Assembly: GCA_030425145.1 (NCBI GenBank)
Contig: JAUHVK010000004.1
Location: 124,001 to 188,000 of the forward strand
Direction: 5' to 3'
DNA length: 64,000 nt
DNA from: Alphaproteobacteria bacterium
GTDB taxonomy: Bacteria; Pseudomonadota; Alphaproteobacteria; Rhodobacterales; Rhodobacteraceae
Made by a program: the position numbers and the translations under genes. Under the pieces are notes generated by a model. That model was not told where the DNA came from, made no database searches, and saw nothing but the letters and a program-made list of their open reading frames with translations. The first letter of the stretch is position 1, and every line of letters begins with the position of its first letter. Positions 1-64,000 of the stretch are shown here, in pieces.

Positions 1-232
1 AGAACATGATCTTGTTCTGAAACTGAACAACCGCGCTTCGCGTGATCGCGGCAGAGGCGGGGTCGGGATCCGGTATCAAGGCAAAACCATCTGCGGTCAA
101 AAGATCTGCATTGGCGCAATGTTCGCGAAATCGGGAATCGCCGAAGATATGAACATGAAGAAGAAAACGAACTTCTGTCAGCTCCGTGGGCAGGTTGATT
201 CCACCCAATCCAACAGAACAGGTCAAATGCAC
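1..232 (-). CDS. Hypothetical protein, 3' part outside the window
   Basis: The minus strand is open from a GTG at 232 to the window edge, giving at least 77 residues. An in-frame stop lies only two codons upstream of that GTG, so it is the earliest possible start. The peptide begins VHLTCSVGLGG and continues with a hydrophobic beta-like stretch (VRFLLHVHIFGD). Codon use looks coding, but I recognise no family and see no signal peptide. A weak GAGGG lies upstream. It would be transcribed divergently from dapD, with about 195 bp of shared upstream region. The downstream sequence is needed to confirm that it is a gene. Confidence 0.4.
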   Translation of the reverse strand, partial: MHLTCSVGLGGINLPTELTEVRFLLHVHIFGDSRFREHCANADLLTADGFALIPDPDPASAAITRSAVVQFQNKIMF

Positions 233-427
233 CGCACTCTAAAAACACCCTCAAATCGATTTTCAAAAGGTCCGCAAACAATCAGAATGCAATGATTAAC
301 GTCACGTGGACTCCAATCATGCGTTTCGTGGGTTTGGGGATCGTGCCTGCGCCAACCTTAATCCCGTCGTTGCCCCCAGCCCCGCGATTGCGTAAGGAGC
401 ATCGACCTTAAGCGAGGAGAGGCCGAT

Positions 428-1255
428 ATGAACACCGCTAGCCTGGAAACAGCCATCGAAGCCGCGTGGGATGCGCGCGACACGATCACTCCGTCCACGG
501 GCGGTGAAACCCGCGAGGCCATCGAAGACACGCTGAACGCGCTGGACAGCGGCCAGCTTCGTGTTGCCGAACGTCAGGAAAACGGCGATTGGCATGTAAA
601 TCAGTGGGCCAAGAAAGCCGTGCTGCTGGGCTTCCGTATCAAGGACATGGAACAGCACGACAACGGCCCGCAAGGCGGCGGCTGGTGGGACAAGGTAGAT
701 AGCAAGTTCAAAGGCTGGGGCGACACCCAGTGGCGCGACGCGGGCTTCCGGGCGGTTCCGAACTGCGTCGTGCGCAAGTCGGCCTATATAGCGCCGGGCG
801 TGGTGTTGATGCCGTCCTTCGTGAACCTTGGGGCCTATGTTGACGAAGGCACCATGGTCGACACATGGGCGACCGTGGGATCCTGCGCGCAGATCGGCAA
901 GAACGTGCACCTGTCGGGTGGCGTGGGTATTGGCGGTGTGCTGGAGCCGATGCAGGCTGGACCGACCATCATCGAAGACAACTGCTTCATCGGTGCCCGC
1001 TCCGAAGTCGTCGAAGGCTGCATCGTCCGCGAAGGCTCTGTTCTGGGCATGGGCGTATTCATCGGCCAGTCGACCAAGATCGTCGACCGTGAAACCGGCG
1101 AAGTCATGTACGGCGAAGTGCCGCCCTATTCGGTGGTGGTTGCCGGGTCGATGCCGTCGAAAAACGGCATCAACCTCTACTGCGCGGTGATCGTGAAGCG
1201 GGTGGACGAAAAGACCCGCTCTAAGACAGGCATCAACGAGCTGCTGCGCGATTGA
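428..1255 (+). CDS. dapD: 2,3,4,5-tetrahydropyridine-2,6-dicarboxylate N-succinyltransferase
   Basis: Cytoplasmic enzyme of the succinylase branch of diaminopimelate/lysine synthesis; it transfers succinyl from succinyl-CoA to tetrahydrodipicolinate. The 275 residues match the usual family length. An alpha-helical N-terminal domain is followed by a left-handed beta-helix of hexapeptide repeats at about residues 110-235 (runs such as [21 protein letters not shown] and [17 protein letters not shown]), ending in the family's C-terminal strand region. The start is set by GAGGAG a few bases before the ATG. dapE, which removes the succinyl group later in the pathway, lies 3.8 kb downstream on the same strand but in a separate transcription unit. 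A strong hairpin follows the stop. Confidence 0.97.
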
Positions 1256-1261
1256 TAAACG

Positions 1262-1283
1262 GGGTGCGTGGAACCACGCACCC
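1262..1283. terminator. Bidirectional hairpin between convergent dapD and rhodanese genes
   Basis: A perfect 10-bp inverted repeat (GGGTGCGTGG / CCACGCACCC) with a 2-nt AA loop sits between two convergent stop codons and overlaps the rhodanese stop. No long T run follows on either strand, so intrinsic termination strength is uncertain, but the position is that of a shared terminator. Confidence 0.65.
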
Positions 1284-1678
1284 TACGCTTTCTTGGCGGG
1301 CTTCTCACCAATCGGGCCGCCCGCCTTTTTCCAGCCACCAAACCCGTCGTTGATGTGGCTGACATTCTTCAACCCCATGTCCTGCGCCACCTGAGCCGAC
1401 AGCGCTGAACGCCAGCCAGAAGCACAGTAGAACACAAACTGATTGCCGGTTTGAAACTGCGGCTTGGCATAAGGGCTTTGCGGGTCGATCCAGAATTCCA
1501 GCATCCCACGCGGACAGTGGAACGCGCCGGGGATCATGCCGTCGCGTTCAAGTTCGCGTGGATCCCGCAGATCGACAAAGGTGACACCCTCCTTCCCGTG
1601 CATGCCGATGACCTCGGACGCCAGAGCGTGATCGACCACCTCGTTTGCCGCTGCAACCATGTCCTTCACAGATTTCAT
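1283..1678 (-). CDS. Rhodanese-like domain protein
   Basis: A single-domain rhodanese of 131 residues, probably a cytoplasmic sulfurtransferase or sulfane-sulfur carrier. The N-terminal CH2A-like segment VTFVDLRDPRELERDGMIPGA (about 32-52) and the active-site loop CASGWRS with Cys85 are present. The loop fits the single-domain class rather than the Cdc25-like class. There is no signal peptide or membrane segment. It stands alone, convergent with dapD and divergent from the small acidic protein at 1792. No partner enzyme is adjacent, so the physiological sulfur acceptor cannot be inferred. Confidence 0.88.
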   Translation of the reverse strand: MKSVKDMVAAANEVVDHALASEVIGMHGKEGVTFVDLRDPRELERDGMIPGAFHCPRGMLEFWIDPQSPYAKPQFQTGNQFVFYCASGWRSALSAQVAQDMGLKNVSHINDGFGGWKKAGGPIGEKPAKKA

Positions 1679-1791
1679 AAAGTTCCTCCCTGTTTGGCGC
1701 GCAGTATGCCCAGCGCGCTAGTGGCAACAACCCTCGACGCGCGTCGGGTTTCGTGGCACATGCTGGGCGCATCTTAGAAGTCAGGCTAATC

Positions 1792-2142
1792 ATGAGCGAC
1801 ACACCCAAAAAGCCGAAGAAACTCCACTCGGTCTATACGCTTGTTGTCGAAGTTGGGCGCAAGTCCGGCGATGGCTTGCCCAAGGGCGCGACCGGAGCAG
1901 CACTGATGTGCTATGCGTCCGGCGTCGACGAGGCCGAAGCGGTGCGCGAAACCGTGGCGATTCTGAAACAGGCGGACATGGCGCCGCTTGATGTGACCGG
2001 CTACGGCACCCTCGAAGACCGCAAGGAGCTGGGGCACGAAATCGAGGAAGACGAAATCGAGCTCATGCAACAGGCGCTGGACGAAAATTCAGTGATCGTG
2101 GCGCAGGTGACCCCGTATTTCGGCGACGGAAAGCGCGATTAA
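1792..2142 (+). CDS. Conserved hypothetical acidic protein
   Basis: A 116-residue cytoplasmic protein with a short basic N-terminus (SDTPKKPKK), a strand-helix pattern (SVYTLVVEVGRK; DEAEAVRETVAILKQADM) and an acidic C-terminal half (GHEIEEDEIELMQQALDENSV). I chose the ATG at 1792 because AAGTCAGG precedes it; an upstream in-frame GTG at 1753 adds 13 unlikely residues. No catalytic motif is visible and I do not recognise a characterised family. Its end overlaps by 4 bp the stop of the convergent Hint-domain gene, so the two genes meet tail to tail. Confidence 0.75.
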   Translation: MSDTPKKPKKLHSVYTLVVEVGRKSGDGLPKGATGAALMCYASGVDEAEAVRETVAILKQADMAPLDVTGYGTLEDRKELGHEIEEDEIELMQQALDENSVIVAQVTPYFGDGKRD

Positions 2143-3218
2143 GCTGCGCGCGCCTCGGCTAAGGTAATGGCTTCGAAAGTGCGCAACACCTGATAACCCG
2201 CGCGGTGGTGTTCCGGCAGGGTGGCGCGGGACATGTCGCTCAGCATCGACGCGCCGAAGAGCACCTTGTCCCGTCGCATACGCCCAATGTAGAGCGATTC
2301 CAGCGCGGCGTCGGGAATGCGAATGGCGTCGTGATGCGGCAACAGCACCTGATGGTAGGTCACGAACCGTGGTGCAGGTTCATAATGTCCAGCATAGCCG
2401 CTCACCAGCGTCGAGGCGGGGATCAGCACCTGTTCATGTCCGAAGAGGTATTCAACCTCGGGCCCGCTGACCAACAGCCGTTGATGTCGCGAAACCACCA
2501 CGTCCTGCGTCAAACCAAAGTAAGGCGCACGCAGCCGCACCGGCCGAAATGATCCCAGCGCGGGTACGCGGCGAGCCACGGTTTGCAGAACCGGAACAAG
2601 CTTGCCATCCGCCGCGCGCACCACATCACCTTGTTGCAGGGTCGTCGCCAAACGCAGACCCTGTGCGGTTTCGACGGGGACGGAAGGGGACAGTGTTGGC
2701 ATCGGCCCGACCGGCTCGATCTCGGTCGAAAGCGCCAGAAAAATCACGTCAGGATCGATGTCGGTCAGCCCCTTGGGACAGGCGAGGGCTGCCAGATCGG
2801 CCAACAGCGGAGCTTGCTTCATCACGAAATGACGGATCAGCACGTGTTCGGTTTCCGGCCGCGCCACGACCAATCGCCCGAGTTGTTTGGCCACGTCCCA
2901 GCTGATGGTCACCTGCAAAGTGTCCGTGCGCGCTTCGCGTCCGCGTTCCACCACCTCGTGCACAACGTCGTCGCCCTGTGCGATCACCAGCACCAGGCTG
3001 CCATGCGGGGTCGACATCAGTGAGAAGCTGGAAACCGAGGCCCCGTCGCGCTTGTAGCTGACTAGCGTTTGCGGACGCGCGTCCGGAGAAAGGCGCGTTT
3101 CCAGAACAACCGATCCGCGCGGCGCACAGGCGCGTGGACGTCGATCAAGGATTTCCTTGACCTCGTCGCGGACCCACGGCGCCCTCTGTTCGCCATCGAA
3201 TAAGGCGAACCAACTCAT
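2139..3218 (-). CDS. Hint-domain protein lacking the nucleophilic Cys
   Basis: 359 residues. The N-terminal ~170 residues form an unassigned domain rich in beta strands. Residues ~181-310 align by eye with the Hint (Hedgehog/intein) fold of roseobacter surface proteins: LQQGDVVRAADGKLVPV, then VVVSRHQRLLVSGPEVEYLFG and the VLIPASTLV block. The Cys-containing start of the domain (PCFVAGT in the upstream neighbour) is replaced by AQGLRLATT, so the self-cleavage nucleophile is absent. Its ATG overlaps the stop of the upstream Hint gene by 4 bp, implying translational coupling. There is no signal peptide. The role is unknown; it may assist or compete with the intact neighbour. Confidence 0.8.
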   Translation of the reverse strand: MSWFALFDGEQRAPWVRDEVKEILDRRPRACAPRGSVVLETRLSPDARPQTLVSYKRDGASVSSFSLMSTPHGSLVLVIAQGDDVVHEVVERGREARTDTLQVTISWDVAKQLGRLVVARPETEHVLIRHFVMKQAPLLADLAALACPKGLTDIDPDVIFLALSTEIEPVGPMPTLSPSVPVETAQGLRLATTLQQGDVVRAADGKLVPVLQTVARRVPALGSFRPVRLRAPYFGLTQDVVVSRHQRLLVSGPEVEYLFGHEQVLIPASTLVSGYAGHYEPAPRFVTYHQVLLPHHDAIRIPDAALESLYIGRMRRDKVLFGASMLSDMSRATLPEHHRAGYQVLRTFEAITLAEARAA

Positions 3219-4786
3219 GCCGCCGCCCCAAACAGCATTTGCGCTTCGTGTTTCTTGAGGATCTGCCGTGCTGCAGCGCCATAACCTTCGCCGGTTTCAG
3301 GATTGAGTTCGGGGAAAAGGCCAACGATCTCTTCAATGATGTCGCTCTCGAAGGCATCCAGCGTTTGCGGGCCGGGCAGGAAGCTTTCCGTGGCCAGCCC
3401 GTTCGACAGGATGATCTCATGGCGATCAAACAGCAGGTGTACATAGGTGACAGTGCCGCCTTCGACGGTCTGCACGGTGCGGCCATCGACCAGATGTTTG
3501 GCCGCAACCAAAACCTCGGGCGTACCGAACACAAGATCAGCCAATGGGTCGCGAACCAGGATACGGTGTTGCGGCGACAACATCAGCGCGCGGTGATTGC
3601 CGAACGTGCGTGCCGCAACGCGCACCGGCGCGTATTGCCCAACTGCAGCGATGGTCCGCTGTCCAGTCCATCGAAGGGGCTGCAATCCGTGATCCAGCGT
3701 CCAAATCCGATCACCGGGCGCAAGATCCTCCACAGGACGGGGACCAGTCTCTGTTTCGATCAGGGTGCCCGCTACAAAACAGGGCACTGTTGCGATGGTG
3801 ACGAACCCGGTGTCGACCTCACCGTTACTGGCGGCTACGCCATAGGTGAAATTGACGGTTTCGAAATCCCCGTCAGAAGTAACCGAGAGTGTGCCATCGG
3901 CATTCAGGGTGACAACCTGCCCCGTCAAAAGCGTGACGCTGTCACCCGTGCTCACGGCGATGCCGTTGATATGGGTGATGAACATCACACCGCCGGTCAG
4001 GTTGATGTCGTTATCCAGCACATCCAGAACCTTGGTCCGGTCGGTGTACATGCTGATCAGATCCGACCGCGCGACCAGTTCGGTTTGAATGGAATCCCCC
4101 GCGATCAGCAGGTTCGAATCGTAGCTCGAGTCCGCCACATCCGCGATGCCGATACGAATGGAGTTCACCTCACCGGGATTGACCTGCATCGTCATGGTCA
4201 ACGTGACGGTAAAGCCATCCATCTCGGTGTTATAATCATCACCTGTGTTGTCTTTGAACAGGTTGATATTCGCCGTGGTGTTGAGGTTCGCAGGGTCGAC
4301 ATCCCCGTCTCCCGCAACGATTTCGACCTGTTGACCATTGATCCAAACGCCGACGAAATCCTGATAGATCGAGTTTGTGAACTCCGGATATTCCTCCGAG
4401 GAGAACACAAACCGCATGGTCATCACGTCGTTCTCGGGTACGAAGTCGATGTCGAGATAACTTGCGTCGTAGGTGTTGTTCCCGGCGGCTGCGTTGAAGT
4501 CGGGATTGTTGTTCTGCCCACTGCTTCCGGTCGTGGTAGAGCCGCTGCGGTTGGGATCGCCACTGCTTTGGGTAAAGGCCCGCACCTGCCCGGTCGACAG
4601 AATCACACCGCTGTCCGACGGGGTGACACCCGGCGCTAGAGCGTCGCCATTGGAATAGATCGCGGACGCCCGGCTGTCGCCGGAATAGCTGGCGTTGACG
4701 ACGCTGACCCCGGTTCCGAAGATCGCATTGGCCATCGCCAGTGCGCTGGCACCGGTATTGTATGTTAGCTCCGCGCCTGTTGCCAT
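3215..4786 (-). CDS. Choice-of-anchor-L / Hint-domain surface protein
   Basis: 523 residues from the ATG at 4786, which has GAGGCAG just upstream; the longer reading from 4807 has no such site. Residues ~10-235 match the choice-of-anchor L type (ELTYNTGASALAMANAIFG; FVFSSEEYPEF; FVGVWINGQQV). A short cadherin/Ig-like linker follows (~240-330), then a C-terminal Hint domain starting at PCFVAGTLI (Cys336) with LSPQHRILV as the second block. Such proteins are typically exported without a classical signal peptide and self-process at the Hint Cys. Export and a surface role are inferred. It is followed immediately by the Cys-less Hint gene. Confidence 0.85.
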   Translation of the reverse strand: MATGAELTYNTGASALAMANAIFGTGVSVVNASYSGDSRASAIYSNGDALAPGVTPSDSGVILSTGQVRAFTQSSGDPNRSGSTTTGSSGQNNNPDFNAAAGNNTYDASYLDIDFVPENDVMTMRFVFSSEEYPEFTNSIYQDFVGVWINGQQVEIVAGDGDVDPANLNTTANINLFKDNTGDDYNTEMDGFTVTLTMTMQVNPGEVNSIRIGIADVADSSYDSNLLIAGDSIQTELVARSDLISMYTDRTKVLDVLDNDINLTGGVMFITHINGIAVSTGDSVTLLTGQVVTLNADGTLSVTSDGDFETVNFTYGVAASNGEVDTGFVTIATVPCFVAGTLIETETGPRPVEDLAPGDRIWTLDHGLQPLRWTGQRTIAAVGQYAPVRVAARTFGNHRALMLSPQHRILVRDPLADLVFGTPEVLVAAKHLVDGRTVQTVEGGTVTYVHLLFDRHEIILSNGLATESFLPGPQTLDAFESDIIEEIVGLFPELNPETGEGYGAAARQILKKHEAQMLFGAAA

Positions 4787-5058
4787 TTCTGCCTCGATGT
4801 GACCCAAGGCATGTATTCAGTCGCGCAAAACGTCCGACCGATGTTTTCACCGTGCCGCACTAACTGACTGATTGCTGCTCCGCCTCGAGCCTTTTTATCT
4901 TTGTTCTACAAAGGTTAACACGATTGGAGACTTGGTGTCATCTCTTCGATGGTCGCGAAGACCACCGGAGACAATGAAATTGAGTCCTTTTCGCCACATT
5001 TGCCTCTACCGAGCAGAGGCGATAGCCAAGGCACAAGATCGAACAGGGGGCCATACCG

Positions 5059-6207
5059 ATGACCGAGACCAATCCCGTAGAGCTGACAGCCGCCCTTGTG
5101 CGCTGCCCGTCGGTAACGCCCGAAGAGGGTGGCGCGCTGACTTTGCTGCAAGACCTTCTGGAAGGCGCGGGATTTACCTGCACACGGGTGGATCGGGACG
5201 GAATTTGCAACCTTTTCGCCCGCTGGGGCGACAAGGGCCATGCACGGACCTTCGGGTTCAACGGCCACACAGATGTCGTACCGCTGGGCAACCCTGATGA
5301 CTGGTCGATGCCCCCTTTCGGAGCCGAGATCAAAGACGGCATGATGTACGGGCGCGGGTCCACCGACATGAAATCGGGCGTCGCTGCTTTTGCCGCCGCT
5401 GCGGTGGATTTCGTTCAGAACACCCCACCTGATGGGGCCGTGATCTTGACGATAACCGGTGACGAAGAAGGCGATGCCATCGACGGGACGATGGCGTTGC
5501 TCGACTGGATGGAGACCCATGACGAGCAGATGAGCGTCTGCCTCGTCGGCGAGCCGACCTGCCCCAACTACATGGGCGAGATGATGAAGATCGGGCGGCG
5601 CGGTTCGATGAACGCGTGGTTCACGGTGACGGGCAAACAAGGTCATTCCGCCTATCCGCACCGCGCGCTGAACCCGATGCCCGCAATGGCGCGGTTGATG
5701 GACCGGCTCGCCTCAAACGAGTTGGATCAGGGGACCGACCATTTCGATGCTTCGACGCTGGCCATCGTGACAATCGACACGGGCAACGCAGCCACGAATG
5801 TGATCCCTGCCGAAACCCGCGCCTGCATCAACATCCGTTTCAACGACATCCATACAGGTGAAGGTTTGTCCTACTGGCTGCGCGACGAGGCGGCCAAGGT
5901 AGATTCCCTATTCGGCACAAAGACCGACGTAAAGATCAAGATCTCCGGCGAGGCGTTCCTGACGCCTCCGGGGCCGTTGTCCGATCTGGTGGCTAAGTCG
6001 GTCGCGGCGGAAACTGGCGTCACCCCAGAACTGTCCACGTCGGGTGGCACCTCAGACGCGCGCTTCGTCAAGAACCATTGTCCGGTGGTGGAGTTCGGCC
6101 TTGTCGGCAAAACGATGCACGCGGTTGATGAACGGGTCGAGGTAGACCAGATCGTGAAACTGAAGGCGATCTACACCCGCATCTTGCAGGATTATTTCGC
6201 ACAATGA
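5059..6207 (+). CDS. dapE: Succinyl-diaminopimelate desuccinylase
   Basis: 382-residue M20-family zinc peptidase that hydrolyses N-succinyl-LL-diaminopimelate to LL-diaminopimelate and succinate. Metal and catalytic motifs are present in order: GHTDVVP (His70), [10 protein letters not shown] (Asp103), TGDEEGDA (Glu136/Glu137) and a late His in KTMHAVDE (about 354). Between them lies the dimerisation (lid) domain, roughly 180-290. The length is typical. The start follows AGGGGGCCAT. The 250 bp upstream is shared with the divergent choice-of-anchor-L gene. The stop overlaps the next gene's ATG by 4 bp, so the acetyltransferase is probably co-translated. Confidence 0.96.
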
Positions 6208-6632
6208 CGGTGACGATTGAACGGGTCACGGACCCGGCAGAGTGCATGGCGATCCGGTACGAGGTGTTTGTCGGCGAACAGAACGTACCCTTAGATCTGG
6301 AGCGTGACGAACTGGACGCGACGGCGATCCATCTGCTGGCGCGCGATGGCGACCAGCCGGTCGGCGCGGCACGAATCGTGATCAAAGCCGACACCGGCAA
6401 AATTGGGCGTGTCTGCATTTTGAAACATGCCCGTGGCACAGGGCTTGGCGCGGCATTGATCCGCGAAGCTTTGGTGATCCTGCGCGACACGCCTAGCATC
6501 ACTCGCGCGGCCTTGGGCGCCCAGATCGACGCTTTGGGCTTTTACGAAAAGCTGGGCTTCACCGCCTATGGCAACGTGTTCGACGATGCGGGGATTGACC
6601 ACCGCATGATGGAACTGCGCTTCGACACCTGA
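6204..6632 (+). CDS. GNAT-family N-acetyltransferase
   Basis: 142 residues covering one GNAT fold. The acetyl-CoA pyrophosphate-binding loop is seen in [18 protein letters not shown] (about 70-87), followed by the conserved [17 protein letters not shown] block of ElaA/YjcF-like acetyltransferases. The start overlaps the dapE stop by ATGA, so expression is probably coupled to lysine/peptidoglycan precursor synthesis. The substrate is unknown; small amines or an aminoacyl compound are possible. No extra domain or signal peptide is present. Confidence 0.85.
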
Positions 6633-6680
6633 CGTGACTTTCGCCATGACGCGCAACCAAGCGCGTGCTACCTGAGTCGC

Positions 6681-8969
6681 ATGAGCAAATTGCCGACCAA
6701 GGCGGACATCCTCGACTGGATCGCCGCCAACCCGACCCTCACTGCGAAACGCGACATCGCCAAAGCCTTTGGCATCAAAGGCGCCGCGCGGATCGACCTC
6801 AAACGCCTGCTGAAAGAGCTGGAAGCCGAAGGTCATCTTGAGAAACGCAAGAAGACCTATCGCGACCCGGACCGTCTGCCGCCCGTGAGCGTGTTGCAGG
6901 TCAAGGCTCCGACGCCGGATGGCGACCTCTATGCACGGCCATTGGAGTGGCACGGCGAAGGGGTCGAACCCATCGTGCTGATCGTGCCGCGCGCCAGTGA
7001 TCCCGCCCTGGGCGAGGGCGACCGCATCCTCGCGCGGATGCAGGTCGTACATGAGGAAGACCACAACTATGAAGCCCGCCTGATCCGCCGCATCGGGAGC
7101 AACCCGCGCAAGGTGGTCGGCATTTTTGCCAAGACCTCGGAAGGCGGGCGGATCAAGGCCATCGACAAAGGCTCTGACAAGGAGTGGATGGTCGCCCCCG
7201 ACGCAACTGGCGGGGCCAAGGATGGCGAATTGGTCGAGGCGGAACAGGCCGGACCGGCGGGGCGCCTGGGCCTGCCACGTGCGCGCATCACAGAACGGCT
7301 GGGCGATCCCTCCGCCCCGCGCGCCGTGTCGCTGATCGCCATTCACCAGCATGGCATCCCAGACAGCTTCCCCGATGATGTGATCGCCGAGGCGGACGCG
7401 ATGAAGCCGGCGGGCCTCAAGGGCAGGACCGACATGCGGGACATGCCGCTGATCACCATCGACCCGGTGGATGCCCGCGATCGCGATGATGCCTGCCTCG
7501 CCTATCCTGACGATGATCCAAAGAACGAAGGCGGCCATGTAGTCTGGGTCGCCATCGCGGATGTGTCGCACTACGTGACGTCTGGCTCTGCTCTGGACGC
7601 TGAGGCTCGTAAGCGCGGCAATTCCAGCTATTTCCCTGACCGCGTGGTGCCGATGCTGCCCGACCGTCTGTCGGGTGACCTGTGTTCACTGCACGAAGGG
7701 GTGCCGCGTGCCTGTGTGGCGGTGCGCATGGTGATCGACGCGCATGGCAACAAGCTCAGCCACAGTTTTCAGCGCGGGCTGATGCGGTCGGTCGCGTCGC
7801 TCGACTATCGCACGGTCCAGGACGCGATGGACGGCGCGCCGAACGACATGACCGCGCCTTTGATGGACGATGTGATCCGCCCACTATACGCCGCCTACAA
7901 AGCGTTGGCCGAAGCGCGGAACAGGCGCCAGCCGCTCGACCTTGATCTGCCCGAGCGCAAGATCGTGCTGGCCGAGGATGGCACCGTGCAATCGGTCAAC
8001 TTTGCCGACCGTCTGGATGCGCACCGTCTGATTGAGGAATTCATGGTGCTGGCCAATGTCTGCGCCGCCGAAACCCTGATCGCGAAGCGGACGCCACTGC
8101 TGTTCCGCGTGCATGAGGAACCGCCGCCCGAGAAGATGGACAGCCTGCGCGAAACCGCCGAGGCGGCGGGACTGACGCTGGCCAAGGGTCAGGTGCTCAA
8201 GACAGCCCAACTCAATCGCCTGCTGCACGACGCCGCCGGGTCGGACGAGGCGGAACTGATCAACCTCGCCACGCTGCGGTCCATGACGCAGGCCTATTAC
8301 AACCCTGAAAACTTCGGGCATTTCGGCCTCGCGTTGCAGAACTACGCACACTTCACCTCGCCCATCCGGCGCTATTCCGACCTGATCGTACATCGCGCGC
8401 TGATCAAGGCGCATGGCTGGGGCGATGATGGGTTGTCACACGAGGACATCGAACGCCTTAAGGCGACCGCCGAGCATATCAGTGACACGGAACGACGTTC
8501 GATGATGGCCGAACGCGATACGACCGACCGTTATCTTGCCGCCTTCCTGTCTGATCGGATCGGCGCTGAATTCAGCGGACGGATCAGCGGCATCGCGCGG
8601 TTTGGTGTGTTTGTGAAGCTTGACGAAACCGGGGCAGACGGTCTGATCCCGATCCGCTCCCTAGGCAACGAATACTACCATTTCGACGCCGACGCCGGAA
8701 CGCTGATGGGGTCGAACACCGGAACGTTGATCGGTCTCGGCCAGCGCGTGACCGTCAAACTGGTCGAAGCGGCCCCTGTGACCGGCGGCATTGGGCTTGA
8801 GCTCTTGACCTTAGAAGACGCCAAACTGCCCAGCGGATCTGGAAAAGGCCGCATGGGCCGCGGATCACGCCCCAGGGGCAAGGGCGGACCGAAGCGCAAG
8901 CTGGCCAAGGCGAAAAAGAAAGACGCAAAGGTTAAGCGCAAGGTCAAACGACGGCAGCGGAACGGGTGA
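6681..8969 (+). CDS. rnr: Ribonuclease R
   Basis: 762-residue 3'-5' exoribonuclease that degrades structured RNA, rRNA fragments and mRNA. In order: an N-terminal winged-helix segment (~20-60, TAKRDIAKAFGIKGAARIDLKRL), cold-shock OB region(s), the RNB catalytic domain beginning near 245 with TIDPVDARDRDDA (Mg2+-binding Asp cluster), the substrate-path block NYAHFTSPIRRYSDLIVHR, an S1 domain (~635-715), and a Lys/Arg-rich tail (from ~730) typical of RNase R rather than RNase II. It begins 48 bp after the GNAT gene. A short imperfect hairpin follows the stop (about 8970-9000). Confidence 0.95.
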   Translation: MSKLPTKADILDWIAANPTLTAKRDIAKAFGIKGAARIDLKRLLKELEAEGHLEKRKKTYRDPDRLPPVSVLQVKAPTPDGDLYARPLEWHGEGVEPIVLIVPRASDPALGEGDRILARMQVVHEEDHNYEARLIRRIGSNPRKVVGIFAKTSEGGRIKAIDKGSDKEWMVAPDATGGAKDGELVEAEQAGPAGRLGLPRARITERLGDPSAPRAVSLIAIHQHGIPDSFPDDVIAEADAMKPAGLKGRTDMRDMPLITIDPVDARDRDDACLAYPDDDPKNEGGHVVWVAIADVSHYVTSGSALDAEARKRGNSSYFPDRVVPMLPDRLSGDLCSLHEGVPRACVAVRMVIDAHGNKLSHSFQRGLMRSVASLDYRTVQDAMDGAPNDMTAPLMDDVIRPLYAAYKALAEARNRRQPLDLDLPERKIVLAEDGTVQSVNFADRLDAHRLIEEFMVLANVCAAETLIAKRTPLLFRVHEEPPPEKMDSLRETAEAAGLTLAKGQVLKTAQLNRLLHDAAGSDEAELINLATLRSMTQAYYNPENFGHFGLALQNYAHFTSPIRRYSDLIVHRALIKAHGWGDDGLSHEDIERLKATAEHISDTERRSMMAERDTTDRYLAAFLSDRIGAEFSGRISGIARFGVFVKLDETGADGLIPIRSLGNEYYHFDADAGTLMGSNTGTLIGLGQRVTVKLVEAAPVTGGIGLELLTLEDAKLPSGSGKGRMGRGSRPRGKGGPKRKLAKAKKKDAKVKRKVKRRQRNG

Positions 8970-9082
8970 CCAAAGCGGCAGGAGACCGCTTGGCCCACCG
9001 TTGATCCCTTCGCAAATGCCCACCTCCACGCTAGTCTTGGGCAAAGTCCGGCAAACGGACGCGAGCAGCGGGATGAAAGAAG

Positions 9083-10426
9083 ATGCGTATTGGAGTGATC
9101 GCCACTGTTTTGGCAATGATGGGTGGGGCCACACAAGCGGGCACCGTTGATCAATCTATCCGGCCCCTAAGCCGCACAGCACAGGACATTGAAGTCAGCC
9201 GCAGCGCGGTGTCGCTGGTCTCGGTTGTTGCGCCACAGAACTCTTTGCGCCCCAATCTTAGACCCGCCGTCGTACAGACCCCGGAAACACTGATCTCTAC
9301 CGCAACACAATCGGGGTTCGAAGATTGGATAGAAGACTTCCGCCCCCGCGCGCTACGGCAGGGCATTTCGGCCGACGTGTTCGACCGCGCCTTTTCCGGG
9401 GTGCAATACGACGCCGCCGTGATCCGCCGCGACCGCAACCAATCGGAATTCACCAAGACGATCTGGGATTACCTCGACAGCGCCGCCTCGGACGCGCGGG
9501 TGAACAATGGCAAAGCCGCGCTGCGCAAGCACGGTTCGCTGCTGAACCGGATCGAAACGCAGTATGGCGTCGATAAGGACGTGGTCGTCGCGATCTGGGG
9601 GCTGGAATCGGCCTACGGCACCTTCCGGGGGTCCAATGCGGTGATAGGGTCGCTGGCGACCCTGGCCTATGACGCTCGGCGTAGCGATTTCTTCGAGGAA
9701 CAACTGATCGAGGCGCTGAAGATCCTGCAAAGCGGGGACGTACGACTTGTGAATTTCAAGGGAAGCTGGGCAGGCGCGATGGGGCACACTCAGTTCATCC
9801 CGACTTCGTATCAATCTTTGGCCGTGGATTTCGACGGCGACGGCAAGCGTGACATCTGGTCGGACGATCCCGCCGATGCGCTTGCCTCAACCGCCAACTA
9901 CCTCGCCAAAAACGGTTGGGCCAAAGGTATGCCCTGGGGCGTTGAGGTGCGGATCCCTCAAGGCTTTGATTACACGCTGGCGAACCGCGACATTCTGCGG
10001 ATGCCGTCGGACTGGGCGAAGATTGGTATTGTCGATCTGGATGGCAAAGAGGTCCCGGATCATGGGTCGGCCTCTGTCCTGCTGCCCGCAGGGGCTAAAG
10101 GCGCGGCATTCCTGATCTTCAAGAATTTCGACGTGATTGAAACCTACAACACCGCAGACGCCTACGTGATCGGGGTCGGTCATCTGAGTGACCGCATTAC
10201 CGGCGCGGGTCCGATCCGGTCGGACTGGCCGCGCGAGGACCGCGCTCTGACTTTTGACGAACGTAAGGAAATGCAGCGTCTGCTGACGGCCAAGGGCTTC
10301 GACACCAAGAAGATCGACGGCAAGATCGGACCGCTGACCATCAACGCGGTGCGGGCGTTCCAACAGTCGATCGGGGATATCCCGGATGGCTATGCCTCTT
10401 TGAACATCCTCAAGAAACTGCGTTAG
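9083..10426 (+). CDS. Lytic murein transglycosylase (MltB-type) with PG-binding domain
   Basis: 447 residues. A signal peptide (MRIGVIATVLAMMGGATQAG) directs it to the periplasm; no lipobox Cys is seen. After a linker, the SLT_2/MltB catalytic domain spans ~75-375, with catalytic Glu175 in IWGLESAYGTF and the conserved GSWAGAMGHTQFIPTSY and YLAKNGWAKG blocks. A C-terminal peptidoglycan_binding_1 domain (~385-447, DGKIGPLTINAVRAFQ) anchors it on the sacculus. It cleaves the MurNAc-GlcNAc bond with 1,6-anhydro formation. It appears to be monocistronic. Confidence 0.93.
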   Translation: MRIGVIATVLAMMGGATQAGTVDQSIRPLSRTAQDIEVSRSAVSLVSVVAPQNSLRPNLRPAVVQTPETLISTATQSGFEDWIEDFRPRALRQGISADVFDRAFSGVQYDAAVIRRDRNQSEFTKTIWDYLDSAASDARVNNGKAALRKHGSLLNRIETQYGVDKDVVVAIWGLESAYGTFRGSNAVIGSLATLAYDARRSDFFEEQLIEALKILQSGDVRLVNFKGSWAGAMGHTQFIPTSYQSLAVDFDGDGKRDIWSDDPADALASTANYLAKNGWAKGMPWGVEVRIPQGFDYTLANRDILRMPSDWAKIGIVDLDGKEVPDHGSASVLLPAGAKGAAFLIFKNFDVIETYNTADAYVIGVGHLSDRITGAGPIRSDWPREDRALTFDERKEMQRLLTAKGFDTKKIDGKIGPLTINAVRAFQQSIGDIPDGYASLNILKKLR

Positions 10427-10483
10427 GATGACGGCCGGACCGGTGGGGCGATGACCCCGCCTTTGCGGCGAAAGGCCTGACCT

Positions 10484-11254
10484 ATGCCAACAACCCTGAT
10501 CGTTCTCGCGCATCCCGACCGGCGGTCGTTCAACGGTGCGTGGTCGGATGCAACCGAGGCGGCTGCGCGAGCGCAGGGTGACACCGTCCTGCGTTCAGAC
10601 CTGTGCCAAATCGGGTTCGACGCGGTCGAGCAGGCCGCACATTATGCCGACTGGCCCGAGGACACACCCTTTGACCCGCTCAAGGCGCAGGAAGGTGCGG
10701 CAGGTAGCGGGACCACCCCTGAAACTGTTGCCGCAGAAATTGCGAAGATCAGACATGCCGACCGCATCGTTCTGCATTTCCCGCTTTGGTGGTTTGCGCC
10801 GCCCGCGATCCTCAAGGGCTGGTTCGATCGCGCATTTCAACATGGTGCGTTGCACGACGTGGACAACCGCTTTGACACCGGCCTGTTCCGGGGAACGCGT
10901 GTATTGATGTGTGTGACCACCGGTTCACAGGCCGAAGAAAGCGCCTTCAACGGCAAGGAAGGTGATGTCCGTCTTTTGCTGTGGCCGACCGCCTATACGA
11001 TGCGTTACCTGGGATTTGATGTGCTGGAACCCGTCGTGGTCCACGGAGTTCACGGCTACCACCGGGGGGATCGCAAGACGGAGCTGACCCAGCGCCTAGA
11101 GGCCACGCTTCAAGCGCAGCACGAGGTGATCGCGGGGTTTGACACCCATCCCTTGCTACCCTTCAACGAGGACGCCGATTTTGACGACCTTGGCAGGCTG
11201 CGCAGCGAACGCCCAAGCTATTCTCCGTTCATTCGTCATCACCCGAAGTTCTGA
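10484..11254 (+). CDS. NAD(P)H-dependent oxidoreductase, flavodoxin-like fold
   Basis: 256 residues of the NQO/MdaB/KefF-type flavodoxin_2 fold. The FMN/FAD phosphate-binding region is at the N-terminus (LIVLAHPDRRSFNGAWSDAT), and the central block LHFPLWWFAPPAILKGWFDRAF, which shapes the flavin and quinone pocket, is intact. It probably reduces quinones or electrophiles by two electrons. No potassium efflux (Kef) gene is adjacent, so a Kef-ancillary role is not supported here. It is convergent with the MBL-fold hydrolase; a hairpin lies between them. Confidence 0.88.
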   Translation: MPTTLIVLAHPDRRSFNGAWSDATEAAARAQGDTVLRSDLCQIGFDAVEQAAHYADWPEDTPFDPLKAQEGAAGSGTTPETVAAEIAKIRHADRIVLHFPLWWFAPPAILKGWFDRAFQHGALHDVDNRFDTGLFRGTRVLMCVTTGSQAEESAFNGKEGDVRLLLWPTAYTMRYLGFDVLEPVVVHGVHGYHRGDRKTELTQRLEATLQAQHEVIAGFDTHPLLPFNEDADFDDLGRLRSERPSYSPFIRHHPKF

Positions 11255-11260
11255 GGCTAA

Positions 11261-11285
11261 CTGTCAGCATGGCGCGTGATGACAG
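11261..11285 (+). terminator. Hairpin after the oxidoreductase gene
   Basis: CTGTCA pairs with TGACAG across a 13-nt loop, just after the stop and before the convergent MBL gene. A short GTTT follows on the plus strand. This is a moderate terminator candidate. Confidence 0.35.
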
Positions 11286-11348
11286 GTTTGGCGAACAGGC
11301 GTGACATCGCGCAGGTCGGCGACAACAGCTCAGGCGATGATCTGCCAA

Positions 11349-12206
11349 TCAGAGATCAGCAAAATCGGTCCATCGAAACGTATCCTGATCCGCCGAAATA
11401 CGACCGAGCGAGGGCAACGAGAAATGGCTTCCAAGCACAAGGCATGCGGCCTCTGACGCGGTCTGCAAAAGATGCCTGCGCGAAGTGACGGCTTTTTCGG
11501 GATCGGCATCAAACTTGAAGTGCCATTCCGGGTGACGACACTGAACGGATGAATGCATGGCGTCGCCCGTGATGATCGCTTCACGGTCGCCGCTGCGGAT
11601 GCGCACCGAAACATGCCCGGGTGTGTGTCCCGGTGTAGGAATAAGTGCAACGTGATCCCCCAGCATATGGCCGGGCTGCACGATCTCGGCTTGCCCCGCT
11701 TCGATCACAGGCAAAACGCTCTCGACATATAGATCGGTCTTTCGTTCCTCATGGAACGCCTCATCGGCAGCAGGAATCAGATAACGCGCATTTGGAAATG
11801 TCGGGACCCAGCGCCCATCTTCCAGTCGGGTGTTCCAGCCGACATGATCTGTATGGAGGTGCGTGCACAGAACGTAGTCGATGTCCTCAACCGAAAGCCC
11901 GGCTGACTGAAGGGACGCCATAAAGCGCTTGTCCGACCGCTGATGCCAGTCTGGAAAGGCCGGGACGGTCTTGTCGTTTCCGACACAGCTGTCGACAAGG
12001 ATGTGATGCGTCGGAGTGATGAGCAGGAAGCCCTGAATGGGCAGGATCAGGCGGCCGGAAGCCTGGCAGATTGAACCGGGTGCATGGGCTTCAATGATGT
12101 GCGCAACGTCCGGCCCAGCGCTCGGGAACAACTCTTCAGCAGGCATGAAGGGGCCGTGCATGTCGAGCAGCCTCCAGACCTCGACCTCACCAATTTTGCA
12201 AAGCAT
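11349..12206 (-). CDS. MBL-fold metallo-hydrolase
   Basis: 285 residues from the ATG at 12206, which follows a strong GGGGGGAAAGG site; the frame stays open for 95 more codons but that part overlaps the upstream gene and does not look coding. The metallo-beta-lactamase signature HLHTDH (His116, His118, Asp120, His121) is present, followed by PTPGHTPGH and the metal-bridging Asp in ITGDAMH. The pattern fits the lactonase/quorum-quenching-like or general hydrolase group of the superfamily, but the substrate cannot be read from sequence. It is the last gene of a minus-strand run after rppH and the small secreted protein. Confidence 0.85.
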   Translation of the reverse strand: MLCKIGEVEVWRLLDMHGPFMPAEELFPSAGPDVAHIIEAHAPGSICQASGRLILPIQGFLLITPTHHILVDSCVGNDKTVPAFPDWHQRSDKRFMASLQSAGLSVEDIDYVLCTHLHTDHVGWNTRLEDGRWVPTFPNARYLIPAADEAFHEERKTDLYVESVLPVIEAGQAEIVQPGHMLGDHVALIPTPGHTPGHVSVRIRSGDREAIITGDAMHSSVQCRHPEWHFKFDADPEKAVTSRRHLLQTASEAACLVLGSHFSLPSLGRISADQDTFRWTDFADL

Positions 12207-12232
12207 GGCCTTTCCCCCCGAGCCGGTCGCGC

Positions 12233-12715
12233 TCAATCCGCGCGACAGGTGTCCCCCCTGAAACAGTCCAGCGCCTGCTGCTCCTGTTCCGCGGTCGGCA
12301 TGCCATAGGTCATGCCCGGGCAGGGATTGAGCTCCATCACCCAATTTCGATCTTCCAGCTTGAGAAAGGCCAAATGGTCGCCCTTTGAGGTGCTGCCACA
12401 CCACGGACCAAGGCACGATACCCGCAATGTCACATCGCGTTCGAACCGCTTGGTGAACCCATCTTTGGTCAGTGAGTGCCCAACCATCCACGCGGCGACA
12501 TCGACGCTGTCGCGTGAGCGCGATGTTCGTTGATCCATACGGTCAGGCAGCTCGGCCTCGTCGAAGAACAGATCACCTTTGACGATGATATAAGTGTCCT
12601 CGGACTCTGCAGCGCGCTGGTAGTCGCGGGCGATGTCCGGGGCCCTGCAGCTTAGCGCGAGAGCGGGTTGCGCCAGCGCCATCAGGCCGGCAAGTGCAAT
12701 GCCCAACCGGGTCAC
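12233..12715 (-). CDS. Small secreted Cys-containing protein of unknown function
   Basis: 160 residues with a clear Sec signal ([20 protein letters not shown]). The mature part contains about six Cys in three groups ([22 protein letters not shown] and [10 protein letters not shown]), suggesting disulfides in the periplasm. The strand pattern ([30 protein letters not shown]) resembles a small beta-barrel, possibly TIMP/NTR-like, but I cannot assign it. The ATG overlaps the rppH stop by 4 bp, so it is translationally coupled. Confidence 0.8.
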
Positions 12716-13194
12716 AAGTGACCCTGGAACGCGGCCAACACCCGCTCATAGACTTGCCGCTTGAACGGCACGATGTTGTTGATGAGTTGGTCCGGCGCCA
12801 TCCATTGCCAACGACTGAATTCCTGATGCTCTGTGGCGATGTTCACCTGATCGTCTGTGCCGTTGAAGCGCATCAGAAACCACTTCTGCTCCTGACCGCG
12901 ATAGCGCCCTTTCCAAAGCTTTCCGACAAGATCATGCGGCAGGTCGTAGGGAATCCAGTCCTTGGTCTCTGCCTCGACCTTGACCAGTGAAGCCAGCACT
13001 CCGGTTTCTTCCCACAACTCGCGCAGCGCCGCTTCGCGAGGGCTCTCGCCCTTGTCGACACCGCCCTGTGGCATCTGCCAGGCCGGGCCGGGGTTGTCGA
13101 TGCGTTGGCCAACAAAGACATTGCCCTCGCGATTGACCAACATGACCCCGACACAGGGGCGATAGGGTAGCTTAGCGATGTCTTCAGGGCTCAT
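12712..13194 (-). CDS. rppH: RNA pyrophosphohydrolase (Nudix)
   Basis: 160 residues from the ATG at 13194; an upstream in-frame TTG would add six residues. The Nudix box runs from about Gly44 to Val66 (Glu50, then REL-WEETGV), and the N-terminal [21 protein letters not shown] matches alphaproteobacterial RppH/IalA-type proteins. It removes pyrophosphate from 5'-triphosphorylated RNA, opening it to decay, and may also act on dinucleoside polyphosphates. It lies downstream of ctpA with a hairpin between them and is coupled to the following secreted protein gene. Confidence 0.92.
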
Positions 13195-13216
13195 TGGTGG
13201 GCTTTCGTGCAAATGC

Positions 13217-13239
13217 GGCGCGGGGATTTTACCCGCGCC
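13217..13239 (-). terminator. Intercistronic hairpin between ctpA and rppH
   Basis: GGCGCGGG pairs with CCCGCGCC (8 bp) over a 7-nt A/T-rich loop, directly after the ctpA stop on the minus strand and just before rppH. There is no T tract, so it may attenuate or protect a 3' end rather than fully terminate. Confidence 0.5.
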
Positions 13240-13250
13240 ACTTTGTGGTC

Positions 13251-14591
13251 TTAGTCTTTCGACGGCTGAAGGGCGGTCAGACCCTTGAGGATGTCGATGG
13301 CATAAGCCAGCTGGTAATCCTCTTCGCGCAGAGCTGCGGCGGCTTCGGCCTTGGCCCGGTCCGCTTCGATCTGCTGGACCTCGTCCTCGCTCAGGCTGTC
13401 ATTGTCGAGACTGCCACGCAGATCGGCCTCGGACCGGCTGAAGACGTTGGATTCCTCTTCGTCCTCTGCACTGGCTTCGGCACGACGTGGCTGAGCCACC
13501 ACGATGTCGGGCGACACGCCCAGCGCTTGGATCGACCGGCCGGACGGCGTGTAATACCGCGCTGTGGTCAGGCGCATCGCACCATCGCCCCGCAGCGGCA
13601 TCACCGTCTGAACCGAGCCTTTGCCGAAGGACTTGGTGCCTACAACGATGGCACGGCGGTGATCCTGAAGCGCACCGGCGACGATCTCGGACGCCGATGC
13701 AGAACCGCCGTTGATGAGCACGACAATCGGCTTGCCCTGCGCCAGATCGCCCGGCGTCGCGTTGAAGCGGTCGCCATCTTCGGGGTTGCGGCCACGGGTG
13801 CTGACGATTTCGCCCTTTTCAAGGAACGCATCGCTGACCCGAATCGCCTGATTGAGCAAACCACCGGGGTTGTTGCGCAGGTCGAGGACGATGCCTTCGA
13901 CATTGTCGATGCCACCTGCCGCTTCGATCTGTTCGGCCAGCCCCTCTTCAAGGTTGATGTAAGTCTGGTCGTTGAACGTGGTCACGCGCAGCACGACAGC
14001 ATCACCCTGAAGGCGCGTGCGAACTGCGGTCAGCTTGATCGTGTCGCGGATGATCGACACGTCAAACGGATCGGCCTCGCCTTCGCGCACAACAGTGATG
14101 ATGATCTCCGACCCGACCGGACCGCGCATCATGTCGACCGCTTCGTCAAGCGTCAGGCCCAGTACAGAAGCCCCGTCCACATGGGTAATGAAGTCACCGG
14201 CTTCGATCCCGGCATCATCGGCAGGCGTACCATCAATCGGCGAGACTACCTTCACGAAGCCTTCTTCCTGCGTGACCTCGATCCCAAGTCCTCCGAACTC
14301 GCCGCGCGTCTGCACGCGCATGTCAGCGGCATCGTCTGGCGACAGGTAGCTGGAATGCGGATCAAGCGAGGTCAGCATTCCGTCAATTGCCGCTTCGATC
14401 AGATCACCGGCATCCACTTCTTCTACATATTGCGCGCGAATGCGCTCAAAGATGTCGCCGAACAAGTCCAACTGCTCGTAGACGTTTGTGGTGCGAGCGC
14501 TTTCCTGAGCGACCAGCGGACCGACGAATTGCGTCGTCGCCACGATGCCTGCCAGTGTGCCGCCCATGGCCGCCATGACTACTTTTTTCAT
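13251..14591 (-). CDS. ctpA: S41-family C-terminal processing peptidase
   Basis: 446 residues from the ATG at 14591, preceded by AAGGGAAGGACC; a 30-bp longer reading lacks this spacing. A signal anchor ([21 protein letters not shown]) places it in the periplasm. A PDZ domain covers ~95-175. The S41 core has the Ser/Lys dyad: the Ser in GGSASASEI (about 299) and the Lys in KSFGKGSVQ (about 324). It processes or degrades periplasmic proteins with exposed C-termini. It is coupled by a 4-bp overlap to the EnvC-like gene upstream, an arrangement consistent with control of cell-wall hydrolases. Confidence 0.94.
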
Positions 14592-15718
14592 TCGGTCCTT
14601 CCCTTGTCCTCTTCGAACCACCCTAGGGGGTCCTCCGGCGTATCGCCTAATCTGACTTCTATATAGAGCGTTTCAGACAGCGCTCCGCCAGTCCTTTCAC
14701 CGGATGGTGATTGAATATCGTCTGTTGTCCCCGCCGGACCGCCCATTAATCCAACCGGACTTCCTTCGGGCAACACTTGCCCGGTCTCTCCGAACACCGT
14801 GTCCAGCCCTGCGAGGACAAACAGGATATCAGGCTCCGGCTCCAGAATGCTGACCAATCCGTAATCCAACAGCGGGCCCCGGTAGCGGATGGTCGCCGCA
14901 GTAGGTGTGGTCACCAGCGCCCGCGGGCGCGTTGCGATCAACACGCCGGGGCGGGTCACACCCGCCGCATCGGTTTCACCCGCACGGCGCAGGATTTCGC
15001 CGGCCACCGGCAACGGCAAGCGCCCTTTGCGATTGCTGGCAGCGGGCAAGTCGAGATCGGCTTCGTTCTCCGAAATCTGGCTCAATCCTGCGGCAAAGCC
15101 GTCCAGCGTTTCAGACGCCGCGATGAGCAACGCCGTCTTCACCGGGTCTTCGGTAAACTTGCGCGGCAGATCGGTGCGATCCGCCATCGCCTGACTGAGC
15201 GCAGTTCTCGCCATCTGGATGTTCGCCAACCCGGTCTGCAATGTGTTGGCCGCGTCCTGCTGCAACTGCCGCAAAGCGGTAGCTTCTTCGACATCCGCAC
15301 GCAGATCGGCAGCAGCCGCGTTCAGCGCAGGTGTGACGGAGGCCATCAAGAGCCCCGCCCGTGCCGCCCCGATCGGCCCATCGGGATGCACGAAATTCTG
15401 CGGTCCGGCATCCGGCCCCAAAGCCGACAACCCCGCAAGAAGGCGAGTCACCTCCGCATCACGGGCGTCAAGCTCACGGCGCAGTTCGGTCTCCCGGATC
15501 GACGCCGCCCGCAATCCGTCGCGCATTGCCGCAAGCCCGGTCTCGAATGCCTGTACAGCTTCGGTCAGCGCCCGGACCCGATCCCGCGCGGTCTCTGCTG
15601 CGTCGAGCTGGGCTGTTGCATCCTCGAGCTGCACCATCGCACTGCGGGCCACATCCGCCGGTGTCTGAGCCGACAGGGGAGCGCCGATCAGGCAGAGAAG
15701 AAGCGCCAAATGCTTCAT
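14588..15718 (-). CDS. EnvC-like murein hydrolase activator (degenerate M23)
   Basis: 376 residues from the ATG at 15718, which overlaps the gpmI stop as ATGA. A signal peptide (MKHLALLLCLIGAPLSAQ) is followed by a long coiled coil (~20-100, heptad-like AETARDRVRALTEAVQAFE) and a C-terminal LytM/M23 fold (~250-376). The zinc ligands of active M23 enzymes (H-x-H and the preceding His/Asp) are missing; the corresponding stretch reads LLDYGLVSILEPEPDILFVLAGL. It therefore probably activates amidases rather than cutting peptidoglycan itself, acting at the septum. It sits between gpmI and ctpA. Confidence 0.88.
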   Translation of the reverse strand: MKHLALLLCLIGAPLSAQTPADVARSAMVQLEDATAQLDAAETARDRVRALTEAVQAFETGLAAMRDGLRAASIRETELRRELDARDAEVTRLLAGLSALGPDAGPQNFVHPDGPIGAARAGLLMASVTPALNAAAADLRADVEEATALRQLQQDAANTLQTGLANIQMARTALSQAMADRTDLPRKFTEDPVKTALLIAASETLDGFAAGLSQISENEADLDLPAASNRKGRLPLPVAGEILRRAGETDAAGVTRPGVLIATRPRALVTTPTAATIRYRGPLLDYGLVSILEPEPDILFVLAGLDTVFGETGQVLPEGSPVGLMGGPAGTTDDIQSPSGERTGGALSETLYIEVRLGDTPEDPLGWFEEDKGRTE

Positions 15719-17232
15719 GTGCGGATCAGGTTTGTCCCGGTCATCTCGTCCGGTTGCGGCAGCCCCATCAGCGCCAACAAGGTCGGCGCCAGATCGGCCA
15801 GCCGCCCGTCTGCCAGCGAAGCGCCCTCCGGCCCGCCATAAAGCACCACGGGAACGAGGTTCGTCGTGTGCGCCGTATGTGGCCCACCGGTTTCGGGGTC
15901 GACCATGGTTTCGCAATTGCCGTGATCGGCAGTGACGATCATCGCGCCACCCGCCTCTTCGACAGCGGCGAGTACCTTGCCCAACCCGGCATCCACCGCC
16001 TCGCAGGCCTTGATCGCCGCGTCGAGATCGCCTGTGTGACCGACCATATCGGGGTTGGCGTAATTGGTGACGATCAGGTCATACCCTGCCTCGACCGCCG
16101 CGACGAATTTCTCGGTCACCTCATCTGCCGACATCTCGGGCTGCAGATCGTAGGTCGCAACGTTCGGGCTTTTCGGCATGAACCGGTCTTCGCCCTGTTC
16201 CGGCGTTTCCTGGCCGCCGTTCAGGAAGAAAGTCACATGCGGATATTTCTCGGTCTCGGCCAGCCGGAACTGTTTGCGACCATGTTTGGAGACCCATTCG
16301 CCCAGCGTATTCTTGATCTCCTGCTTCGGGTATGCGGTGGTCATGTAGGCGTTATGGGCCTTGGAATAATCCACCATGCCCAGAAGGCCGGACAGTTCGG
16401 GCTTGTCCCGCGTGAACCCTTCAAAGTCAGGATCACCGATGGCGGCAAGGATTTCTCGCGCCCGGTCTGCACGGAAGTTCAGGCAGAAGAACCCGTCGCC
16501 CTTTTCTAGACCCGCGTAGTCGCCGATCACGCAGGGTTCGATAAATTCGTCATTCTGACCATTGGCATAGGCGTTTTCTACCGCGTTGAGCGCGGAATCG
16601 GCGCTGTTCCCCCGCCCGAGGATCATCGCATTATAAGCCCGCTCGACCCGGTCCCAGCGTGTGTCCCGGTCCATCGCAAAATAGCGCCCGATCACGGTGC
16701 CGATGCTGGCGCTCTCAGGCAGGCTGCTCGCCAGATCGTCAACGTACCCCTTGGCCGAGGTCGGTGCCACATCGCGCCCGTCAGTGATTGCGTGCAGCAC
16801 CACCTCGACACCCTGATCCGTCAGCGCCTTCACCGCCGCCTTGATGTGGCTGATATGGCCATGCACACCACCATCCGAGACCACACCCATGACATGCGCC
16901 CGGCCTCCGGCGTCTTTGACGGATTTGGCAAACGCGAGGATTGCGGCGTTCTCGAAAAAGCTGCCGTCTTCGATGGCAAGGTCGATCTGGCCAAGATCCA
17001 TCGCCACCACGCGACCCGCGCCGATATTGGTATGCCCGACTTCGGAATTGCCCATCTGCCCGCTGGGCAGGCCGACATCCGGCCCATGCGTGATCAGCGT
17101 CGCATTCGGGCAGGCCGCCATCAGGCGGTCCATCGTTGGCGTATTGGCCAGTTTCGGCGCATTCGCCGTCGGGTCGTCGCGCAGACCCCAGCCGTCAAGG
17201 ATGGTCAGAACGACAGGTTTCGGGGTGGTCAT
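15715..17232 (-). CDS. gpmI: 2,3-bisphosphoglycerate-independent phosphoglycerate mutase
   Basis: 505 residues of the alkaline-phosphatase superfamily mutase that interconverts 3- and 2-phosphoglycerate using two Mn2+ ions. The metal site Asp in TILDGWGLRDD (Asp13) and the nucleophile Ser63 in QMGNSEVGHTNIGAGR are present, as are the late metal motifs NYANPDMVGHTGD and VTADHGNCETM. It is the first gene of a tightly coupled block gpmI-envC-ctpA. The upstream 170 bp contains a GC-rich hairpin repeat. Confidence 0.96.
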   Translation of the reverse strand: MTTPKPVVLTILDGWGLRDDPTANAPKLANTPTMDRLMAACPNATLITHGPDVGLPSGQMGNSEVGHTNIGAGRVVAMDLGQIDLAIEDGSFFENAAILAFAKSVKDAGGRAHVMGVVSDGGVHGHISHIKAAVKALTDQGVEVVLHAITDGRDVAPTSAKGYVDDLASSLPESASIGTVIGRYFAMDRDTRWDRVERAYNAMILGRGNSADSALNAVENAYANGQNDEFIEPCVIGDYAGLEKGDGFFCLNFRADRAREILAAIGDPDFEGFTRDKPELSGLLGMVDYSKAHNAYMTTAYPKQEIKNTLGEWVSKHGRKQFRLAETEKYPHVTFFLNGGQETPEQGEDRFMPKSPNVATYDLQPEMSADEVTEKFVAAVEAGYDLIVTNYANPDMVGHTGDLDAAIKACEAVDAGLGKVLAAVEEAGGAMIVTADHGNCETMVDPETGGPHTAHTTNLVPVVLYGGPEGASLADGRLADLAPTLLALMGLPQPDEMTGTNLIRT

Positions 17233-17343
17233 ATGCGGTGTCCTCTGCTCGGCCCGGCCGTGGGCGCGGTGTAGCAGAGGTGGCGCGGGATGTGGAGAGG
17301 GTGCGTCTCCCGTTTGATCGAACCGCTAACGCGGTCCGACCAA

Positions 17344-17362
17344 TTGGGGGCACTGCCCCCAA
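17344..17362. repeat. GC-rich intergenic hairpin (TTGGGGGCA-type)
   Basis: An 8-bp perfect stem (TTGGGGGC / GCCCCCAA) with a 3-nt loop is followed by AACCCCCGGCATATTT. It lies between gpmI and the phosphatidyltransferase gene. Hairpins of this composition are common between genes in Rhodobacteraceae and probably act as terminators or dispersed repeats; only one copy is seen in this window. Confidence 0.5.
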
Positions 17363-17403
17363 ACCCCCGGCATATTTATGAAAAGAAGAAGACTAAAGGC
17401 GTG

Positions 17404-18009
17404 TCACTGGAGCATCCGCCATCCTGCCAGCCACCGGGTGAGGGTGGTGATCGCGCAGAGTGCGGCGAAGAAATAGGCGACCCAGGCAAATGCCATTGGG
17501 AACAAGCACATGGCCACGAAGAGCGCGATGGTCTCGGTGCCTTCGGTCAGACCGCCGAGATAGTAGATGCCCTTTGTCGGATAGTCCTCGGACGTGATCC
17601 CGCGTTTTTCGGCGATGATGGAGAACGCCAGAAAGCTGGAGCCGGTGCCGATGAAGCTGCAAATCAGCACGGCGGCGGGCAGTGCGTTTGTGCTCGGATC
17701 GTGCAGCGCAAACCCCAGCGGAAAAAGGCCGTAGAACATGAAGTCGAGCGCGATGTCGAGAAACGCGCCACGATCCGTGGGCTGGGTCAGACGCGCCACT
17801 GCGCCATCCAGACCATCTGACAGACGGTTCAGCAGCAGGCACAGAAGCGCCCCACTGAAGAGACCCGCCCAAGCCGCGCCAACGCCCACCAGACCGATCC
17901 CGAAGCCCAGCAGCGTGATATGATCGGCGCTGATCCCCCGCGCGACCAACGCCCGCGCCGGTCGGTCGATGGCGCGTTTGACAAGCGGCAGGAGGGTGGC
18001 GTCGATCAT
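17404..18009 (-). CDS. CDP-alcohol phosphatidyltransferase family protein
   Basis: 201 residues from the ATG at 18009; earlier in-frame starts add a hydrophilic stretch that does not fit the family. The signature D-x2-D-G-x2-A-R...G-x3-D-x3-D is complete: Asp65, Asp68, Gly69, Ala72, Arg73, Gly81, Asp85, Asp89. About six hydrophobic helices surround it, so it is an inner-membrane enzyme transferring a phosphatidyl group from CDP-diacylglycerol to an alcohol. The acceptor (glycerol phosphate, serine, inositol or other) cannot be decided. It stands alone, divergent from the ABC importer operon. Confidence 0.88.
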   Translation of the reverse strand: MIDATLLPLVKRAIDRPARALVARGISADHITLLGFGIGLVGVGAAWAGLFSGALLCLLLNRLSDGLDGAVARLTQPTDRGAFLDIALDFMFYGLFPLGFALHDPSTNALPAAVLICSFIGTGSSFLAFSIIAEKRGITSEDYPTKGIYYLGGLTEGTETIALFVAMCLFPMAFAWVAYFFAALCAITTLTRWLAGWRMLQ

Positions 18010-18170
18010 GTGAAACCCTTGGTTCAGATGGTACCCCGTCGCCATAGCGGCCACACATCACGTGGGCCACTGAAATCTTGCACACCTGTTTGTCATTTGA
18101 CCGGATCGCGTTAGTGCTGGTTTTAACGCACAAGACCGGGGCGTCCGCCTCCAAGATCAGGACATGACAT

Positions 18171-19376
18171 ATGCGCTCACTGCTAGCCGCCACCCTTGCC
18201 GCCGCCACTGCTTTTGCAGCCCATGCCGAACCCGATCCGTCGAACTGGGACGCGGTGACCGAAGAAGCGCGCGGCCAGACGGTCTACTGGAACGCATGGG
18301 GCGGGTCCGACACGATCAACAGCTTTATCGCGTGGATCGGCAACCGGGTGAACGAAGAGTACGGCGTCACGCTCGAGCATGTGAAGCTGTCCGACACCGC
18401 TGATGCGGTCAGCCGCGTTCTGGCGGAAAAGACCGCTGGAAAGGATGAAGGCGGCGCAATCGACATGATCTGGATTAACGGTGAAAACTTCGCCGCGATG
18501 AAAGAACAGGATCTGCTGTTCGGTCCTTGGGTCGAAGCGATGCCAAGCTGGGCGAATGTGGATGTGGCGGGCAAACCGGCCGTGATCTCGGACTTCACCG
18601 TGCCCACAGATGGGCTTGAGGCACCGTGGGGCATGGCACAGGTGGTGTTCTACTACGACACCGCGCGGCTTGAGACGCCTCCCACCACGATGGAGGCGTT
18701 GGCCGCCTATGCCGCCGCCAATCCGGGGCGCTTCACCTATCCGCAGCCGCCGAACTTCCTTGGCTCGACTTTTCTCAAGCAGGCGCTGATCGAGTTTGTG
18801 CCTGACGCTGCGGTGCTGCAAGCGCCGGTCGACGAGGCAGATTACGACGCCGCAACCGCCGCGTTCTGGACCTATCTCGACGGCCTCACCCCGACCCTCT
18901 GGCGCTCGGGCCGCGCCTATCCGCAGAACGAATCCCGCCAGATCCAGCTGATGGCCGATGGCGAGATCGACCTTGCGATCAGTTTCAACCCGAACGAGGC
19001 CAGCAACGCGATTGCCAATGGCCAGTTGCAGAACAGCGTGCGTACCTTCGTGATGGACGCTGGCAGCATCGGGAACGCCAGCTTTGTCGCGATCCCCTAC
19101 AATGCCAACGCCAAGGCCGGTGCGATGGTGGTCGCGAATTTCATGATGTCGCCCGAGGCGCAGGCGATGATGCAGGACCCGGAGGTCTGGGGTCTGGGTA
19201 CCGTGCTCGATCTGGCCAAGCTGTCAGGCGAAGACCGCGCGCGGTTTGATGCGTTGGAACTGGGCATCGCCACCCTGCCACCCGCAGAGCTGGGCGCGAC
19301 CCTGCCGGAGCCGCATCCGAGCTGGATGGTCAAGCTCGAGGAAGACTGGACCGAGCGGTACGGCGTCGCGCAATAG
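18171..19376 (+). CDS. ABC transporter substrate-binding protein, YnjB-type
   Basis: 401 residues with a Sec signal peptide (MRSLLAATLAAATAFAAHAE). It has the two-lobed periplasmic binding fold with the typical opening TVYWNAWGGSDTINSFIAWIG and the later blocks IDMIWINGENFAAMKEQDLLFGPW and GEIDLAISFNPNEASNAI, as in YnjB proteins. The ligand is not established; members have been labelled thiamine or sugar importers by analogy only. It is first in a three-gene operon with a fused permease and an ATPase. Confidence 0.9.
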   Translation: MRSLLAATLAAATAFAAHAEPDPSNWDAVTEEARGQTVYWNAWGGSDTINSFIAWIGNRVNEEYGVTLEHVKLSDTADAVSRVLAEKTAGKDEGGAIDMIWINGENFAAMKEQDLLFGPWVEAMPSWANVDVAGKPAVISDFTVPTDGLEAPWGMAQVVFYYDTARLETPPTTMEALAAYAAANPGRFTYPQPPNFLGSTFLKQALIEFVPDAAVLQAPVDEADYDAATAAFWTYLDGLTPTLWRSGRAYPQNESRQIQLMADGEIDLAISFNPNEASNAIANGQLQNSVRTFVMDAGSIGNASFVAIPYNANAKAGAMVVANFMMSPEAQAMMQDPEVWGLGTVLDLAKLSGEDRARFDALELGIATLPPAELGATLPEPHPSWMVKLEEDWTERYGVAQ

Positions 19377-19383
19377 GCGCGGT

Positions 19384-21102
19384 GTGACCTCACGCTGCGA
19401 CACAGCTTCAGCGCGGGCCCGGTTTCTGCCCTGGGCCCCGCTTCTGACCCTGGCCATCATGCTTGGCCCCGTGGTCGCCGGTGTGCTGGGCACCCTGGCC
19501 CCGGCCTTTGGCTACATGCCGGCCTTGGGTGGTGACGGGATCACTCTCAACGCCTTTACCATGCTTTTCGACTGGCCCGGCATCACCCGCGCCAGCGTTC
19601 TGAGCGTCACCACCGGGATCGCGGCCACGCTTCTGTCGCTGCTCGTTGTCGCTCTGATCTGCGCCGCATGGAGCGGGTCGCGCGCCTTTCGTATCATCGA
19701 AAGGATGCTGTCGCCGCTCCTGTCTGTGCCGCACGCCGCAGCCGCCTTTGGACTGGCTTTTCTCATTGCACCATCGGGATGGATCGCACGTGCCACTTCG
19801 CCGTGGCTTACCGGATGGGACAGGCCTCCGGACCTCTTGATCCTGCAAGACCCGTTTGGCCTGTCGCTGATTGCCGGGCTGGTGGCCAAAGAGGTGCCCT
19901 TCCTCTTGCTCATGACGCTGGCCGCACTCAGCCAAGTCCGCATGCGGCAAGCGCGGGATACCGCGCTGGCTTTGGGGTACTCCCCTGTGACAGCCTGGTT
20001 CAAGACCGTCTTCCCTCGCGTCTATGCGCAGATCAGACTGCCCGTCTTTGCCGTTCTCGCATTCTCCATGACGGTGGTGGATGTGTCCCTGATCCTTGGC
20101 CCGACAACACCGCCGACTTTGGCGGTGCAAATCCTCAAATGGATGAACGACCCCGATCTGGACATGCGTTTCCTCGCCTCTGCCGCCGCTGTCTGGCAGC
20201 TTGTGTTGGTTATAGGCGTGTTGCTCTTGTGGGGCGTCGGTGAGATCGCCATCGCCTGGCTCGGTCACCGCTGGGTGGCCTCTGGCACGCGGGGTGGAGC
20301 GACACGCACCATACGCGCCATTTCACTAACAGCTGCCCTGCTGAGCGCGAGCGCCATTGTCTTTGGCATCCTCGGTCTGCTGGTCTGGTCCTTCGCAGGA
20401 TTCTGGAGCTTTCCCGATCTGCTCCCCAGTGCGTTCACGCTCAAGACCTGGATGCGCCACGCCCTGAACCTTTGGCCCGTCATCACCGAAACACTCATCA
20501 TCGCCTCGGTCTCGACATTCGTCGCCTTGCTTTTGACGTTGGCGTGCCTCGAGGCCGAAGAACGGCACGGGCTCAGACCGGGAACCCGGGCACTTTGGCT
20601 GCTTTATGTGCCGTTGATCGTCCCGCAGATCGCCTTTCTGACCGGGCTTCAAACGCTTGCCATCTTCACCGGGATCGACGGCAACCGCATGGCGGTGATC
20701 GCTGTGCATATCATCTTCGTGCTGCCCTACGTGTTCCTGTCTCTGGCCGATCCGTTCCGTGCGTGGGATGTGCGATTTGGCCACGTTGCGCGCGCCTTGG
20801 GGGCAGGCTGCGACGGGGTGCTTTGGCGGGTGCGGCTGCCGATGCTCCTGCGCCCGATCCTGACAGCGGCGGCGGTGGGGTTTGCCGTGTCCATCGGGCA
20901 GTATCTGCCCACCCTGCTCGCAGGCGCAGGCCGCGTGCAAACCCTGACGACCGAGGCGGTCGCGTTGACCTCCGGGGGTGACCGACGGGTGATTTCGGTC
21001 TATGCGCTCAGCCAGACGGCACTGGCGCTGCTGCCCTTTGCCTTTGCTCTGTTCATTCCCGCCATTGTCTGGCGCAATCGCAAAGGGCTGCGCCATGCCT
21101 GA
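19384..21102 (+). CDS. ABC transporter fused permease, YnjC-type
   Basis: 572 residues from the GTG at 19384, seven bases after the substrate-binding protein stop; the frame is open further upstream but that part overlaps the preceding gene. Two homologous permease halves are fused, each with about six transmembrane helices and a binding-protein-dependent permease loop (ARDTALALGYSPVTAWFKTVFPR in half one; HVARALGAGCDGVLWRVRLP in half two). The fusion forms the whole membrane channel. Its stop overlaps the ATPase start by 8 bp. Confidence 0.9.
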   Translation: MTSRCDTASARARFLPWAPLLTLAIMLGPVVAGVLGTLAPAFGYMPALGGDGITLNAFTMLFDWPGITRASVLSVTTGIAATLLSLLVVALICAAWSGSRAFRIIERMLSPLLSVPHAAAAFGLAFLIAPSGWIARATSPWLTGWDRPPDLLILQDPFGLSLIAGLVAKEVPFLLLMTLAALSQVRMRQARDTALALGYSPVTAWFKTVFPRVYAQIRLPVFAVLAFSMTVVDVSLILGPTTPPTLAVQILKWMNDPDLDMRFLASAAAVWQLVLVIGVLLLWGVGEIAIAWLGHRWVASGTRGGATRTIRAISLTAALLSASAIVFGILGLLVWSFAGFWSFPDLLPSAFTLKTWMRHALNLWPVITETLIIASVSTFVALLLTLACLEAEERHGLRPGTRALWLLYVPLIVPQIAFLTGLQTLAIFTGIDGNRMAVIAVHIIFVLPYVFLSLADPFRAWDVRFGHVARALGAGCDGVLWRVRLPMLLRPILTAAAVGFAVSIGQYLPTLLAGAGRVQTLTTEAVALTSGGDRRVISVYALSQTALALLPFAFALFIPAIVWRNRKGLRHA

Positions 21103-21733
21103 TTCCGGACTGATCCTTGATGGCGTGGTGATCCGGCGCGACGGGCGAACGCTGGTCGACATCTCGGATCGTGTTGCACCCGGAGAGGTCTTGACCGTGA
21201 TGGGGCCTAGCGGTTCGGGCAAGTCGACGCTTTTGTCCTACGTGATCGGCACACTGGACACGGCGTTCGAGGCAAAGGGGCGCGTAATCCTGAACGGCTC
21301 CGACATCACCGATCTGGTGCCGGAACAGCGCCAAGTCGGCATTCTCTTTCAGGACGAATTGCTGTTTCCCCACCTTTCGGTGGGCGAAAACCTTGCCTTC
21401 GGACTGCGCGCCTCGGTCAAAGGCCGTGCCGCGCGCCGAGAGAAAATTGACGCAGCACTGGAAGACATCGGTTTGGCGGGGTTTGCCGACCGTGACCCCG
21501 AAACCCTGTCGGGTGGTCAGAAGGCGCGGGTGGCGCTGATGCGGATGCTGCTCTCCGGTCCAAGGGCGCTGCTGCTGGATGAACCCTTCTCAAGGCTCGA
21601 TACCGAACGTCGCGACCAGATCCGTACGCTTGTGTTTGATCAGGCTCGTGCCAAGGGCTTACCCGTGCTGCTGGTCACTCATGACCACGCCGATGCCGAT
21701 GCGGCAGGGGGACGCCTGTACCAGTTGGGCTAA
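21095..21733 (+). CDS. ABC transporter ATP-binding protein, YnjD-type
   Basis: 212 residues from the ATG at 21095. Walker A GPSGSGKS (37-44), Q-loop ILFQDELLFPHLSV, signature LSGGQ (138-142), Walker B ALLLDEP (158-164) and the switch His in LLVTHD are intact. It is a compact ATPase without a C-terminal regulatory domain. Overlap with the permease gene shows tight coupling. It ends 12 bp before the convergent WecG-like gene, and no terminator is visible in that gap. Confidence 0.92.
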   Translation: MPDSGLILDGVVIRRDGRTLVDISDRVAPGEVLTVMGPSGSGKSTLLSYVIGTLDTAFEAKGRVILNGSDITDLVPEQRQVGILFQDELLFPHLSVGENLAFGLRASVKGRAARREKIDAALEDIGLAGFADRDPETLSGGQKARVALMRMLLSGPRALLLDEPFSRLDTERRDQIRTLVFDQARAKGLPVLLVTHDHADADAAGGRLYQLG

Positions 21734-21745
21734 GGTACGTAAAGG

Positions 21746-22531
21746 TTACTTGCTTTCGCGGGCAGGCGTGTTCCGCGTCGCACTGAACCGCAGTTTAAGC
21801 GCGTGGATCACTTCCTCGGGCAGAATCCCGAAACACTTGGCATAGCGCGGGATCAGACGAGCGGGTTGTGACAAGGCCCGCCAAAGCCACTCCATGGCGA
21901 TGGCACGTACCCAAGCCGGTGCCCGCACCTGCGCACCCGAGAAGAAATCCAGCCCGGCGCCGATGGACACAAACCCGACATGTTCAAGCTTGCCGCGTCC
22001 GTAAGCGGCAAAGAGTTCCTGTTTGGGCGCGCCCAGCGCCAGAAGCACCATGTCGGCCTCGGATTGTTTGAGCGTGTCCAATACCGCATCCGCCGATGCG
22101 CCCACCGGATTAAACCCCATCGGCGGAGCGATGGTCGCAACGATCCGTGTTCCGGGCACTTCCCGCTCCAGATGGGTTTTGGCGGCAGCCAGAGTGTCAT
22201 CAGTGCTGCCGACCAGAGCCAGCGACTTGCCATGCGCCGCTGCGATCCGCACCAATGGCAGGATCGCATCGGAACCGGGGATCAGTGACACCGGACGCCC
22301 GGCCAGTTTCGACAGCCAGACAATCGGATTGCCATCCGCCACCACGAGATCCTGCGCCTCATAGGCGTCGCGGAATTGGGGTTCACGGCGTAATTTTACC
22401 AAATGGTCTAAATTTAGTGTCGCGAGCGAAAATCCTTCACCCGCGCGCAGGCGTGACGAAATATGCCGTTCGAGCACGACCCAATCCGGGACATTGACCG
22501 TCACATCAAATGTATCGCCCCAAAACCGCAT
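21746..22531 (-). CDS. WecG/TagA/CpsF-family glycosyltransferase
   Basis: 261 residues from the ATG at 22531. GT26-family blocks are present: TLNLDHLVKLRREPQF, LVVADGNPIVWLSKLAG and LLALGAPKQELFAAYGRGKLEH, followed by the RAPAWVRAIAMEWLWRALSQPARLIPRY C-terminal region. It transfers an N-acetyl-mannosaminyl-type sugar to a lipid-linked acceptor at the cytoplasmic face of the membrane. It is divergent from the sugar-modifying genes at 22796. The 264 bp between them is more AT-rich than its surroundings and probably holds both promoters. Confidence 0.9.
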   Translation of the reverse strand: MRFWGDTFDVTVNVPDWVVLERHISSRLRAGEGFSLATLNLDHLVKLRREPQFRDAYEAQDLVVADGNPIVWLSKLAGRPVSLIPGSDAILPLVRIAAAHGKSLALVGSTDDTLAAAKTHLEREVPGTRIVATIAPPMGFNPVGASADAVLDTLKQSEADMVLLALGAPKQELFAAYGRGKLEHVGFVSIGAGLDFFSGAQVRAPAWVRAIAMEWLWRALSQPARLIPRYAKCFGILPEEVIHALKLRFSATRNTPARESK

Positions 22532-22795
22532 ATGCGCTTCCTCAGTCGTCACCACAGCCCATATAAGTGCGCCATTTGACCAAATCGCGGCCACGACGCT
22601 GCAAAATCAAGACATTCCCGCGAAAAATATCCTAAGACACATGAGAAATGGGGCGTTTGTCGAATTATGACCATGATTGCATGGTCTATGCCCGACGGAA
22701 AAGACGCCAGAACCACGTGAGCAGACTGTGAAACGCACCCGAATCCCTCCTGTTCAAGGCGCGGCCTCCGGCGGTGGCCCCGCTAAGGTGCGTGC

Positions 22796-23923
22796 ATGAG
22801 CGGTGACGTCTCGATCATCGGTTGCGGGTTTGTCGCGGACCTCTACATGCGATCGCTGCACGCGATGGACGGGATCACCGTGGCAGGGGTTTACGACAAA
22901 AACCCGGCTCGACTGGCCGAGTTCTGCGCTTTCTGGAACGTACCCGCGATTGCCACGCTGGACGAGCTTCTGAGCCAGCACCCGCGCGATGGGGTTGTCT
23001 TGAACCTCACCAACCCGTCGGCGCATTACGAGGTGAACTCTGCCTGCCTCGCCGCTGATTGCCACACCTATTCCGAAAAGCCTCTGGCCATGACCGTGGA
23101 CGACGCGAAGGCGCTTCATGCGCAGGCGCAGTCCGCTGGTTTGATGCTGGCATCGGCCCCGTGCAGCGTCTTGGGCGAAGCTGCGCAAACGCTGGGACAC
23201 GCGCTGCGAACCCGCATCGCCGGGACACCCCGCGCAATCTACGCTGAACTAGATGACGGGTTTGTACCGCAAGCGGCTTACAAAAAGTGGATATCGGAAT
23301 CCGGTGCCCCCTGGCCCTTCGAGGACGAATTCCGCGTCGGCTGCACGCTCGAACATGCGGGCTATTACCTTGGATGGCTGATCTCATGGTTTGGGTCGGT
23401 GCGCACCGTGGTGGCCGCCTCGGCCGAGACCATCCCCGATAAAGAGGGCGCCGGACCGTTTGCACCGGACTTGTCGGTCGCCACGCTGTTCTTTGAGAAT
23501 GGGCCCATGACACGGCTCACCTGCTCCATCGTCGCCCCGCATGACCACCAGATCCGCATCATCGGCGATGGCGGCGTGCTGGCGTGCAAAGCTGCGTGGG
23601 ACAATTCGGCCAAGGTCACCTTTGCAAAGCGCATGACGATCCGCCGCCGATTGATGGAATCGCCTTTTCCGAAAACCATCAAGCTCGGCCAGCCAACCCA
23701 CCCCAAAGTCAAACGCTGGGGGGCTGCCGCGATGAATTTCATGCTCGGTCCCGCCGAAATGCTCGCCTCACTCCGCGAGGGCCGCCCGTCCCGCTTGTCG
23801 AACGACTTTGCCCTGCACATGACCGAGGTCACACTCGCCATGCAGAACGCGGGCGAAACGTCGGGCGCACAAGCCATGACCACCCGCTGCGATCCGATGG
23901 AGCCGATGCCATGGGCGCAGTGA
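22796..23923 (+). CDS. Gfo/Idh/MocA-family sugar oxidoreductase
   Basis: 375 residues with an N-terminal Rossmann fold (VSIIGCGFVADLYMRSLHAMDG), the EKPLAMTVDDAKALH block and a C-terminal alpha/beta substrate domain. Members oxidise or epimerise nucleotide sugars and related polyols using NAD(P). The start is supported by AAGGTG upstream. It opens a plus-strand run of five overlapping or closely spaced polysaccharide genes and overlaps the next gene by 13 bp. The same enzyme pair reappears as one fused protein at 27075. Confidence 0.9.
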   Translation: MSGDVSIIGCGFVADLYMRSLHAMDGITVAGVYDKNPARLAEFCAFWNVPAIATLDELLSQHPRDGVVLNLTNPSAHYEVNSACLAADCHTYSEKPLAMTVDDAKALHAQAQSAGLMLASAPCSVLGEAAQTLGHALRTRIAGTPRAIYAELDDGFVPQAAYKKWISESGAPWPFEDEFRVGCTLEHAGYYLGWLISWFGSVRTVVAASAETIPDKEGAGPFAPDLSVATLFFENGPMTRLTCSIVAPHDHQIRIIGDGGVLACKAAWDNSAKVTFAKRMTIRRRLMESPFPKTIKLGQPTHPKVKRWGAAAMNFMLGPAEMLASLREGRPSRLSNDFALHMTEVTLAMQNAGETSGAQAMTTRCDPMEPMPWAQ

Positions 23924-24843
23924 ACCGTGTCCTCATCACCGGCGCGTCTGGGTTCATCGGACGCGCCACGGTCGACGCCGCGCTGGGCGCGGGGCTCGAG
24001 GTCGTGGCTGTCCAAAGGCGCGGCGGGGCGGACCGTACGGGTGTAACGTACGTTTCAGCGGACCTTACCGTACAGGACAGTGTCGAGGTTCTGACAACGG
24101 CCCTAACCGGATGCAGCGCTGTCATCCACCTTGCCGCTGCCATGTCGGGTGACCCAGAGGATCACGCCAGACTGACAGTCGGCGGAACCGAACGGGTGAT
24201 CTCTGCCATGAAACGCGCGGGCGTGGGTCACCTGGCTCTCGTCAGTTCTTTGGCCGTCTATGACACGTCGCAAGTTGCGATAGGCGGTGAACTGACCGAC
24301 ACCACACCCATTGTGAACCCAACCAATCCACGCGACGCGTATTCTGCCGCGAAGGCCCGTCAGGAGAGCCTTGCGCTGACCGCTGGTTTCGACACCGTGG
24401 CGGTGCTGCGCCCTGGGATTGTCTATGATGCGCAGCATCTCTGGAATGCCCATCTTGGCCTAGGTTTGGGACCGTGTCTTTTCCGGGCCGGATCGGATGA
24501 TCCGTTGCCGATGTGCCACATCCAGCGTTGCGCCGCGGCACTGGTGCAGGCAACGCTGAATCGGGTGCATGACACGATCACCCTTGTCGACCCGCGTCTA
24601 CCGACACGCGGCGACGTCATTGCGGAACTGCAGAAGGCGGGGTGGCCGAAACTGGTCCTGCCCTTTCCGTGGCAGCTTGTGGCAGGCATTGCGCGCTTGC
24701 TTGGACCGATTTCATCCAGCTTCCCCGGCCTGTTTCGCGCGCCGGTTCTGCGGCAGCGGCTGCTGCCGATGACTTATGGTTTTGCACCGCCGAAGGGCCT
24801 TGATCTGCCAGACCCGGCCCCCGCTTGGGAGGCAACCGCATGA
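23911..24843 (+). CDS. NAD-dependent epimerase/dehydratase (extended SDR)
   Basis: 310 residues from the ATG at 23911, inside the end of the previous gene; a longer open frame upstream is a shadow. The nucleotide-binding motif GASGFIGRATV (about 11-21), the VIHLAAAMSG block, the active-site SSLAVYD and the YSAAKARQE (Y-x3-K) motif are present. The C-terminus is adapted for sugar binding. It probably modifies a nucleotide sugar for the adjacent glycosyltransferases. The stop overlaps the next ATG by 4 bp. Confidence 0.9.
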   Translation: MGAVNRVLITGASGFIGRATVDAALGAGLEVVAVQRRGGADRTGVTYVSADLTVQDSVEVLTTALTGCSAVIHLAAAMSGDPEDHARLTVGGTERVISAMKRAGVGHLALVSSLAVYDTSQVAIGGELTDTTPIVNPTNPRDAYSAAKARQESLALTAGFDTVAVLRPGIVYDAQHLWNAHLGLGLGPCLFRAGSDDPLPMCHIQRCAAALVQATLNRVHDTITLVDPRLPTRGDVIAELQKAGWPKLVLPFPWQLVAGIARLLGPISSSFPGLFRAPVLRQRLLPMTYGFAPPKGLDLPDPAPAWEATA

Positions 24844-26096
24844 GCCTGCCCAAGATCGCCTACCTGACCGGAGAATACCCGCGCGCGAGTGATACATTCA
24901 TTCAGCGCGAGGTCACCAACCTGCGCGCCTTAGGGCATGAAGTCCTGACATGTTCGATCCGCACCACCGGGGCGGAACATCTCGTCGGCCCAGAACAGCG
25001 CGAGGAACACGCCCGCACCTTCAAGGTGCTGGACGCGGTGCGCAATCCGGTGACAACGCTCAAGGCGCATTGGCGATGGATGAAGACGCCGGGACGCTAT
25101 TTGTCCGCGCTCGGTTCGGCGTGGCGGACGGCACCGAAGGGGATCAAGGGGCGGCTCTATAACCTGATTTACTTCGTTGAAGCCGGAGTTCTGGCCGCCA
25201 AGCTCGCTGATGAAGGCGTAACGCATCTGCACAACCACATCGCCAAAGCGTCTTGCACGGTGGCAATGCTGGCCGGCGAACTCTCTGGTCTGCGCTGGAG
25301 CTTTACCATCCACGGGCCGGATATCTTTTTCGAGCCGCATCACTGGCGGATAGACGAAAAGGCTGCTCGAGCAGCTTTTGTGTCCTGCATCAGCCATTTC
25401 TGTCGGTCGCAACTCATGTGTTTTGCCGACGCGCAGCACTGGCACAAGCTGCACATCGTGCATTGCGGCGTGGACCCGTCGAGGTATGCGCCCAAGCCGG
25501 TTCGAACCGGCTTGACCGCGCTCTTTGTCGGGCGGATGGCGGGTGTCAAAGGTGTGCCGATCCTGATCGACGCAGTTGCGCGACTGTCCAAGACATATCC
25601 CGATCTGACCTTGCGCCTTGTCGGCGATGGGCCGGACCGCGAAGCGCTAGAAGCCGAAGTGGCCAAGCGTGGTTTGCAGGAACGCGTTAAGTTTTTGGGC
25701 TACAAATCGCAGGCAGAGGTGGCCGAAGAACTGGCACAGGCGGATGTGTTCGTGCTGCCCAGTTTTGCCGAAGGCGTGCCTGTCGTGTTGATGGAAGCGA
25801 TGGCGTCGCAGGTGCCTGTGGTTACCACGCGGATCGCTGGGGTTCCGGAATTGGTCGAAGACGGAGTGAATGGTCGCCTTGTGCCGCCCGGCGATGTGGA
25901 TGCCTTTGCCGAAGCGCTGGATGCGTTGCTGTCGGATGCTGACCTGCGTCGAACCTATAGCGCGGCGGGGCGGGCCAAAGTGGTTGCGGAATACGACGCG
26001 GCGCAGGAAGCGAAGTGGCTGTCAGAACTGATCGTCTCCTACGGTGAAGGGCGCTCTGTTACGTCTCTGCGCCCGTCCGAGGAGGGCACACCATGA
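24840..26096 (+). CDS. Glycosyltransferase family 4
   Basis: 418 residues, GT-B fold. The acceptor domain starts KIAYLTGEYPRASDTFIQREV, a pattern seen in exopolysaccharide colanic-type GT4 enzymes. The donor domain holds TALFVGRMAGVKGVPILIDAVARL and the E-x7-E motif in FAEGVPVVLMEAMASQVPVV. It is a retaining, cytoplasmic glycosyltransferase for polysaccharide repeat assembly. It is coupled by ATGA overlaps to both neighbours. Confidence 0.92.
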   Translation: MSLPKIAYLTGEYPRASDTFIQREVTNLRALGHEVLTCSIRTTGAEHLVGPEQREEHARTFKVLDAVRNPVTTLKAHWRWMKTPGRYLSALGSAWRTAPKGIKGRLYNLIYFVEAGVLAAKLADEGVTHLHNHIAKASCTVAMLAGELSGLRWSFTIHGPDIFFEPHHWRIDEKAARAAFVSCISHFCRSQLMCFADAQHWHKLHIVHCGVDPSRYAPKPVRTGLTALFVGRMAGVKGVPILIDAVARLSKTYPDLTLRLVGDGPDREALEAEVAKRGLQERVKFLGYKSQAEVAEELAQADVFVLPSFAEGVPVVLMEAMASQVPVVTTRIAGVPELVEDGVNGRLVPPGDVDAFAEALDALLSDADLRRTYSAAGRAKVVAEYDAAQEAKWLSELIVSYGEGRSVTSLRPSEEGTP

Positions 26097-27061
26097 GTGT
26101 GGATGTTGTTCTGATTGGTCGCAACGAGGGGCAAAAGCTGGTCCGATCGCTAGCCTCGGTCGCGCGTCAGGCGCGTCGCATGGTTTACGTGGACAGTGGT
26201 TCCACAGACCAGAGCGTTGCCAATGCCGAACAGGCGGGGGCGCTTGTTGTGCGCCTCGACATGTCCGTACCCTTCACCGCCGCGCGCGCCCGCAATGAAG
26301 GGTTTGCGGCGCTGATGACGCAGGATGATCCACCCGATGTGGTGCAGTTCCTAGATGGTGACTGTCTCATGGACAGTGATTGGCTCGCCAAAGCCGAAGC
26401 ACGGTTGCGGGCCGAGGACGACCTTGCGCTGGTCACTGGTCAGCAGCGCGAGATGCGCCGCGATGCGAGCGTGTACAACCAGATGTTCGATGTGGAGTGG
26501 TCGCGCCCGGCGGGGGAGATCCTTGCCTGTCCCGGCAACATGATGGTGCGTGTGGCCGCCTTTGAAGAGGTCGGGGGCTTCAACCCCACCGTAATTGCCG
26601 CCGAAGATGACGAGTTCTGCGCGCGGTTGCGCAAGGCGGGTTGGCGGCTCTGGCGGATCGCGGAACCGATGGCAGGGCATGACGCCAACATGATGCGGTT
26701 TTCGCAATGGTGGAAACGGGCCGAACGCACAGGACACGGGTTTGCGCAGGTAGGCGACCTGCACCCGGACTATTTTGTGCGCGAACGGCAGCGCGGCTGG
26801 GCCTATGGGCTTTTGTTCCCGTTTCTGGCTGTAGTTGGGTCGCTGTCCTCACCCGCCGTGCCCGTGCTGGTGCTTGGGCTTTACGCGCTGTCCTACTGGA
26901 AAACGGCGAAAGGGCTCATGGACCAAGGTCTTCCGGGACAGGAAGCGCGGTCGCACGCGGTGTTTCTCACGCTGTCCAAGTTTCCCAATGTCATCGGCAT
27001 GATCCGCTATCACTGGCGGCGCCTGAACAACGCGCAGATGCGCATCATCGAGTACAAGTGA
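26093..27061 (+). CDS. Glycosyltransferase family 2 with C-terminal membrane region
   Basis: 322 residues. The GT-A fold shows VVLIGRNEGQKLVRSL, YVDSGSTDQSV and the metal-binding FLDGDCLMDSDW (DxD-like). The acceptor part includes FNPTVIAAEDDEFCARLRKAGW (ED-type catalytic base). C-terminal hydrophobic helices (GLLFPFLAVVGSLSSPAVPVLVLGLYAL) suggest membrane attachment. It is an inverting transferase in the polysaccharide run and overlaps the GT4 stop. Confidence 0.9.
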   Translation: MSVDVVLIGRNEGQKLVRSLASVARQARRMVYVDSGSTDQSVANAEQAGALVVRLDMSVPFTAARARNEGFAALMTQDDPPDVVQFLDGDCLMDSDWLAKAEARLRAEDDLALVTGQQREMRRDASVYNQMFDVEWSRPAGEILACPGNMMVRVAAFEEVGGFNPTVIAAEDDEFCARLRKAGWRLWRIAEPMAGHDANMMRFSQWWKRAERTGHGFAQVGDLHPDYFVRERQRGWAYGLLFPFLAVVGSLSSPAVPVLVLGLYALSYWKTAKGLMDQGLPGQEARSHAVFLTLSKFPNVIGMIRYHWRRLNNAQMRIIEYK

Positions 27062-27074
27062 GGGGTAGAGGCGA

Positions 27075-29183
27075 ATGGCGTCTTCCACAATTCGCGTTGG
27101 TCTGATCGGGGCCGGGTATATCGCAAGCTGGCACGCAGACGCGTTGCGCGCGACAGATGGGGTCGAGATCACTGCCGTCTGCGACCCGTCCGAAGCTGCG
27201 GCCAAGGGACTGGCCGAGGGGTTGGGAGTGCGGGCCTTCGGGGATGTGGCCGATCTTATCGATGCGGGTGTTTGCGATGCCGTGCACATCCTGACGCCGC
27301 CGCACCTTCACCACGCTCTGGCAATCCAGTGCCTCAAAGCCGGACTGCATGTGCTGGTCGAAAAGCCGGTGGCGACGTCGGCAGCCGAGACAGCCGAGAT
27401 CGAAGCGGTCGCGCAGGAGCATGGTGTCCGGTTCCATGCCGGTCACAACTTCATGGGTCTGCCGTCTTATGACCGGCTGAAAGAGATGCTGGCACAGGGT
27501 GAGCTGGGCTGCGTCTCTGCGGCCGAGGTGCATTGGTGCCTGCCTCTTGCGCCGCTGAGGTCGGGGCCGTTCGGCATCTGGTTGCTGCGCGAGCCGAAGA
27601 ACCTGCTGCTCGAACTGGGGCCGCATCTGATGGGGTTCATCGTCGATCTGTTCGGCGTGCCGGACATTCAGTCGGTCCATCTGTCCAAACCGATTGACCT
27701 GCCTGGGGATGACACACGCCATCAGGCGTGGCGCATCATGGCACAGGCCGGGGATGTGGACGTAACGCTGACCATTTCGATGGTCGAAACGATTGACGAT
27801 CGGTCGTTGACGCTGCGGGGTTCGTCCGGTCGCGCGCGGCTGGACTTTGCGGCTGACACGCTGGTGGTGGAGCGCGAAAACGCATCTGATCTGGTGCTGA
27901 ACCCGCTGCGGCGGCAATTGGACCTGTCTTGGCAACATCTGCGCGAAGGCATTGGCAACACGATCACGCAGGTAGTCTCGTTAAACCGAAAGTCGCCCTA
28001 TGCGCTGAGTTTTCAGGGCATGGATGCGGCGGTCTACGACGCGCTTCGCACAGACAAAGCGCCGGATGCGCGGTTCTCTGGCGAGAGCGCAGTCAAGGTG
28101 ATGACGGCGCTGGATCAAGCCTTGGCAAAAATCCCGACGGACATACTGAAAGCTGCCGCGCCAAAGGCAAAGACACGTGATCCGAAGCCGACCGCGATGG
28201 TGATTGGTGGCACCGGGTTTATCGGTCGCGCATTGACCCGTGCTCTTGTCGCCAAAGGACAGGATGTGCGCGTGCTGAGCCGGGGTCGGTTTGGCCCCTT
28301 CCCAGACCTGCCGGACGAGGTCGAAACCGTGGGAGTTTCCCTTTACGACAAGGACGCCCTGGTTGAAGCGATGCAAGGTATCGACGTGGTTTACAACCTT
28401 GCCCGGTCGCTGGAGGGCACATGGGAAGAGGCACTTAAGCATGATGTCGGCGTGGCCGTCCGCATTGCCGAAGCCTGCCAGGAGGCCGGGGTCAAACGGC
28501 TTGTCTATACCGGGACGATTGCCAGCTACGACATGTCTTCGCCCCAGCAGAAGATCACCGAGGACGTTCCCTTCCCCGACGATATGAGCGACCGGAACAT
28601 GTACGCCCGGTCCAAGGCGGAATGCGAAAAACGCCTGATGGAGATGCACCGGAAGGACGGCTTGCCGCTTGTCATTGCACGGCCAGGGATTGTCGTCGGA
28701 CATGGCGGTCCGCTGCAGCATTGGGGGATCGGGCGCTGGCATGGTGCGGGCGCGGTGCGCATCTGGGGCAACGGACTCAACATCCTGCCGTTCGTGCTGA
28801 TCGACGATGTGGCGGAGGGGCTGATCCTGATGGGCGAGCATCCCGATGCGATTGGCGAGAGCTACAACCTGATCGGGGAACCGATGCTGTCGGGCAAAGG
28901 CTATTTCGACGCGATCGACAAAACACTGGGTGCCAAGATCAGGGTCAGCACTGGGAACCTGACGCTGTTCTGGGCGGCGGATGCGGTAAAGCATGTGCTT
29001 AAGGTCTATGCCTTGCGGCGACGCGGATTGACCCGCCCGTCGCTGGCAGATTGGAAGAGCCGGGCACATCTTTCGCCCTTCGTGAACACCAAACCGAAGG
29101 CGGAATTGGGCTGGGTGCCGGAACAGGACAAAACCAAATTCATCGAAGAGGCCATCGGCAAAGCCAATCTTTTCGGGTTCTGA
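27075..29183 (+). CDS. Fused Gfo/Idh/MocA oxidoreductase and NAD-dependent epimerase
   Basis: 702 residues with two complete Rossmann enzymes. Residues 1-~355 are a Gfo/Idh/MocA protein (VGLIGAGYIASWH at 8-20; EKPVAT at 96-101). After a linker (AAPKAKTRDPKPTA), residues ~374-700 are an extended SDR with GGTGFIGR (378-385) and Y510-x3-K514. The order matches the separate genes at 22796 and 23911, so this may be a duplicated and fused pair that channels a sugar intermediate. It begins 13 bp after the GT2 gene with a good GAGG-type site. There is no frameshift and no stop between the domains. Confidence 0.9.
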   Translation: MASSTIRVGLIGAGYIASWHADALRATDGVEITAVCDPSEAAAKGLAEGLGVRAFGDVADLIDAGVCDAVHILTPPHLHHALAIQCLKAGLHVLVEKPVATSAAETAEIEAVAQEHGVRFHAGHNFMGLPSYDRLKEMLAQGELGCVSAAEVHWCLPLAPLRSGPFGIWLLREPKNLLLELGPHLMGFIVDLFGVPDIQSVHLSKPIDLPGDDTRHQAWRIMAQAGDVDVTLTISMVETIDDRSLTLRGSSGRARLDFAADTLVVERENASDLVLNPLRRQLDLSWQHLREGIGNTITQVVSLNRKSPYALSFQGMDAAVYDALRTDKAPDARFSGESAVKVMTALDQALAKIPTDILKAAAPKAKTRDPKPTAMVIGGTGFIGRALTRALVAKGQDVRVLSRGRFGPFPDLPDEVETVGVSLYDKDALVEAMQGIDVVYNLARSLEGTWEEALKHDVGVAVRIAEACQEAGVKRLVYTGTIASYDMSSPQQKITEDVPFPDDMSDRNMYARSKAECEKRLMEMHRKDGLPLVIARPGIVVGHGGPLQHWGIGRWHGAGAVRIWGNGLNILPFVLIDDVAEGLILMGEHPDAIGESYNLIGEPMLSGKGYFDAIDKTLGAKIRVSTGNLTLFWAADAVKHVLKVYALRRRGLTRPSLADWKSRAHLSPFVNTKPKAELGWVPEQDKTKFIEEAIGKANLFGF

Positions 29184-29226
29184 TCGCCATCAATTGATAA
29201 ACAATCCCCTCAAATCGGACGTATTC

Positions 29227-29266
29227 TTGACAGAATGCCCTGTCACACAACAGGGACGCGTCCCTG
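29227..29266 (+). promoter_or_regulatory. Candidate -35 box overlapping a 16-bp palindrome
   Basis: A consensus TTGACA (29227-29232) is followed 18 bp later by CAGGGACGCGTCCCTG (29251-29266), a perfect 16-bp palindrome covering the place where a -10 box would be. CCCTGT (29239-29244) could also pair with ACAGGG (29250-29255). This lies 50-90 bp before the split BY-kinase gene and could be an operator; no TATAAT-like -10 is visible. Confidence 0.4.
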
Positions 29267-29317
29267 ACCGCGTAGGTCAAAACCGGAAAGAATGATGCCG
29301 CGCAACGAGGCTGAGAC

Positions 29318-29629
29318 ATGACTGAACAGCCCAAGTTCCAACGCCGCAAGCGGCGGGTGGCAGCGTCGGTTGACGACCAGCCGAACCATAAATCGGTTTC
29401 CTCGACAGATTCCGCGATCGACCAGATCGATGCGTTGATTGCAGAAAAAGAAGCTCTCTTGCGGCAGAAAGCGGCGCGCGAAGCCGAGCGTCGGCGCGAG
29501 GCGGAACAGGCAGAAGCTCGGGCCCGTGCCGAAGAAGCGGCGGCGGAGAAGGCCCGACAAGAAAAAGCCAAGCGCGAGGCGGAACTAGAAGAGAAACGCA
29601 GGACGCAGGACGCAGGACGCCGAACGTGA
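29318..29629 (+). CDS. N-terminal coiled-coil fragment of the BY-kinase (frameshifted)
   Basis: 103 residues ending at a premature TGA. After a basic N-terminus (QPKFQRRKRRVAASV) it is a charged Ala/Glu/Arg coiled coil from about residue 35 on. The final residues GRRT come from reading out of frame after a 7-bp tandem repeat at 29596-29620. Removing one repeat unit continues the coiled coil (AEREVERKREAAQREKAKQ) straight into the kinase frame at 29694, giving one 382-residue protein. So this is best read as the 5' part of one gene interrupted by repeat expansion, either fixed or phase-variable. Confidence 0.8.
   Translation: MTEQPKFQRRKRRVAASVDDQPNHKSVSSTDSAIDQIDALIAEKEALLRQKAAREAERRREAEQAEARARAEEAAAEKARQEKAKREAELEEKRRTQDAGRRT
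29596..29620 (+). repeat. 7-bp tandem repeat (ACGCAGG, 3.6 copies) causing a frameshift
   Basis: Twenty-five bases have exact period 7. A unit length not divisible by three means that each gain or loss changes the reading frame, as in slipped-strand phase variation. The present copy number is out of frame; one unit fewer (or two more) restores it. Confidence 0.85.
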
Positions 29630-29693
29630 GGTCGAGCGGAAACGCGAGGCCGCGCAACGCGAAAAGGCCAAACAGGCAAAATCGTCGCCTCTG

Positions 29694-30473
29694 GTGTTGG
29701 CGAGCCCACCCAAGGTAGACCCGGACCCAGCTCCGGCGTTTGATGCGGAAGCCGTGTGGAAATCCATAGACCGCTTTCCGTTGGACCCTCAGAGACTGGC
29801 TGATCGGCATGTGATTACCGCCTTGCGGCAAGATCCGGCGCATACCCGGTTCGACATCCTGCGCACACGGATGCTGCAAGCCCTGGCCGACAACGGCTGG
29901 ACGCGCGTGGCGATCACCTCGCCGACCAAGGATTGCGGCAAGACATTCACAGCGGCAAATCTTGCCATAAGCCTGTCACGGCAAGAGAATTGTCGGACTG
30001 TGCTCTTGGACTTGGACATGCGCAGCCCAAGCCTGCACAAGATATTTGGTGTCTCTGATACCGGTGCGATTGGCGATATGCTCCGCGGTCAGATTGAACC
30101 TGAAGTTCATTTGCAGGGCTTTGCGCCCAACACGATCTCTGCCGGGTCGCACGTCGCGATCGGGTTCAACGGGATTGTCGAACCCTATGCATCCGAGTTG
30201 CTGCAGGACCCGTCAACACATGACGTTCTGGACGAGATCGAAACGAAGTTCCGGCCCAACGTGATGCTGTTCGATTTGCCGCCTGCCCTCTTGAATGACG
30301 ATGTCATTGCGATGCTGCCGCATCTCGATGCGTTGCTCATCGTGGCAGCCGGCGGGATGACCAAGGCCAAGGACATCAAGGAAACGGAACGGCGTCTGGG
30401 TGACAAGGTTCCGCTACTGGGCGTTGTCCTGAACAAGGCCGAGCACGTCGAAACCAGCGATTACCCATACTGA
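29694..30473 (+). CDS. CpsD/CapB-family BY-kinase domain (3' part of split gene)
   Basis: 259 residues if read from the GTG at 29694, the first start in this frame; no convincing ribosome site precedes it. The P-loop ITSPTKDCGKTFTAANLA resembles Wzc/CpsD kinases, followed by Walker A' VLLDLDMRSPS and Walker B VMLFDLPPAL. The C-terminal Tyr cluster is minimal (SDYPY). Such kinases control Wzz-dependent polysaccharide polymerisation and export. The intact form would carry the coiled coil encoded at 29318. It is convergent with the Wzz-like gene, three bases away, an unusual arrangement for this pair. Confidence 0.88.
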   Translation: MLASPPKVDPDPAPAFDAEAVWKSIDRFPLDPQRLADRHVITALRQDPAHTRFDILRTRMLQALADNGWTRVAITSPTKDCGKTFTAANLAISLSRQENCRTVLLDLDMRSPSLHKIFGVSDTGAIGDMLRGQIEPEVHLQGFAPNTISAGSHVAIGFNGIVEPYASELLQDPSTHDVLDEIETKFRPNVMLFDLPPALLNDDVIAMLPHLDALLIVAAGGMTKAKDIKETERRLGDKVPLLGVVLNKAEHVETSDYPY

Positions 30474-30476
30474 CCG

Positions 30477-31883
30477 TTACTGCGCGTTACGCGGTGACAG
30501 CGAAAAGCCGATCAGTCCTGAAATCGGCTTTGCCAAAAGTCCAGCCAACCCGATCAGAAGGGCGATTAATGCCCCCAATGCGATCTTCCAGCCTTTGCGC
30601 TTTTTTCCCTTGGAGGCTGTGTCGCTTGTCTCCAAAACCGGTACCGAGATAACCGGGCGCACGCCAAGCACTCTCTCCATCTGGGCAGCGTTTCGGATCG
30701 GGGGGTTCAACATCTCGAGGATAAAGGCCACGCCCAGCGCGAGCATCCCGCTTGCCACACCGCCCATCATCGCAATCGAGCGTTTGCTGCGCGACACGGC
30801 GTAGACCGGAACGATTGCGCGTTCGAGCACTTCGAAACGCGCGAGCTGGCGCTGTTCCTCAAGGCTTTGGCTCATTTCTGCATCCGCCTTGCGGCGCGAA
30901 ATGACGGTGAATTGTTCGTTCAATTGGGTCAGCTCGCGCTGCAAGGACGCCAGTTCGCGTTCGATTGCGGGTGCCCTGACGAGGAGCGCGTTTATCTCGG
31001 CGGTGCGTGCTTCGATCAAGTTGATCTGATCCTGCAAGAGGCCAACCTCGCGCTGGAGCGCTTCTGCCCGCGTGCGAGCGCTGTTTGACTCGAGGCTCAG
31101 GATCTGCTGACGAAGGGTCAGCAGTGTGGAATTGAGGGTTGTCAGTTCGCCTTGCAAAACGCTGATATTCGTCGGCAGAACCTCGGCATTGGCGGATTTG
31201 AAATCGGCAATGACCTTTTCAGCCGCCGCGATTTCTTCGCGGATGCGCGCCTCTTCTCCATTGAAGAAAGTCAGTTCGAGCTGAGCACGATCAACACTTC
31301 GGCTGCGTGCCTCTTGCATCACGCGATCCAGAATCTCGTTCGCCACATCCGCGGCTTTCTGGGGGTCGCTGAGGTTGGCGGTGATGACCATTCCGGAGGC
31401 GGATTGCACAGGTTGCCAGGATTCGCCGCTGCCAATTGCTTCGACGCTGACGGACCGGCGCATCGCATCCAGACGCATAGACAGCGTCATTCCCGGGATG
31501 TCGGTGAAGAGGTCGTACTTGTCCATGATCTCAACCAGTGACCCGCGCGACATCACGCGCTGTTCGATCAGCTGGATGGTACGGCGCGCATCAAGGCTGG
31601 CGCGGTTGTCGACCATCGATCCAACACTGGTGTTGGTTCCGGCGACCTGCGCATCCTCGATCTGGACGACCGCAATCGCGTTGTAGACGGGTACCTTTGA
31701 CAAGGCCACGGCGACAGAGATCACGCACCCGACGAAGGTGATGAGGATGATGAGGCCCAAACGCCGCTTGATCGCGGAGAATACCTCTTCGAACGACTGA
31801 AAATACAGCACGCGTCCAACTCCAGTACCAAGGCCCCCGCCTTGCCCAATTCGGGTCAGAACGTGACCGCTCGCCTTGGACAA
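30477..31883 (-). CDS. Wzz/GumC-type polysaccharide co-polymerase
   Basis: 468 residues. An N-terminal transmembrane helix (~42-62, GLIILITFVGCVISVAVAL) is followed by the Wzz domain and a long periplasmic coiled coil (~200-365), a second helix near 372-392 (MMGGVASGMLALGVAFILEML) with the NPPIRN block, and a third hydrophobic helix near 431-450. No kinase domain is fused, so it needs a separate BY-kinase, encoded convergently next door. It sets chain length in polysaccharide export. A nested stem-loop precedes it. Confidence 0.9.
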   Translation of the reverse strand: MSKASGHVLTRIGQGGGLGTGVGRVLYFQSFEEVFSAIKRRLGLIILITFVGCVISVAVALSKVPVYNAIAVVQIEDAQVAGTNTSVGSMVDNRASLDARRTIQLIEQRVMSRGSLVEIMDKYDLFTDIPGMTLSMRLDAMRRSVSVEAIGSGESWQPVQSASGMVITANLSDPQKAADVANEILDRVMQEARSRSVDRAQLELTFFNGEEARIREEIAAAEKVIADFKSANAEVLPTNISVLQGELTTLNSTLLTLRQQILSLESNSARTRAEALQREVGLLQDQINLIEARTAEINALLVRAPAIERELASLQRELTQLNEQFTVISRRKADAEMSQSLEEQRQLARFEVLERAIVPVYAVSRSKRSIAMMGGVASGMLALGVAFILEMLNPPIRNAAQMERVLGVRPVISVPVLETSDTASKGKKRKGWKIALGALIALLIGLAGLLAKPISGLIGFSLSPRNAQ

Positions 31884-31917
31884 GCCATAATCTAGTTAAA
31901 ACAAGGCGAAATTACGA

Positions 31918-31966
31918 CATCTAAATACCTAAGATACGGAAACAACGCGTTTCCACATCTTAGATG
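31918..31966 (-). promoter_or_regulatory. Nested stem-loop region upstream of the Wzz-like gene
   Basis: CTAAGAT (31929-31935) pairs with ATCTTAG (31957-31963) around an inner GGAAAC/GTTTCC stem with a 5-nt loop. An outer CATCTAAA (31918-31925) offers an alternative partner for the TAGATG arm (31961-31966). Two mutually exclusive structures in a leader suggest attenuation, or a terminator for the upstream SGNH gene. There is no T run after the stem. Confidence 0.45.
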
Positions 31967-31992
31967 CTTTGCGGGCATTCCATTGTAATCAT

Positions 31993-32943
31993 TCAATTTT
32001 GCGGGATGCCCGTGACCGGCAGAACGGACACCACGTCCCAGACCGTCTGCTGCATCAAACGCGCCAATTCCGGGCTCGGCGCAGTGGCTGGTGTTCCATC
32101 CGCACGCAACAGCTCAGTCGGCAGACCCAGAGGGGATGTCTGATACAGCACCGCGTAATGCGTAAGCGCGACAAGGTAGGCGCCAAGGTCATTGATGTGG
32201 ATTTGATCGACTGTCCCATCGTCCTGCCGGGCAAACAGGTCTTCCCGCGACACCACGGCACCAACGCCACCTGACGCTTCGATCCGCCGCACGAACTCGG
32301 CCATCACCCGTCCCGCCGGGACAACATAGATCGCAGGTGCGTCGGGATCACTCGCCATGGCACCCGCCAAGAGGGTGCCTTCCCAGTATCGCCCGGGGTC
32401 GGTGTCCAGTCGGTTCAACCAACCTTGCGGGTCATCAAGTTCGTGCCACGTTTCGTACAGATACACGCGGATTTCAGGATTGCCGCTTCGCGCTGCCGAG
32501 ACCCATTTTCCAACGTAGCCGACCGCATTGAAATAGGCGATGGCGGCTTCGAGCTCGACCATTTCGGTCAGTATGAAAGCGTCGTAATATCCGCTGGCCA
32601 ACGCGCCCTTGGCATCGCGGAAATGGTCATGCGCATTTTCAACCTCGAACCCTTGGATGGCTTCATCCGGTTCCCAATGTGCCTTGAGCGGAGTGCCCCA
32701 GCCAAGTTGTGAGGCATGCTCATGCCCTGCAAGCTGGGCCAACATCGACGGCATGTCGCGCCCGACGAGAGAATGCCCAAGGTGAAACACCTTCAACGGC
32801 CCCGTTGGCAGAGGCAGTGGCGTCTCGTATCGCGCCGCCATTTGATCCGCCGTCAGGGCTTTGGGACCGGCAAGGTAAGCCCATGCCGCAAGGCCACAGC
32901 CGATTGCCGCCAGTCCCGACAGGACAAGACGCCTGCGCATCAT
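31993..32943 (-). CDS. SGNH/GDSL-like hydrolase, membrane-anchored or secreted
   Basis: 316 residues. The N-terminus RRRLVLSGLAAIGCGLAAWAYLAG is a signal anchor. Block I reads VFHLGHSLVGRDMPSML, with the nucleophile Ser in GHS instead of GDS. The last block DQIHINDLGAYL supplies the Asp-x2-His pair. These features fit an SGNH-fold esterase or acyltransferase working in the periplasm. It begins two bases after the NRPS stop and is the last gene of the PKS-GT2-NRPS-SGNH operon, so it probably adds or removes an acyl group on the operon product or on a polysaccharide. Confidence 0.75.
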   Translation of the reverse strand: MMRRRLVLSGLAAIGCGLAAWAYLAGPKALTADQMAARYETPLPLPTGPLKVFHLGHSLVGRDMPSMLAQLAGHEHASQLGWGTPLKAHWEPDEAIQGFEVENAHDHFRDAKGALASGYYDAFILTEMVELEAAIAYFNAVGYVGKWVSAARSGNPEIRVYLYETWHELDDPQGWLNRLDTDPGRYWEGTLLAGAMASDPDAPAIYVVPAGRVMAEFVRRIEASGGVGAVVSREDLFARQDDGTVDQIHINDLGAYLVALTHYAVLYQTSPLGLPTELLRADGTPATAPSPELARLMQQTVWDVVSVLPVTGIPQN

Positions 32944-32945
32944 GC

Positions 32946-35900
32946 TCAGGCCTGTCGTCTTGCCCGCATGGCACGTCGGCGGGCCATTGCGTCAGCGCGT
33001 ACCTGTGCCCGATCGAATGGCTGCATCGACGGCTGCGAGATCGGTGTGACCTGCGCGGATGACTGCGGCGCCGAAGATATTGCGCCAAGCTGTGCCACGC
33101 GATCTGCCAGCGCCGAAAGCGTCGGGAACTGGAAAATATCAGTGATCGACAGTTTGGCGACCTGCAATCGGTCGCGCACCGCGCGGTGTGTTTGAACCGC
33201 CAGAAGAGAATGCCCACCGAGGTCGAAGAAATTATCCTCGGGCTGGATCTTTTGAACGCCTAGAACTTCCGTCCAGATCACGGCGATACTCGCCATCAAG
33301 GCGTCATCCGCCTGCCGTGCCGCTTTGGTGGGTTTCTGGACCTTTGGCTGGGGTCGCTGCGCAACACTGACTGGGGCAGGCAACGCCTTGCGGTCAATTT
33401 TCTGGTTCGGGGTCATCGGGAACGCGTCAAGCGACACGACATGGGACGGGACCATGTAGTCCGGCATTTTCTCGGACAGGGTCGTGCGAATGCTCTTGCC
33501 ATCAACCTCGGCCCGGGAAATGACATAGGCCACCAGACGCACGTCGCCCGGCGTGTCTTCGCGCGCCAGAACAACAGCATTTGTGATGCCGGGAATGGAC
33601 TGTATCGCGCTTTCGATCTCGCCCAGTTCAATGCGGAACCCACGCAGTTTGACCTGCGTGTCAGACCGGCCGAGGAAGTCCAGCTTGCCATCAGGGCGTC
33701 GGCGGACCAGATCACCTGTGCGGTACATGCGGCCGGGCGCAAAGGGATTGTCGAGGAAGCGATCCGCCGTCATCTCCTCCCGCTGCCAGTAGCCGCGGGT
33801 GACGCCGTCACCACCGATCCATAGCTCACCCTCCTCACCTATCCCAAGCAGGTTCTGCGCCTCGTCGAGTACGTATAGCTGGGTGTTGGCGATCGGGCGG
33901 CCGATGTTGATCGTTGCCTCATCGGCCGCTGCGCTTTCGGTCGACGACCAGATCGTCGTTTCCGTCGGACCGTACATGTTGGTGATCGTCGCGCCTGTGG
34001 CTTTCTTCAGGTCTGCAACCAAGGCACCGGGAAGCGCCTCCCCACCCAGGTAGATGTGCTTGAGACCATGCAGGCTGGCGCGGGCGTCGTCGTCCATTGC
34101 AATCATACGCGCCATGGACGGGGTGCATTGCATATGCGTTGCCCGATGCCGTGCCAGCATCGCCGCAATAGAGAAATCGGTGTCTTCGTGATCCATTGAA
34201 GGTGCGCAGTGTTGTACAACTTGGGCCAAGGGCTTGAGCCCCTCCAGCACTTGATCCGCGGCAATGCCATAGTCGATCAGACAAGCAATCTCGGACACGC
34301 CTATTGCCTGCAACTGCTCCACGCGGGCAAGTGCATCTTCAATGGTACCGAACAGACCAGAATCGTTGAAATACCGCTCGAACGCGAAATCAAGAATGCC
34401 CTCGAGATCGTCTTCGCTCAGATCGCCAAGGTTCAGTTCAAACGCATTCTTGACGCCTTCCGGTTTCTTGAAGGCCGGGAAAGCCCAAGCGTATTGCTTG
34501 ATCAAACCGGCGGCCGAGCGCAGGTAATCCTTCATCGGCTCACGCGCGATTTCGCGTGCATGGTCGCGCGTGTCAGCAAGGCAGGTGTGCAGCATCAGAG
34601 TGACGGTGAAATCATCCGGATTGTGTCCGGCTTCGCGCATGGCGTGGCGGTAGATCGAGATCTTGTCTGCCACTTCGTCAATCGACTGACCAAGCAGGTG
34701 CGTCAGAACATTGGCACCATTTGCGCCGGCTTCTCGCCAAGTCTCGGGGTTGCCCGCAGTTGTGACCCAGATGGGCAGTTCCCGGGACACCGGACGCGGC
34801 TGGGTGACAACCTCGTGCATCCGGCCATCCTTGCGCGGAAAAGCCACCGCTTCGCCGCGCCAAAGCTTACGCACCTGGTCGATCGCCTCGAACATCGCTG
34901 GTTTGTTGTCGGGCGGTGTGTTTTCCGGGCGCAGGACGAAATCATCCGGTTGCCAGCCGCTGGCGATGGCCAGACCCGCGCGACCGTTGGTGAGGTTGTC
35001 GATCACTGCCCATTCTTCGGCGATGCGGGCGGGATGGTGGAGTGGTGCAACACAGCTTCCGGCGCGGACACCGATCTGTTTAGTGACACCCGCAACCGCA
35101 GCGCCGGTGACCGACGGGTTCGGATAGGGACCACCAAAGGCATGGAAGTGCCGCTCTGGTGTCCAGACCGCGCAAAAGCCGTTTTCATCGGCAAACTTCG
35201 CGCCCTCGAGCAACAGACGGTATTTGTCCCGACCGACACCGTCGTCATTGCCCCAGTAATAGATGGAAAACTCCATTCCATCGCCATTCTTGCGCGCAGC
35301 ACCGCCGGAGATCACACCCCTTTGGCTGGCGCTCGGCAACACAACTTTGATGCCGCGGGACAAGGTATAGAAAAGTTCAAGGACAGAAATGTCGAAGCTG
35401 AGGCTGGTGACGGCCAGCCATGCGGCGTTGTCGCGATCATGAACAACCACATCCATGCCAGCGTAGAAGTTCATGACGTTGCGATGCTCGACCATGACAC
35501 CCTTGGGCAGTCCGGTGGAACCTGATGTGTAGATCACATAGGCGAGGGAGTCGCCCGTCGCGCTTGGCTCGGGATTGCTGGTGCGGGCGGATGAAAGGCG
35601 CGGATCACGATCGATGATCAGGCGGTCCGCCTGTGTCTCGGGCAGGTCAGCCGCGATATCGTGTTCCGTTATGACCACGCTAGCACCGCTATCCTTGAGA
35701 TAATGCGCCAGACGGTCCTGCGGGTAATCTGGATCCAAAGGCAGATATGCCCCACCCGCCTTGAGAATACCCAGCGCGCCCGCGACCAAGTCCGGCCCGC
35801 GCCGGCAATGCAGCCCGACCATCACATCAGGCCCGACGCCCATATCCCTTAGCGTGTGCGCAACGCGGTTCGCGTGTTCGTTGAGCGTGGCAAAAGTGAT

Positions 35901-37526
35901 TTCAGTATTCTCGAACACCAGAGCCGTCGCATCAGGCGTGCGGGCGACTTGAGCTTCGAATGCGCCCTGCATCGTCGTTGGCCCGTCGACGGCGATGGCC
36001 GTGTCGTTGAAGGCTGCCAGAAGGTCCGTCCGCTCTTCGGGCGGCAGTGTGTCGATGTCGTTCTCGTCGACGCCATCAGCCAGTTGCAGTGCAATCCACG
36101 CGACGCGCCGGATCAGAACGGTCGCAAAGGCGGGCATGATCCGCGCATCGTCGATATGGGCGACAACCGCCTGCTCGCTCACCTCGAACGTAAGACCTAC
36201 GCCCGGAATCGCCCCCGACCCGAGCGAAACACCAAGAGTTGGCGTCGCGAGAGCCGACAAGGCGGAGTCGCGAATCTGCAAATCTGTGGCAAAGCCTGAG
36301 TCGATTTCGGGCCACGTTGCGGTGAGCTCTGCGGCCGTCACTGGGACCCACGGACTGGTCAGTCCAAAGCGAGACTGGTCCTTGAGCGATGGGTTCGAAA
36401 ACGCGACCGACGCTTTTTCATCCGACGAAAGCCGCTGGATCAAACACCGGAGAGCAGCACCAAGGTATTCGCACTGTATGACGGTTGGATAAGCAGTGAT
36501 CCCGCTTTGCCCTGCGCCGACAAACGGCAAGGATATTGGCACGGCAGACGCCAAAGCACGCCGCCAACGCGTCTCACTCTTGGAAACGGCGCGCATGGTC
36601 TGGCTGATGTCGTCATAGTCTGACGACGAAAGTCCGGTCAAAACGGCACCCACAGAAACCAGCTTTGATGGATCAACTGGTGTACCGTCAGGTCCTTTCA
36701 CATCCGACAGCCGCACAGCACCGCTGGCAAAGGCGACGGTCAACGATACGTCATCCGCGGCAATCACTGTGCCGGGCGCAGCATTGCTTTCGAGCGGCTG
36801 GCCTGTGCCGATATTGAGCAACACGTCACCGATACGCAGTTTGGGCGTGCAGAGCGGGTTCCAGTAAGCGCCGTGATCCAAGGCGCGGATCTTGCGCAGA
36901 ACCGACTCGGCAGACTGATCAAACTGCAGAAGACCGTTTCCATCGGGGCGGTCGCTCAGAGCGTGATAGGTTCGTTGCGTTGGGTCCTGCGCGCGCCGTC
37001 CCGTCAGATCGTTCGTCAATTCGTTCAACAGGTCGGGAAAGCTGGTCAGTCCAGCCTCGTAGCACTTGGTGTTCAGAGTAAGCGCGGTATCTTGCGGCGA
37101 GATGTCGAAGCTGCGTTGAACAAGAATGTCACCGGTATCAATTCCGCCATCAATCAGATGCCATGTGATCCCGTGTGTCTTCTCACCTTCCAACAGCGCC
37201 CAGACGGGCGCGTTCAGGCCTGCGTGTTTCGGCAACGGGCCATCGTGAAAATTGACAGCGCCCTTACGTCCCAAGGACAGAATTTCGGGCGAAAGCACTT
37301 TGAGATTGGCAATACTCAGAACCCAATCGGCCTCTGATCCCTTGAGGCGATCGGCCAGATCGGACCCGTGATGTTCACATCTGATGCCACGTCCCTGCGC
37401 CCACTTACGGACATCTGGGTTGTCAGTGACCATTGCCTGCACCTTGTGGCCTTGTGCGAGAGCAGTCTCCGCACAATGCTGGGTTAAGCTTTCATCGCCG
37501 ATAATAATACAATCGAAAGAAGTCAT
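32946..37526 (-). CDS. Formyltransferase-NRPS: F - partial C - A(monooxygenase insert) - PCP
   Basis: 1526 residues. 1-~290: N10-formyl-THF-type formyltransferase with Asn92, His94 (NFHDGPLPKHAG) and Asp130 (IDTGDIL). ~300-500: resembles the C-terminal lobe of a condensation domain (ETRWRRALASAVPISLPF onward); the HHxxxDG lobe is absent. ~515-735: first part of an adenylation domain (YTSGSTGLPKGV; FDISVLELF). ~736-1104 (nt 34215-35321): luciferase-like monooxygenase inserted between A4 and A5. ~1105-1385: rest of the A domain (NMYGPTETT; YRTGDLV; NQKIDRK). 1407-1480: carrier domain, Ser1440 in DLGGHS. The ten-residue specificity code reads DILQYGMIWK, one change from the glycine code DILQLGMIWK. 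Expected intermediate: N-formyl, possibly hydroxylated, glycyl-S-PCP. The C-terminal tail is strongly basic. Confidence 0.9.
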   Translation of the reverse strand: MTSFDCIIIGDESLTQHCAETALAQGHKVQAMVTDNPDVRKWAQGRGIRCEHHGSDLADRLKGSEADWVLSIANLKVLSPEILSLGRKGAVNFHDGPLPKHAGLNAPVWALLEGEKTHGITWHLIDGGIDTGDILVQRSFDISPQDTALTLNTKCYEAGLTSFPDLLNELTNDLTGRRAQDPTQRTYHALSDRPDGNGLLQFDQSAESVLRKIRALDHGAYWNPLCTPKLRIGDVLLNIGTGQPLESNAAPGTVIAADDVSLTVAFASGAVRLSDVKGPDGTPVDPSKLVSVGAVLTGLSSSDYDDISQTMRAVSKSETRWRRALASAVPISLPFVGAGQSGITAYPTVIQCEYLGAALRCLIQRLSSDEKASVAFSNPSLKDQSRFGLTSPWVPVTAAELTATWPEIDSGFATDLQIRDSALSALATPTLGVSLGSGAIPGVGLTFEVSEQAVVAHIDDARIMPAFATVLIRRVAWIALQLADGVDENDIDTLPPEERTDLLAAFNDTAIAVDGPTTMQGAFEAQVARTPDATALVFENTEITFATLNEHANRVAHTLRDMGVGPDVMVGLHCRRGPDLVAGALGILKAGGAYLPLDPDYPQDRLAHYLKDSGASVVITEHDIAADLPETQADRLIIDRDPRLSSARTSNPEPSATGDSLAYVIYTSGSTGLPKGVMVEHRNVMNFYAGMDVVVHDRDNAAWLAVTSLSFDISVLELFYTLSRGIKVVLPSASQRGVISGGAARKNGDGMEFSIYYWGNDDGVGRDKYRLLLEGAKFADENGFCAVWTPERHFHAFGGPYPNPSVTGAAVAGVTKQIGVRAGSCVAPLHHPARIAEEWAVIDNLTNGRAGLAIASGWQPDDFVLRPENTPPDNKPAMFEAIDQVRKLWRGEAVAFPRKDGRMHEVVTQPRPVSRELPIWVTTAGNPETWREAGANGANVLTHLLGQSIDEVADKISIYRHAMREAGHNPDDFTVTLMLHTCLADTRDHAREIAREPMKDYLRSAAGLIKQYAWAFPAFKKPEGVKNAFELNLGDLSEDDLEGILDFAFERYFNDSGLFGTIEDALARVEQLQAIGVSEIACLIDYGIAADQVLEGLKPLAQVVQHCAPSMDHEDTDFSIAAMLARHRATHMQCTPSMARMIAMDDDARASLHGLKHIYLGGEALPGALVADLKKATGATITNMYGPTETTIWSSTESAAADEATINIGRPIANTQLYVLDEAQNLLGIGEEGELWIGGDGVTRGYWQREEMTADRFLDNPFAPGRMYRTGDLVRRRPDGKLDFLGRSDTQVKLRGFRIELGEIESAIQSIPGITNAVVLAREDTPGDVRLVAYVISRAEVDGKSIRTTLSEKMPDYMVPSHVVSLDAFPMTPNQKIDRKALPAPVSVAQRPQPKVQKPTKAARQADDALMASIAVIWTEVLGVQKIQPEDNFFDLGGHSLLAVQTHRAVRDRLQVAKLSITDIFQFPTLSALADRVAQLGAISSAPQSSAQVTPISQPSMQPFDRAQVRADAMARRRAMRARRQA

Positions 37527-37529
37527 GGC

Positions 37530-38549
37530 TCACTCCGCGCTTGTCTGTAGTGAGGATTCTGAAGACAGGTCGATGGATCGGATCGTCGCGTTTGGCGTCG
37601 GTCGGACCAGTGCACGCAAGTCATGCGCAACCAAGTCAGCCAGAAAATGCTTTGCACCCGTGATCGGCTTGCCTTCGATAAAACGCCTCAATCGCCACAT
37701 CGACGTACCCAGCACATTCAGCGCCGTCGCGGCGATGGCATAGGTCCGGCTGTGGTTTTTGCTGAAATAATACCAGCGGCTTTCGTACCAATAGGCGGGC
37801 GTTCGGGCCCAAGTGCTCATGCCGGTGGATACTGACCCGATATGGCAGACCCGACTTTCTCGGACAAAGTGCACTTCGTGGCCCGCCCGATGTGCGCGCA
37901 GGCAAAGATCGGTTTCTTCAAAATACAGAAAGAAGGTTTCGTCAAAGAGGCCAATATCGCGAAGTACGCTGGTTCGCACCATCATGGACGCGCCGAGGAT
38001 CCACCCAACAGGGCCAGACTCGTCCGGCACGTGCATGGGAAGGACGTAGTTCTTCAACAGCCTTGTGACCGGACCCAAACGAACAGCAGCTTCGAATTCC
38101 GATGCGAGGCCGGGGAACCGGAAAGCACTGCAATGGTCCTCTCCGTCTTCTCCGTGGGCCCAACTGCCTGCGATGGCCACCTTTGGATGATCGCCGAGGT
38201 AATCGACCAGAGCAGCGATGGCCGCCTCTTCTGCCAGTGCGTCAGGGTTCAGGATATAAACAAATTCTGCAGTCGGGCAGATTTGAAGACCCGCATGGAT
38301 TCCGAAGTTGTTGCCTGCCCCGTAACCGGCGTTTCGCCCAGACTGTAGCACCTGAACGTTGAGATGGGCTGGCCATTCCGCGGCGTTGACAAGGCTTTTC
38401 ATGCGCGTGAATGAATCGTCCGGCGAGTCGTTATCGACCAGAACGATCGCACCTCCGAAAGACGTCATTGCTGCCGCCGCAGACTGCGCTGCCTGAACAG
38501 CAAGATCCGGTGTTTTGTAATTGAGGACGACAGCAACGATATCCGTCAT
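37530..38549 (-). CDS. Glycosyltransferase family 2 in the PKS-NRPS operon
   Basis: 339 residues of the rhamnosyltransferase-like (WbbL) GT2 group: IVAVVLNYKTPDLAV, IVLVDNDSPDDS, GRNAGYGAGNNFGI, the metal-binding YILNPDA (DxD-type) and FDETFFLYFEETDLCLRAHRAGH, with the catalytic ED-type base. There are no clear membrane helices. It lies 5 bp after the PKS stop and 3 bp before the NRPS start, so all three genes must be expressed together. It probably glycosylates the hybrid product or transfers a sugar to the polysaccharide made by the flanking genes. Confidence 0.9.
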   Translation of the reverse strand: MTDIVAVVLNYKTPDLAVQAAQSAAAAMTSFGGAIVLVDNDSPDDSFTRMKSLVNAAEWPAHLNVQVLQSGRNAGYGAGNNFGIHAGLQICPTAEFVYILNPDALAEEAAIAALVDYLGDHPKVAIAGSWAHGEDGEDHCSAFRFPGLASEFEAAVRLGPVTRLLKNYVLPMHVPDESGPVGWILGASMMVRTSVLRDIGLFDETFFLYFEETDLCLRAHRAGHEVHFVRESRVCHIGSVSTGMSTWARTPAYWYESRWYYFSKNHSRTYAIAATALNVLGTSMWRLRRFIEGKPITGAKHFLADLVAHDLRALVRPTPNATIRSIDLSSESSLQTSAE

Positions 38550-38554
38550 TCAAA

Positions 38555-41500
38555 TCACTCCGCAGCTTCTGTGGTGTTGAACGACAAAATTCGCCCTTTG
38601 CCACCAACCGAAGCTTCGGTCGTGGTGATCACAGTTCGCAGATAGCTGGCAAGAACCCGAACATTCGGTTCAAGAACCATACTGTCATGGTCTCCCGGCA
38701 CTTCGAAAACCTCGATCTGGGGGGTGTATTGGCCCCAATCGTTGTCATCAAAAAGATAGGCCCGTTCGTGGTTGACCAATTTGCCGTCAGAAACTGTCCA
38801 TGTGCCGATCAATGGCGGGCGGAAAAGTGCGATACGGCCATCCCAAGGTTTGACATCGTAATGGCTTACCGCCTGCAAGAACGCCTGTTCGATCTCCGCA
38901 TTATGGAAACTGTGCGCCGTCCGGGTTTCTTCCGTGGCGCGGCGTTTCTCGATCTCCCACCGTATGCGATTGCGCAACCAAATATAGGGATATGTCAGAC
39001 CTCTACGCCGCGTTTCCTGTAGCTGGATCAACAGGCGATCCTTGCGGCTTAACGGACGGCGCTGGGGCAACGGTGTATCCAGCAGAACAACAAGGGCCAC
39101 GGTGTCGCCCATCGCTTCGAGTTGGTGCGCGATCTCATACGCTGTGATGCCACCGCCCGAAAATCCACCAACAAAGTAGGGTCCATGCGGCTGAACCTGT
39201 TTCATCTCGGCAATGTAGTCGCGCGCCGCCTCTTTGATCGAACTGTGCGGCGTCTCATCACCATAGAGACCCCTTGCCTGAAGCCCGTAGAAGGGGCGGT
39301 CCTCGCCCAGGAGCTGCGCAAGGTGGCGTAGGTTGAGAACGTTTCCGAACATCCCGGCGACGAGGAAGAACGGGGATTTCCGCCCACCTTCGCCATCGTG
39401 CATCGGCACGATATGCTTGAACCGCCGCGCTTTCGGTTTCGGCTTTTTGCCGTGCGCTTCTGGGGCCTCGACAACTTCGGTGCGCTCTTTGATCAGATTT
39501 GCGCAGGCGCGGATCGTCGGGGCTTCGAACAGGATCGAGATCGGGAAATCGACGTTGTAGGTCTTGCGAACCTTGGCAAACAGGCGCACTGCGATCAGGG
39601 AATGCCCGCCAAGATCGAAGAAACTGTCTTCGACACCGACGTTCTGAACGCCAAGCAATTCTTCCCAGATACCAACCAGCGTGCGCTCAATCTCCGTTTC
39701 CGGCGCTGCATAGTCACCATCAAGCTGCGGTCGATCGAATTTCTGGGTCTCGGATTTCGTCTCCGCCGCGACCGATGCCTGTTTGACGAGCGCTTCCATA
39801 TCAAGAGACGAGACATAGATTTGCGGATCGTCCCGCCGCAATGCGCGCAGGAAGACGTCTGCACCTTCGACCGACGAGATTCCCTGCGAGAGGTTATGCT
39901 GGAACCGTTCTTCTGCAGCCGACAGAGGTTGGGTCGATCTGCTGAAGTCAGCAGGTTCGAATTCCGCCTTGTTTACTTTCACAGGCGCAGCAAGGGACGA
40001 CATGTCTGACAGCCGCTTGATTGAAAAATCTTCAATCTCCATGCAGACCGTTCCATCCGGCATCGCAATGGTGATGTCGAAGGACGCCGTTTCATCTGCG
40101 TTGCGGTTGCTGCCCGAAGACCTGACCCAACTCACGATGCGTTCGGGCAGGCGATGGTAAACATGTACCTTGTCGTAAGAGACCGGGACCCAAAGTTTGT
40201 CACCCTGATACCCGTCGATCAGTTCCATTGCCCAGCCGGTCGCGATGTCCAGCAGCCCGGGGTGGAAATGCCAACCCTTATCTTCGCGGATCGCTGCATT
40301 TAGTGACAGGTCAGCAATGCCTTCGCGATCACCATAGGCGCAGCTGTCCAACACGCGCCAACTTGGGCCGAAATTGAGCTGCGTTTCCTGTGCTGCTGCA
40401 AGTTTGCTACCGCTACTTGCGCCGCGCGCGGCGCCACAGCGTTCACGGATCGCCGCAATGTCTATCGGCTTTGGCTCGGCTTCCGGGATAAGTGAGAGAT
40501 CGGCCGTCACGACAGGCACAAACCCTTTGCGACCCTCCAAGGTACAACTGCCGAGAACGTCCAGATGGTAGCCATCATCGCGACGCGTCAGACGAACACG
40601 GATCTCGCGGCTTTCATTCTCAGGCACGTGCAGTGGCCGGAGAAAGGTCATATCGCGGATTGCAAAGCTGCTGGTTTCACCCTGCCCGCGCAATGCCTTC
40701 GAGGCCATCGTCAGATAACCTGCGCCCGGGAACAAGGCATCGCCCTGCTTGGTGCGGTGTTGGTCGATGAACCAGTCTTCTGTCGAATAGCTGGCTTCGA
40801 AAATGCGGTGCCCTGATGGATCAAAGCCGGTCTCGTCCAGAAGCGGAAGATGGACCGGAGCCATCTGAACTGGTTCGGAGTCACCGATGCGATCGGCCAA
40901 GGCCGTGGCCGCCATACCGACATCGGCCCAGATACCCCAGTTGATGGCAAGAACCTTCGTTTTGTCTCCACGCCGCGCGTGTGCGTAGGCGTTGAGGAAC
41001 TCGTTGGCCGCAACATAGTCGATCTGACCCGCCGGGGCTGTCTGGGTCGAGGACGATGAGAACAGCGCGATGAAATCCGTCGACCTATCCGGGAATACCT
41101 GATCGAGAACCTTTGTCCCGTGAATCTTGGATGAAAACACCTTCTCGATGGAGCCCGTGGACTTCGCAAGAAGCGGCGCGTCTTCCATGATGCCGGCAGC
41201 ATGGACAACGCCATCTATGCGCCCTTGGTGAGCTTGCGTGGTCTCAACTACGGCTTTCATCTCTGGCAGATTACAGACATCAGCTGCGTGCGCATGCACG
41301 GTTGCCCCAAGCTCTTCGAGTTCTTGAACCGCTCGAATACGCCGGGAGTTTTTATCCTGCGGTGCATGACGACGAAGGTAATGCTCCCAATCGTCGCGAG
41401 GGGGAAGCGGGTCGCGTGACGTTAGGACCAACGTGCATCCTTGCTCTGCAAGGAGTTTCGATACGGTCAGGCCGATCCCACCAAATCCACCGGTTATCAG

Positions 41501-44500
41501 ATAAGTGCCGCCTGCACGGATCGATGTTTCTCCATCGTCTTTCAAAACCGTTTTCTGGAGCGATTGCTCGTACCTGCGGCCCGCACGGATGACCGCAACA
41601 GAGGACGATGGATCCGCGATCATGTCCTCGACCACCTGAACGGTCAGGTCTTCCCATTCCTGTTCAGTCCGTCGGTTTGCGACACCGCCAAACAAGTGAC
41701 GCTTGGGTTTCTTGGGTATCGTCAGATCAACGGACGACACTGTCAGCCCGTCAATCTCGCGCGGGATCACTCTGACCGGACCCGAGATGATCGCCTTTTC
41801 CGGCGACACGAGTTTCTCCTGTCCGAACGCGGCCGCCCCGTTTGTGAAGACCGTAATATGGGTCGGCTTGGGCAGCGTGTCGTCCGCGATGGCCTGAGCT
41901 GTGAACATCAGGGAATAAAACCCGTGCTCCTGCATGCGGTGGAAAAAGCTCGAACCGGGACGATGGCTTTCGTCCTTGGTGACCCCCCAGAAATGCGCGA
42001 TGCGGCTTGGCACCAAACCGCGGGCCAGCATATCGCGGAACAAGAGGTCATAGCCTTCGCGCCCGCGCTCCGGCGCAAGGACATAGGTGGTGTCGTCAAG
42101 CCGCGCAAAGCTATCGCCTGGCCACACCTCGACAATAGAATGACCAGCCTCGCGCAAGCGTTTCGCAGCGGCGCTGGCCACGCCTGCATCATCCATGAAG
42201 ACCAGCCAGCTTTGCAGATCGACCTTGTCCAATTCGTTCCGCACATCCACTGGCGCGGCGGCGTATTTGGGTCGCCACACAGGCGCCCAACCCCAGTTCT
42301 CGACGCCTTCGATGCGGGTCAAGAAACTGGACACGGTCTCGCTTTGAGGACGTCCCGGCGCGATGAAGTAACGTGACCTCTGGAAAGCATAGGTCGGCAG
42401 CGGAACACGATTGCGGCGCACATCACCCCAAAGCTGATCCCAGTCAAACTCGCCGCCCAAGGCCCAGACTCGGCCCAGAACCTCAAGCATGTGGCGATCA
42501 TCTTCGATCGTTTCGTCCGGGTGCCGAAGACTCGACAAGACCTGGTTCGCCTCGATGCCTTCACACTGGCGGGCGAGAGCTGACAGCGCTTTGCCGGGAC
42601 CGACTTCTAGAAAAATGCGATTCTGCCTATCGGCAAGCGTATCCAAGCATTGTGCGAATAGAACCGTTCCTCGCAAATGATCGACCCAGTATTCCGGATC
42701 GGTCGCCTGTTCGTCCGTCATCATCACACCGCTCCGGTTCGAGGTGAGCGGAATCTGCGGTGGATTCAGTTGGATTTCCCTGAGGTAGCTACGGAACCGG
42801 TCGAGGATCGGCTCGAGCATCCGCGAATGCGCTGCGACGTTGATCGGAATTCGCTGATAGTCGATGTCTTGCTTCTTGAGCTCGGTCTCGAGGGTCATCA
42901 GCGCCACAGCCGGACCGGATGCAACGCTCAGGCCCGGGCTGTTGATCGCACCGAGATCAAGCCCCGTCCCCAAGAGCGGCCGGAGTTCCTCGGCAGGAAG
43001 CGCAACGGAAATCATTCCGCCGGTCTCTACGCCATCAAACAGCGTTCCCCGCAAATGCACCAGACCGATACAATCTTCGAACGACATGACGCCAGCGACG
43101 CAGGCAGCGGTGTTCTCACCCATGGAGTGGCCGGCAAGTGCAGACGGGTGGACACCCCAGCTCATCCAAAGCTGTGCAAGCGCGTATTCGACGATCATGA
43201 TCAAAGGCAGCTGCAAGGACGGCTGACGCAAGGCTTCTGCAGCTTGCGCTTCGCCGCCCGGCTCGGGTAGCCACAATGCCTTGATGTCGCGCGTTTCAAG
43301 CGATTGTAGATGGGCCAGCCCGCGATCCATCCATTCCGCAAAGACCGGCTCGGTCTCGTAAAGATCGCACGCCATTCCGACATATTGCGCCCCGCCGCCA
43401 GGGAAAAGGAATGCCACATCCGGGCGGGACAGCGCATTATGTGAATGCACGCGCCGCTGGTCCGCGTTCTCCAACAGCTTGGCAGCATCCAGATGATCGC
43501 TGGCCACGACAATGCGACGTTTCTCAAAGGCGCGCCGACCCGCCTTAAGCGTCCATGCCACATCTGCCAGCGGTTGATCCGGGTTGGCCCGCAGATGCGC
43601 GGCAAGCTGTTCTGCATTCGCCTCGAGCGCCGCCTTGGTCCGGCCAGAGACCGTGATAATCTGGAAAGGCCAATCGCTGTCTTCGGATGCGATCGCTTCG
43701 GGCGCTTCTTCGAGCACCACATGAGCGTTTGTTCCGCCAACGCCAAGCGAGTTCACACCTGCCCGGCGCGGATGATCTTGTTGCGGCCAATCCGTGAGGC
43801 GGTCGTTGACCCGAAATGGCGAGGTCTCAAAATCAATGGCGGGATTGGGTTTTTCATACCCGAGGCTGGGCGGCATTTGGCGATGATGCAACGCCATGGT
43901 TGCCTTGATCAGACTCGCCACACCGGCGGCGGTATCCAAGTGCCCGATATTGGTTTTGACCGATCCAATCCGGCAGTGACCAACCTTTTCGCTGGTCTCC
44001 TCGAAGGCTTGTGTCAGCGCTGCGATCTCAATGGGATCGCCAAGATAGGTCCCGGTGCCGTGACATTCCACATAGTCAATGCTGTCAGCCGAGACCCCTG
44101 CAATGCCGTGTGCCTCGGCAATGGCATCAGCCTGTCCTTTGACGGAGGGTGCAAGATATCCGGCTTTTGACGCCCCATCGTTGTTGACGGCGCTGCCTTT
44201 GATCACGGCCCAAATGTGGTCGCCGTCTGCCAGTGCATCGGACAAACGACGCAAGACCACAATGCCGGCACCGGAACCAAACACGGTGCCTTTCGCGCGA
44301 TGATCGAATGCGTGACACTGTCCATCCGGCGATAGAATTTCGTTTTCCTTGTAGAGATAGCCCTGCCCCTGAGGCAGTTCGATGGTGACCCCCCCGGCAA
44401 GGGCAAGGTCACACTCGCCATTCAATAGAGACTGGCACGCGTAATGCGTTGCAACGAGCGAAGTGGAACAAGCGGTCTGCACGCCGACAGAAGGGCCATC

Positions 44501-45028
44501 AAGGTCGAAGATGTGGCTGACCCGCGTGGTCAGGAAATCCTTGTCGTTGCCGGTATGGCGCAACAGGAACATCCCGGTGTTTTCGACGAGGTCCGTGTTG
44601 GAACACAGGTTGAAATAGAAATAGCTGCCCATCCCGCAGCCGCCGAACACACCAATGCGCCCGTCGTGACGGTCCGGCATGTGCCCTGCATTCTCCAGCG
44701 CTTCCCAGGCGCATTCCAGAAAATGCCGGTGCTGCGGATCCATGATCGCGGCATCCTTCGGCGAAAGGCCAAAGAACTCCGCATCAAAATGGTCGTAGAG
44801 GTCCAGAAGTGCCGCAAATGGGACGTAGTCGCGGTGACGCATGAGGCCCGGTGGAACACCGGCCTCGATTAACTCGTCTTCGTTCAATCTGCGAATCGAA
44901 GACACTCCGTCCCGCAGGTTGCGCCAATACTGTGCCAGCGATGCCGCCCCTGGCAGATGGGCGGACATGCCGACGATGGCGATGTCAGCTTCTGCGGCCG
45001 AAACCGGCGCAAGCATTTCATTCGTCAT
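38555..45028 (-). CDS. Single-module type I PKS: KS-AT-KR-DH-ACP-TE
   Basis: 2157 residues. KS ~14-440 (Cys187 in TACSTS, His323 in HGTGT, His363 in NIGH). AT ~538-830 (Ser635 in GHSMGE; selectivity region VAAHS, not a clear malonyl or methylmalonyl motif). Structural KR half ~905-1160, KR ~1172-1375 (TGGFGGIG; Tyr1338 and Asn1342). DH hot-dog region ~1408-1675 with His1424 (HRTKQGDALFP, one residue longer than the usual HxxxGxxxxP) and Asp1594, but the usual Gln/His four residues later is Gly. ACP ~1776-1846 (Ser1810). TE ~1885-2135 (Ser1957 in GFSGGG, Asp1984, His2114). The order KR before DH is unusual for a modular PKS. It is the first gene of the operon; no phosphopantetheinyl transferase lies in this window. 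Confidence 0.93.
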   Translation of the reverse strand: MTNEMLAPVSAAEADIAIVGMSAHLPGAASLAQYWRNLRDGVSSIRRLNEDELIEAGVPPGLMRHRDYVPFAALLDLYDHFDAEFFGLSPKDAAIMDPQHRHFLECAWEALENAGHMPDRHDGRIGVFGGCGMGSYFYFNLCSNTDLVENTGMFLLRHTGNDKDFLTTRVSHIFDLDGPSVGVQTACSTSLVATHYACQSLLNGECDLALAGGVTIELPQGQGYLYKENEILSPDGQCHAFDHRAKGTVFGSGAGIVVLRRLSDALADGDHIWAVIKGSAVNNDGASKAGYLAPSVKGQADAIAEAHGIAGVSADSIDYVECHGTGTYLGDPIEIAALTQAFEETSEKVGHCRIGSVKTNIGHLDTAAGVASLIKATMALHHRQMPPSLGYEKPNPAIDFETSPFRVNDRLTDWPQQDHPRRAGVNSLGVGGTNAHVVLEEAPEAIASEDSDWPFQIITVSGRTKAALEANAEQLAAHLRANPDQPLADVAWTLKAGRRAFEKRRIVVASDHLDAAKLLENADQRRVHSHNALSRPDVAFLFPGGGAQYVGMACDLYETEPVFAEWMDRGLAHLQSLETRDIKALWLPEPGGEAQAAEALRQPSLQLPLIMIVEYALAQLWMSWGVHPSALAGHSMGENTAACVAGVMSFEDCIGLVHLRGTLFDGVETGGMISVALPAEELRPLLGTGLDLGAINSPGLSVASGPAVALMTLETELKKQDIDYQRIPINVAAHSRMLEPILDRFRSYLREIQLNPPQIPLTSNRSGVMMTDEQATDPEYWVDHLRGTVLFAQCLDTLADRQNRIFLEVGPGKALSALARQCEGIEANQVLSSLRHPDETIEDDRHMLEVLGRVWALGGEFDWDQLWGDVRRNRVPLPTYAFQRSRYFIAPGRPQSETVSSFLTRIEGVENWGWAPVWRPKYAAAPVDVRNELDKVDLQSWLVFMDDAGVASAAAKRLREAGHSIVEVWPGDSFARLDDTTYVLAPERGREGYDLLFRDMLARGLVPSRIAHFWGVTKDESHRPGSSFFHRMQEHGFYSLMFTAQAIADDTLPKPTHITVFTNGAAAFGQEKLVSPEKAIISGPVRVIPREIDGLTVSSVDLTIPKKPKRHLFGGVANRRTEQEWEDLTVQVVEDMIADPSSSVAVIRAGRRYEQSLQKTVLKDDGETSIRAGGTYLITGGFGGIGLTVSKLLAEQGCTLVLTSRDPLPPRDDWEHYLRRHAPQDKNSRRIRAVQELEELGATVHAHAADVCNLPEMKAVVETTQAHQGRIDGVVHAAGIMEDAPLLAKSTGSIEKVFSSKIHGTKVLDQVFPDRSTDFIALFSSSSTQTAPAGQIDYVAANEFLNAYAHARRGDKTKVLAINWGIWADVGMAATALADRIGDSEPVQMAPVHLPLLDETGFDPSGHRIFEASYSTEDWFIDQHRTKQGDALFPGAGYLTMASKALRGQGETSSFAIRDMTFLRPLHVPENESREIRVRLTRRDDGYHLDVLGSCTLEGRKGFVPVVTADLSLIPEAEPKPIDIAAIRERCGAARGASSGSKLAAAQETQLNFGPSWRVLDSCAYGDREGIADLSLNAAIREDKGWHFHPGLLDIATGWAMELIDGYQGDKLWVPVSYDKVHVYHRLPERIVSWVRSSGSNRNADETASFDITIAMPDGTVCMEIEDFSIKRLSDMSSLAAPVKVNKAEFEPADFSRSTQPLSAAEERFQHNLSQGISSVEGADVFLRALRRDDPQIYVSSLDMEALVKQASVAAETKSETQKFDRPQLDGDYAAPETEIERTLVGIWEELLGVQNVGVEDSFFDLGGHSLIAVRLFAKVRKTYNVDFPISILFEAPTIRACANLIKERTEVVEAPEAHGKKPKPKARRFKHIVPMHDGEGGRKSPFFLVAGMFGNVLNLRHLAQLLGEDRPFYGLQARGLYGDETPHSSIKEAARDYIAEMKQVQPHGPYFVGGFSGGGITAYEIAHQLEAMGDTVALVVLLDTPLPQRRPLSRKDRLLIQLQETRRRGLTYPYIWLRNRIRWEIEKRRATEETRTAHSFHNAEIEQAFLQAVSHYDVKPWDGRIALFRPPLIGTWTVSDGKLVNHERAYLFDDNDWGQYTPQIEVFEVPGDHDSMVLEPNVRVLASYLRTVITTTEASVGGKGRILSFNTTEAAE

Positions 45029-45342
45029 AGCCGTACCCTATTCCCAACTGTTGGCTACTATCGCACAAATATGATCAAAGTTGGGCGCGCTGCGGCATCG
45101 CAAAAGAACTCTTTCGAGAGTCCTTCACGCGCATCATGGCGATGCGAGTTCTGCCTCGGCGTCAAACTTGATCTACCGGCACTATCTTGCTGAAGGCTCA
45201 AAGAAAAAAGCGCCGTATCAGCAAAGGGTTCGATGCAGGCACAAGAGTTGCCACGCTGCGTAGCCCTCCGGAATGAAAGCGGAACCCCGCGTGAACGCGG
45301 CATCGAGTAATGTGCCACGTAACTTGAGTGTCGACGCCGCAA
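45029..45342. other. 314-bp intergenic region upstream of the PKS operon
   Basis: No credible gene on either strand; the short open frames here have no homology-like pattern or ribosome site. On the minus strand it must carry the PKS operon promoter. An 11-bp palindrome CCAACTGTTGG lies at 45044-45054, 16-26 bp before the PKS ATG, and a small stem CTCT-TTCG-AGAG lies about 75 bp upstream. No consensus -35/-10 pair or lux-type box is convincing. Confidence 0.6.
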
Positions 45343-46215
45343 TTACCGGCCTCGACTCCACCCATTGTCCGTGCTCCCGGTCAACCGAACGGCGATAGCG
45401 ACACCTGAGTAAACGGCAAACCCCAATGGATCCTGTAGGGCAAGAATTGCTTTTTCTTTCAGCGGAAAGGCTGGTTTGTCGTCATTAGCGAGCAATTCTG
45501 AATAGAGCGCACGTATTTCATCAACGCCCGCATTCTGACGTCGACGCACACGGATTAGATTGCGCCAACCCTCGACCAAGGGCCATGTGTAGGTTGCGGG
45601 CACTCCAACCCGTTCATCCGGTCGGAACGAGAGGCGGACAAACGTGTCGTCAGAAATGATGTCCGGAAAGCTGTCCCATCGCATCCGACCCGCCGCATTG
45701 ACCGCGAACACACCTGCTCCGGGTACGCCGTGAGTCATGAACGGCACCTTGGAATAAATGCGCGCATAAGCATTGGTGATACGGGACTTTGCAGGAGCTA
45801 GGATCAGTGTACCGCTCGCGTAGCGTGGCTGGGATGTTTCGAGAACATCCTGTAACTGGCTTAGAAGTTGCTCTGAAACTTCGACATCCGCATCAAGGTA
45901 GACCCGGTTCGGCGCACGAGCCACGTGATCACCGGCATTCAATGCGCCCAGTTTACCGCCTTCCTTGCGATCCAACACCTGAAGGCTCAGCCCTCGTTCA
46001 GCAAACAGGGGTTGCATCTCAAGCGCTTTTTCAGTGGTGCGGTCGCGGCTCCCGTTCGAAATCACGATCGTCTCGAAAGGCACATCTTTCTGCCATTCGC
46101 TTTGCAAGACCGCGTCAAGACACTTCCCGATCAGCGCCTCTTCGTTAGAGGCGGGGATCAATACGCTGAGCAGCGGCAATGTCACGGATTTCGAACCGTG
46201 CGCTCTCTGCGGCAT
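45343..46215 (-). CDS. Glycosyltransferase family 2
   Basis: 290 residues. LSVLIPASNEEALIGKCLDAVLQS, TIVISNGSRDRT, KLGALNAGDH and the metal site VYLDADVEVS mark a GT-A transferase; FPDIISDDTFVRLSF supplies the catalytic Asp region. It ends 314 bp before the PKS operon on the same strand, and no strong terminator separates them. It is probably part of the polysaccharide locus rather than the hybrid pathway, but the two may be connected. Confidence 0.88.
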   Translation of the reverse strand: MPQRAHGSKSVTLPLLSVLIPASNEEALIGKCLDAVLQSEWQKDVPFETIVISNGSRDRTTEKALEMQPLFAERGLSLQVLDRKEGGKLGALNAGDHVARAPNRVYLDADVEVSEQLLSQLQDVLETSQPRYASGTLILAPAKSRITNAYARIYSKVPFMTHGVPGAGVFAVNAAGRMRWDSFPDIISDDTFVRLSFRPDERVGVPATYTWPLVEGWRNLIRVRRRQNAGVDEIRALYSELLANDDKPAFPLKEKAILALQDPLGFAVYSGVAIAVRLTGSTDNGWSRGR

Positions 46216-46251
46216 GACAAGACGTTTCCTTTGGGTTCAAGGCAATGCAGA

Positions 46252-46267
46252 CCGACGGCTGCGTCGG
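46252..46267 (-). terminator. Hairpin after the glycoside-hydrolase-like gene
   Basis: CCGACG pairs with CGTCGG around a 4-nt loop, about 55 bp after the minus-strand stop at 46320. No T tract follows, so it is a weak candidate. Confidence 0.35.
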
Positions 46268-46319
46268 CAAAGGATAGTGCCAATTTCATGGTGGCAGGAA
46301 AAGAGTACATTAGTTGTCT

Positions 46320-47990
46320 TTACTTAATGCCGGCCGCTTTGCGTAGCACCTGCCACCTCGGGTTGTCATCGCTCAGGTGCCTCAATGCCCCCCAGCTTCC
46401 CCACTTGCTGGGCGCGGCAACATCGACAAACGCATTGAACGGGCTGTCTGTCAGACCGCTCCATGCATCCAATGCTTCCTGATAGATTTCTGCCATCTGA
46501 GTGCTGTAATTGAAGGTTTTCAAAAACCCGACCAACCTCTCGTCTTCAACCGCGCCGCCATAAGGGGTCGCGTGTGTACCCCCCTCGTACATGATGAGTT
46601 CCAAGCCGTGATCGGATGCAACCCGCGCGTGGTATGGCCAGACGTCTTCGGTAAGTTCCCGCAAAGACCCGGATCGCACCAATTCCGCCGCGTAGCTTTC
46701 GACCCCAGAAAACTGATGCGCTTTCACGTATTCACGTAGCGCAACGCGGGACAAACCATCGGCCCGTCCCTCGGCCTCGGCATGGACGGCCGCCTGTTCC
46801 AGTGCGTCTCCCAAGACCTCCGGCTCGCCAAGCTCTCCAGCGAAATAGCCAGTTACTGCGTAGGAGTCGAACATGTCGACGGGCGCATGACCCAAAGAGC
46901 TTACGGCGCGATCACCGAAGAGGATGGACTGTTCAAGCTCGGGCCATCCGGTGTGCACGGCAACGACTCGGTTCATTCGGGTTGCGGCCTCTGTTCCATA
47001 GACATCAGACCAGATTTTCATCACTTCAGCCGCTCGCAGGCCATAAAACTGAACCCAGCCGTCGGCGGTTTCCCCCCAAAGCTTTTCCGCCTGGTCGCGC
47101 GCCCAGACGGATTGTTCGAAGATGAAATTCCAGACCTCGTTGGAAAACTCTATATAGGCCATGCGATCCGGCTCGAGGTCGTCTTTGACCGTTTCCGCAA
47201 AGCGGCGCACAAGGTCATCGTCGGCCAGATGCGGAATGTTGAACCACGGGTCTGCACCGATACTGTTGGCGAGATTGATCATCACAGGCACTGGAACGCC
47301 GCGCCAGACATACGAAAAATCATCCGGAGTGGGCATTTCAGCCCAATGGACGAGAGGCGATCCATTGGTGAACATCCAATCCATGAACCGAACCTGCTCG
47401 ACCTGACCCAACCGATCCAGCCAATCAGGGTTGAACACCGCACCCGCATCAAAATCGTCTAGGTATTTCTCTGGAATGACTTCGATATCGCGAATCGGAT
47501 CATCCGCATGAGTCGCAGCAATCGAAATTCCGACCGAACCAGGCCCCGGAGTATAGCGGAACACGAGACGTCCGGGTTCGCGAGTAACCACCTTCGCCCG
47601 CCCGGTCACCGACAGATTACCCCGCCCTTCATATCTCACCACGTAACGACCATTTAGATGGCGCGCATCCTCGGATTGATCAGTCAGGATCAGTGCTTCA
47701 AGCTTGGTCAGACCATCCGGGATCCGCACAGGCCATCCGTGATCATCGAACACGCCCTCTGCGCGCATGTCGTCGAAATCTGCACCACCCCACCGATCCG
47801 GCAAGTGGCCAATCCAAGGCCGGGCAGATTTCATCACATCAATGAAAGGGTGCTGTGTTGACCAGTCGGATATCCCGTTCAGCCCGAACGCGACCCCATT
47901 TTCTGCCGACACTGGTTTCGTAAAACCTGACAAAACCAGCATGGCAAAAAGCGCGATGTGGGCCAAAACTCGAGCGTTTTTTAGGAGCAT
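46320..47990 (-). CDS. Secreted glycoside-hydrolase-like protein (clan GH-A pattern)
   Basis: 556 residues from the ATG at 47990, which has TGGAGACC just upstream and opens a good signal peptide (LLKNARVLAHIALFAMLVLSG...VSA). The mature protein looks like a beta domain followed by a TIM-barrel: YIEFSNEVWN supplies an Asn-Glu pair (284-285), the usual acid/base of clan GH-A, and ELIMYEGGTHA supplies a second Glu (469) in the nucleophile position. I cannot give a family number. A periplasmic or extracellular role in trimming or degrading the locus polysaccharide is likely. It follows the flagellar operon by 68 bp on the same strand. Confidence 0.72.
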   Translation of the reverse strand: MLLKNARVLAHIALFAMLVLSGFTKPVSAENGVAFGLNGISDWSTQHPFIDVMKSARPWIGHLPDRWGGADFDDMRAEGVFDDHGWPVRIPDGLTKLEALILTDQSEDARHLNGRYVVRYEGRGNLSVTGRAKVVTREPGRLVFRYTPGPGSVGISIAATHADDPIRDIEVIPEKYLDDFDAGAVFNPDWLDRLGQVEQVRFMDWMFTNGSPLVHWAEMPTPDDFSYVWRGVPVPVMINLANSIGADPWFNIPHLADDDLVRRFAETVKDDLEPDRMAYIEFSNEVWNFIFEQSVWARDQAEKLWGETADGWVQFYGLRAAEVMKIWSDVYGTEAATRMNRVVAVHTGWPELEQSILFGDRAVSSLGHAPVDMFDSYAVTGYFAGELGEPEVLGDALEQAAVHAEAEGRADGLSRVALREYVKAHQFSGVESYAAELVRSGSLRELTEDVWPYHARVASDHGLELIMYEGGTHATPYGGAVEDERLVGFLKTFNYSTQMAEIYQEALDAWSGLTDSPFNAFVDVAAPSKWGSWGALRHLSDDNPRWQVLRKAAGIK

Positions 47991-48058
47991 GTGGTCTCCA
48001 AGAAAATTACTATCCTCAGATAACAATGAAACTGCATCCGCTTCCATGGGATTCAGCA

Positions 48059-49765
48059 CTACCTTCCGAGGCGTGCTGTAACCTCTCGACGCAAGGCTTC
48101 TGCGGCAACCAATCGTTCCCTAGCCTTTTCAACTGTCCAGTCATCACTCGACCAAACGGGTGGATGTTCGACGGGCAAATCCAACCCGATCGTCAATTGG
48201 GTGGTTTCCACGTCCGCTCCAGCCGCGCCAAGCCGCTCGCGTTCCTGATGCGTGGCAGATGAACGTGGCGAAATTGTGAACCCTTCATCCGACAATCGTT
48301 TCTCAAGTCGAGACATAGCGTTCTTTGAAGGGGATGGTTCCAAATTCGGGACAAACGCCAAGGCGATTTCGACAAAGGTCACGCTGTCCGCAGCATCGAC
48401 GAGATGAGACACAAGGTCGGTTGCTCCACGTTCTCGCGTCGCTTCATCCAGCGCCGCGTCGGTCGACAGAGCTGCCAAAGCATCAAAGTAGCGACCATGA
48501 GCGAGATAAGAGCGAAAAGCAGCCTGCCAGCTTTCCTGCTCCAACTCTGTTCCTCGCAATTCGATCGTCAGTGCAGCCAATGCATCTGGATCAGTGCTTG
48601 CTTCGGAAGGTGGGGCTTGCTCAGGCATTCTGTCGCCTAAGGTAATCTCGGCGCGATGGTGTTGGGAAAGCTCTGGGAAAAGGTCAGGAGAAATTTCCGA
48701 AATATACGGTTCAATCCCTGGATACAGCAACATTTGCAAGCCAATGGGGAAAGTGGCGAATGTGTTGACCACCGATATCTTTACCTCGCTGGGCGCATCA
48801 TGTGGGGCCCGCATGGTCGCGATCAGAACATCATGCAAAGGGTTGCACTCCCCGAAACGATGCGCCCCGATGTCAGCCGATCCCAGTAGCATCTTTTCGA
48901 ATTCAATGAATTCAGTTCGGTCACGCGGCGGAGTGGCAAAATTGGAAATTGCCATTTTCGCCTCTTCGAGCCGACCTTCGGACAGATAGCTCAGGACGGA
49001 GTTCTGCGACAGCGTGTCTGCCAAATCTGGGTCCGCCCAATCTGCACTGATTGACGCCCCAAGCCTATTTTCTTTGTTTTCATCACTCCGCGCGTTGATA
49101 CGTTCCCATACATTTTCGGACCAAGAACACGCTTTTGCGTGCCCTAGATCAGACAACACCACGTCGTCAAATGCGGCAGGTTCGTGCGTTTCCGTCGGCT
49201 CCGGAAGAGCCTTGGCCAGACTGGAAAACCCCTGAATATGCGACGTGTCGCTGAGTTGAGACGAGACCGTCCGATGAACGCGGTCCATCACCGAGTAATC
49301 AACAGGAAAGAGGTCAGTTTTCACACTTTGGTGCTCAGACCGTTCGGGAAATCTGCCGTCCTCTGGCGGCAAAACCGGCACATAAGCAGGCTGGACCCGG
49401 TGATTTTCTTGAACATCAATAATGATGAGTCTCGCATCCTCTAGGAGGACAACTGGTTTGCACTCACAGTCCAGCCCCACCACCAGGCCTTCTGCAGTTT
49501 GGGAAACGGAAGCAATGCGATCTGAGTCGATCCTGTCGAACAACCTGCTGTCGTCCAGAGACGTAATGGCAGGCGAGATGCGAAGAAGGAAGGATTGCGC
49601 GCCGAGATTTTGCATGTGCCACTCCTGCACATCCTTCTCCACTGCAACGGTCATGCGGGTAAAACTGCCATGTTCGCCGCCGCGCAAAACACCCGTGTTT
49701 GCCGCTGCCGAAAGCGGGAAAGCACAGCAGACAAATACCAAGGCAAAGCGAAACATGTCAGCCAT
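48059..49765 (-). CDS. Periplasmic protein of unknown function in the flagellar operon
   Basis: 568 residues. The first residues carry a signal peptide (MFRFALVFVCCAFPLSAAA, from an alternative ATG at 49756 or the ATG at 49765). Residues ~30-120 form a beta-rich domain somewhat like AMIN domains (SFTRMTVAVEKDVQEWHM; GLVVGLDCECKPVVLLEDARLIIIDV). The rest is helical and repeat-like, as in TPR/Sel1-type scaffolds. The start overlaps the motA stop by 8 bp, so it belongs to the motor operon. A periplasmic motor accessory role, comparable in position and location to MotC of rhizobia, is possible; sequence relation is not shown. Confidence 0.8.
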   Translation of the reverse strand: MADMFRFALVFVCCAFPLSAAANTGVLRGGEHGSFTRMTVAVEKDVQEWHMQNLGAQSFLLRISPAITSLDDSRLFDRIDSDRIASVSQTAEGLVVGLDCECKPVVLLEDARLIIIDVQENHRVQPAYVPVLPPEDGRFPERSEHQSVKTDLFPVDYSVMDRVHRTVSSQLSDTSHIQGFSSLAKALPEPTETHEPAAFDDVVLSDLGHAKACSWSENVWERINARSDENKENRLGASISADWADPDLADTLSQNSVLSYLSEGRLEEAKMAISNFATPPRDRTEFIEFEKMLLGSADIGAHRFGECNPLHDVLIATMRAPHDAPSEVKISVVNTFATFPIGLQMLLYPGIEPYISEISPDLFPELSQHHRAEITLGDRMPEQAPPSEASTDPDALAALTIELRGTELEQESWQAAFRSYLAHGRYFDALAALSTDAALDEATRERGATDLVSHLVDAADSVTFVEIALAFVPNLEPSPSKNAMSRLEKRLSDEGFTISPRSSATHQERERLGAAGADVETTQLTIGLDLPVEHPPVWSSDDWTVEKARERLVAAEALRREVTARLGR

Positions 49766-50624
49766 TGGCCTTCAACGTCCGTAGTGCGTCGTCCAACGTC
49801 GCAAAGGCAGGGCGGAATTGGTGCGGAATGGCCTGTCGCGCGACTTCGAGGCACATTTTGGGCGGATGCTGGTGCAAATGCGAAACAAAGACTTCCTTGA
49901 TCGTGCGATAGAAATTTATGTCTTCATCTGCGGCAGCCTTCACTTTGAGAGCAAATGGCGCGACCAGGCAGTAGGCGAGAAACACGCCCAGAAATGTTCC
50001 GACAAGCGCCCCGCCGATCAGTTTTCCCAAAACTTCAGGCGGCTGATCGATTGATCCCATGGTTTTGATCACACCCAAGACGGCGGCAACAATGCCTAAT
50101 GCAGGTAAACCGTCGGCAATGGATTGAAGGCCATGCACGGATTGCTCAAGGTGGTGTTTTGTTTCCTCGATCTTTCTGTCCAAGAGCTCTTCTACCTGCA
50201 TCGGATCGTCATAGTTCATCGACGCCGCGCGCAGCGTGTCACAAATGATGTCGAGCGCGGCATGATCCTTTTGCAGCTTCGGAAACTGGGCAAAAATCTC
50301 GGATCCCTGCGGGTCGTCGATATGCGCCTCCAGACTGACGGGATTTTTGCGTGCCAGATGGATCAGTTGATACAGCACCTTCAACAATTGGTTGTAATCC
50401 TCTGCCTTCCACTGGCTGCCTTTAAAGACCTTCAGGGTATCTTTGCCGGTCTGTTTGAGTGACGCGAAGGTGTTACCAACTGCAAATGCGCCCACGGCCG
50501 CACCACCGATCATCATCATTTCGAATGGAAGCGATTTGAGGATGATACCAAGCTTGCCACCCGCCAGAAGATAGCCGCCAAAGACCATGACAAAGGTGAA
50601 AGTGATGCCGGCCAGTGCAATCAT
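49758..50624 (-). CDS. motA: Flagellar motor stator protein MotA
   Basis: 288 residues. Four transmembrane segments are seen: two at the N-terminus (ALAGITFTFVMVFGGYLLAGG; MMMIGGAAVGAFAVG) and two later (LPALGIVAAVLGVIKTMGS; LIGGALVGTFLGVFLAYCLVAPFAL). The cytoplasmic loop between them carries charged residues that contact FliG. The conserved Pro residues of the channel helices are present (GLPALGIV and VAPFAL). With MotB it forms the proton channel driving rotation. motB lies six genes earlier in the same run. Confidence 0.95.
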   Translation of the reverse strand: MIALAGITFTFVMVFGGYLLAGGKLGIILKSLPFEMMMIGGAAVGAFAVGNTFASLKQTGKDTLKVFKGSQWKAEDYNQLLKVLYQLIHLARKNPVSLEAHIDDPQGSEIFAQFPKLQKDHAALDIICDTLRAASMNYDDPMQVEELLDRKIEETKHHLEQSVHGLQSIADGLPALGIVAAVLGVIKTMGSIDQPPEVLGKLIGGALVGTFLGVFLAYCLVAPFALKVKAAADEDINFYRTIKEVFVSHLHQHPPKMCLEVARQAIPHQFRPAFATLDDALRTLKANG

Positions 50625-50654
50625 CGCAGGCTCCCTGTGTGCTCGTTGTCCGGA

Positions 50655-51755
50655 TTACATCACGACGAAATCGGCATGCAGCGCCCCTGCCGCCTTGATC
50701 GTCTTGAGAATGTCGATCAGATCATTCGGCGTGATTCCCAAGGCGTTCAGACCCGTGATCACATCAGAAAGCGTTGTACTTCCCGGAACTTCCGCCAATG
50801 AGACCGCCGGCGCATTGCCTATTCGAGCCGAAGATCGCGGAACGACAACGGTTTCACCTTCGGCAAAGGGGTTGGGTTGTACGACGATCGGTTGCTCCTC
50901 AACCGTTAGCGTCAAATTGCCTTTCGACACCGCGACCCGCGAAACGCGCACATTCTCGCTAATCACGATCGTTCCAGATCTTTGATCAACCACGACCCGT
51001 GCCAGCGTATCCGGTTCGATCCGGAGGTTTTCGATCTGAGCTAGAAGGTGGGAAGGCGAGTTCGCCGAAGTGCTTTTCAAGTCGATCGCAATGGTTCCAG
51101 CATCCACCATGGTGGCAAGGCCCGCGCCTGCCGCCACGTTGATCGCGCGTTCTACGCGGTAGGCGGTCGAAAAATCGGGGTTCTTCAGCGCGAGGACCAA
51201 CCTGCCCATCGCGCCGAACTCGAACGCGACTTCCCGTTCCACTGTCGCGCCCGACGGGATGCTTCCTGCGGTAGGAACCCCTTGAACAATCCTTGCAGCT
51301 TCACCTTCGGCGGCGACTCCGCCAGCGATTATGGAACCTTGCGCCACAGCATAGATCTGGCCGTCTGCGGCATTGAGCGGTGTCATCACCAATGTGCCGC
51401 CCCGCAGGCTTGACGCGTCTCCGATCGCGGAAACGGTGACGTCGATGCGACTACCGGCGCGTGCAAATGGTTGAAGCTCTGCAGTAACGATCACGGCGGC
51501 AACATTTTTTGCCCTGAACTGTTCTCCGGTGACATTGACGCCAAGCCGTTCAAGAATATTGGACATAATGTCTTCGGTAAACGGCGCGTTTCGAAGCCCA
51601 TCGCCCGTGCCGTCAAGCCCGACGACCAATCCATAGCCGACCAGATCGTTGCCGCGCACCCCCTCGAAGTCGGCCAAATCCTTGAGTCGCACTCCTTGGG
51701 CACAAACGAGTCCGGGAAAGAGGATCAACAGAAATGCGAGAACTGTCTGCCTCAT
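50655..51755 (-). CDS. flgI: Flagellar P-ring protein FlgI
   Basis: 366 residues with a signal peptide (MRQTVLAFLLILFPGLVCAQ). The family opening RLKDLADFEGVRGNDLVGYGLVVGLDGTGDGL and the block RIDVTVSAIGDASSLRGGTLVMTPL are intact, as is the C-terminal TTLSDVITGLNALGITPNDLIDILKTIKAAGALHAD. It assembles the periplasmic P ring around the rod. The start overlaps the flgL stop by 4 bp. flgA and flgH are not in the window. Confidence 0.96.
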   Translation of the reverse strand: MRQTVLAFLLILFPGLVCAQGVRLKDLADFEGVRGNDLVGYGLVVGLDGTGDGLRNAPFTEDIMSNILERLGVNVTGEQFRAKNVAAVIVTAELQPFARAGSRIDVTVSAIGDASSLRGGTLVMTPLNAADGQIYAVAQGSIIAGGVAAEGEAARIVQGVPTAGSIPSGATVEREVAFEFGAMGRLVLALKNPDFSTAYRVERAINVAAGAGLATMVDAGTIAIDLKSTSANSPSHLLAQIENLRIEPDTLARVVVDQRSGTIVISENVRVSRVAVSKGNLTLTVEEQPIVVQPNPFAEGETVVVPRSSARIGNAPAVSLAEVPGSTTLSDVITGLNALGITPNDLIDILKTIKAAGALHADFVVM

Positions 51756-52756
51756 CTCAGGTACTCCGCCAGCGATACGCGACCCTGTCGGGCTGCAATG
51801 CGATAGAAGACATCGAGCTGTTGTTGAGCTGCTTCAAATTCAGACGCGGCCTGGAACTGATCAACCCCCAGTAGAGACATGCGATTCAAATCAGTGCGTT
51901 CCAGCTCGTTTTCAGTTTCAACCCGGGACGCCTCGATCATCATTTCGATCAATCCGACCCCGGCTCTCTCTTCAGTCAGGGTTCGGTCTGTCTGAACGAG
52001 GGTCTTGCGTGCTTGCTCAAGCAGGTCTTGCTGGTCACTCACGGCAAATCCGAGAGCCGGTTCTGACGCAAAAACCGCTGTTGCCAATCCCGCCAATAGT
52101 TCACGGACACTATCGCTATCTGCGCGCAGACCAAAGGTAACGGTATTCTCTGGCCCGATCGAATGTTGAGCAAACCCAGAGACAGAGCCCGAATATACAT
52201 TGGTCTCAAACGGGCCTCCCAGAGTCTCGAACCATCCCGCGATTGCGTTCTTTGCCGCATCAGGCGTCATCGGTCCGACGATGTCGTTGCGCAGCATATC
52301 CAACAAAGTCTGACCATCAAGAAGTGGCTTTGCGTCGGTGGCAGAACCGGACAAAAGAAAACGACCAGCGATCTCCGTGCTCAGGGCATTGACCGTATCG
52401 ACAAAGACCCGTTCCGCGGAGACCGACAACGTCTTCAGTTCCGACGATGTCTGTATCTGTGACGCAAGTGCTAGGTCACTTGCCAATTGGCTCGCCTGAT
52501 TTTGGATCCGGTCGAGAAGCTGTTGTGTGGCAGAGGCAAATACGGCTGCTTCGGCGATGCCGCGCTGATGCTGCTCAAGCAATTGCGCTTTGCGATCGAG
52601 CAAGGAAATCGCGAGGGTCGATCCACCAAGATGCCTGGTTTTTTCCTGTGTAATACCAGTTGTCGCTTCTTGTGCTGCAGTTTCCGCAGAAATGCGAAGC
52701 CGGGCCTGGAATTGACCAGAGAGCATGAACGTTGCAAGATCGCCGATGGCACGCAT
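51752..52756 (-). CDS. flgL: Flagellar hook-filament junction protein FlgL
   Basis: 334 residues. N- and C-terminal flagellin-like helices flank a variable middle: the C-terminus ELERTDLNRMSLLGVDQFQAASEFEAAQQQLDVFYRIAARQGRVSLAEYLR is typical of FlgL rather than flagellin. The N-terminus (IGDLATFMLSGQFQARLRIS) lacks the usual STxM opening. It is exported through the flagellar type III system and sits between FlgK and the filament. It follows flgK by 11 bp. Confidence 0.88.
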   Translation of the reverse strand: MRAIGDLATFMLSGQFQARLRISAETAAQEATTGITQEKTRHLGGSTLAISLLDRKAQLLEQHQRGIAEAAVFASATQQLLDRIQNQASQLASDLALASQIQTSSELKTLSVSAERVFVDTVNALSTEIAGRFLLSGSATDAKPLLDGQTLLDMLRNDIVGPMTPDAAKNAIAGWFETLGGPFETNVYSGSVSGFAQHSIGPENTVTFGLRADSDSVRELLAGLATAVFASEPALGFAVSDQQDLLEQARKTLVQTDRTLTEERAGVGLIEMMIEASRVETENELERTDLNRMSLLGVDQFQAASEFEAAQQQLDVFYRIAARQGRVSLAEYLR

Positions 52757-52767
52757 GGTTTGTTTCC

Positions 52768-54216
52768 TTATATGCTCAATAGTTCGGAAAGCATGTCGTC
52801 CACGACCTGAACGACGCGGGCATTGGCGGCGTAAGACTTTTCGAGTTCGATCAGCTTTTGCAGTTCTTGGTCGGTATTGACCCCGTTGCGAGCTGACGCC
52901 TGACGAAGATCATCAAGTCTCGTCGCCGCGCTCTCCTCTGCATCCACGAGACGAAGCCGATCTGATGCTACGTCATTCGATAGGCTGTGAAGATGACCAA
53001 CCAGTGAACGAGGGTTTGTACCAAGAGCAGGGGCCGAAGGAATGCGAGCAAGGGATATTTCGGAATGAAGGTTTAGAAGCAAGTCACTTTGACCTGCATC
53101 GCCTTGCTGGAGTGCATTGAGGCCGTCACGCCACCGCCAGATTTCGGGGCTGGGCGACGACAACAAGTGATTCAAACGAATGCGACCAGCGAGTCCTGTG
53201 ATCGCCGCCGGGTCGAGTTGCGCGCCATCATCCGTGAAGACCCCGAGATCCCCAGTGCCGAGGGTTTGATCCGGTCCCCCTGCACCGAACCGTTCGATCA
53301 TATCTCGGGCAATCGCGTCCAGATGGTCATGCGCATTCGGCGCAATCAAGTCGCGTATTTCAAAGAGTGCTTCGAGCGATCCCCCTTTCAACATGCCGGT
53401 CCCCGGTATCTCGACAGTTTTGTCGTTGACGGAGAGTTGTGAAACGAGCCCGTTGCCGACTGACATATGCGGCAAGACTACAGGCGTCGGAGTGAAGCCA
53501 AACTTCGCCGCGCATTCGTCAAGAAGCGTGCGGCCTTGCGTCGTAAAGACAGCAATCGCGCCACTGCCCCGTTCCACGACATGCAGCGGGACGAATTTGG
53601 ACAACGCCTGAAGCGTGGCGTCGCGCTGATCGAGCAATCCATGAACGTCTTGTCCGGAATGCTTAGCCGACATGATATGAGTATTGATGTCTTCAAGTTG
53701 TGCCAATCCCGAATTGATGTCCGCAACGGCACTGGCGATTTTGGCATCTGCCTCTGATCGCAGGTCAACCAGGCCTTGACTGGCCTTGTTCAGAGCCAAG
53801 GTCAAAGCTTCGGCTGCGGAGGACACGCTTTTCAATCGTGTTTGCGATGACGGGTCAGATGCGGCGGATAGCAGTTCTGATTCAAACCGTGTGAGTTTTT
53901 CTGCGATGGAGCCTATAGTGTCGATGCTGCCGACCAGTTGTTCCAATCCCGTTTGAAACGCGGCATGTGAAGAAGCCGCTGAATGCTCCGCGATGGCTAG
54001 ACGTGTTTGATAAGCACTGATCGGGTCACTGTACCTAGTGACTTGCGCGACGACGACGCCACCGGATGTTTGCCTGGCATTGGTCGACAAGCTGACAGCG
54101 CGTCGCGCATAGGTTTCGTTCATCGCGTTGGCGACGTTGGACGAAACGACGGTTGTCGCGGCGGCATTTGCAAATAATCCACTGACGGCGTTGGAAAGTG
54201 CACCAGAGAGTGACAT
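52768..54216 (-). CDS. flgK: Flagellar hook-associated protein FlgK
   Basis: 482 residues. The N-terminus SGALSNAVSGLFANAAATTVVSSNVANAMNETYARR is the rod/hook-family start, and the C-terminus NGVNTDQELQKLIELEKSYAANARVVQVVDDMLSELLSI is the conserved FlgK/FlgE-type helix. The central part is variable with a coiled-coil-like section near 100-200. It is the first junction protein on the hook. There are 26 bp between the flgE stop and this start. Confidence 0.93.
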   Translation of the reverse strand: MSLSGALSNAVSGLFANAAATTVVSSNVANAMNETYARRAVSLSTNARQTSGGVVVAQVTRYSDPISAYQTRLAIAEHSAASSHAAFQTGLEQLVGSIDTIGSIAEKLTRFESELLSAASDPSSQTRLKSVSSAAEALTLALNKASQGLVDLRSEADAKIASAVADINSGLAQLEDINTHIMSAKHSGQDVHGLLDQRDATLQALSKFVPLHVVERGSGAIAVFTTQGRTLLDECAAKFGFTPTPVVLPHMSVGNGLVSQLSVNDKTVEIPGTGMLKGGSLEALFEIRDLIAPNAHDHLDAIARDMIERFGAGGPDQTLGTGDLGVFTDDGAQLDPAAITGLAGRIRLNHLLSSPSPEIWRWRDGLNALQQGDAGQSDLLLNLHSEISLARIPSAPALGTNPRSLVGHLHSLSNDVASDRLRLVDAEESAATRLDDLRQASARNGVNTDQELQKLIELEKSYAANARVVQVVDDMLSELLSI

Positions 54217-54242
54217 GGCAATGTCCTTTTCGGTTTCAGCGA

Positions 54243-55544
54243 TCAGCGTTTGATATTCGTCGCTTCCTGCAGCATCTCATCCACGGTCTGGATCACCTTG
54301 GCATTCGACGAATATGCGCGTTGGGTTCGGATCAACTCGGTCAGTTCATTGGCGATATCGGTGGCCGATTCCTCGAGCGCGAAAGACAGGATGTCCCCGG
54401 TAGACCCATTGCCAGCATCCCAGAGAAAGAAGCTCCCGCTTTCTGGGGTCGGCATGTAGAGTTGGCTGCCGGCTGCAGCCATCCCGTTCGGGTTGGGGAT
54501 ATCGACCAAGGGCACCTGGTACAGCGTACGTGTGGTGCCTGTGTCGTAGAATGCGTTGACAAGTCCGGTCTCATCCACTTCGACCGAGGTCACCTTGCCC
54601 ACTGGCGCGCCATCACGGCTGACATTGAACGGTGCAAAAATGTCCGACAGTTGCGATAGACCTTCGTTCAATCCCGGTCGGCCGATATTGATGTCGATCG
54701 GTCCGCTGGGCGCTGTCACGGTTAAAACGCCCGTGACCGGATCATACGGGTCGCCGGTTACATCCGTCACGTTCAGCAATGTGCCACCAAGCGTGCGGGC
54801 GTCGTCGAATTCAAGATCGTATTCGCCAATCACCGTTGCCGGATCGGCGCTGTCAACGACCTGGAGGTTCCATTGGTTCGATGTACCGGTCGCGGGAACA
54901 ACAGGCGTAAACGTGAATTCCAATGTCTCGGCACGGCCAAGGTTGTCGTAGTATTCGATCGACTGCGTCAGCGGCGTCCCCAATGCCCCTTCTTCTGTTT
55001 CGGTAGCAGGCAGGTTGATGCCCAATTCGATACGGGTCGTTGGTTCGCCGCTGAACTGGTTGACGCTCACCCGCACCGGTTCCAGCGCTTCGCTCGTGGC
55101 ACGGGGATAATTGGGAATGCTGCCATCTAGATTTGCCGGCCATCCCAAGAGAATCTGGCCGGATGCCGTACGAAGATACCCGTTGGCATCAGTGCGAAAC
55201 GAACCCGTCGTGGTGAGGAACATCTGTGGCGACTCGGACCCGGCAAGAACCTCGGTCGCTTGTGCGACAGGCAGGAATCCCCGACCACTGACCGCAAGAT
55301 CGGTCGAATTCGACGTGGTCGTGATTGCGCTGTCCTGATCAATATAGCGCTGCGTCGTCGTTCGGACGCCACCGGCGGTATAGGTGCCGCCACCAGAAGT
55401 CACGACCATCGAATGAAAATTGGCCTCGACCCGTTTGTATCCGGGTGTCTGCGAATTGGCGATGTTGTCGGAGATCGTCGCCAGACGGGTTGCGTGTGAC
55501 GCAAGCCCAACCACGCCTGCACTGAGAGAGGAAGAAATCGACAT
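54243..55544 (-). CDS. flgE: Flagellar hook protein FlgE
   Basis: 433 residues from the ATG at 55544 (AAAGG upstream); a longer reading from 55580 is not supported. The N-terminus SISSSLSAGVVGLASHATRLATISDNIANSQTPGYKRVEANFHSMV is the flagellar rod/hook motif, ANSxTxGYKR included. The C-terminus ITELIRTQRAYSSNAKVIQTVDEMLQEATNIKR-like helix matches FlgE. The middle contains the hook beta domains. It is preceded by a CtrA-like half-matched site at 55599-55613, so it may have its own promoter within the motB-to-motA run. Confidence 0.93.
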   Translation of the reverse strand: MSISSSLSAGVVGLASHATRLATISDNIANSQTPGYKRVEANFHSMVVTSGGGTYTAGGVRTTTQRYIDQDSAITTTSNSTDLAVSGRGFLPVAQATEVLAGSESPQMFLTTTGSFRTDANGYLRTASGQILLGWPANLDGSIPNYPRATSEALEPVRVSVNQFSGEPTTRIELGINLPATETEEGALGTPLTQSIEYYDNLGRAETLEFTFTPVVPATGTSNQWNLQVVDSADPATVIGEYDLEFDDARTLGGTLLNVTDVTGDPYDPVTGVLTVTAPSGPIDINIGRPGLNEGLSQLSDIFAPFNVSRDGAPVGKVTSVEVDETGLVNAFYDTGTTRTLYQVPLVDIPNPNGMAAAGSQLYMPTPESGSFFLWDAGNGSTGDILSFALEESATDIANELTELIRTQRAYSSNAKVIQTVDEMLQEATNIKR

Positions 55545-55598
55545 AAGACGCCTTTCTGGTGTGATGCTTGTCTTGATCACATCAGTAAGGCCTGTGCT

Positions 55599-55613
55599 TT
55601 AACGTCGGCCTAA
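55599..55613 (-). promoter_or_regulatory. CtrA-like binding site upstream of flgE
   Basis: On the minus strand it reads TTAG-N7-TTAA, one mismatch from TTAA-N7-TTAA with the correct spacing, 55-69 bp before the flgE ATG. CtrA control of motility genes is established in Rhodobacterales. Confidence 0.5.
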
Positions 55614-55647
55614 CGGCTAAAAATTGATCTACTTTGCCAGCCTCGCG

Positions 55648-56457
55648 TCAAAACCGCAGGAAAACCAACTCGAGCCGATTGTTGCGTGCGCCCATTGGGT
55701 TCTCGACGACGGGTTCTCGGTCACCATAGGCCGTCAATCTGCGTAACCGATCACGCGCGAACCCGTAACCGACCAGCAAGTCCGAGAAGGCGAACGCGCG
55801 TTCGGCTGACCAATCCCATGCAGGGTCTTCCAGACGCACCAAAGGGACTTTTGCGGTGTGGCATTCAATCGCGACATCGTTTTCGAGGAGCTTGCTGGCT
55901 TCTCGGACCGAATACGCAATGTCACGCATCAATTGCGTCGGCTCGGCTCCATTTGTGAACAGGGGATCATCTTCAGCATCGAAGAATTCAAGAACCAGAC
56001 CTTCGTCAGTGACACGGGTGACGACGTGGCGAAGCCATTTGTCCTCAAGCATGCTTTCTCCGCTCAACCCGAGCAAAACATCCTGCACTTCTTTGAAGGT
56101 GAAATCCTGCGCTTCGACTTCGTCGGAAGTTGTCTCTTCCGGGATCTCTTGCAAAGCGCTGGCACCAACCCCCATGCGCGGCAAGACGTCGGCTGCAAAG
56201 ACGCTGTCCCCCATGAACATGCCGTCAGAGCCACTTGACAACCGACTGATCGGGGCCGTCGGACTGAAGTAATCCGCAATACCCTTGCGTTGCTTTTCCG
56301 TGGTTGCGTTCAACAGCCACATCAACATGAAGAACGCCATCATAGCGGTAACGAAGTCGGCATAAGCGACTTTCCAGGCACCCCCATGGTGCCCGCCAGC
56401 AACGATCACTTTCTTACGTTTGACAATGACTGGCGCGACATTTCTGTCGGTCGCCAT
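55648..56457 (-). CDS. motB: Flagellar motor stator protein MotB
   Basis: 269 residues. One N-terminal transmembrane helix holds the proton-binding Asp in VAYADFVTAMMAFFMLMWLLNAT (about Asp34), preceded by the basic cytoplasmic segment VIVKRKKVIVAGG. The C-terminal OmpA-like peptidoglycan-binding domain (~150-269) ends with the SAERAFAFSDLLVGYGFARDRLRRLTAYGDREPV block and NNRLELVFLRF. It anchors MotA to the cell wall. It is the first gene of the flagellar run, with GGAGAG before the ATG and a CtrA-like site about 50 bp upstream. Confidence 0.94.
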   Translation of the reverse strand: MATDRNVAPVIVKRKKVIVAGGHHGGAWKVAYADFVTAMMAFFMLMWLLNATTEKQRKGIADYFSPTAPISRLSSGSDGMFMGDSVFAADVLPRMGVGASALQEIPEETTSDEVEAQDFTFKEVQDVLLGLSGESMLEDKWLRHVVTRVTDEGLVLEFFDAEDDPLFTNGAEPTQLMRDIAYSVREASKLLENDVAIECHTAKVPLVRLEDPAWDWSAERAFAFSDLLVGYGFARDRLRRLTAYGDREPVVENPMGARNNRLELVFLRF

Positions 56458-56500
56458 ACCCTACTCTCCTTACACCCCGCATCTGAGATAGCAGGAGTAC

Positions 56501-56516
56501 GTAAACCCATCGTTAA
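56501..56516 (-). promoter_or_regulatory. CtrA-like binding site upstream of motB
   Basis: The minus strand reads TTAAC-GATGGG-TTTAC, nine of ten bases of the full CtrA site TTAAC-N6-TTAAC, 44-59 bp before the motB ATG. Position and match suggest direct CtrA activation of the flagellar operon. Confidence 0.6.
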
Positions 56517-56548
56517 CACCTAAAAATAGAGGCGTTTGATGCCAGCCA

Positions 56549-57790
56549 TCACCCACCAAACCGGTGCGGCGAAAAGGGCATCAGGTTTTGGTTACTGGGT
56601 TGATCCGCAATAAGACCTGCTACAAGGCGACCGGTCTTGGGACCGGCCGTCAAGCCGACATGCTGATGGCCAAAAGCGGTGTATACACCTGTCTGGCGCA
56701 CTTGCCCAATCAACGGCAGACTGTCCGTCGTCGCTGGGCGATGACCCATCCAGGTCTCTTCCCGGTCGAAAGCGAGATTTGGAAACGCGTCGGCAATCTT
56801 GCGACGCAGCATTGCAAATGGCGCCTCGGACGGCCCGGCAACGAGCCCACCCAATTCGACGATTCCGGCACAGCGCAGTCCCATCTGCATCGGCGTGGCG
56901 ACGAATTTTCCAGATGAAATCATTGACGGTGCTTTGGGACCTCCAGCGGCGTTGCGCATGACGATATGATACCCACGCTCGGTCTCAAGCGGGATATTCA
57001 AGCCGAGCCGTTTCATCAGTGACTTCGACCAAGCGCCGGAGGCCAGAACGACGCTGTCTGCCTCGAGCACTCCATTCGATGTAACGACGCGAGGCGCTTG
57101 CTGGACCTGAGTGTCGATATCCTCGACACTGGCTTGCAGAATCCGGCCGCCCATCGCCTCGAAATCACGGGCAAGAGCCGCGACATAGCTTCCCGGATCG
57201 GTGACAAATCCATGATCCTTGACCACGGCTAGGCATTTGATCTTGGGCCCGAAACACGGATCGAATTCTTGCACTTCCGGGCCTTCGATCAGAGTCGGCA
57301 CAAACCCGTGTTCGCGGCGGAGTTCCCAAGAATATCGGTCCTTTTCGAACTCCGCACGGGCTTCGTATGCGAACACGTAGTCGCTTTTTCGAAGGTACTG
57401 GCGGGCCTCCAAGCCTTCGGTCAGCGTGTAATGCTGGTCAACCGTATCTACGGTGATGTCCGTCAGATCGGCGGCAATCCGGCGCGTATCGCGGTCATTT
57501 GCATGCTTAAGGTAACGGAAAAGCCATGGCGCAAGTTTCGGCAGGTAAGACCAACGCAGGAACAGGGGCGAGTCCGGATCAAGCAGCATCTTCGGAGCTT
57601 TGGTGATCAATCCCGGCGTTGTGACCGGCACCATCGCGCAGGCGGCCAACAGCCCGGCATTGCCAAAAGACGCCGCCTGACCGGGACCGTCGCGGTCAAT
57701 CAACGTGACATCCAGGCCAAACCGGCGCAGCCAGATCGCGCTGGACACGCCGACAATTCCGGCTCCGATGACAATGGCGTGCTTGGTCAT
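56549..57790 (-). CDS. FAD-dependent oxidoreductase, D-amino-acid dehydrogenase-like
   Basis: 413 residues from the ATG at 57790. The dinucleotide-binding motif VIGAGIVGVSSAIWLRRFGLDVTLIDRD and the FGNAGLLAACAMVPVTTPG block match DadA-type DAO-family dehydrogenases. The C-terminal FAD contact WMGHRPATTDSLPLIG and FGHQHVGLTAGPKTGRLVAGLI is intact. It probably oxidatively deaminates D-amino acids and passes electrons to quinones. The open frame extends 63 bp upstream of the chosen start but without a better ribosome site. It is divergent from the beta-propeller gene. Confidence 0.9.
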   Translation of the reverse strand: MTKHAIVIGAGIVGVSSAIWLRRFGLDVTLIDRDGPGQAASFGNAGLLAACAMVPVTTPGLITKAPKMLLDPDSPLFLRWSYLPKLAPWLFRYLKHANDRDTRRIAADLTDITVDTVDQHYTLTEGLEARQYLRKSDYVFAYEARAEFEKDRYSWELRREHGFVPTLIEGPEVQEFDPCFGPKIKCLAVVKDHGFVTDPGSYVAALARDFEAMGGRILQASVEDIDTQVQQAPRVVTSNGVLEADSVVLASGAWSKSLMKRLGLNIPLETERGYHIVMRNAAGGPKAPSMISSGKFVATPMQMGLRCAGIVELGGLVAGPSEAPFAMLRRKIADAFPNLAFDREETWMGHRPATTDSLPLIGQVRQTGVYTAFGHQHVGLTAGPKTGRLVAGLIADQPSNQNLMPFSPHRFGG

Positions 57791-57951
57791 GTCGCGTATC
57801 CTGTGCGTAGCGTTGGCGTAAATTCGGCAGATCGCACGATGGCACGGCGACATGCTATATTCCAGATCACTTGCGTTGCATTCTCATCGTAGCTGGCCGA
57901 CTTGAAATCACATCTACTCATAACAGCATTAAGGAAACGGAGGGCATCGTA

Positions 57952-58725
57952 ATGCGTGAAGTTCTGACAAGTGTTGCGCTCGCACTGGCGTCGGTCAGCG
58001 CCAGCGATGCGAATGCCGAGATCTTTCACCGTGAGACAATTCAAAACTTTCGCGCAGTGAGCATCGCCTACGATGCACTTGTCTGCGGCATTTGGGTTGC
58101 CAACGAACGCAACGAGATCGTCCTGCTTTCGACCTTCGGCAAGGAACTGCGGCGCTTCGATACCGGGATGCGGTCGGTTAGAAGCCTTACGGTCGATGGC
58201 GACACCATCCTGATTGCCAGCGGCTGGGGCGAGTTTCGGCGGCTGGATCGCAATGGGCGCGCTGTGGAGGCACCGTTTCGACTGAGCCAGACTCTCTACG
58301 ATACCGAAGGTTTGCACCGGGATGCCGATGGCAGCTTTCTCGTTGTGGAAGACGACCCTTCTCGCCTGTTGCGGATTGCACCCGACGGTACGGTGCTGAT
58401 GGAACTCTTCGGTGACAGTTTCGATCCGCCGATGACGGAACCTCAGGGCGTTACCCGCGATCCTTATTCCGGGAACATGCTTGTGGTGGACGACAACGAG
58501 GGTCTGAACAGCCTTTTTGAATTGGCCCCCGACGGGCGCGTCCTGTCTGTTTCACCGCTGTCACAATACGGGTTCGATGCGGAAGGCGTGGCGCTTCAAC
58601 CCGAGACCGGGACACTCTATGTCGGGTTCGACGGCGGGCAGGCGCTGGCGATCTTCGACTGGATTCCGTCAGAGATCACCATCGACACGCCGCTCGACCG
58701 CGGGCCGGATTGCGCCTTCTCCTAG
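57952..58725 (+). CDS. Secreted beta-propeller protein, SdiA-regulated-like
   Basis: 257 residues from the ATG at 57952, after a clear GGAGG; the longer reading from 57871 lacks a signal peptide, whereas this one starts with a plausible one (MREVLTSVALALASVSASDANA). Repeated blades of about 45 residues with a D-x-D/G pattern (ILIASGWGEFRRLDRNG; SFLVVEDDPSRLLRIAPDG; NMLVVDDNEGLNSLFELAPDG) resemble SdiA-regulated or NHL-type beta-propellers. The ligand or enzymatic role is unknown. The end overlaps the convergent TRAP permease stop by 4 bp. Confidence 0.75.
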   Translation: MREVLTSVALALASVSASDANAEIFHRETIQNFRAVSIAYDALVCGIWVANERNEIVLLSTFGKELRRFDTGMRSVRSLTVDGDTILIASGWGEFRRLDRNGRAVEAPFRLSQTLYDTEGLHRDADGSFLVVEDDPSRLLRIAPDGTVLMELFGDSFDPPMTEPQGVTRDPYSGNMLVVDDNEGLNSLFELAPDGRVLSVSPLSQYGFDAEGVALQPETGTLYVGFDGGQALAIFDWIPSEITIDTPLDRGPDCAFS

Positions 58726-60836
58726 CGTTGTGACTCTGCCGGCCCCGTGGCGGGAGTCCCGAAACGGATGTTGAACACCAAGAGTCCGATCACAGCGACA
58801 ATGCCTGCGATATTCAGCATCAGCATTCCGGGCCAGAGACAGGCCAATCCTGCGCCTACGCAAAGCGCGCGCATGACGATCCCGAAGGGCCGTTCCATGC
58901 AGCCTTGTAGCCCAGCCGACAGGGAATATACCCCGAACACACCAAAGCAGAACACCTGGATCATGAGCGGCCATTCACCGGACAGGAACGGGGTATACGC
59001 AAAGAGAACTGGAACGATGTAGAGGCCCTTGGCCAGCTTCCAACTTGCGACACCGGTTGCCATCGCCGGTGCCTTGGCAATGGCGGCGGCCGTGAATGCC
59101 GCCAAAGCGACTGGTGGCGTCACGTTACTGTCCTGCGACAGCCAGAAGATGATCATATGCGCTGACAGCAATGCGCTTGTCGCGACGGCAGGCGGCACAA
59201 CCAGATCACGCAGCGGGGCCGCGATCTCAAGTGGAAGCGATTGGATCAACCCTGCCGCTTCGGCGTAGGTCACGTCTCGGCTCAGCAATTCGATCTGCTC
59301 CGGAACTCCGAACATGAGGACGGCCTTGGCCGCATCTGGCAATGCACCCGCTGCAAATTGGGCGATCACGAATTGGTCGCTGATCATGCCAGACAGGGCA
59401 GGCGCAGACAGAGTTGCCAAAACGATATAAGCGGCCGTCACGGGCAGACCCATCCCGAGGATCAGGCTGGCCAACGCGATCAGGATCAAGGCGACCATAA
59501 TGCTGCCACCGGCCCAGCTTGTGATCATCAGGCTGAAGGTGTTCCCGATCCCCGCCGTGGCGATGACGTTCACGACCAAACCGACCGAACACAGAAGAAC
59601 TGCCGTCAGGACCATGCCTTTCGAACCCATGACAAAGGCTTCGAATACGGCTTTCGGGCCCATTCGGTTCTTGGTCAGCCAGCTTGAAGCAATGACCGCT
59701 AGAATACCAAACACCGCTGCATAGGTCGGCGTAAAGCCGGCGACCAGTAGTCCGATGAGTGTGCAAATCGGAATGATGAAGCTGGCGCCACCTTCCCTGA
59801 ACGCAGAGCCAAGCGTCTGGCCTTCATCCGGTATCGGCTGAAGGTTGTTCCGGCGCGCTTCGATCCGGACAAAGAAGGCGACCGACAAGAAGTAAAGCAG
59901 TGCAGGCAAAGCCGCGACAGCGACAATCGTTTCGTAGGGAATCTGCGTGAAACTCGCCATCACAAAGGCGCCCGCGCCCATGATCGGTGGCATCAGCTGC
60001 CCCCCGGTTGAAGCTGCGGCTTCAACTCCGCCCGCGAACTTGGGGGCAAAGCCGGCGCGCTTCATCAGCGGGATAGTAATCACACCGGTGGATGCGGTGT
60101 TGGCAACCGCAGATCCCGAGATCGTGCCCGTCAGGCCAGAAGCGATCACCGCCACGATACCGGGGCCGCCCACCAGCTTTCCAGCAACGGCACGAGCCAT
60201 GTTGATTACGAATTCACCGGCTCCCGAGCGCAGCAGGAAAGCGCCGAAGATGATGAACAAAAACACGTATGTCGACGAGATTCGCGCGATCGTCCCGAAC
60301 ATCGCATCATCGCCATAGATTGACCGGAAGGCGACGGTTTCCGCGCTTAAACCGGGGAAAGAAAAGACGCCGCTAACGAACTGGCCCCAATAGGCCACGT
60401 AGCTTAACGCGAAAATGATAAGGATGGGGATGATGATACCGGCAACACGGCGCGTCAGCTCGATTGCGCCGACAATGGCGACCGTTGCGGCAATCCAATC
60501 CGCGGTTGAGAATTTTACACCCCGATCATAAATCGCGTTTTCAGCCTGAGCGAGCCAAACGGCAGACGCGGCAACCGAAATACCTAGGGCAAAATCCAGG
60601 GCGAGCGGAGCAGTTCTGCCAGAGGACCCGCGCCACATTGGATAGAGCAGAGCCGCCAACATGGCGAAGCCAGCAAAGTGAAACGCGTTGCGTTGGAGTT
60701 CGGAAAGAACCGGGTCAAAGGCCACATAGATGTGACCCACCGCAATCACGAAACAGATGACCGACAGCGCCTTGTCCGCAAGCCCATCGAATGAACGGAG
60801 TCGTCCTCCGTCCTCGTCTTCCTCAGTCTTTGACAT
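58722..60836 (-). CDS. TRAP transporter fused permease (TAXI type)
   Basis: 704 residues from the ATG at 60836; an in-frame TTG 12 bp upstream is also possible. The small (DctQ-like) and large (DctM-like) membrane subunits are fused, with roughly 16-18 hydrophobic helices; DctM-type blocks include AEFVINMARAVAGKLVGGPGIVAVIASGLTGTISGSAVANTASTGVITIP and VTAAYIVLATLSAPAL. Such fused permeases pair with TAXI binding proteins and import organic acids using Na+ or H+. It lies 65 bp after the TAXI binding-protein gene. Confidence 0.94.
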   Translation of the reverse strand: MSKTEEDEDGGRLRSFDGLADKALSVICFVIAVGHIYVAFDPVLSELQRNAFHFAGFAMLAALLYPMWRGSSGRTAPLALDFALGISVAASAVWLAQAENAIYDRGVKFSTADWIAATVAIVGAIELTRRVAGIIIPILIIFALSYVAYWGQFVSGVFSFPGLSAETVAFRSIYGDDAMFGTIARISSTYVFLFIIFGAFLLRSGAGEFVINMARAVAGKLVGGPGIVAVIASGLTGTISGSAVANTASTGVITIPLMKRAGFAPKFAGGVEAAASTGGQLMPPIMGAGAFVMASFTQIPYETIVAVAALPALLYFLSVAFFVRIEARRNNLQPIPDEGQTLGSAFREGGASFIIPICTLIGLLVAGFTPTYAAVFGILAVIASSWLTKNRMGPKAVFEAFVMGSKGMVLTAVLLCSVGLVVNVIATAGIGNTFSLMITSWAGGSIMVALILIALASLILGMGLPVTAAYIVLATLSAPALSGMISDQFVIAQFAAGALPDAAKAVLMFGVPEQIELLSRDVTYAEAAGLIQSLPLEIAAPLRDLVVPPAVATSALLSAHMIIFWLSQDSNVTPPVALAAFTAAAIAKAPAMATGVASWKLAKGLYIVPVLFAYTPFLSGEWPLMIQVFCFGVFGVYSLSAGLQGCMERPFGIVMRALCVGAGLACLWPGMLMLNIAGIVAVIGLLVFNIRFGTPATGPAESQR

Positions 60837-60901
60837 GGCCCCACCCAAACGTCAGTGAACCAGCCCACGTCACAGACGCGAGCTGGCTGAATTCGTGTGG
60901 A

Positions 60902-61912
60902 TTATTTTGCGATCAGACGATCAGGAATGTCCAAGCCGACTTCCTGATAGTAGCGCAGCGCACCGGGGTGCAGCGGCAGCGGCAGGCCGGCAATGGCACT
61001 CTCGATGCTCATTACCTTGGTTGCCGGGTGAATCGCCTGCAGGAACGGCAGGTTCTCGTAGATCGCCTTGGTCAGCTGGTAGACATGCTCTTCCGGGATG
61101 TCTGCATTGGTGGCAAGGAAGTTCGGCTGTGCAACGGTCTGCACATCCGCGTCCTGACCCGGATAGGCACCTGCCGGAATGGTGTACGGCGTCCAGAGAC
61201 CGCGGCCAGAGTCTGCCGTGGCCATTTCTTCCTCGGTCAGGCTCAGCAGGGTTACGCTATCACCCGCCGACGCCATCAGCTGGCTGATCGCGCCAACCGG
61301 AACGCCGCCCGGTGCACCGATACCTTTGACCTGACCGTTCTGCAGCGCTTCGGCCGAGGGGCCATAGCCGCCGTAAACCAGTTCGTAATCGGTGTCGATG
61401 TCGACGCCGAAGCCGGACAGGATAGTGCGGTTCGAGCCAATGGTACCCGAGTTCTGCGCACCCATGGCCATCGCCTCGCCCTTGAGGGCGACCATGTCCG
61501 CCAGCGTGCCTGTTGTTGCCACGTCAGACGACACCACGAAATGCTCCACGTTCTGCCAGAGCATCGAAACGGAGCGCAGGTTTTCCTGCGGGCCAACTTC
61601 TGCGATTGGGCCTGTGCCTGTCGCAGCATAATAGCCGAAAAGACCCTGAAGAATGCCGAACTGCGCTTCGTTTTCACGGAGCAGGCGGACGTTTTCGCCC
61701 GACCCGGCCGAGCTGATGGCCGACATGCCGATTTTGTGCTTCGGCTCAAGCTTGACCTTCACCAGTGTCGAAAGCGCAACGCCCACCGGATAGTAGGTGC
61801 CGCCTGTCGACGCGGTTGTCAGAACATAATTTCCGCCTTCGTCCTGCGCATGCGCAGCGATGCCGGAAAGAGCAATGGTCGCCGCAAGAGCGGCGGTCTT
61901 GAAGTGTTTCAT
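60902..61912 (-). CDS. TAXI-family TRAP transporter substrate-binding protein
   Basis: 336 residues from the ATG at 61912, after GGGGAGGATT; the longer reading adds residues before the signal peptide MKHFKTAALAATIALSGIAAHAQ. The TAXI opening YVLTTASTGGTYYPVGVALSTLVKVKLEPKH and the SSAGSGENVRLLRENEAQFGILQG block are present. It is periplasmic and delivers its ligand to the fused permease. The ligand cannot be read from sequence; glutamate or other organic acids are common in the family. Two palindromes lie upstream, and a DctD-like regulator gene precedes it. Confidence 0.94.
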   Translation of the reverse strand: MKHFKTAALAATIALSGIAAHAQDEGGNYVLTTASTGGTYYPVGVALSTLVKVKLEPKHKIGMSAISSAGSGENVRLLRENEAQFGILQGLFGYYAATGTGPIAEVGPQENLRSVSMLWQNVEHFVVSSDVATTGTLADMVALKGEAMAMGAQNSGTIGSNRTILSGFGVDIDTDYELVYGGYGPSAEALQNGQVKGIGAPGGVPVGAISQLMASAGDSVTLLSLTEEEMATADSGRGLWTPYTIPAGAYPGQDADVQTVAQPNFLATNADIPEEHVYQLTKAIYENLPFLQAIHPATKVMSIESAIAGLPLPLHPGALRYYQEVGLDIPDRLIAK

Positions 61913-61981
61913 ATAATCCTCCCCATGTGCGCACTTGAACTGCGCTGAACGGGAGCATAGCGCGAAATTCACATTTCGGTA

Positions 61982-62028
61982 GGAATCATTCCGCAGGCTG
62001 GCAACACCACGCCTTGCGGAAATCCGCA
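61982..62028 (-). promoter_or_regulatory. Two palindromes upstream of the TAXI TRAP operon
   Basis: GGAATCATTCC (61982-61992) and TGCGGAAATCCGCA (62015-62028; arms TGCGGA/TCCGCA) have centres about 34 bp, or three helix turns, apart, and lie 70-116 bp before the TAXI gene start. They are good candidates for binding sites of the DctD-like regulator encoded just upstream. No GG-N10-GC sigma-54 promoter is visible between them and the gene. Confidence 0.5.
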
Positions 62029-62032
62029 GAGA

Positions 62033-63370
62033 TCAATCGAGCAGCTTGGACTTCTCCAATCCAAGCTTGACGATTTTCTCATTCAGCGTCCGCCGACCAA
62101 TGCCCAGCGCCTCGGCAACCGCATCCATTCGTCCACCGTGGTTCGAGATCGCCTGCGAGATTAGAGTTCTCTCGAACCGAGCGACGGCTTCACGCAACGT
62201 CGCTGGGACATCGTCGATCAGATCATCCGTCCTCAGCGCTTCGGCCACAGACCCGCCACCACGACGCGCCGCAAGTACCCGGCGCTCGGCCACATGCCTC
62301 AACTCGCGAACATTGCCCGGCCAGGAATGGGCCAGCAGCGCCGCCGCATCTTCGGCGGTTATCTCGATCGGGCTGATTTCATAGGTCTCACAAAACTGGC
62401 CCACGAAATGTTCGTAGAGCATAACGATGTCCTCTCCCCGGTCGATCAACCGGGGAAGCCTCAGCTCGAACGTGTTGAGGCGGTACAGGAAGTCTGCCCG
62501 AAATTTTCCCGCCTCTACCAACGGCGTCAGGTCTTCATTGGTCGCAGCAACGATACGGACATTCGTTTGAATCTCCTGATCGGCTCCAACTGGCTGGATG
62601 ACACCAGTCTCCAAGGCCCGGAGCAACTTGACCTGAACCTCGTTGGGGCAAGCCGCTACTTCATCAAGAAACAGCGTCCCGCCATCTGCCTTTCGGAAAC
62701 TGCCCAATAGTGTATCGGCGGTTCCGAACATCTGCTCTTCGACACGGTCCGGGGCCAGTGAAGCGCAGTTCAGTGCAACAAACTCCTTGTCCCGGCGCGG
62801 CCCCAACCGATGCAACGCGCGGGCGACCAGTTCCTTTCCCGTTCCTGTCTCGCCAGTGATCAGCACAGGCGCATCAGACAGCGCGAGATCAACAGCCTCG
62901 GCCTTGAGCTCGGCCACCCGCAAATCGCTGCCCAGAAGCACGCGGTCCAACCCGGAAAGGGAAACAAGCTGTTCCCGCATCCGTTTGGTCATGTCCGAGA
63001 GGCGATGCTGTTCGGCTGCATGTTTGAGGACCGTCAAAAGGCGGCGCGGCTCAAAAGGTTTTTCAAGAAAGGAATAAGCGCCTGTTTGAATCGCATCCAC
63101 GGCCATTGGGATATCGCCATGCGCCGAGATGAGGACCAACGGTGGTGACGGTCGATTGGCCATCTCATTCAGCAATTCAAGCCCGGACATGCCCGGCATT
63201 CGGACATCCGACAAAACCACATCGGGCGCTGTTGCATTAAGGCGGGTCAGCGCAAGCTGAGCATTCCCGACGGCATCCACCTCCCAACCCGACCGTTCAA
63301 GCAGTACCGCAAGGGACTGCCGCATTTCGGCGTCATCGTCAGCGATCAGGACACGGAATTGCTCAGGCAT
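62033..63370 (-). CDS. DctD/NtrC-type response regulator lacking the GAFTGA loop
   Basis: 445 residues from the ATG at 63370. Receiver domain 1-~120 with phospho-acceptor Asp55 (VVLSDVRMPG) and Lys in FLEKPFEPRR. AAA+ domain ~140-375: Walker A GETGTGKE (173-180), Walker B GGTLFLDE (230-237) and the Arg-finger region FRADFLYRLN. The L1 loop that contacts sigma-54 is shortened: between MFG and ADGGT only TADTLLGSFRK is present instead of a ~20-residue segment with GAFTGA. C-terminal Fis-type HTH ~405-445 (GRMDAVAEALGIGRRTLNEKI). It overlaps the sensor kinase stop by 8 bp and precedes the TAXI genes. Confidence 0.92.
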   Translation of the reverse strand: MPEQFRVLIADDDAEMRQSLAVLLERSGWEVDAVGNAQLALTRLNATAPDVVLSDVRMPGMSGLELLNEMANRPSPPLVLISAHGDIPMAVDAIQTGAYSFLEKPFEPRRLLTVLKHAAEQHRLSDMTKRMREQLVSLSGLDRVLLGSDLRVAELKAEAVDLALSDAPVLITGETGTGKELVARALHRLGPRRDKEFVALNCASLAPDRVEEQMFGTADTLLGSFRKADGGTLFLDEVAACPNEVQVKLLRALETGVIQPVGADQEIQTNVRIVAATNEDLTPLVEAGKFRADFLYRLNTFELRLPRLIDRGEDIVMLYEHFVGQFCETYEISPIEITAEDAAALLAHSWPGNVRELRHVAERRVLAARRGGGSVAEALRTDDLIDDVPATLREAVARFERTLISQAISNHGGRMDAVAEALGIGRRTLNEKIVKLGLEKSKLLD

Positions 63371-64000
63371 CAACAGACTCAGTCTTAGGCAGTGTTATTC
63401 GGAATAGCGCACCATGAGGGACGTTGTTTTCCGCATGCAGCGTTCCACGCATTTCGTTTATGATCTGACCCGAAATCGCAAGCCCAAGCCCCATCCCTTT
63501 GCCTGAAGGCTTCGTGCTGAAGAAGGGTTTGCTCAGGTCGTCGATGTTGAGTTCACCCAATCCCGGACCGTTGTCTGCGACGGTAAGTACAACGTCGTCC
63601 GCCTCTACAGACATGGAAAGCCGCACCTTGGCGCCATCCGTTCCGTGGGTTGCATCAATCGCGTTGCGCAAGAGATTGACGATCACCTGCTCGAACCGCT
63701 CGGGCCCACCGCGAACGGCGATCGCGTCTTCTGGTAATTCCAGAACGATCTCGGTGCCGGCGTCGCGGGCTGTATGCTGAACCAATTGCACGGCCGCGTG
63801 AACAGTATCCTGCACTGTAAAGTTAGTCGCGATAGTGGCTGACGTGCGTCCGAACAGACGGAGTTGATCCACGATTCTCTGCATTCTGTCCAACAAACCG
63901 GACAATCGAGGCCAAAGCTCATTTGGCCCCGCATCCGCCGCGATCTCTTCGGCGACCAGATAATTGCGCATTGCAGAAATTGGTTGCCCCAGCTCATGGG
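63363..64000 (-). CDS. Sensor histidine kinase, DctB-like, N-terminal part outside the window
   Basis: The C-terminal 212 residues. The visible part starts in the dimerisation helix with the phospho-acceptor His in HELGQPISAMRNY at the window edge (about 63998), followed by the N box QVIVNLLRNAIDAT, G1 box DNGPGLG and G2 box GKGMGLGLAI of the HATPase_c domain. The frame is open to base 64000, so sensing and membrane domains lie beyond. It overlaps the regulator gene and most likely phosphorylates it. DctB-like is inferred from the pairing with a DctD-type regulator and a dicarboxylate-type transporter. Confidence 0.92.
   Translation of the reverse strand, partial: HELGQPISAMRNYLVAEEIAADAGPNELWPRLSGLLDRMQRIVDQLRLFGRTSATIATNFTVQDTVHAAVQLVQHTARDAGTEIVLELPEDAIAVRGGPERFEQVIVNLLRNAIDATHGTDGAKVRLSMSVEADDVVLTVADNGPGLGELNIDDLSKPFFSTKPSGKGMGLGLAISGQIINEMRGTLHAENNVPHGALFRITLPKTESVDA

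Follow-up and report, generated by a model that had tools for sequence, protein, structure and literature searches.

What does a four-gene operon that joins a polyketide synthase (PKS), a glycosyltransferase and a nonribosomal peptide synthetase (NRPS) make, and does its product leave as a free compound or end on a surface glycan? We analyzed a 64,000-nucleotide stretch of Rhodobacteraceae DNA (the window), in which a sequence-only reading had described four closely spaced minus-strand genes. The set is intact: the open reading frames encode 2157, 339, 1526 and 316 amino acids, and the intergenic gaps of 5, 3 and 2 bp were confirmed. PKS, glycosyltransferase and NRPS adjoin in one orientation.

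38555..45028, minus strand: PKS, one module of KS-AT-KR-DH-ACP-TE, 2157 aa, residues invariant in 81/81
37530..38549, minus strand: family 2 glycosyltransferase (GT2) between PKS and NRPS, in the same place in 75/80 loci
32946..37526, minus strand: NRPS starter module, F-(C-lobe-like linker)-A[MOX]-PCP, 1526 aa
31993..32943, minus strand: SGNH-type protein with an N-terminal helix, a putative membrane anchor

Rfam and tRNA scans returned no matches, and there was no signal in the promoter scan (2 sites versus 6.0 in shuffles) or the terminator scan (12 versus 14.0).

To follow the genes through the family, we used the monooxygenase model TIGR04020, which scored over its cut-off in 142 of the family's 394 genomes. 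Related loci were taken from 80 of these 142, mostly by score order, so that close relatives are favored; most short contigs were left out, and two loci (L038 and L107) carry a different NRPS. A full NRPS was present in 75 of the 80 loci examined. Neighbors were counted as tblastn matches of the window's proteins at E ≤ 1e-5, which misses diverged neighbors; for the phosphopantetheinyl transferase (PPTase) the query was a Ruegeria protein. The search for the same gene order that had been proposed from the sequence recovered PKS-GT2-NRPS in 73/80 of the related-genome loci. The order was also found in 79/80 named loci, taken as the best 80 among 576 confirmed matches to a profile of the formyltransferase plus linker. 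Recurrence in both sets places the operon far beyond chance. With the gene set this widespread, a one-off cluster was ruled out.

The locus had been guessed to be one of the unassigned hybrid PKS-NRPS loci of roseobacters, and it does match a published cluster. The passages of PMC4337385 on this cluster describe four genes, PKS/GT/NRPS/PPTase, in 28/57 roseobacter genomes, with an uncharacterized product; those of PMC5014874 report the same cluster in Leisingera JC1 and give the product as unknown, so that in these accounts the homologues are tied to no known compound. Both credit Martens et al. for the cluster, and one of the two calls for finding its product and function. Leisingera sp. ANG-Vp and JC1, two strains from these papers, have PKS-GT2-NRPS-PPT-SGNH on their contigs. 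A further relative is the hybrid NRPS-PKS cluster of pCP157_02 in Paracoccus marcusii CP157, whose description in PMC8273931 uses the term hybrid HSR-NRPS-PKS, in the passages concerned without resolving these genes; we found homologous PKS, GT2 and MOX-bearing NRPS genes on NZ_CP065894, a 225 kb sequence from Cancer pagurus that is presumably pCP157_02.

The window shares the order of PKS, GT and NRPS with the roseobacter cluster but differs in its fourth gene. A PPTase follows the NRPS in 62/80 related-genome loci; none lies in the 2 bp between the window's NRPS and SGNH genes, and none was found at the eight Marivita-like loci, seven of which extend past the NRPS. In those seven the SGNH gene comes directly after the NRPS, as in the window, and the eighth ends within the NRPS. 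AcpS and an Sfp-type PPTase are encoded elsewhere in the window's genome. Because the operon lacks the PPTase, we class the locus as a variant by descent of the roseobacter cluster, not as the four-gene set itself.

The PKS had been read as one complete module with a thioesterase, and all of its domains were detected:

43709..44986, minus strand: KS domain, residues about 15-440; Cys and two His invariant in 81/81
42566..43411, minus strand: AT domain, residues about 540-821; GHS[M]G present
40922..42205, minus strand: KR domain with its structural half, residues about 942-1369; Ser, Tyr and Asn invariant
40001..40846, minus strand: DH domain, after KR, residues about 1395-1676; His and Asp invariant
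39491..39682, minus strand: PKS carrier domain (ACP), residues 1783-1846
38609..39367, minus strand: thioesterase (TE) domain, residues about 1888-2140; Ser, Asp and His invariant

The checked catalytic residues were invariant in 81/81 aligned sequences, after exclusion of the 5/85 loci with PKS matches shorter than 2000 residues. KR precedes DH, which is an unusual order.

The NRPS had been read as F-A-PCP. All three domains were found; the reading had overlooked a linker after the F domain and a monooxygenase inside the A domain.

36627..37526, minus strand: formyltransferase (F) domain, residues 1-300; N92, H94 and D130 present
35982..36629, minus strand: linker akin to a condensation C-lobe, residues about 300-515
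33096..33287, minus strand: PCP domain
32949..33014, minus strand: basic C-terminal tail of the NRPS, of the DAMARRRAMRARR type, recurrent among the 30 relatives listed

The Asn-His-Asp active residues of the F domain are retained (N92 in 85/86 sequences, H94 and D130 each in 84/86), and in structure its AlphaFold model resembles Met-tRNA formyltransferases and ArnA. Since the 50 matches listed for a model of F plus linker were formyltransferases, we judged the linker by profile comparison. In a single hhalign comparison it matched the C-terminal half of a condensation domain with a probability of 86% (E 6e-7; controls with parts of the F domain, ≤0.1%), which is moderate evidence, as a short conserved segment ahead of the A domain accounts for part of the score. 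The HHxxxDG condensation motif is absent from the whole NRPS protein, which ends after the PCP and the basic tail, a candidate docking element, with no TE of its own. With no HHxxxDG motif and only a half-condensation-like linker, the module should only start chains. Action of the NRPS downstream of the PKS was ruled out by the same missing motif.

Formyl-glycine starters are known as the oxazoles of oxazolomycin and conglobatin, where a cyclodehydratase closes the ring. LgrA of linear gramicidin synthetase, which ranks first among the PDB matches of the NRPS, likewise carries an N-terminal formyltransferase on an A-PCP module, but there F is fused directly to A-PCP, whereas the window's NRPS has the linker of about 200 residues and the inserted monooxygenase. 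Unlike LgrA, it presumably passes its unit on to a PKS. In the records of Deinococcus and Aliiroseovarius, a PKS-bearing gene comes directly after the NRPS, as expected of a starter; in Shinella and Aminobacter the two genes are divergent. Gene order gives no single direction, the PKS gene standing before the NRPS gene in the family.

The A domain of this module is split:

35274..35981, minus strand: A domain, first part, motifs A3 (666) and A4 (711)
34218..35270, minus strand: FMN-dependent luciferase-like monooxygenase (MOX), TIGR04020, residues 753-1103, inserted between A4 and A5
33375..34217, minus strand: A domain, second part, motifs A5 to A10; the ten-residue code spans both A parts

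MOX thus lies between A4 at residue 711 and A5 at residue 1184. It matches Bac_luciferase and, over the full length of the model, TIGR04020 (MupA/Atu3671; 480.5 bits versus a cut-off of 244.45), and PuwE 6ket was the chain matching this stretch among the PDB matches listed. Among the loci selected with the F-plus-linker profile (best 80 of 576), independently of MOX, 77/80 have a MOX region, and the remaining three are cut by a contig end. The texts searched held no literature on Atu3671/TIGR04020 or on the gene cluster family. The A-domain code, DILQYGMIWK, is glycine-type, and the form DILQ[M/L/F/Y/C]GM[I/V]WK was found in 84/86 sequences. It is one letter off DILQLGMIWK, the code of all four MOX-bearing Gly A domains in the survey of PMC12283262, a precedent that supports the proposed formyltransferase-led starter with a glycine-type code.

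The sequence-only reading had the starter as plain N-formylglycine, extended once, and would leave MOX silent or acting elsewhere. The F-A-PCP precedent of linear gramicidin synthetase, with LgrA as top match, speaks for it; however, since a monooxygenase that matches its model in full length and is kept wherever the locus is uncut sits inside the A domain, we consider it very unlikely, and reject plain N-formylglycine as the whole story.

Another use of MOX would be hydroxylation of nitrogen, with F giving N-formyl-N-hydroxyglycine, a reverse hydroxamate and metal ligand. Formylated hydroxamates occur in siderophores, and MOX and F are both enzyme types that act near the same nitrogen. We nevertheless find this siderophore-like product barely credible: where PMC11342130 and PMC10204066 deal with MOX domains inside Gly A domains, these hydroxylate C-alpha, and the six annotated regions, whose gene tables are incomplete, name no siderophore receptor or iron transport gene.

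Among known MOX-bearing modules, the terminal MtaG/MelG-type modules of myxothiazol and melithiazol come closest: their MOX, too, is inserted into a glycine A domain at the A4-A5 site, and the code is near-identical. These modules accept a chain and end it, whereas the window's NRPS begins with an F domain. The solanimycin synthetase also has a flavin monooxygenase inside a glycine A domain, and alpha-hydroxyglycine in its product; as presented in the relevant part of PMC10204066, its MOX lies between A8 and A9 of an internal module, in a line with a long multi-module product, unlike the window.

The shared A4-A5 site and code type, which the pertinent parts of PMC10204066, PMC11342130 and PMC12283262 give for cleaving modules, raise the prospect that MOX acts as in the myxothiazol and melithiazol modules, so that the N-formyl carbinolamide breaks, formamide is lost and a glyoxylyl thioester (an aldehyde) starts the PKS, giving 4-oxocrotonate-type products. 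SolF, which retains hydroxyglycine, has its MOX at A8-A9 instead (PMC10204066, same part), in line with cleavage. Yet the formyl group would be spent only to be lost, which is costly, and the cleaving modules in these accounts end chains, whereas this NRPS should start them. Cleavage is a real prospect, though we would not expect it. It fits a polysaccharide and a free-metabolite destination alike.

The GT2 call in the operon held up, with modest Pfam GT2 matches over the cut-off; homologues also occur away from PKS and NRPS genes in Rhizobiaceae. The SGNH protein has no Pfam or NCBIfam match. A Foldseek search with its AlphaFold model (pLDDT 90.8) gave a DUF4886 protein, a CE2 and a CE3 carbohydrate esterase as the three matches at E ≤ 0.001, and further SGNH esterases and OatA followed slightly above this value; S58, D246 and H249 are invariant in 23/23 sequences. 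The SGNH fold, the Ser and the Asp-x-x-His of the superfamily are thus all found, the fold with modest matches (the three best have a TM by query of 0.33-0.46), in agreement with the SGNH-type hydrolase first proposed. SGNH was ruled out as a core gene, being present in only 21/80 related-genome loci and 29/80 named loci (best 80 of 576). GT2 and SGNH may act on the PKS/NRPS product.

The operon had been placed inside a polysaccharide locus, and we asked how far its surroundings bear this out.

45343..46215, minus strand: second GT2 of the locus, a recurrent neighbor (47/80 loci)
46320..48059, minus strand: protein without Pfam or NCBIfam match, a recurrent neighbor (20/80 loci)
30477..31883, minus strand: Wzz/chain-length determinant
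29694..30473, plus strand: polysaccharide tyrosine autokinase-like ATPase
21746..22594, minus strand: WecG/TagA/CpsF glycosyltransferase, the linked marker

The left flank agrees, with Wzz-like, tyrosine kinase-like, glycosyltransferase and WecG genes; the right flank offers only one GT2 and two proteins without Pfam matches before a flagellar island begins. At 13/80 loci, tblastn (E 1e-5) found no homologue of eight window neighbors within the stretch taken. A WecG-type glycosyltransferase lies within 15 kb of the NRPS in 29/30 genomes, hand-picked from the 80 related-genome loci together with the window's own genome, and occurs anywhere in 5/30 comparison genomes chosen from those without a MOX match over the cut-off. 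Across the family, WecG is present in 137/142 genomes with MOX over the cut-off versus 59/252 without, an association whose significance is overstated because related loci are not independent events. Those 59 genomes carry WecG without MOX over the cut-off. Polysaccharide genes also surround the full module at 7/8 annotated plasmid loci, the exception being an Aliiroseovarius variant beside nos genes. This linkage, which ties the PKS-GT-NRPS cluster to one polysaccharide pathway, is new here and strong.

TE domains usually hydrolyze or cyclize, and an intact triad such as this one usually leads to a free acid or lactone. The product could accordingly be small and diffusible, such as a formamido-hydroxycrotonate or its butenolide, to which GT2 perhaps adds a sugar; the polysaccharide location would then reflect co-inheritance of surface life and chemical signaling. 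The antiSMASH work in the relevant parts of PMC4337385 and PMC5014874 treats the cluster as a secondary-metabolite cluster. Some copies also have transport or regulatory genes nearby: Shinella has genes for type I secretion together with a response regulator, Aminobacter a TolC-family gene next to its PKS, and Paracoccus a sigma-54 regulator. Such genes vary by locus, however; the transporter type that recurs across annotated loci is an oligosaccharide flippase, and the WecG linkage is tighter than expected for a free compound. We regard a free metabolite as possible but doubtful.

We put forward, with confidence evenly poised, that the conserved roseobacter PKS-GT-NRPS cluster, in its PPTase-lacking variant, works in an exopolysaccharide pathway and that the glycan receives its acyl unit. 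Both carriers would be primed by a PPTase encoded at another site in the genome. By analogy with homologues, the A domain would load glycine onto the PCP, the F domain would N-formylate it there, and the formylglycyl unit would be hydroxylated at C-alpha; the KS would then accept this unit for one extension, probably with malonyl, and KR and DH would reduce and dehydrate it to 4-formamido-4-hydroxycrotonyl-ACP (or 4-oxocrotonyl-ACP). Going by linkage, the TE may release or transfer the acyl group, and the polysaccharide of the WecG pathway would come to carry it as a substituent or a cap. GT2 would build this glycan, and at loci with an SGNH gene its product would trim acyl groups or move them, beyond the inner membrane. 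Against this proposal, the linkage is no proof that the glycan is where the acyl unit goes, and among the core genes we found no dedicated acyltransferase.

A bolder version, which we offer tentatively and think unlikely in full, is that a chain-ending module became a chain-starting one when a formyltransferase replaced the catalytic half of its condensation domain, and that its oxidized glycine unit, either an aldehyde or a formyl carbinolamide, now passes to a one-module PKS to yield a reactive short acyl group on an exopolysaccharide.

The tie to the WecG locus points the search for the product to the glycan, and not to culture extracts alone, and MOX together with the glycine-type code allows exact mass predictions. 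If the product is on the polysaccharide, natural-product assembly lines would be joined to surface-glycan chemistry in a major marine bacterial group. If the chain-starter reading is also true, a large share of the Rhodobacteraceae would have an NRPS-PKS line dedicated to decorating a glycan with a cross-linking or amine-binding group.

The interval 31993-45028 of the window is filled by four minus-strand open reading frames with intergenic gaps of 5, 3 and 2 bp, matching the layout described in the sequence-only reading:

38555-45028, minus strand, PKS
37530-38549, minus strand, GT2
32946-37526, minus strand, NRPS
31993-32943, minus strand, SGNH protein

Pfam assigned KS, AT, KR, DH, carrier and TE domains to the PKS and GT2 domains to the second gene. 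In the NRPS it recognised formyltransferase, AMP-binding, Bac_luciferase and carrier domains. The catalytic residues of all six PKS domains did not vary across 81 PKS sequences (5 of 85 loci, with a PKS match shorter than 2000 residues, were omitted), in line with the earlier call of a PKS with a thioesterase. The fourth gene had no family match in Pfam or NCBIfam. Its structure model (pLDDT 90.8) retrieved three PDB entries at E ≤ 0.001: one is a DUF4886 protein, and the others are carbohydrate esterases of families CE2 and CE3. More SGNH esterases and OatA followed slightly above that threshold. Together with S58, D246 and H249, identical in all 23 aligned sequences, these matches uphold its SGNH identity. 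Residues 2-24 form a helix in the model and could act as a membrane anchor.

The NRPS had been described as F-A-PCP. Its formyltransferase (F), adenylation (A) and carrier domains were all found, but that description lacked an additional domain: residues 753-1103 matched TIGR04020, an FMN-dependent monooxygenase (MOX), with 480.5 bits against the NCBIfam cut-off of 244.45. The MOX is inserted after motif A4 (711) and before A5 (1184). We aligned 86 NRPS sequences and observed that the formyltransferase Asn, His and Asp were retained in 85, 84 and 84 of them and the carrier serine in 84. The ten-residue A-domain code, taken positionally from this alignment, was DILQ[M/L/F/Y/C]GM[I/V]WK in 84/86; of the other two, one lacked the last position only and one was an outlier. 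DILQLGMIWK is the reported code of all four MOX-bearing glycine A domains in one survey (PMC12283262).

The HHxxxDG motif was absent from the NRPS protein. The linker between F and A aligned over 205 columns to residues 233-524, C-terminal to HHxxxDG, of a condensation-domain profile built from three MOX NRPS sequences (hhalign probability 86%, E 6e-7 for a single comparison; ≤0.1% for both F-domain parts). On the simplest reading of these alignments, the formyltransferase would have taken the place of a condensation domain's catalytic half. In the Deinococcus and Aliiroseovarius records, a PKS-bearing gene directly follows the homologous NRPS, which fits the expectation for a starter module; within the family the PKS gene lies ahead of the NRPS gene, and the pair is divergent in Shinella and Aminobacter. 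A basic C-terminal tail of the NRPS, recurrent among the 30 sequences printed, is a candidate docking element.

A glycine starter carrying formyl and MOX steps is likely. In the myxothiazol and melithiazol lines, MOX domains within glycine A domains are reported to hydroxylate C-alpha, and subsequent N-C bond cleavage gives a glyoxyl thioester (PMC11342130, PMC10204066); solanimycin B retains the hydroxyglycine, with the MOX between A8 and A9 (PMC10204066). Unlike that of solanimycin, the MOX here lies between A4 and A5. Because this is the insertion site of the cleaving modules, retention and cleavage are both possible, and a single PKS extension followed by KR and DH action would yield a 4-formamido-4-hydroxycrotonyl or a 4-oxocrotonyl thioester.

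Of 394 sampled genomes of the family, 142 had a TIGR04020 match over the cut-off, and 80 loci were drawn from 80 of these, mostly by score order. A full-length NRPS was present in 75, a same-strand PKS upstream in 78 and a GT2 between them in 75; all three stood in order in 73, the pattern being broken in 7. A PPTase lay downstream in 62 and a same-strand SGNH gene in 21, and 17 loci held all five genes. Searching genome contigs with an F-plus-linker profile gave at least 576 confirmed matches. In the best 80 of these, the PKS-GT2-NRPS order recurred in 79 (the exception is a 4.1-kb contig), the MOX region was present at ≥90% length in 77, with the NRPS match stopping at a contig end in the other 3, and the nearest named relatives of the window were mostly Marivita. 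The sequence-only reading had proposed a search for the same four genes in order; the first three recur in that order in most loci of both samples. In a phylum sample of 398 genomes, matches above 380 bits occurred in 15, including the window's own; 5 were outside the family, in the same class. The numerous weaker matches listed covered mainly the formyltransferase part.

The match to a Paracoccus marcusii NRPS copy (NZ_CP143307.1, 248005-252426) falls into nine pieces, whose annotation shows many short proteins; this copy is perhaps decayed or a sequencing artefact. On a plasmid of Aliiroseovarius sp. M344, a variant NRPS with an F-A-MOX layout is followed by a 9.2-kb NRPS/PKS gene, flanked by genes for nitrous oxide reductase and by an XrtD/VPLPA-CTERM region. 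In another phylum, a Deinococcus actinosclerus plasmid bears homologous F, A-MOX-PCP and PKS genes within a capsule-like locus, suggesting transfer together with the polysaccharide context.

An NRPS, PKS, glycosyltransferase and PPTase cluster with an uncharacterised product is described from 28 of 57 roseobacter genomes (PMC4337385) and, likewise uncharacterised, from Leisingera sp. JC1 (PMC5014874). The JC1 and ANG-Vp contigs carry PKS-GT2-NRPS-PPT-SGNH genes homologous to the window locus (the JC1 PKS is clipped by the contig end), so the gene set is already in print, without a product in those papers, and the earlier guess of an unassigned roseobacter hybrid PKS-NRPS locus proved apt. The terms polysaccharide, monooxygenase, luciferase and formyl do not occur, even within words, in the main texts of the two papers. 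The literature search covered open-access texts, and a product may conceivably have been identified later elsewhere. Whereas the published cluster counts a PPTase among its four genes, the window locus has none, nor was one found in eight Marivita-like loci, seven of which extend beyond the NRPS and have SGNH in that place. AcpS is encoded elsewhere in the genome, as is an Sfp-type PPTase that shares 33% identity with a cluster PPTase across 145 residues. We conclude that the locus is almost certainly a variant form of this orphan roseobacter cluster.

The operon had also been placed inside a polysaccharide locus, and its left flank agrees: besides a chain-length determinant (Wzz), it encodes a tyrosine kinase-like protein and several glycosyltransferases, as well as a glycosyltransferase of the WecG type (21746-22594). 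Nearby, a Gfo/Idh/MocA oxidoreductase fused to an SDR epimerase (27075-29183) has a homologue in 28/80 related loci. Elsewhere in the window, two adjacent Hint-domain proteins lie at 2139-4807. At 46320-48059, a 579-aa protein without a Pfam or NCBIfam match, possibly a glycan-acting enzyme, stands beside the cluster in 20/80 loci; SGNH is likewise present in 18 of those 20.

Within the stretch taken, 61/80 loci held a homologue of at least one of three window proteins (Wzz, kinase, WecG); counting any of eight window neighbours gave 67, leaving 13 with none. As a cleaner linkage test, WecG was located genome-wide in 30 cluster genomes (mean 1.3 copies). A copy no more than 15 kb from the MOX domain was present in 29/30; at 10 kb the count was only 3/30, because the two typically lie some 12 to 13 kb apart. 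For Wzz, 26/30 had a copy within 20 kb. WecG occurred anywhere in 5 of 30 genomes without a MOX over the cut-off. Across all 394 genomes, it was present in 137/142 with MOX versus 59/252 without MOX over the cut-off (Fisher P 7e-51, without correction for relatedness). WecG homologues formed two main score groups (~1e-38 to 1e-48 and ~1e-54 to 1e-64). Frames in the second were often longer, and all 29 cluster-linked copies belonged to the first. Among ten plasmid loci inspected around the full module, seven had polysaccharide genes (two Ruegeria, Shinella, Paracoccus, Aminobacter, Parasedimentitalea and Deinococcus), two lacked annotation, and one, that of Aliiroseovarius sp. M344, had nos genes and an exosortase instead. 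Overall, our analyses favour, somewhat more than they disfavour, a cluster that works within the WecG polysaccharide pathway. In a working model that we consider evenly balanced, the acyl group built by the proposed formyl, MOX and PKS chemistry would end on the glycan.
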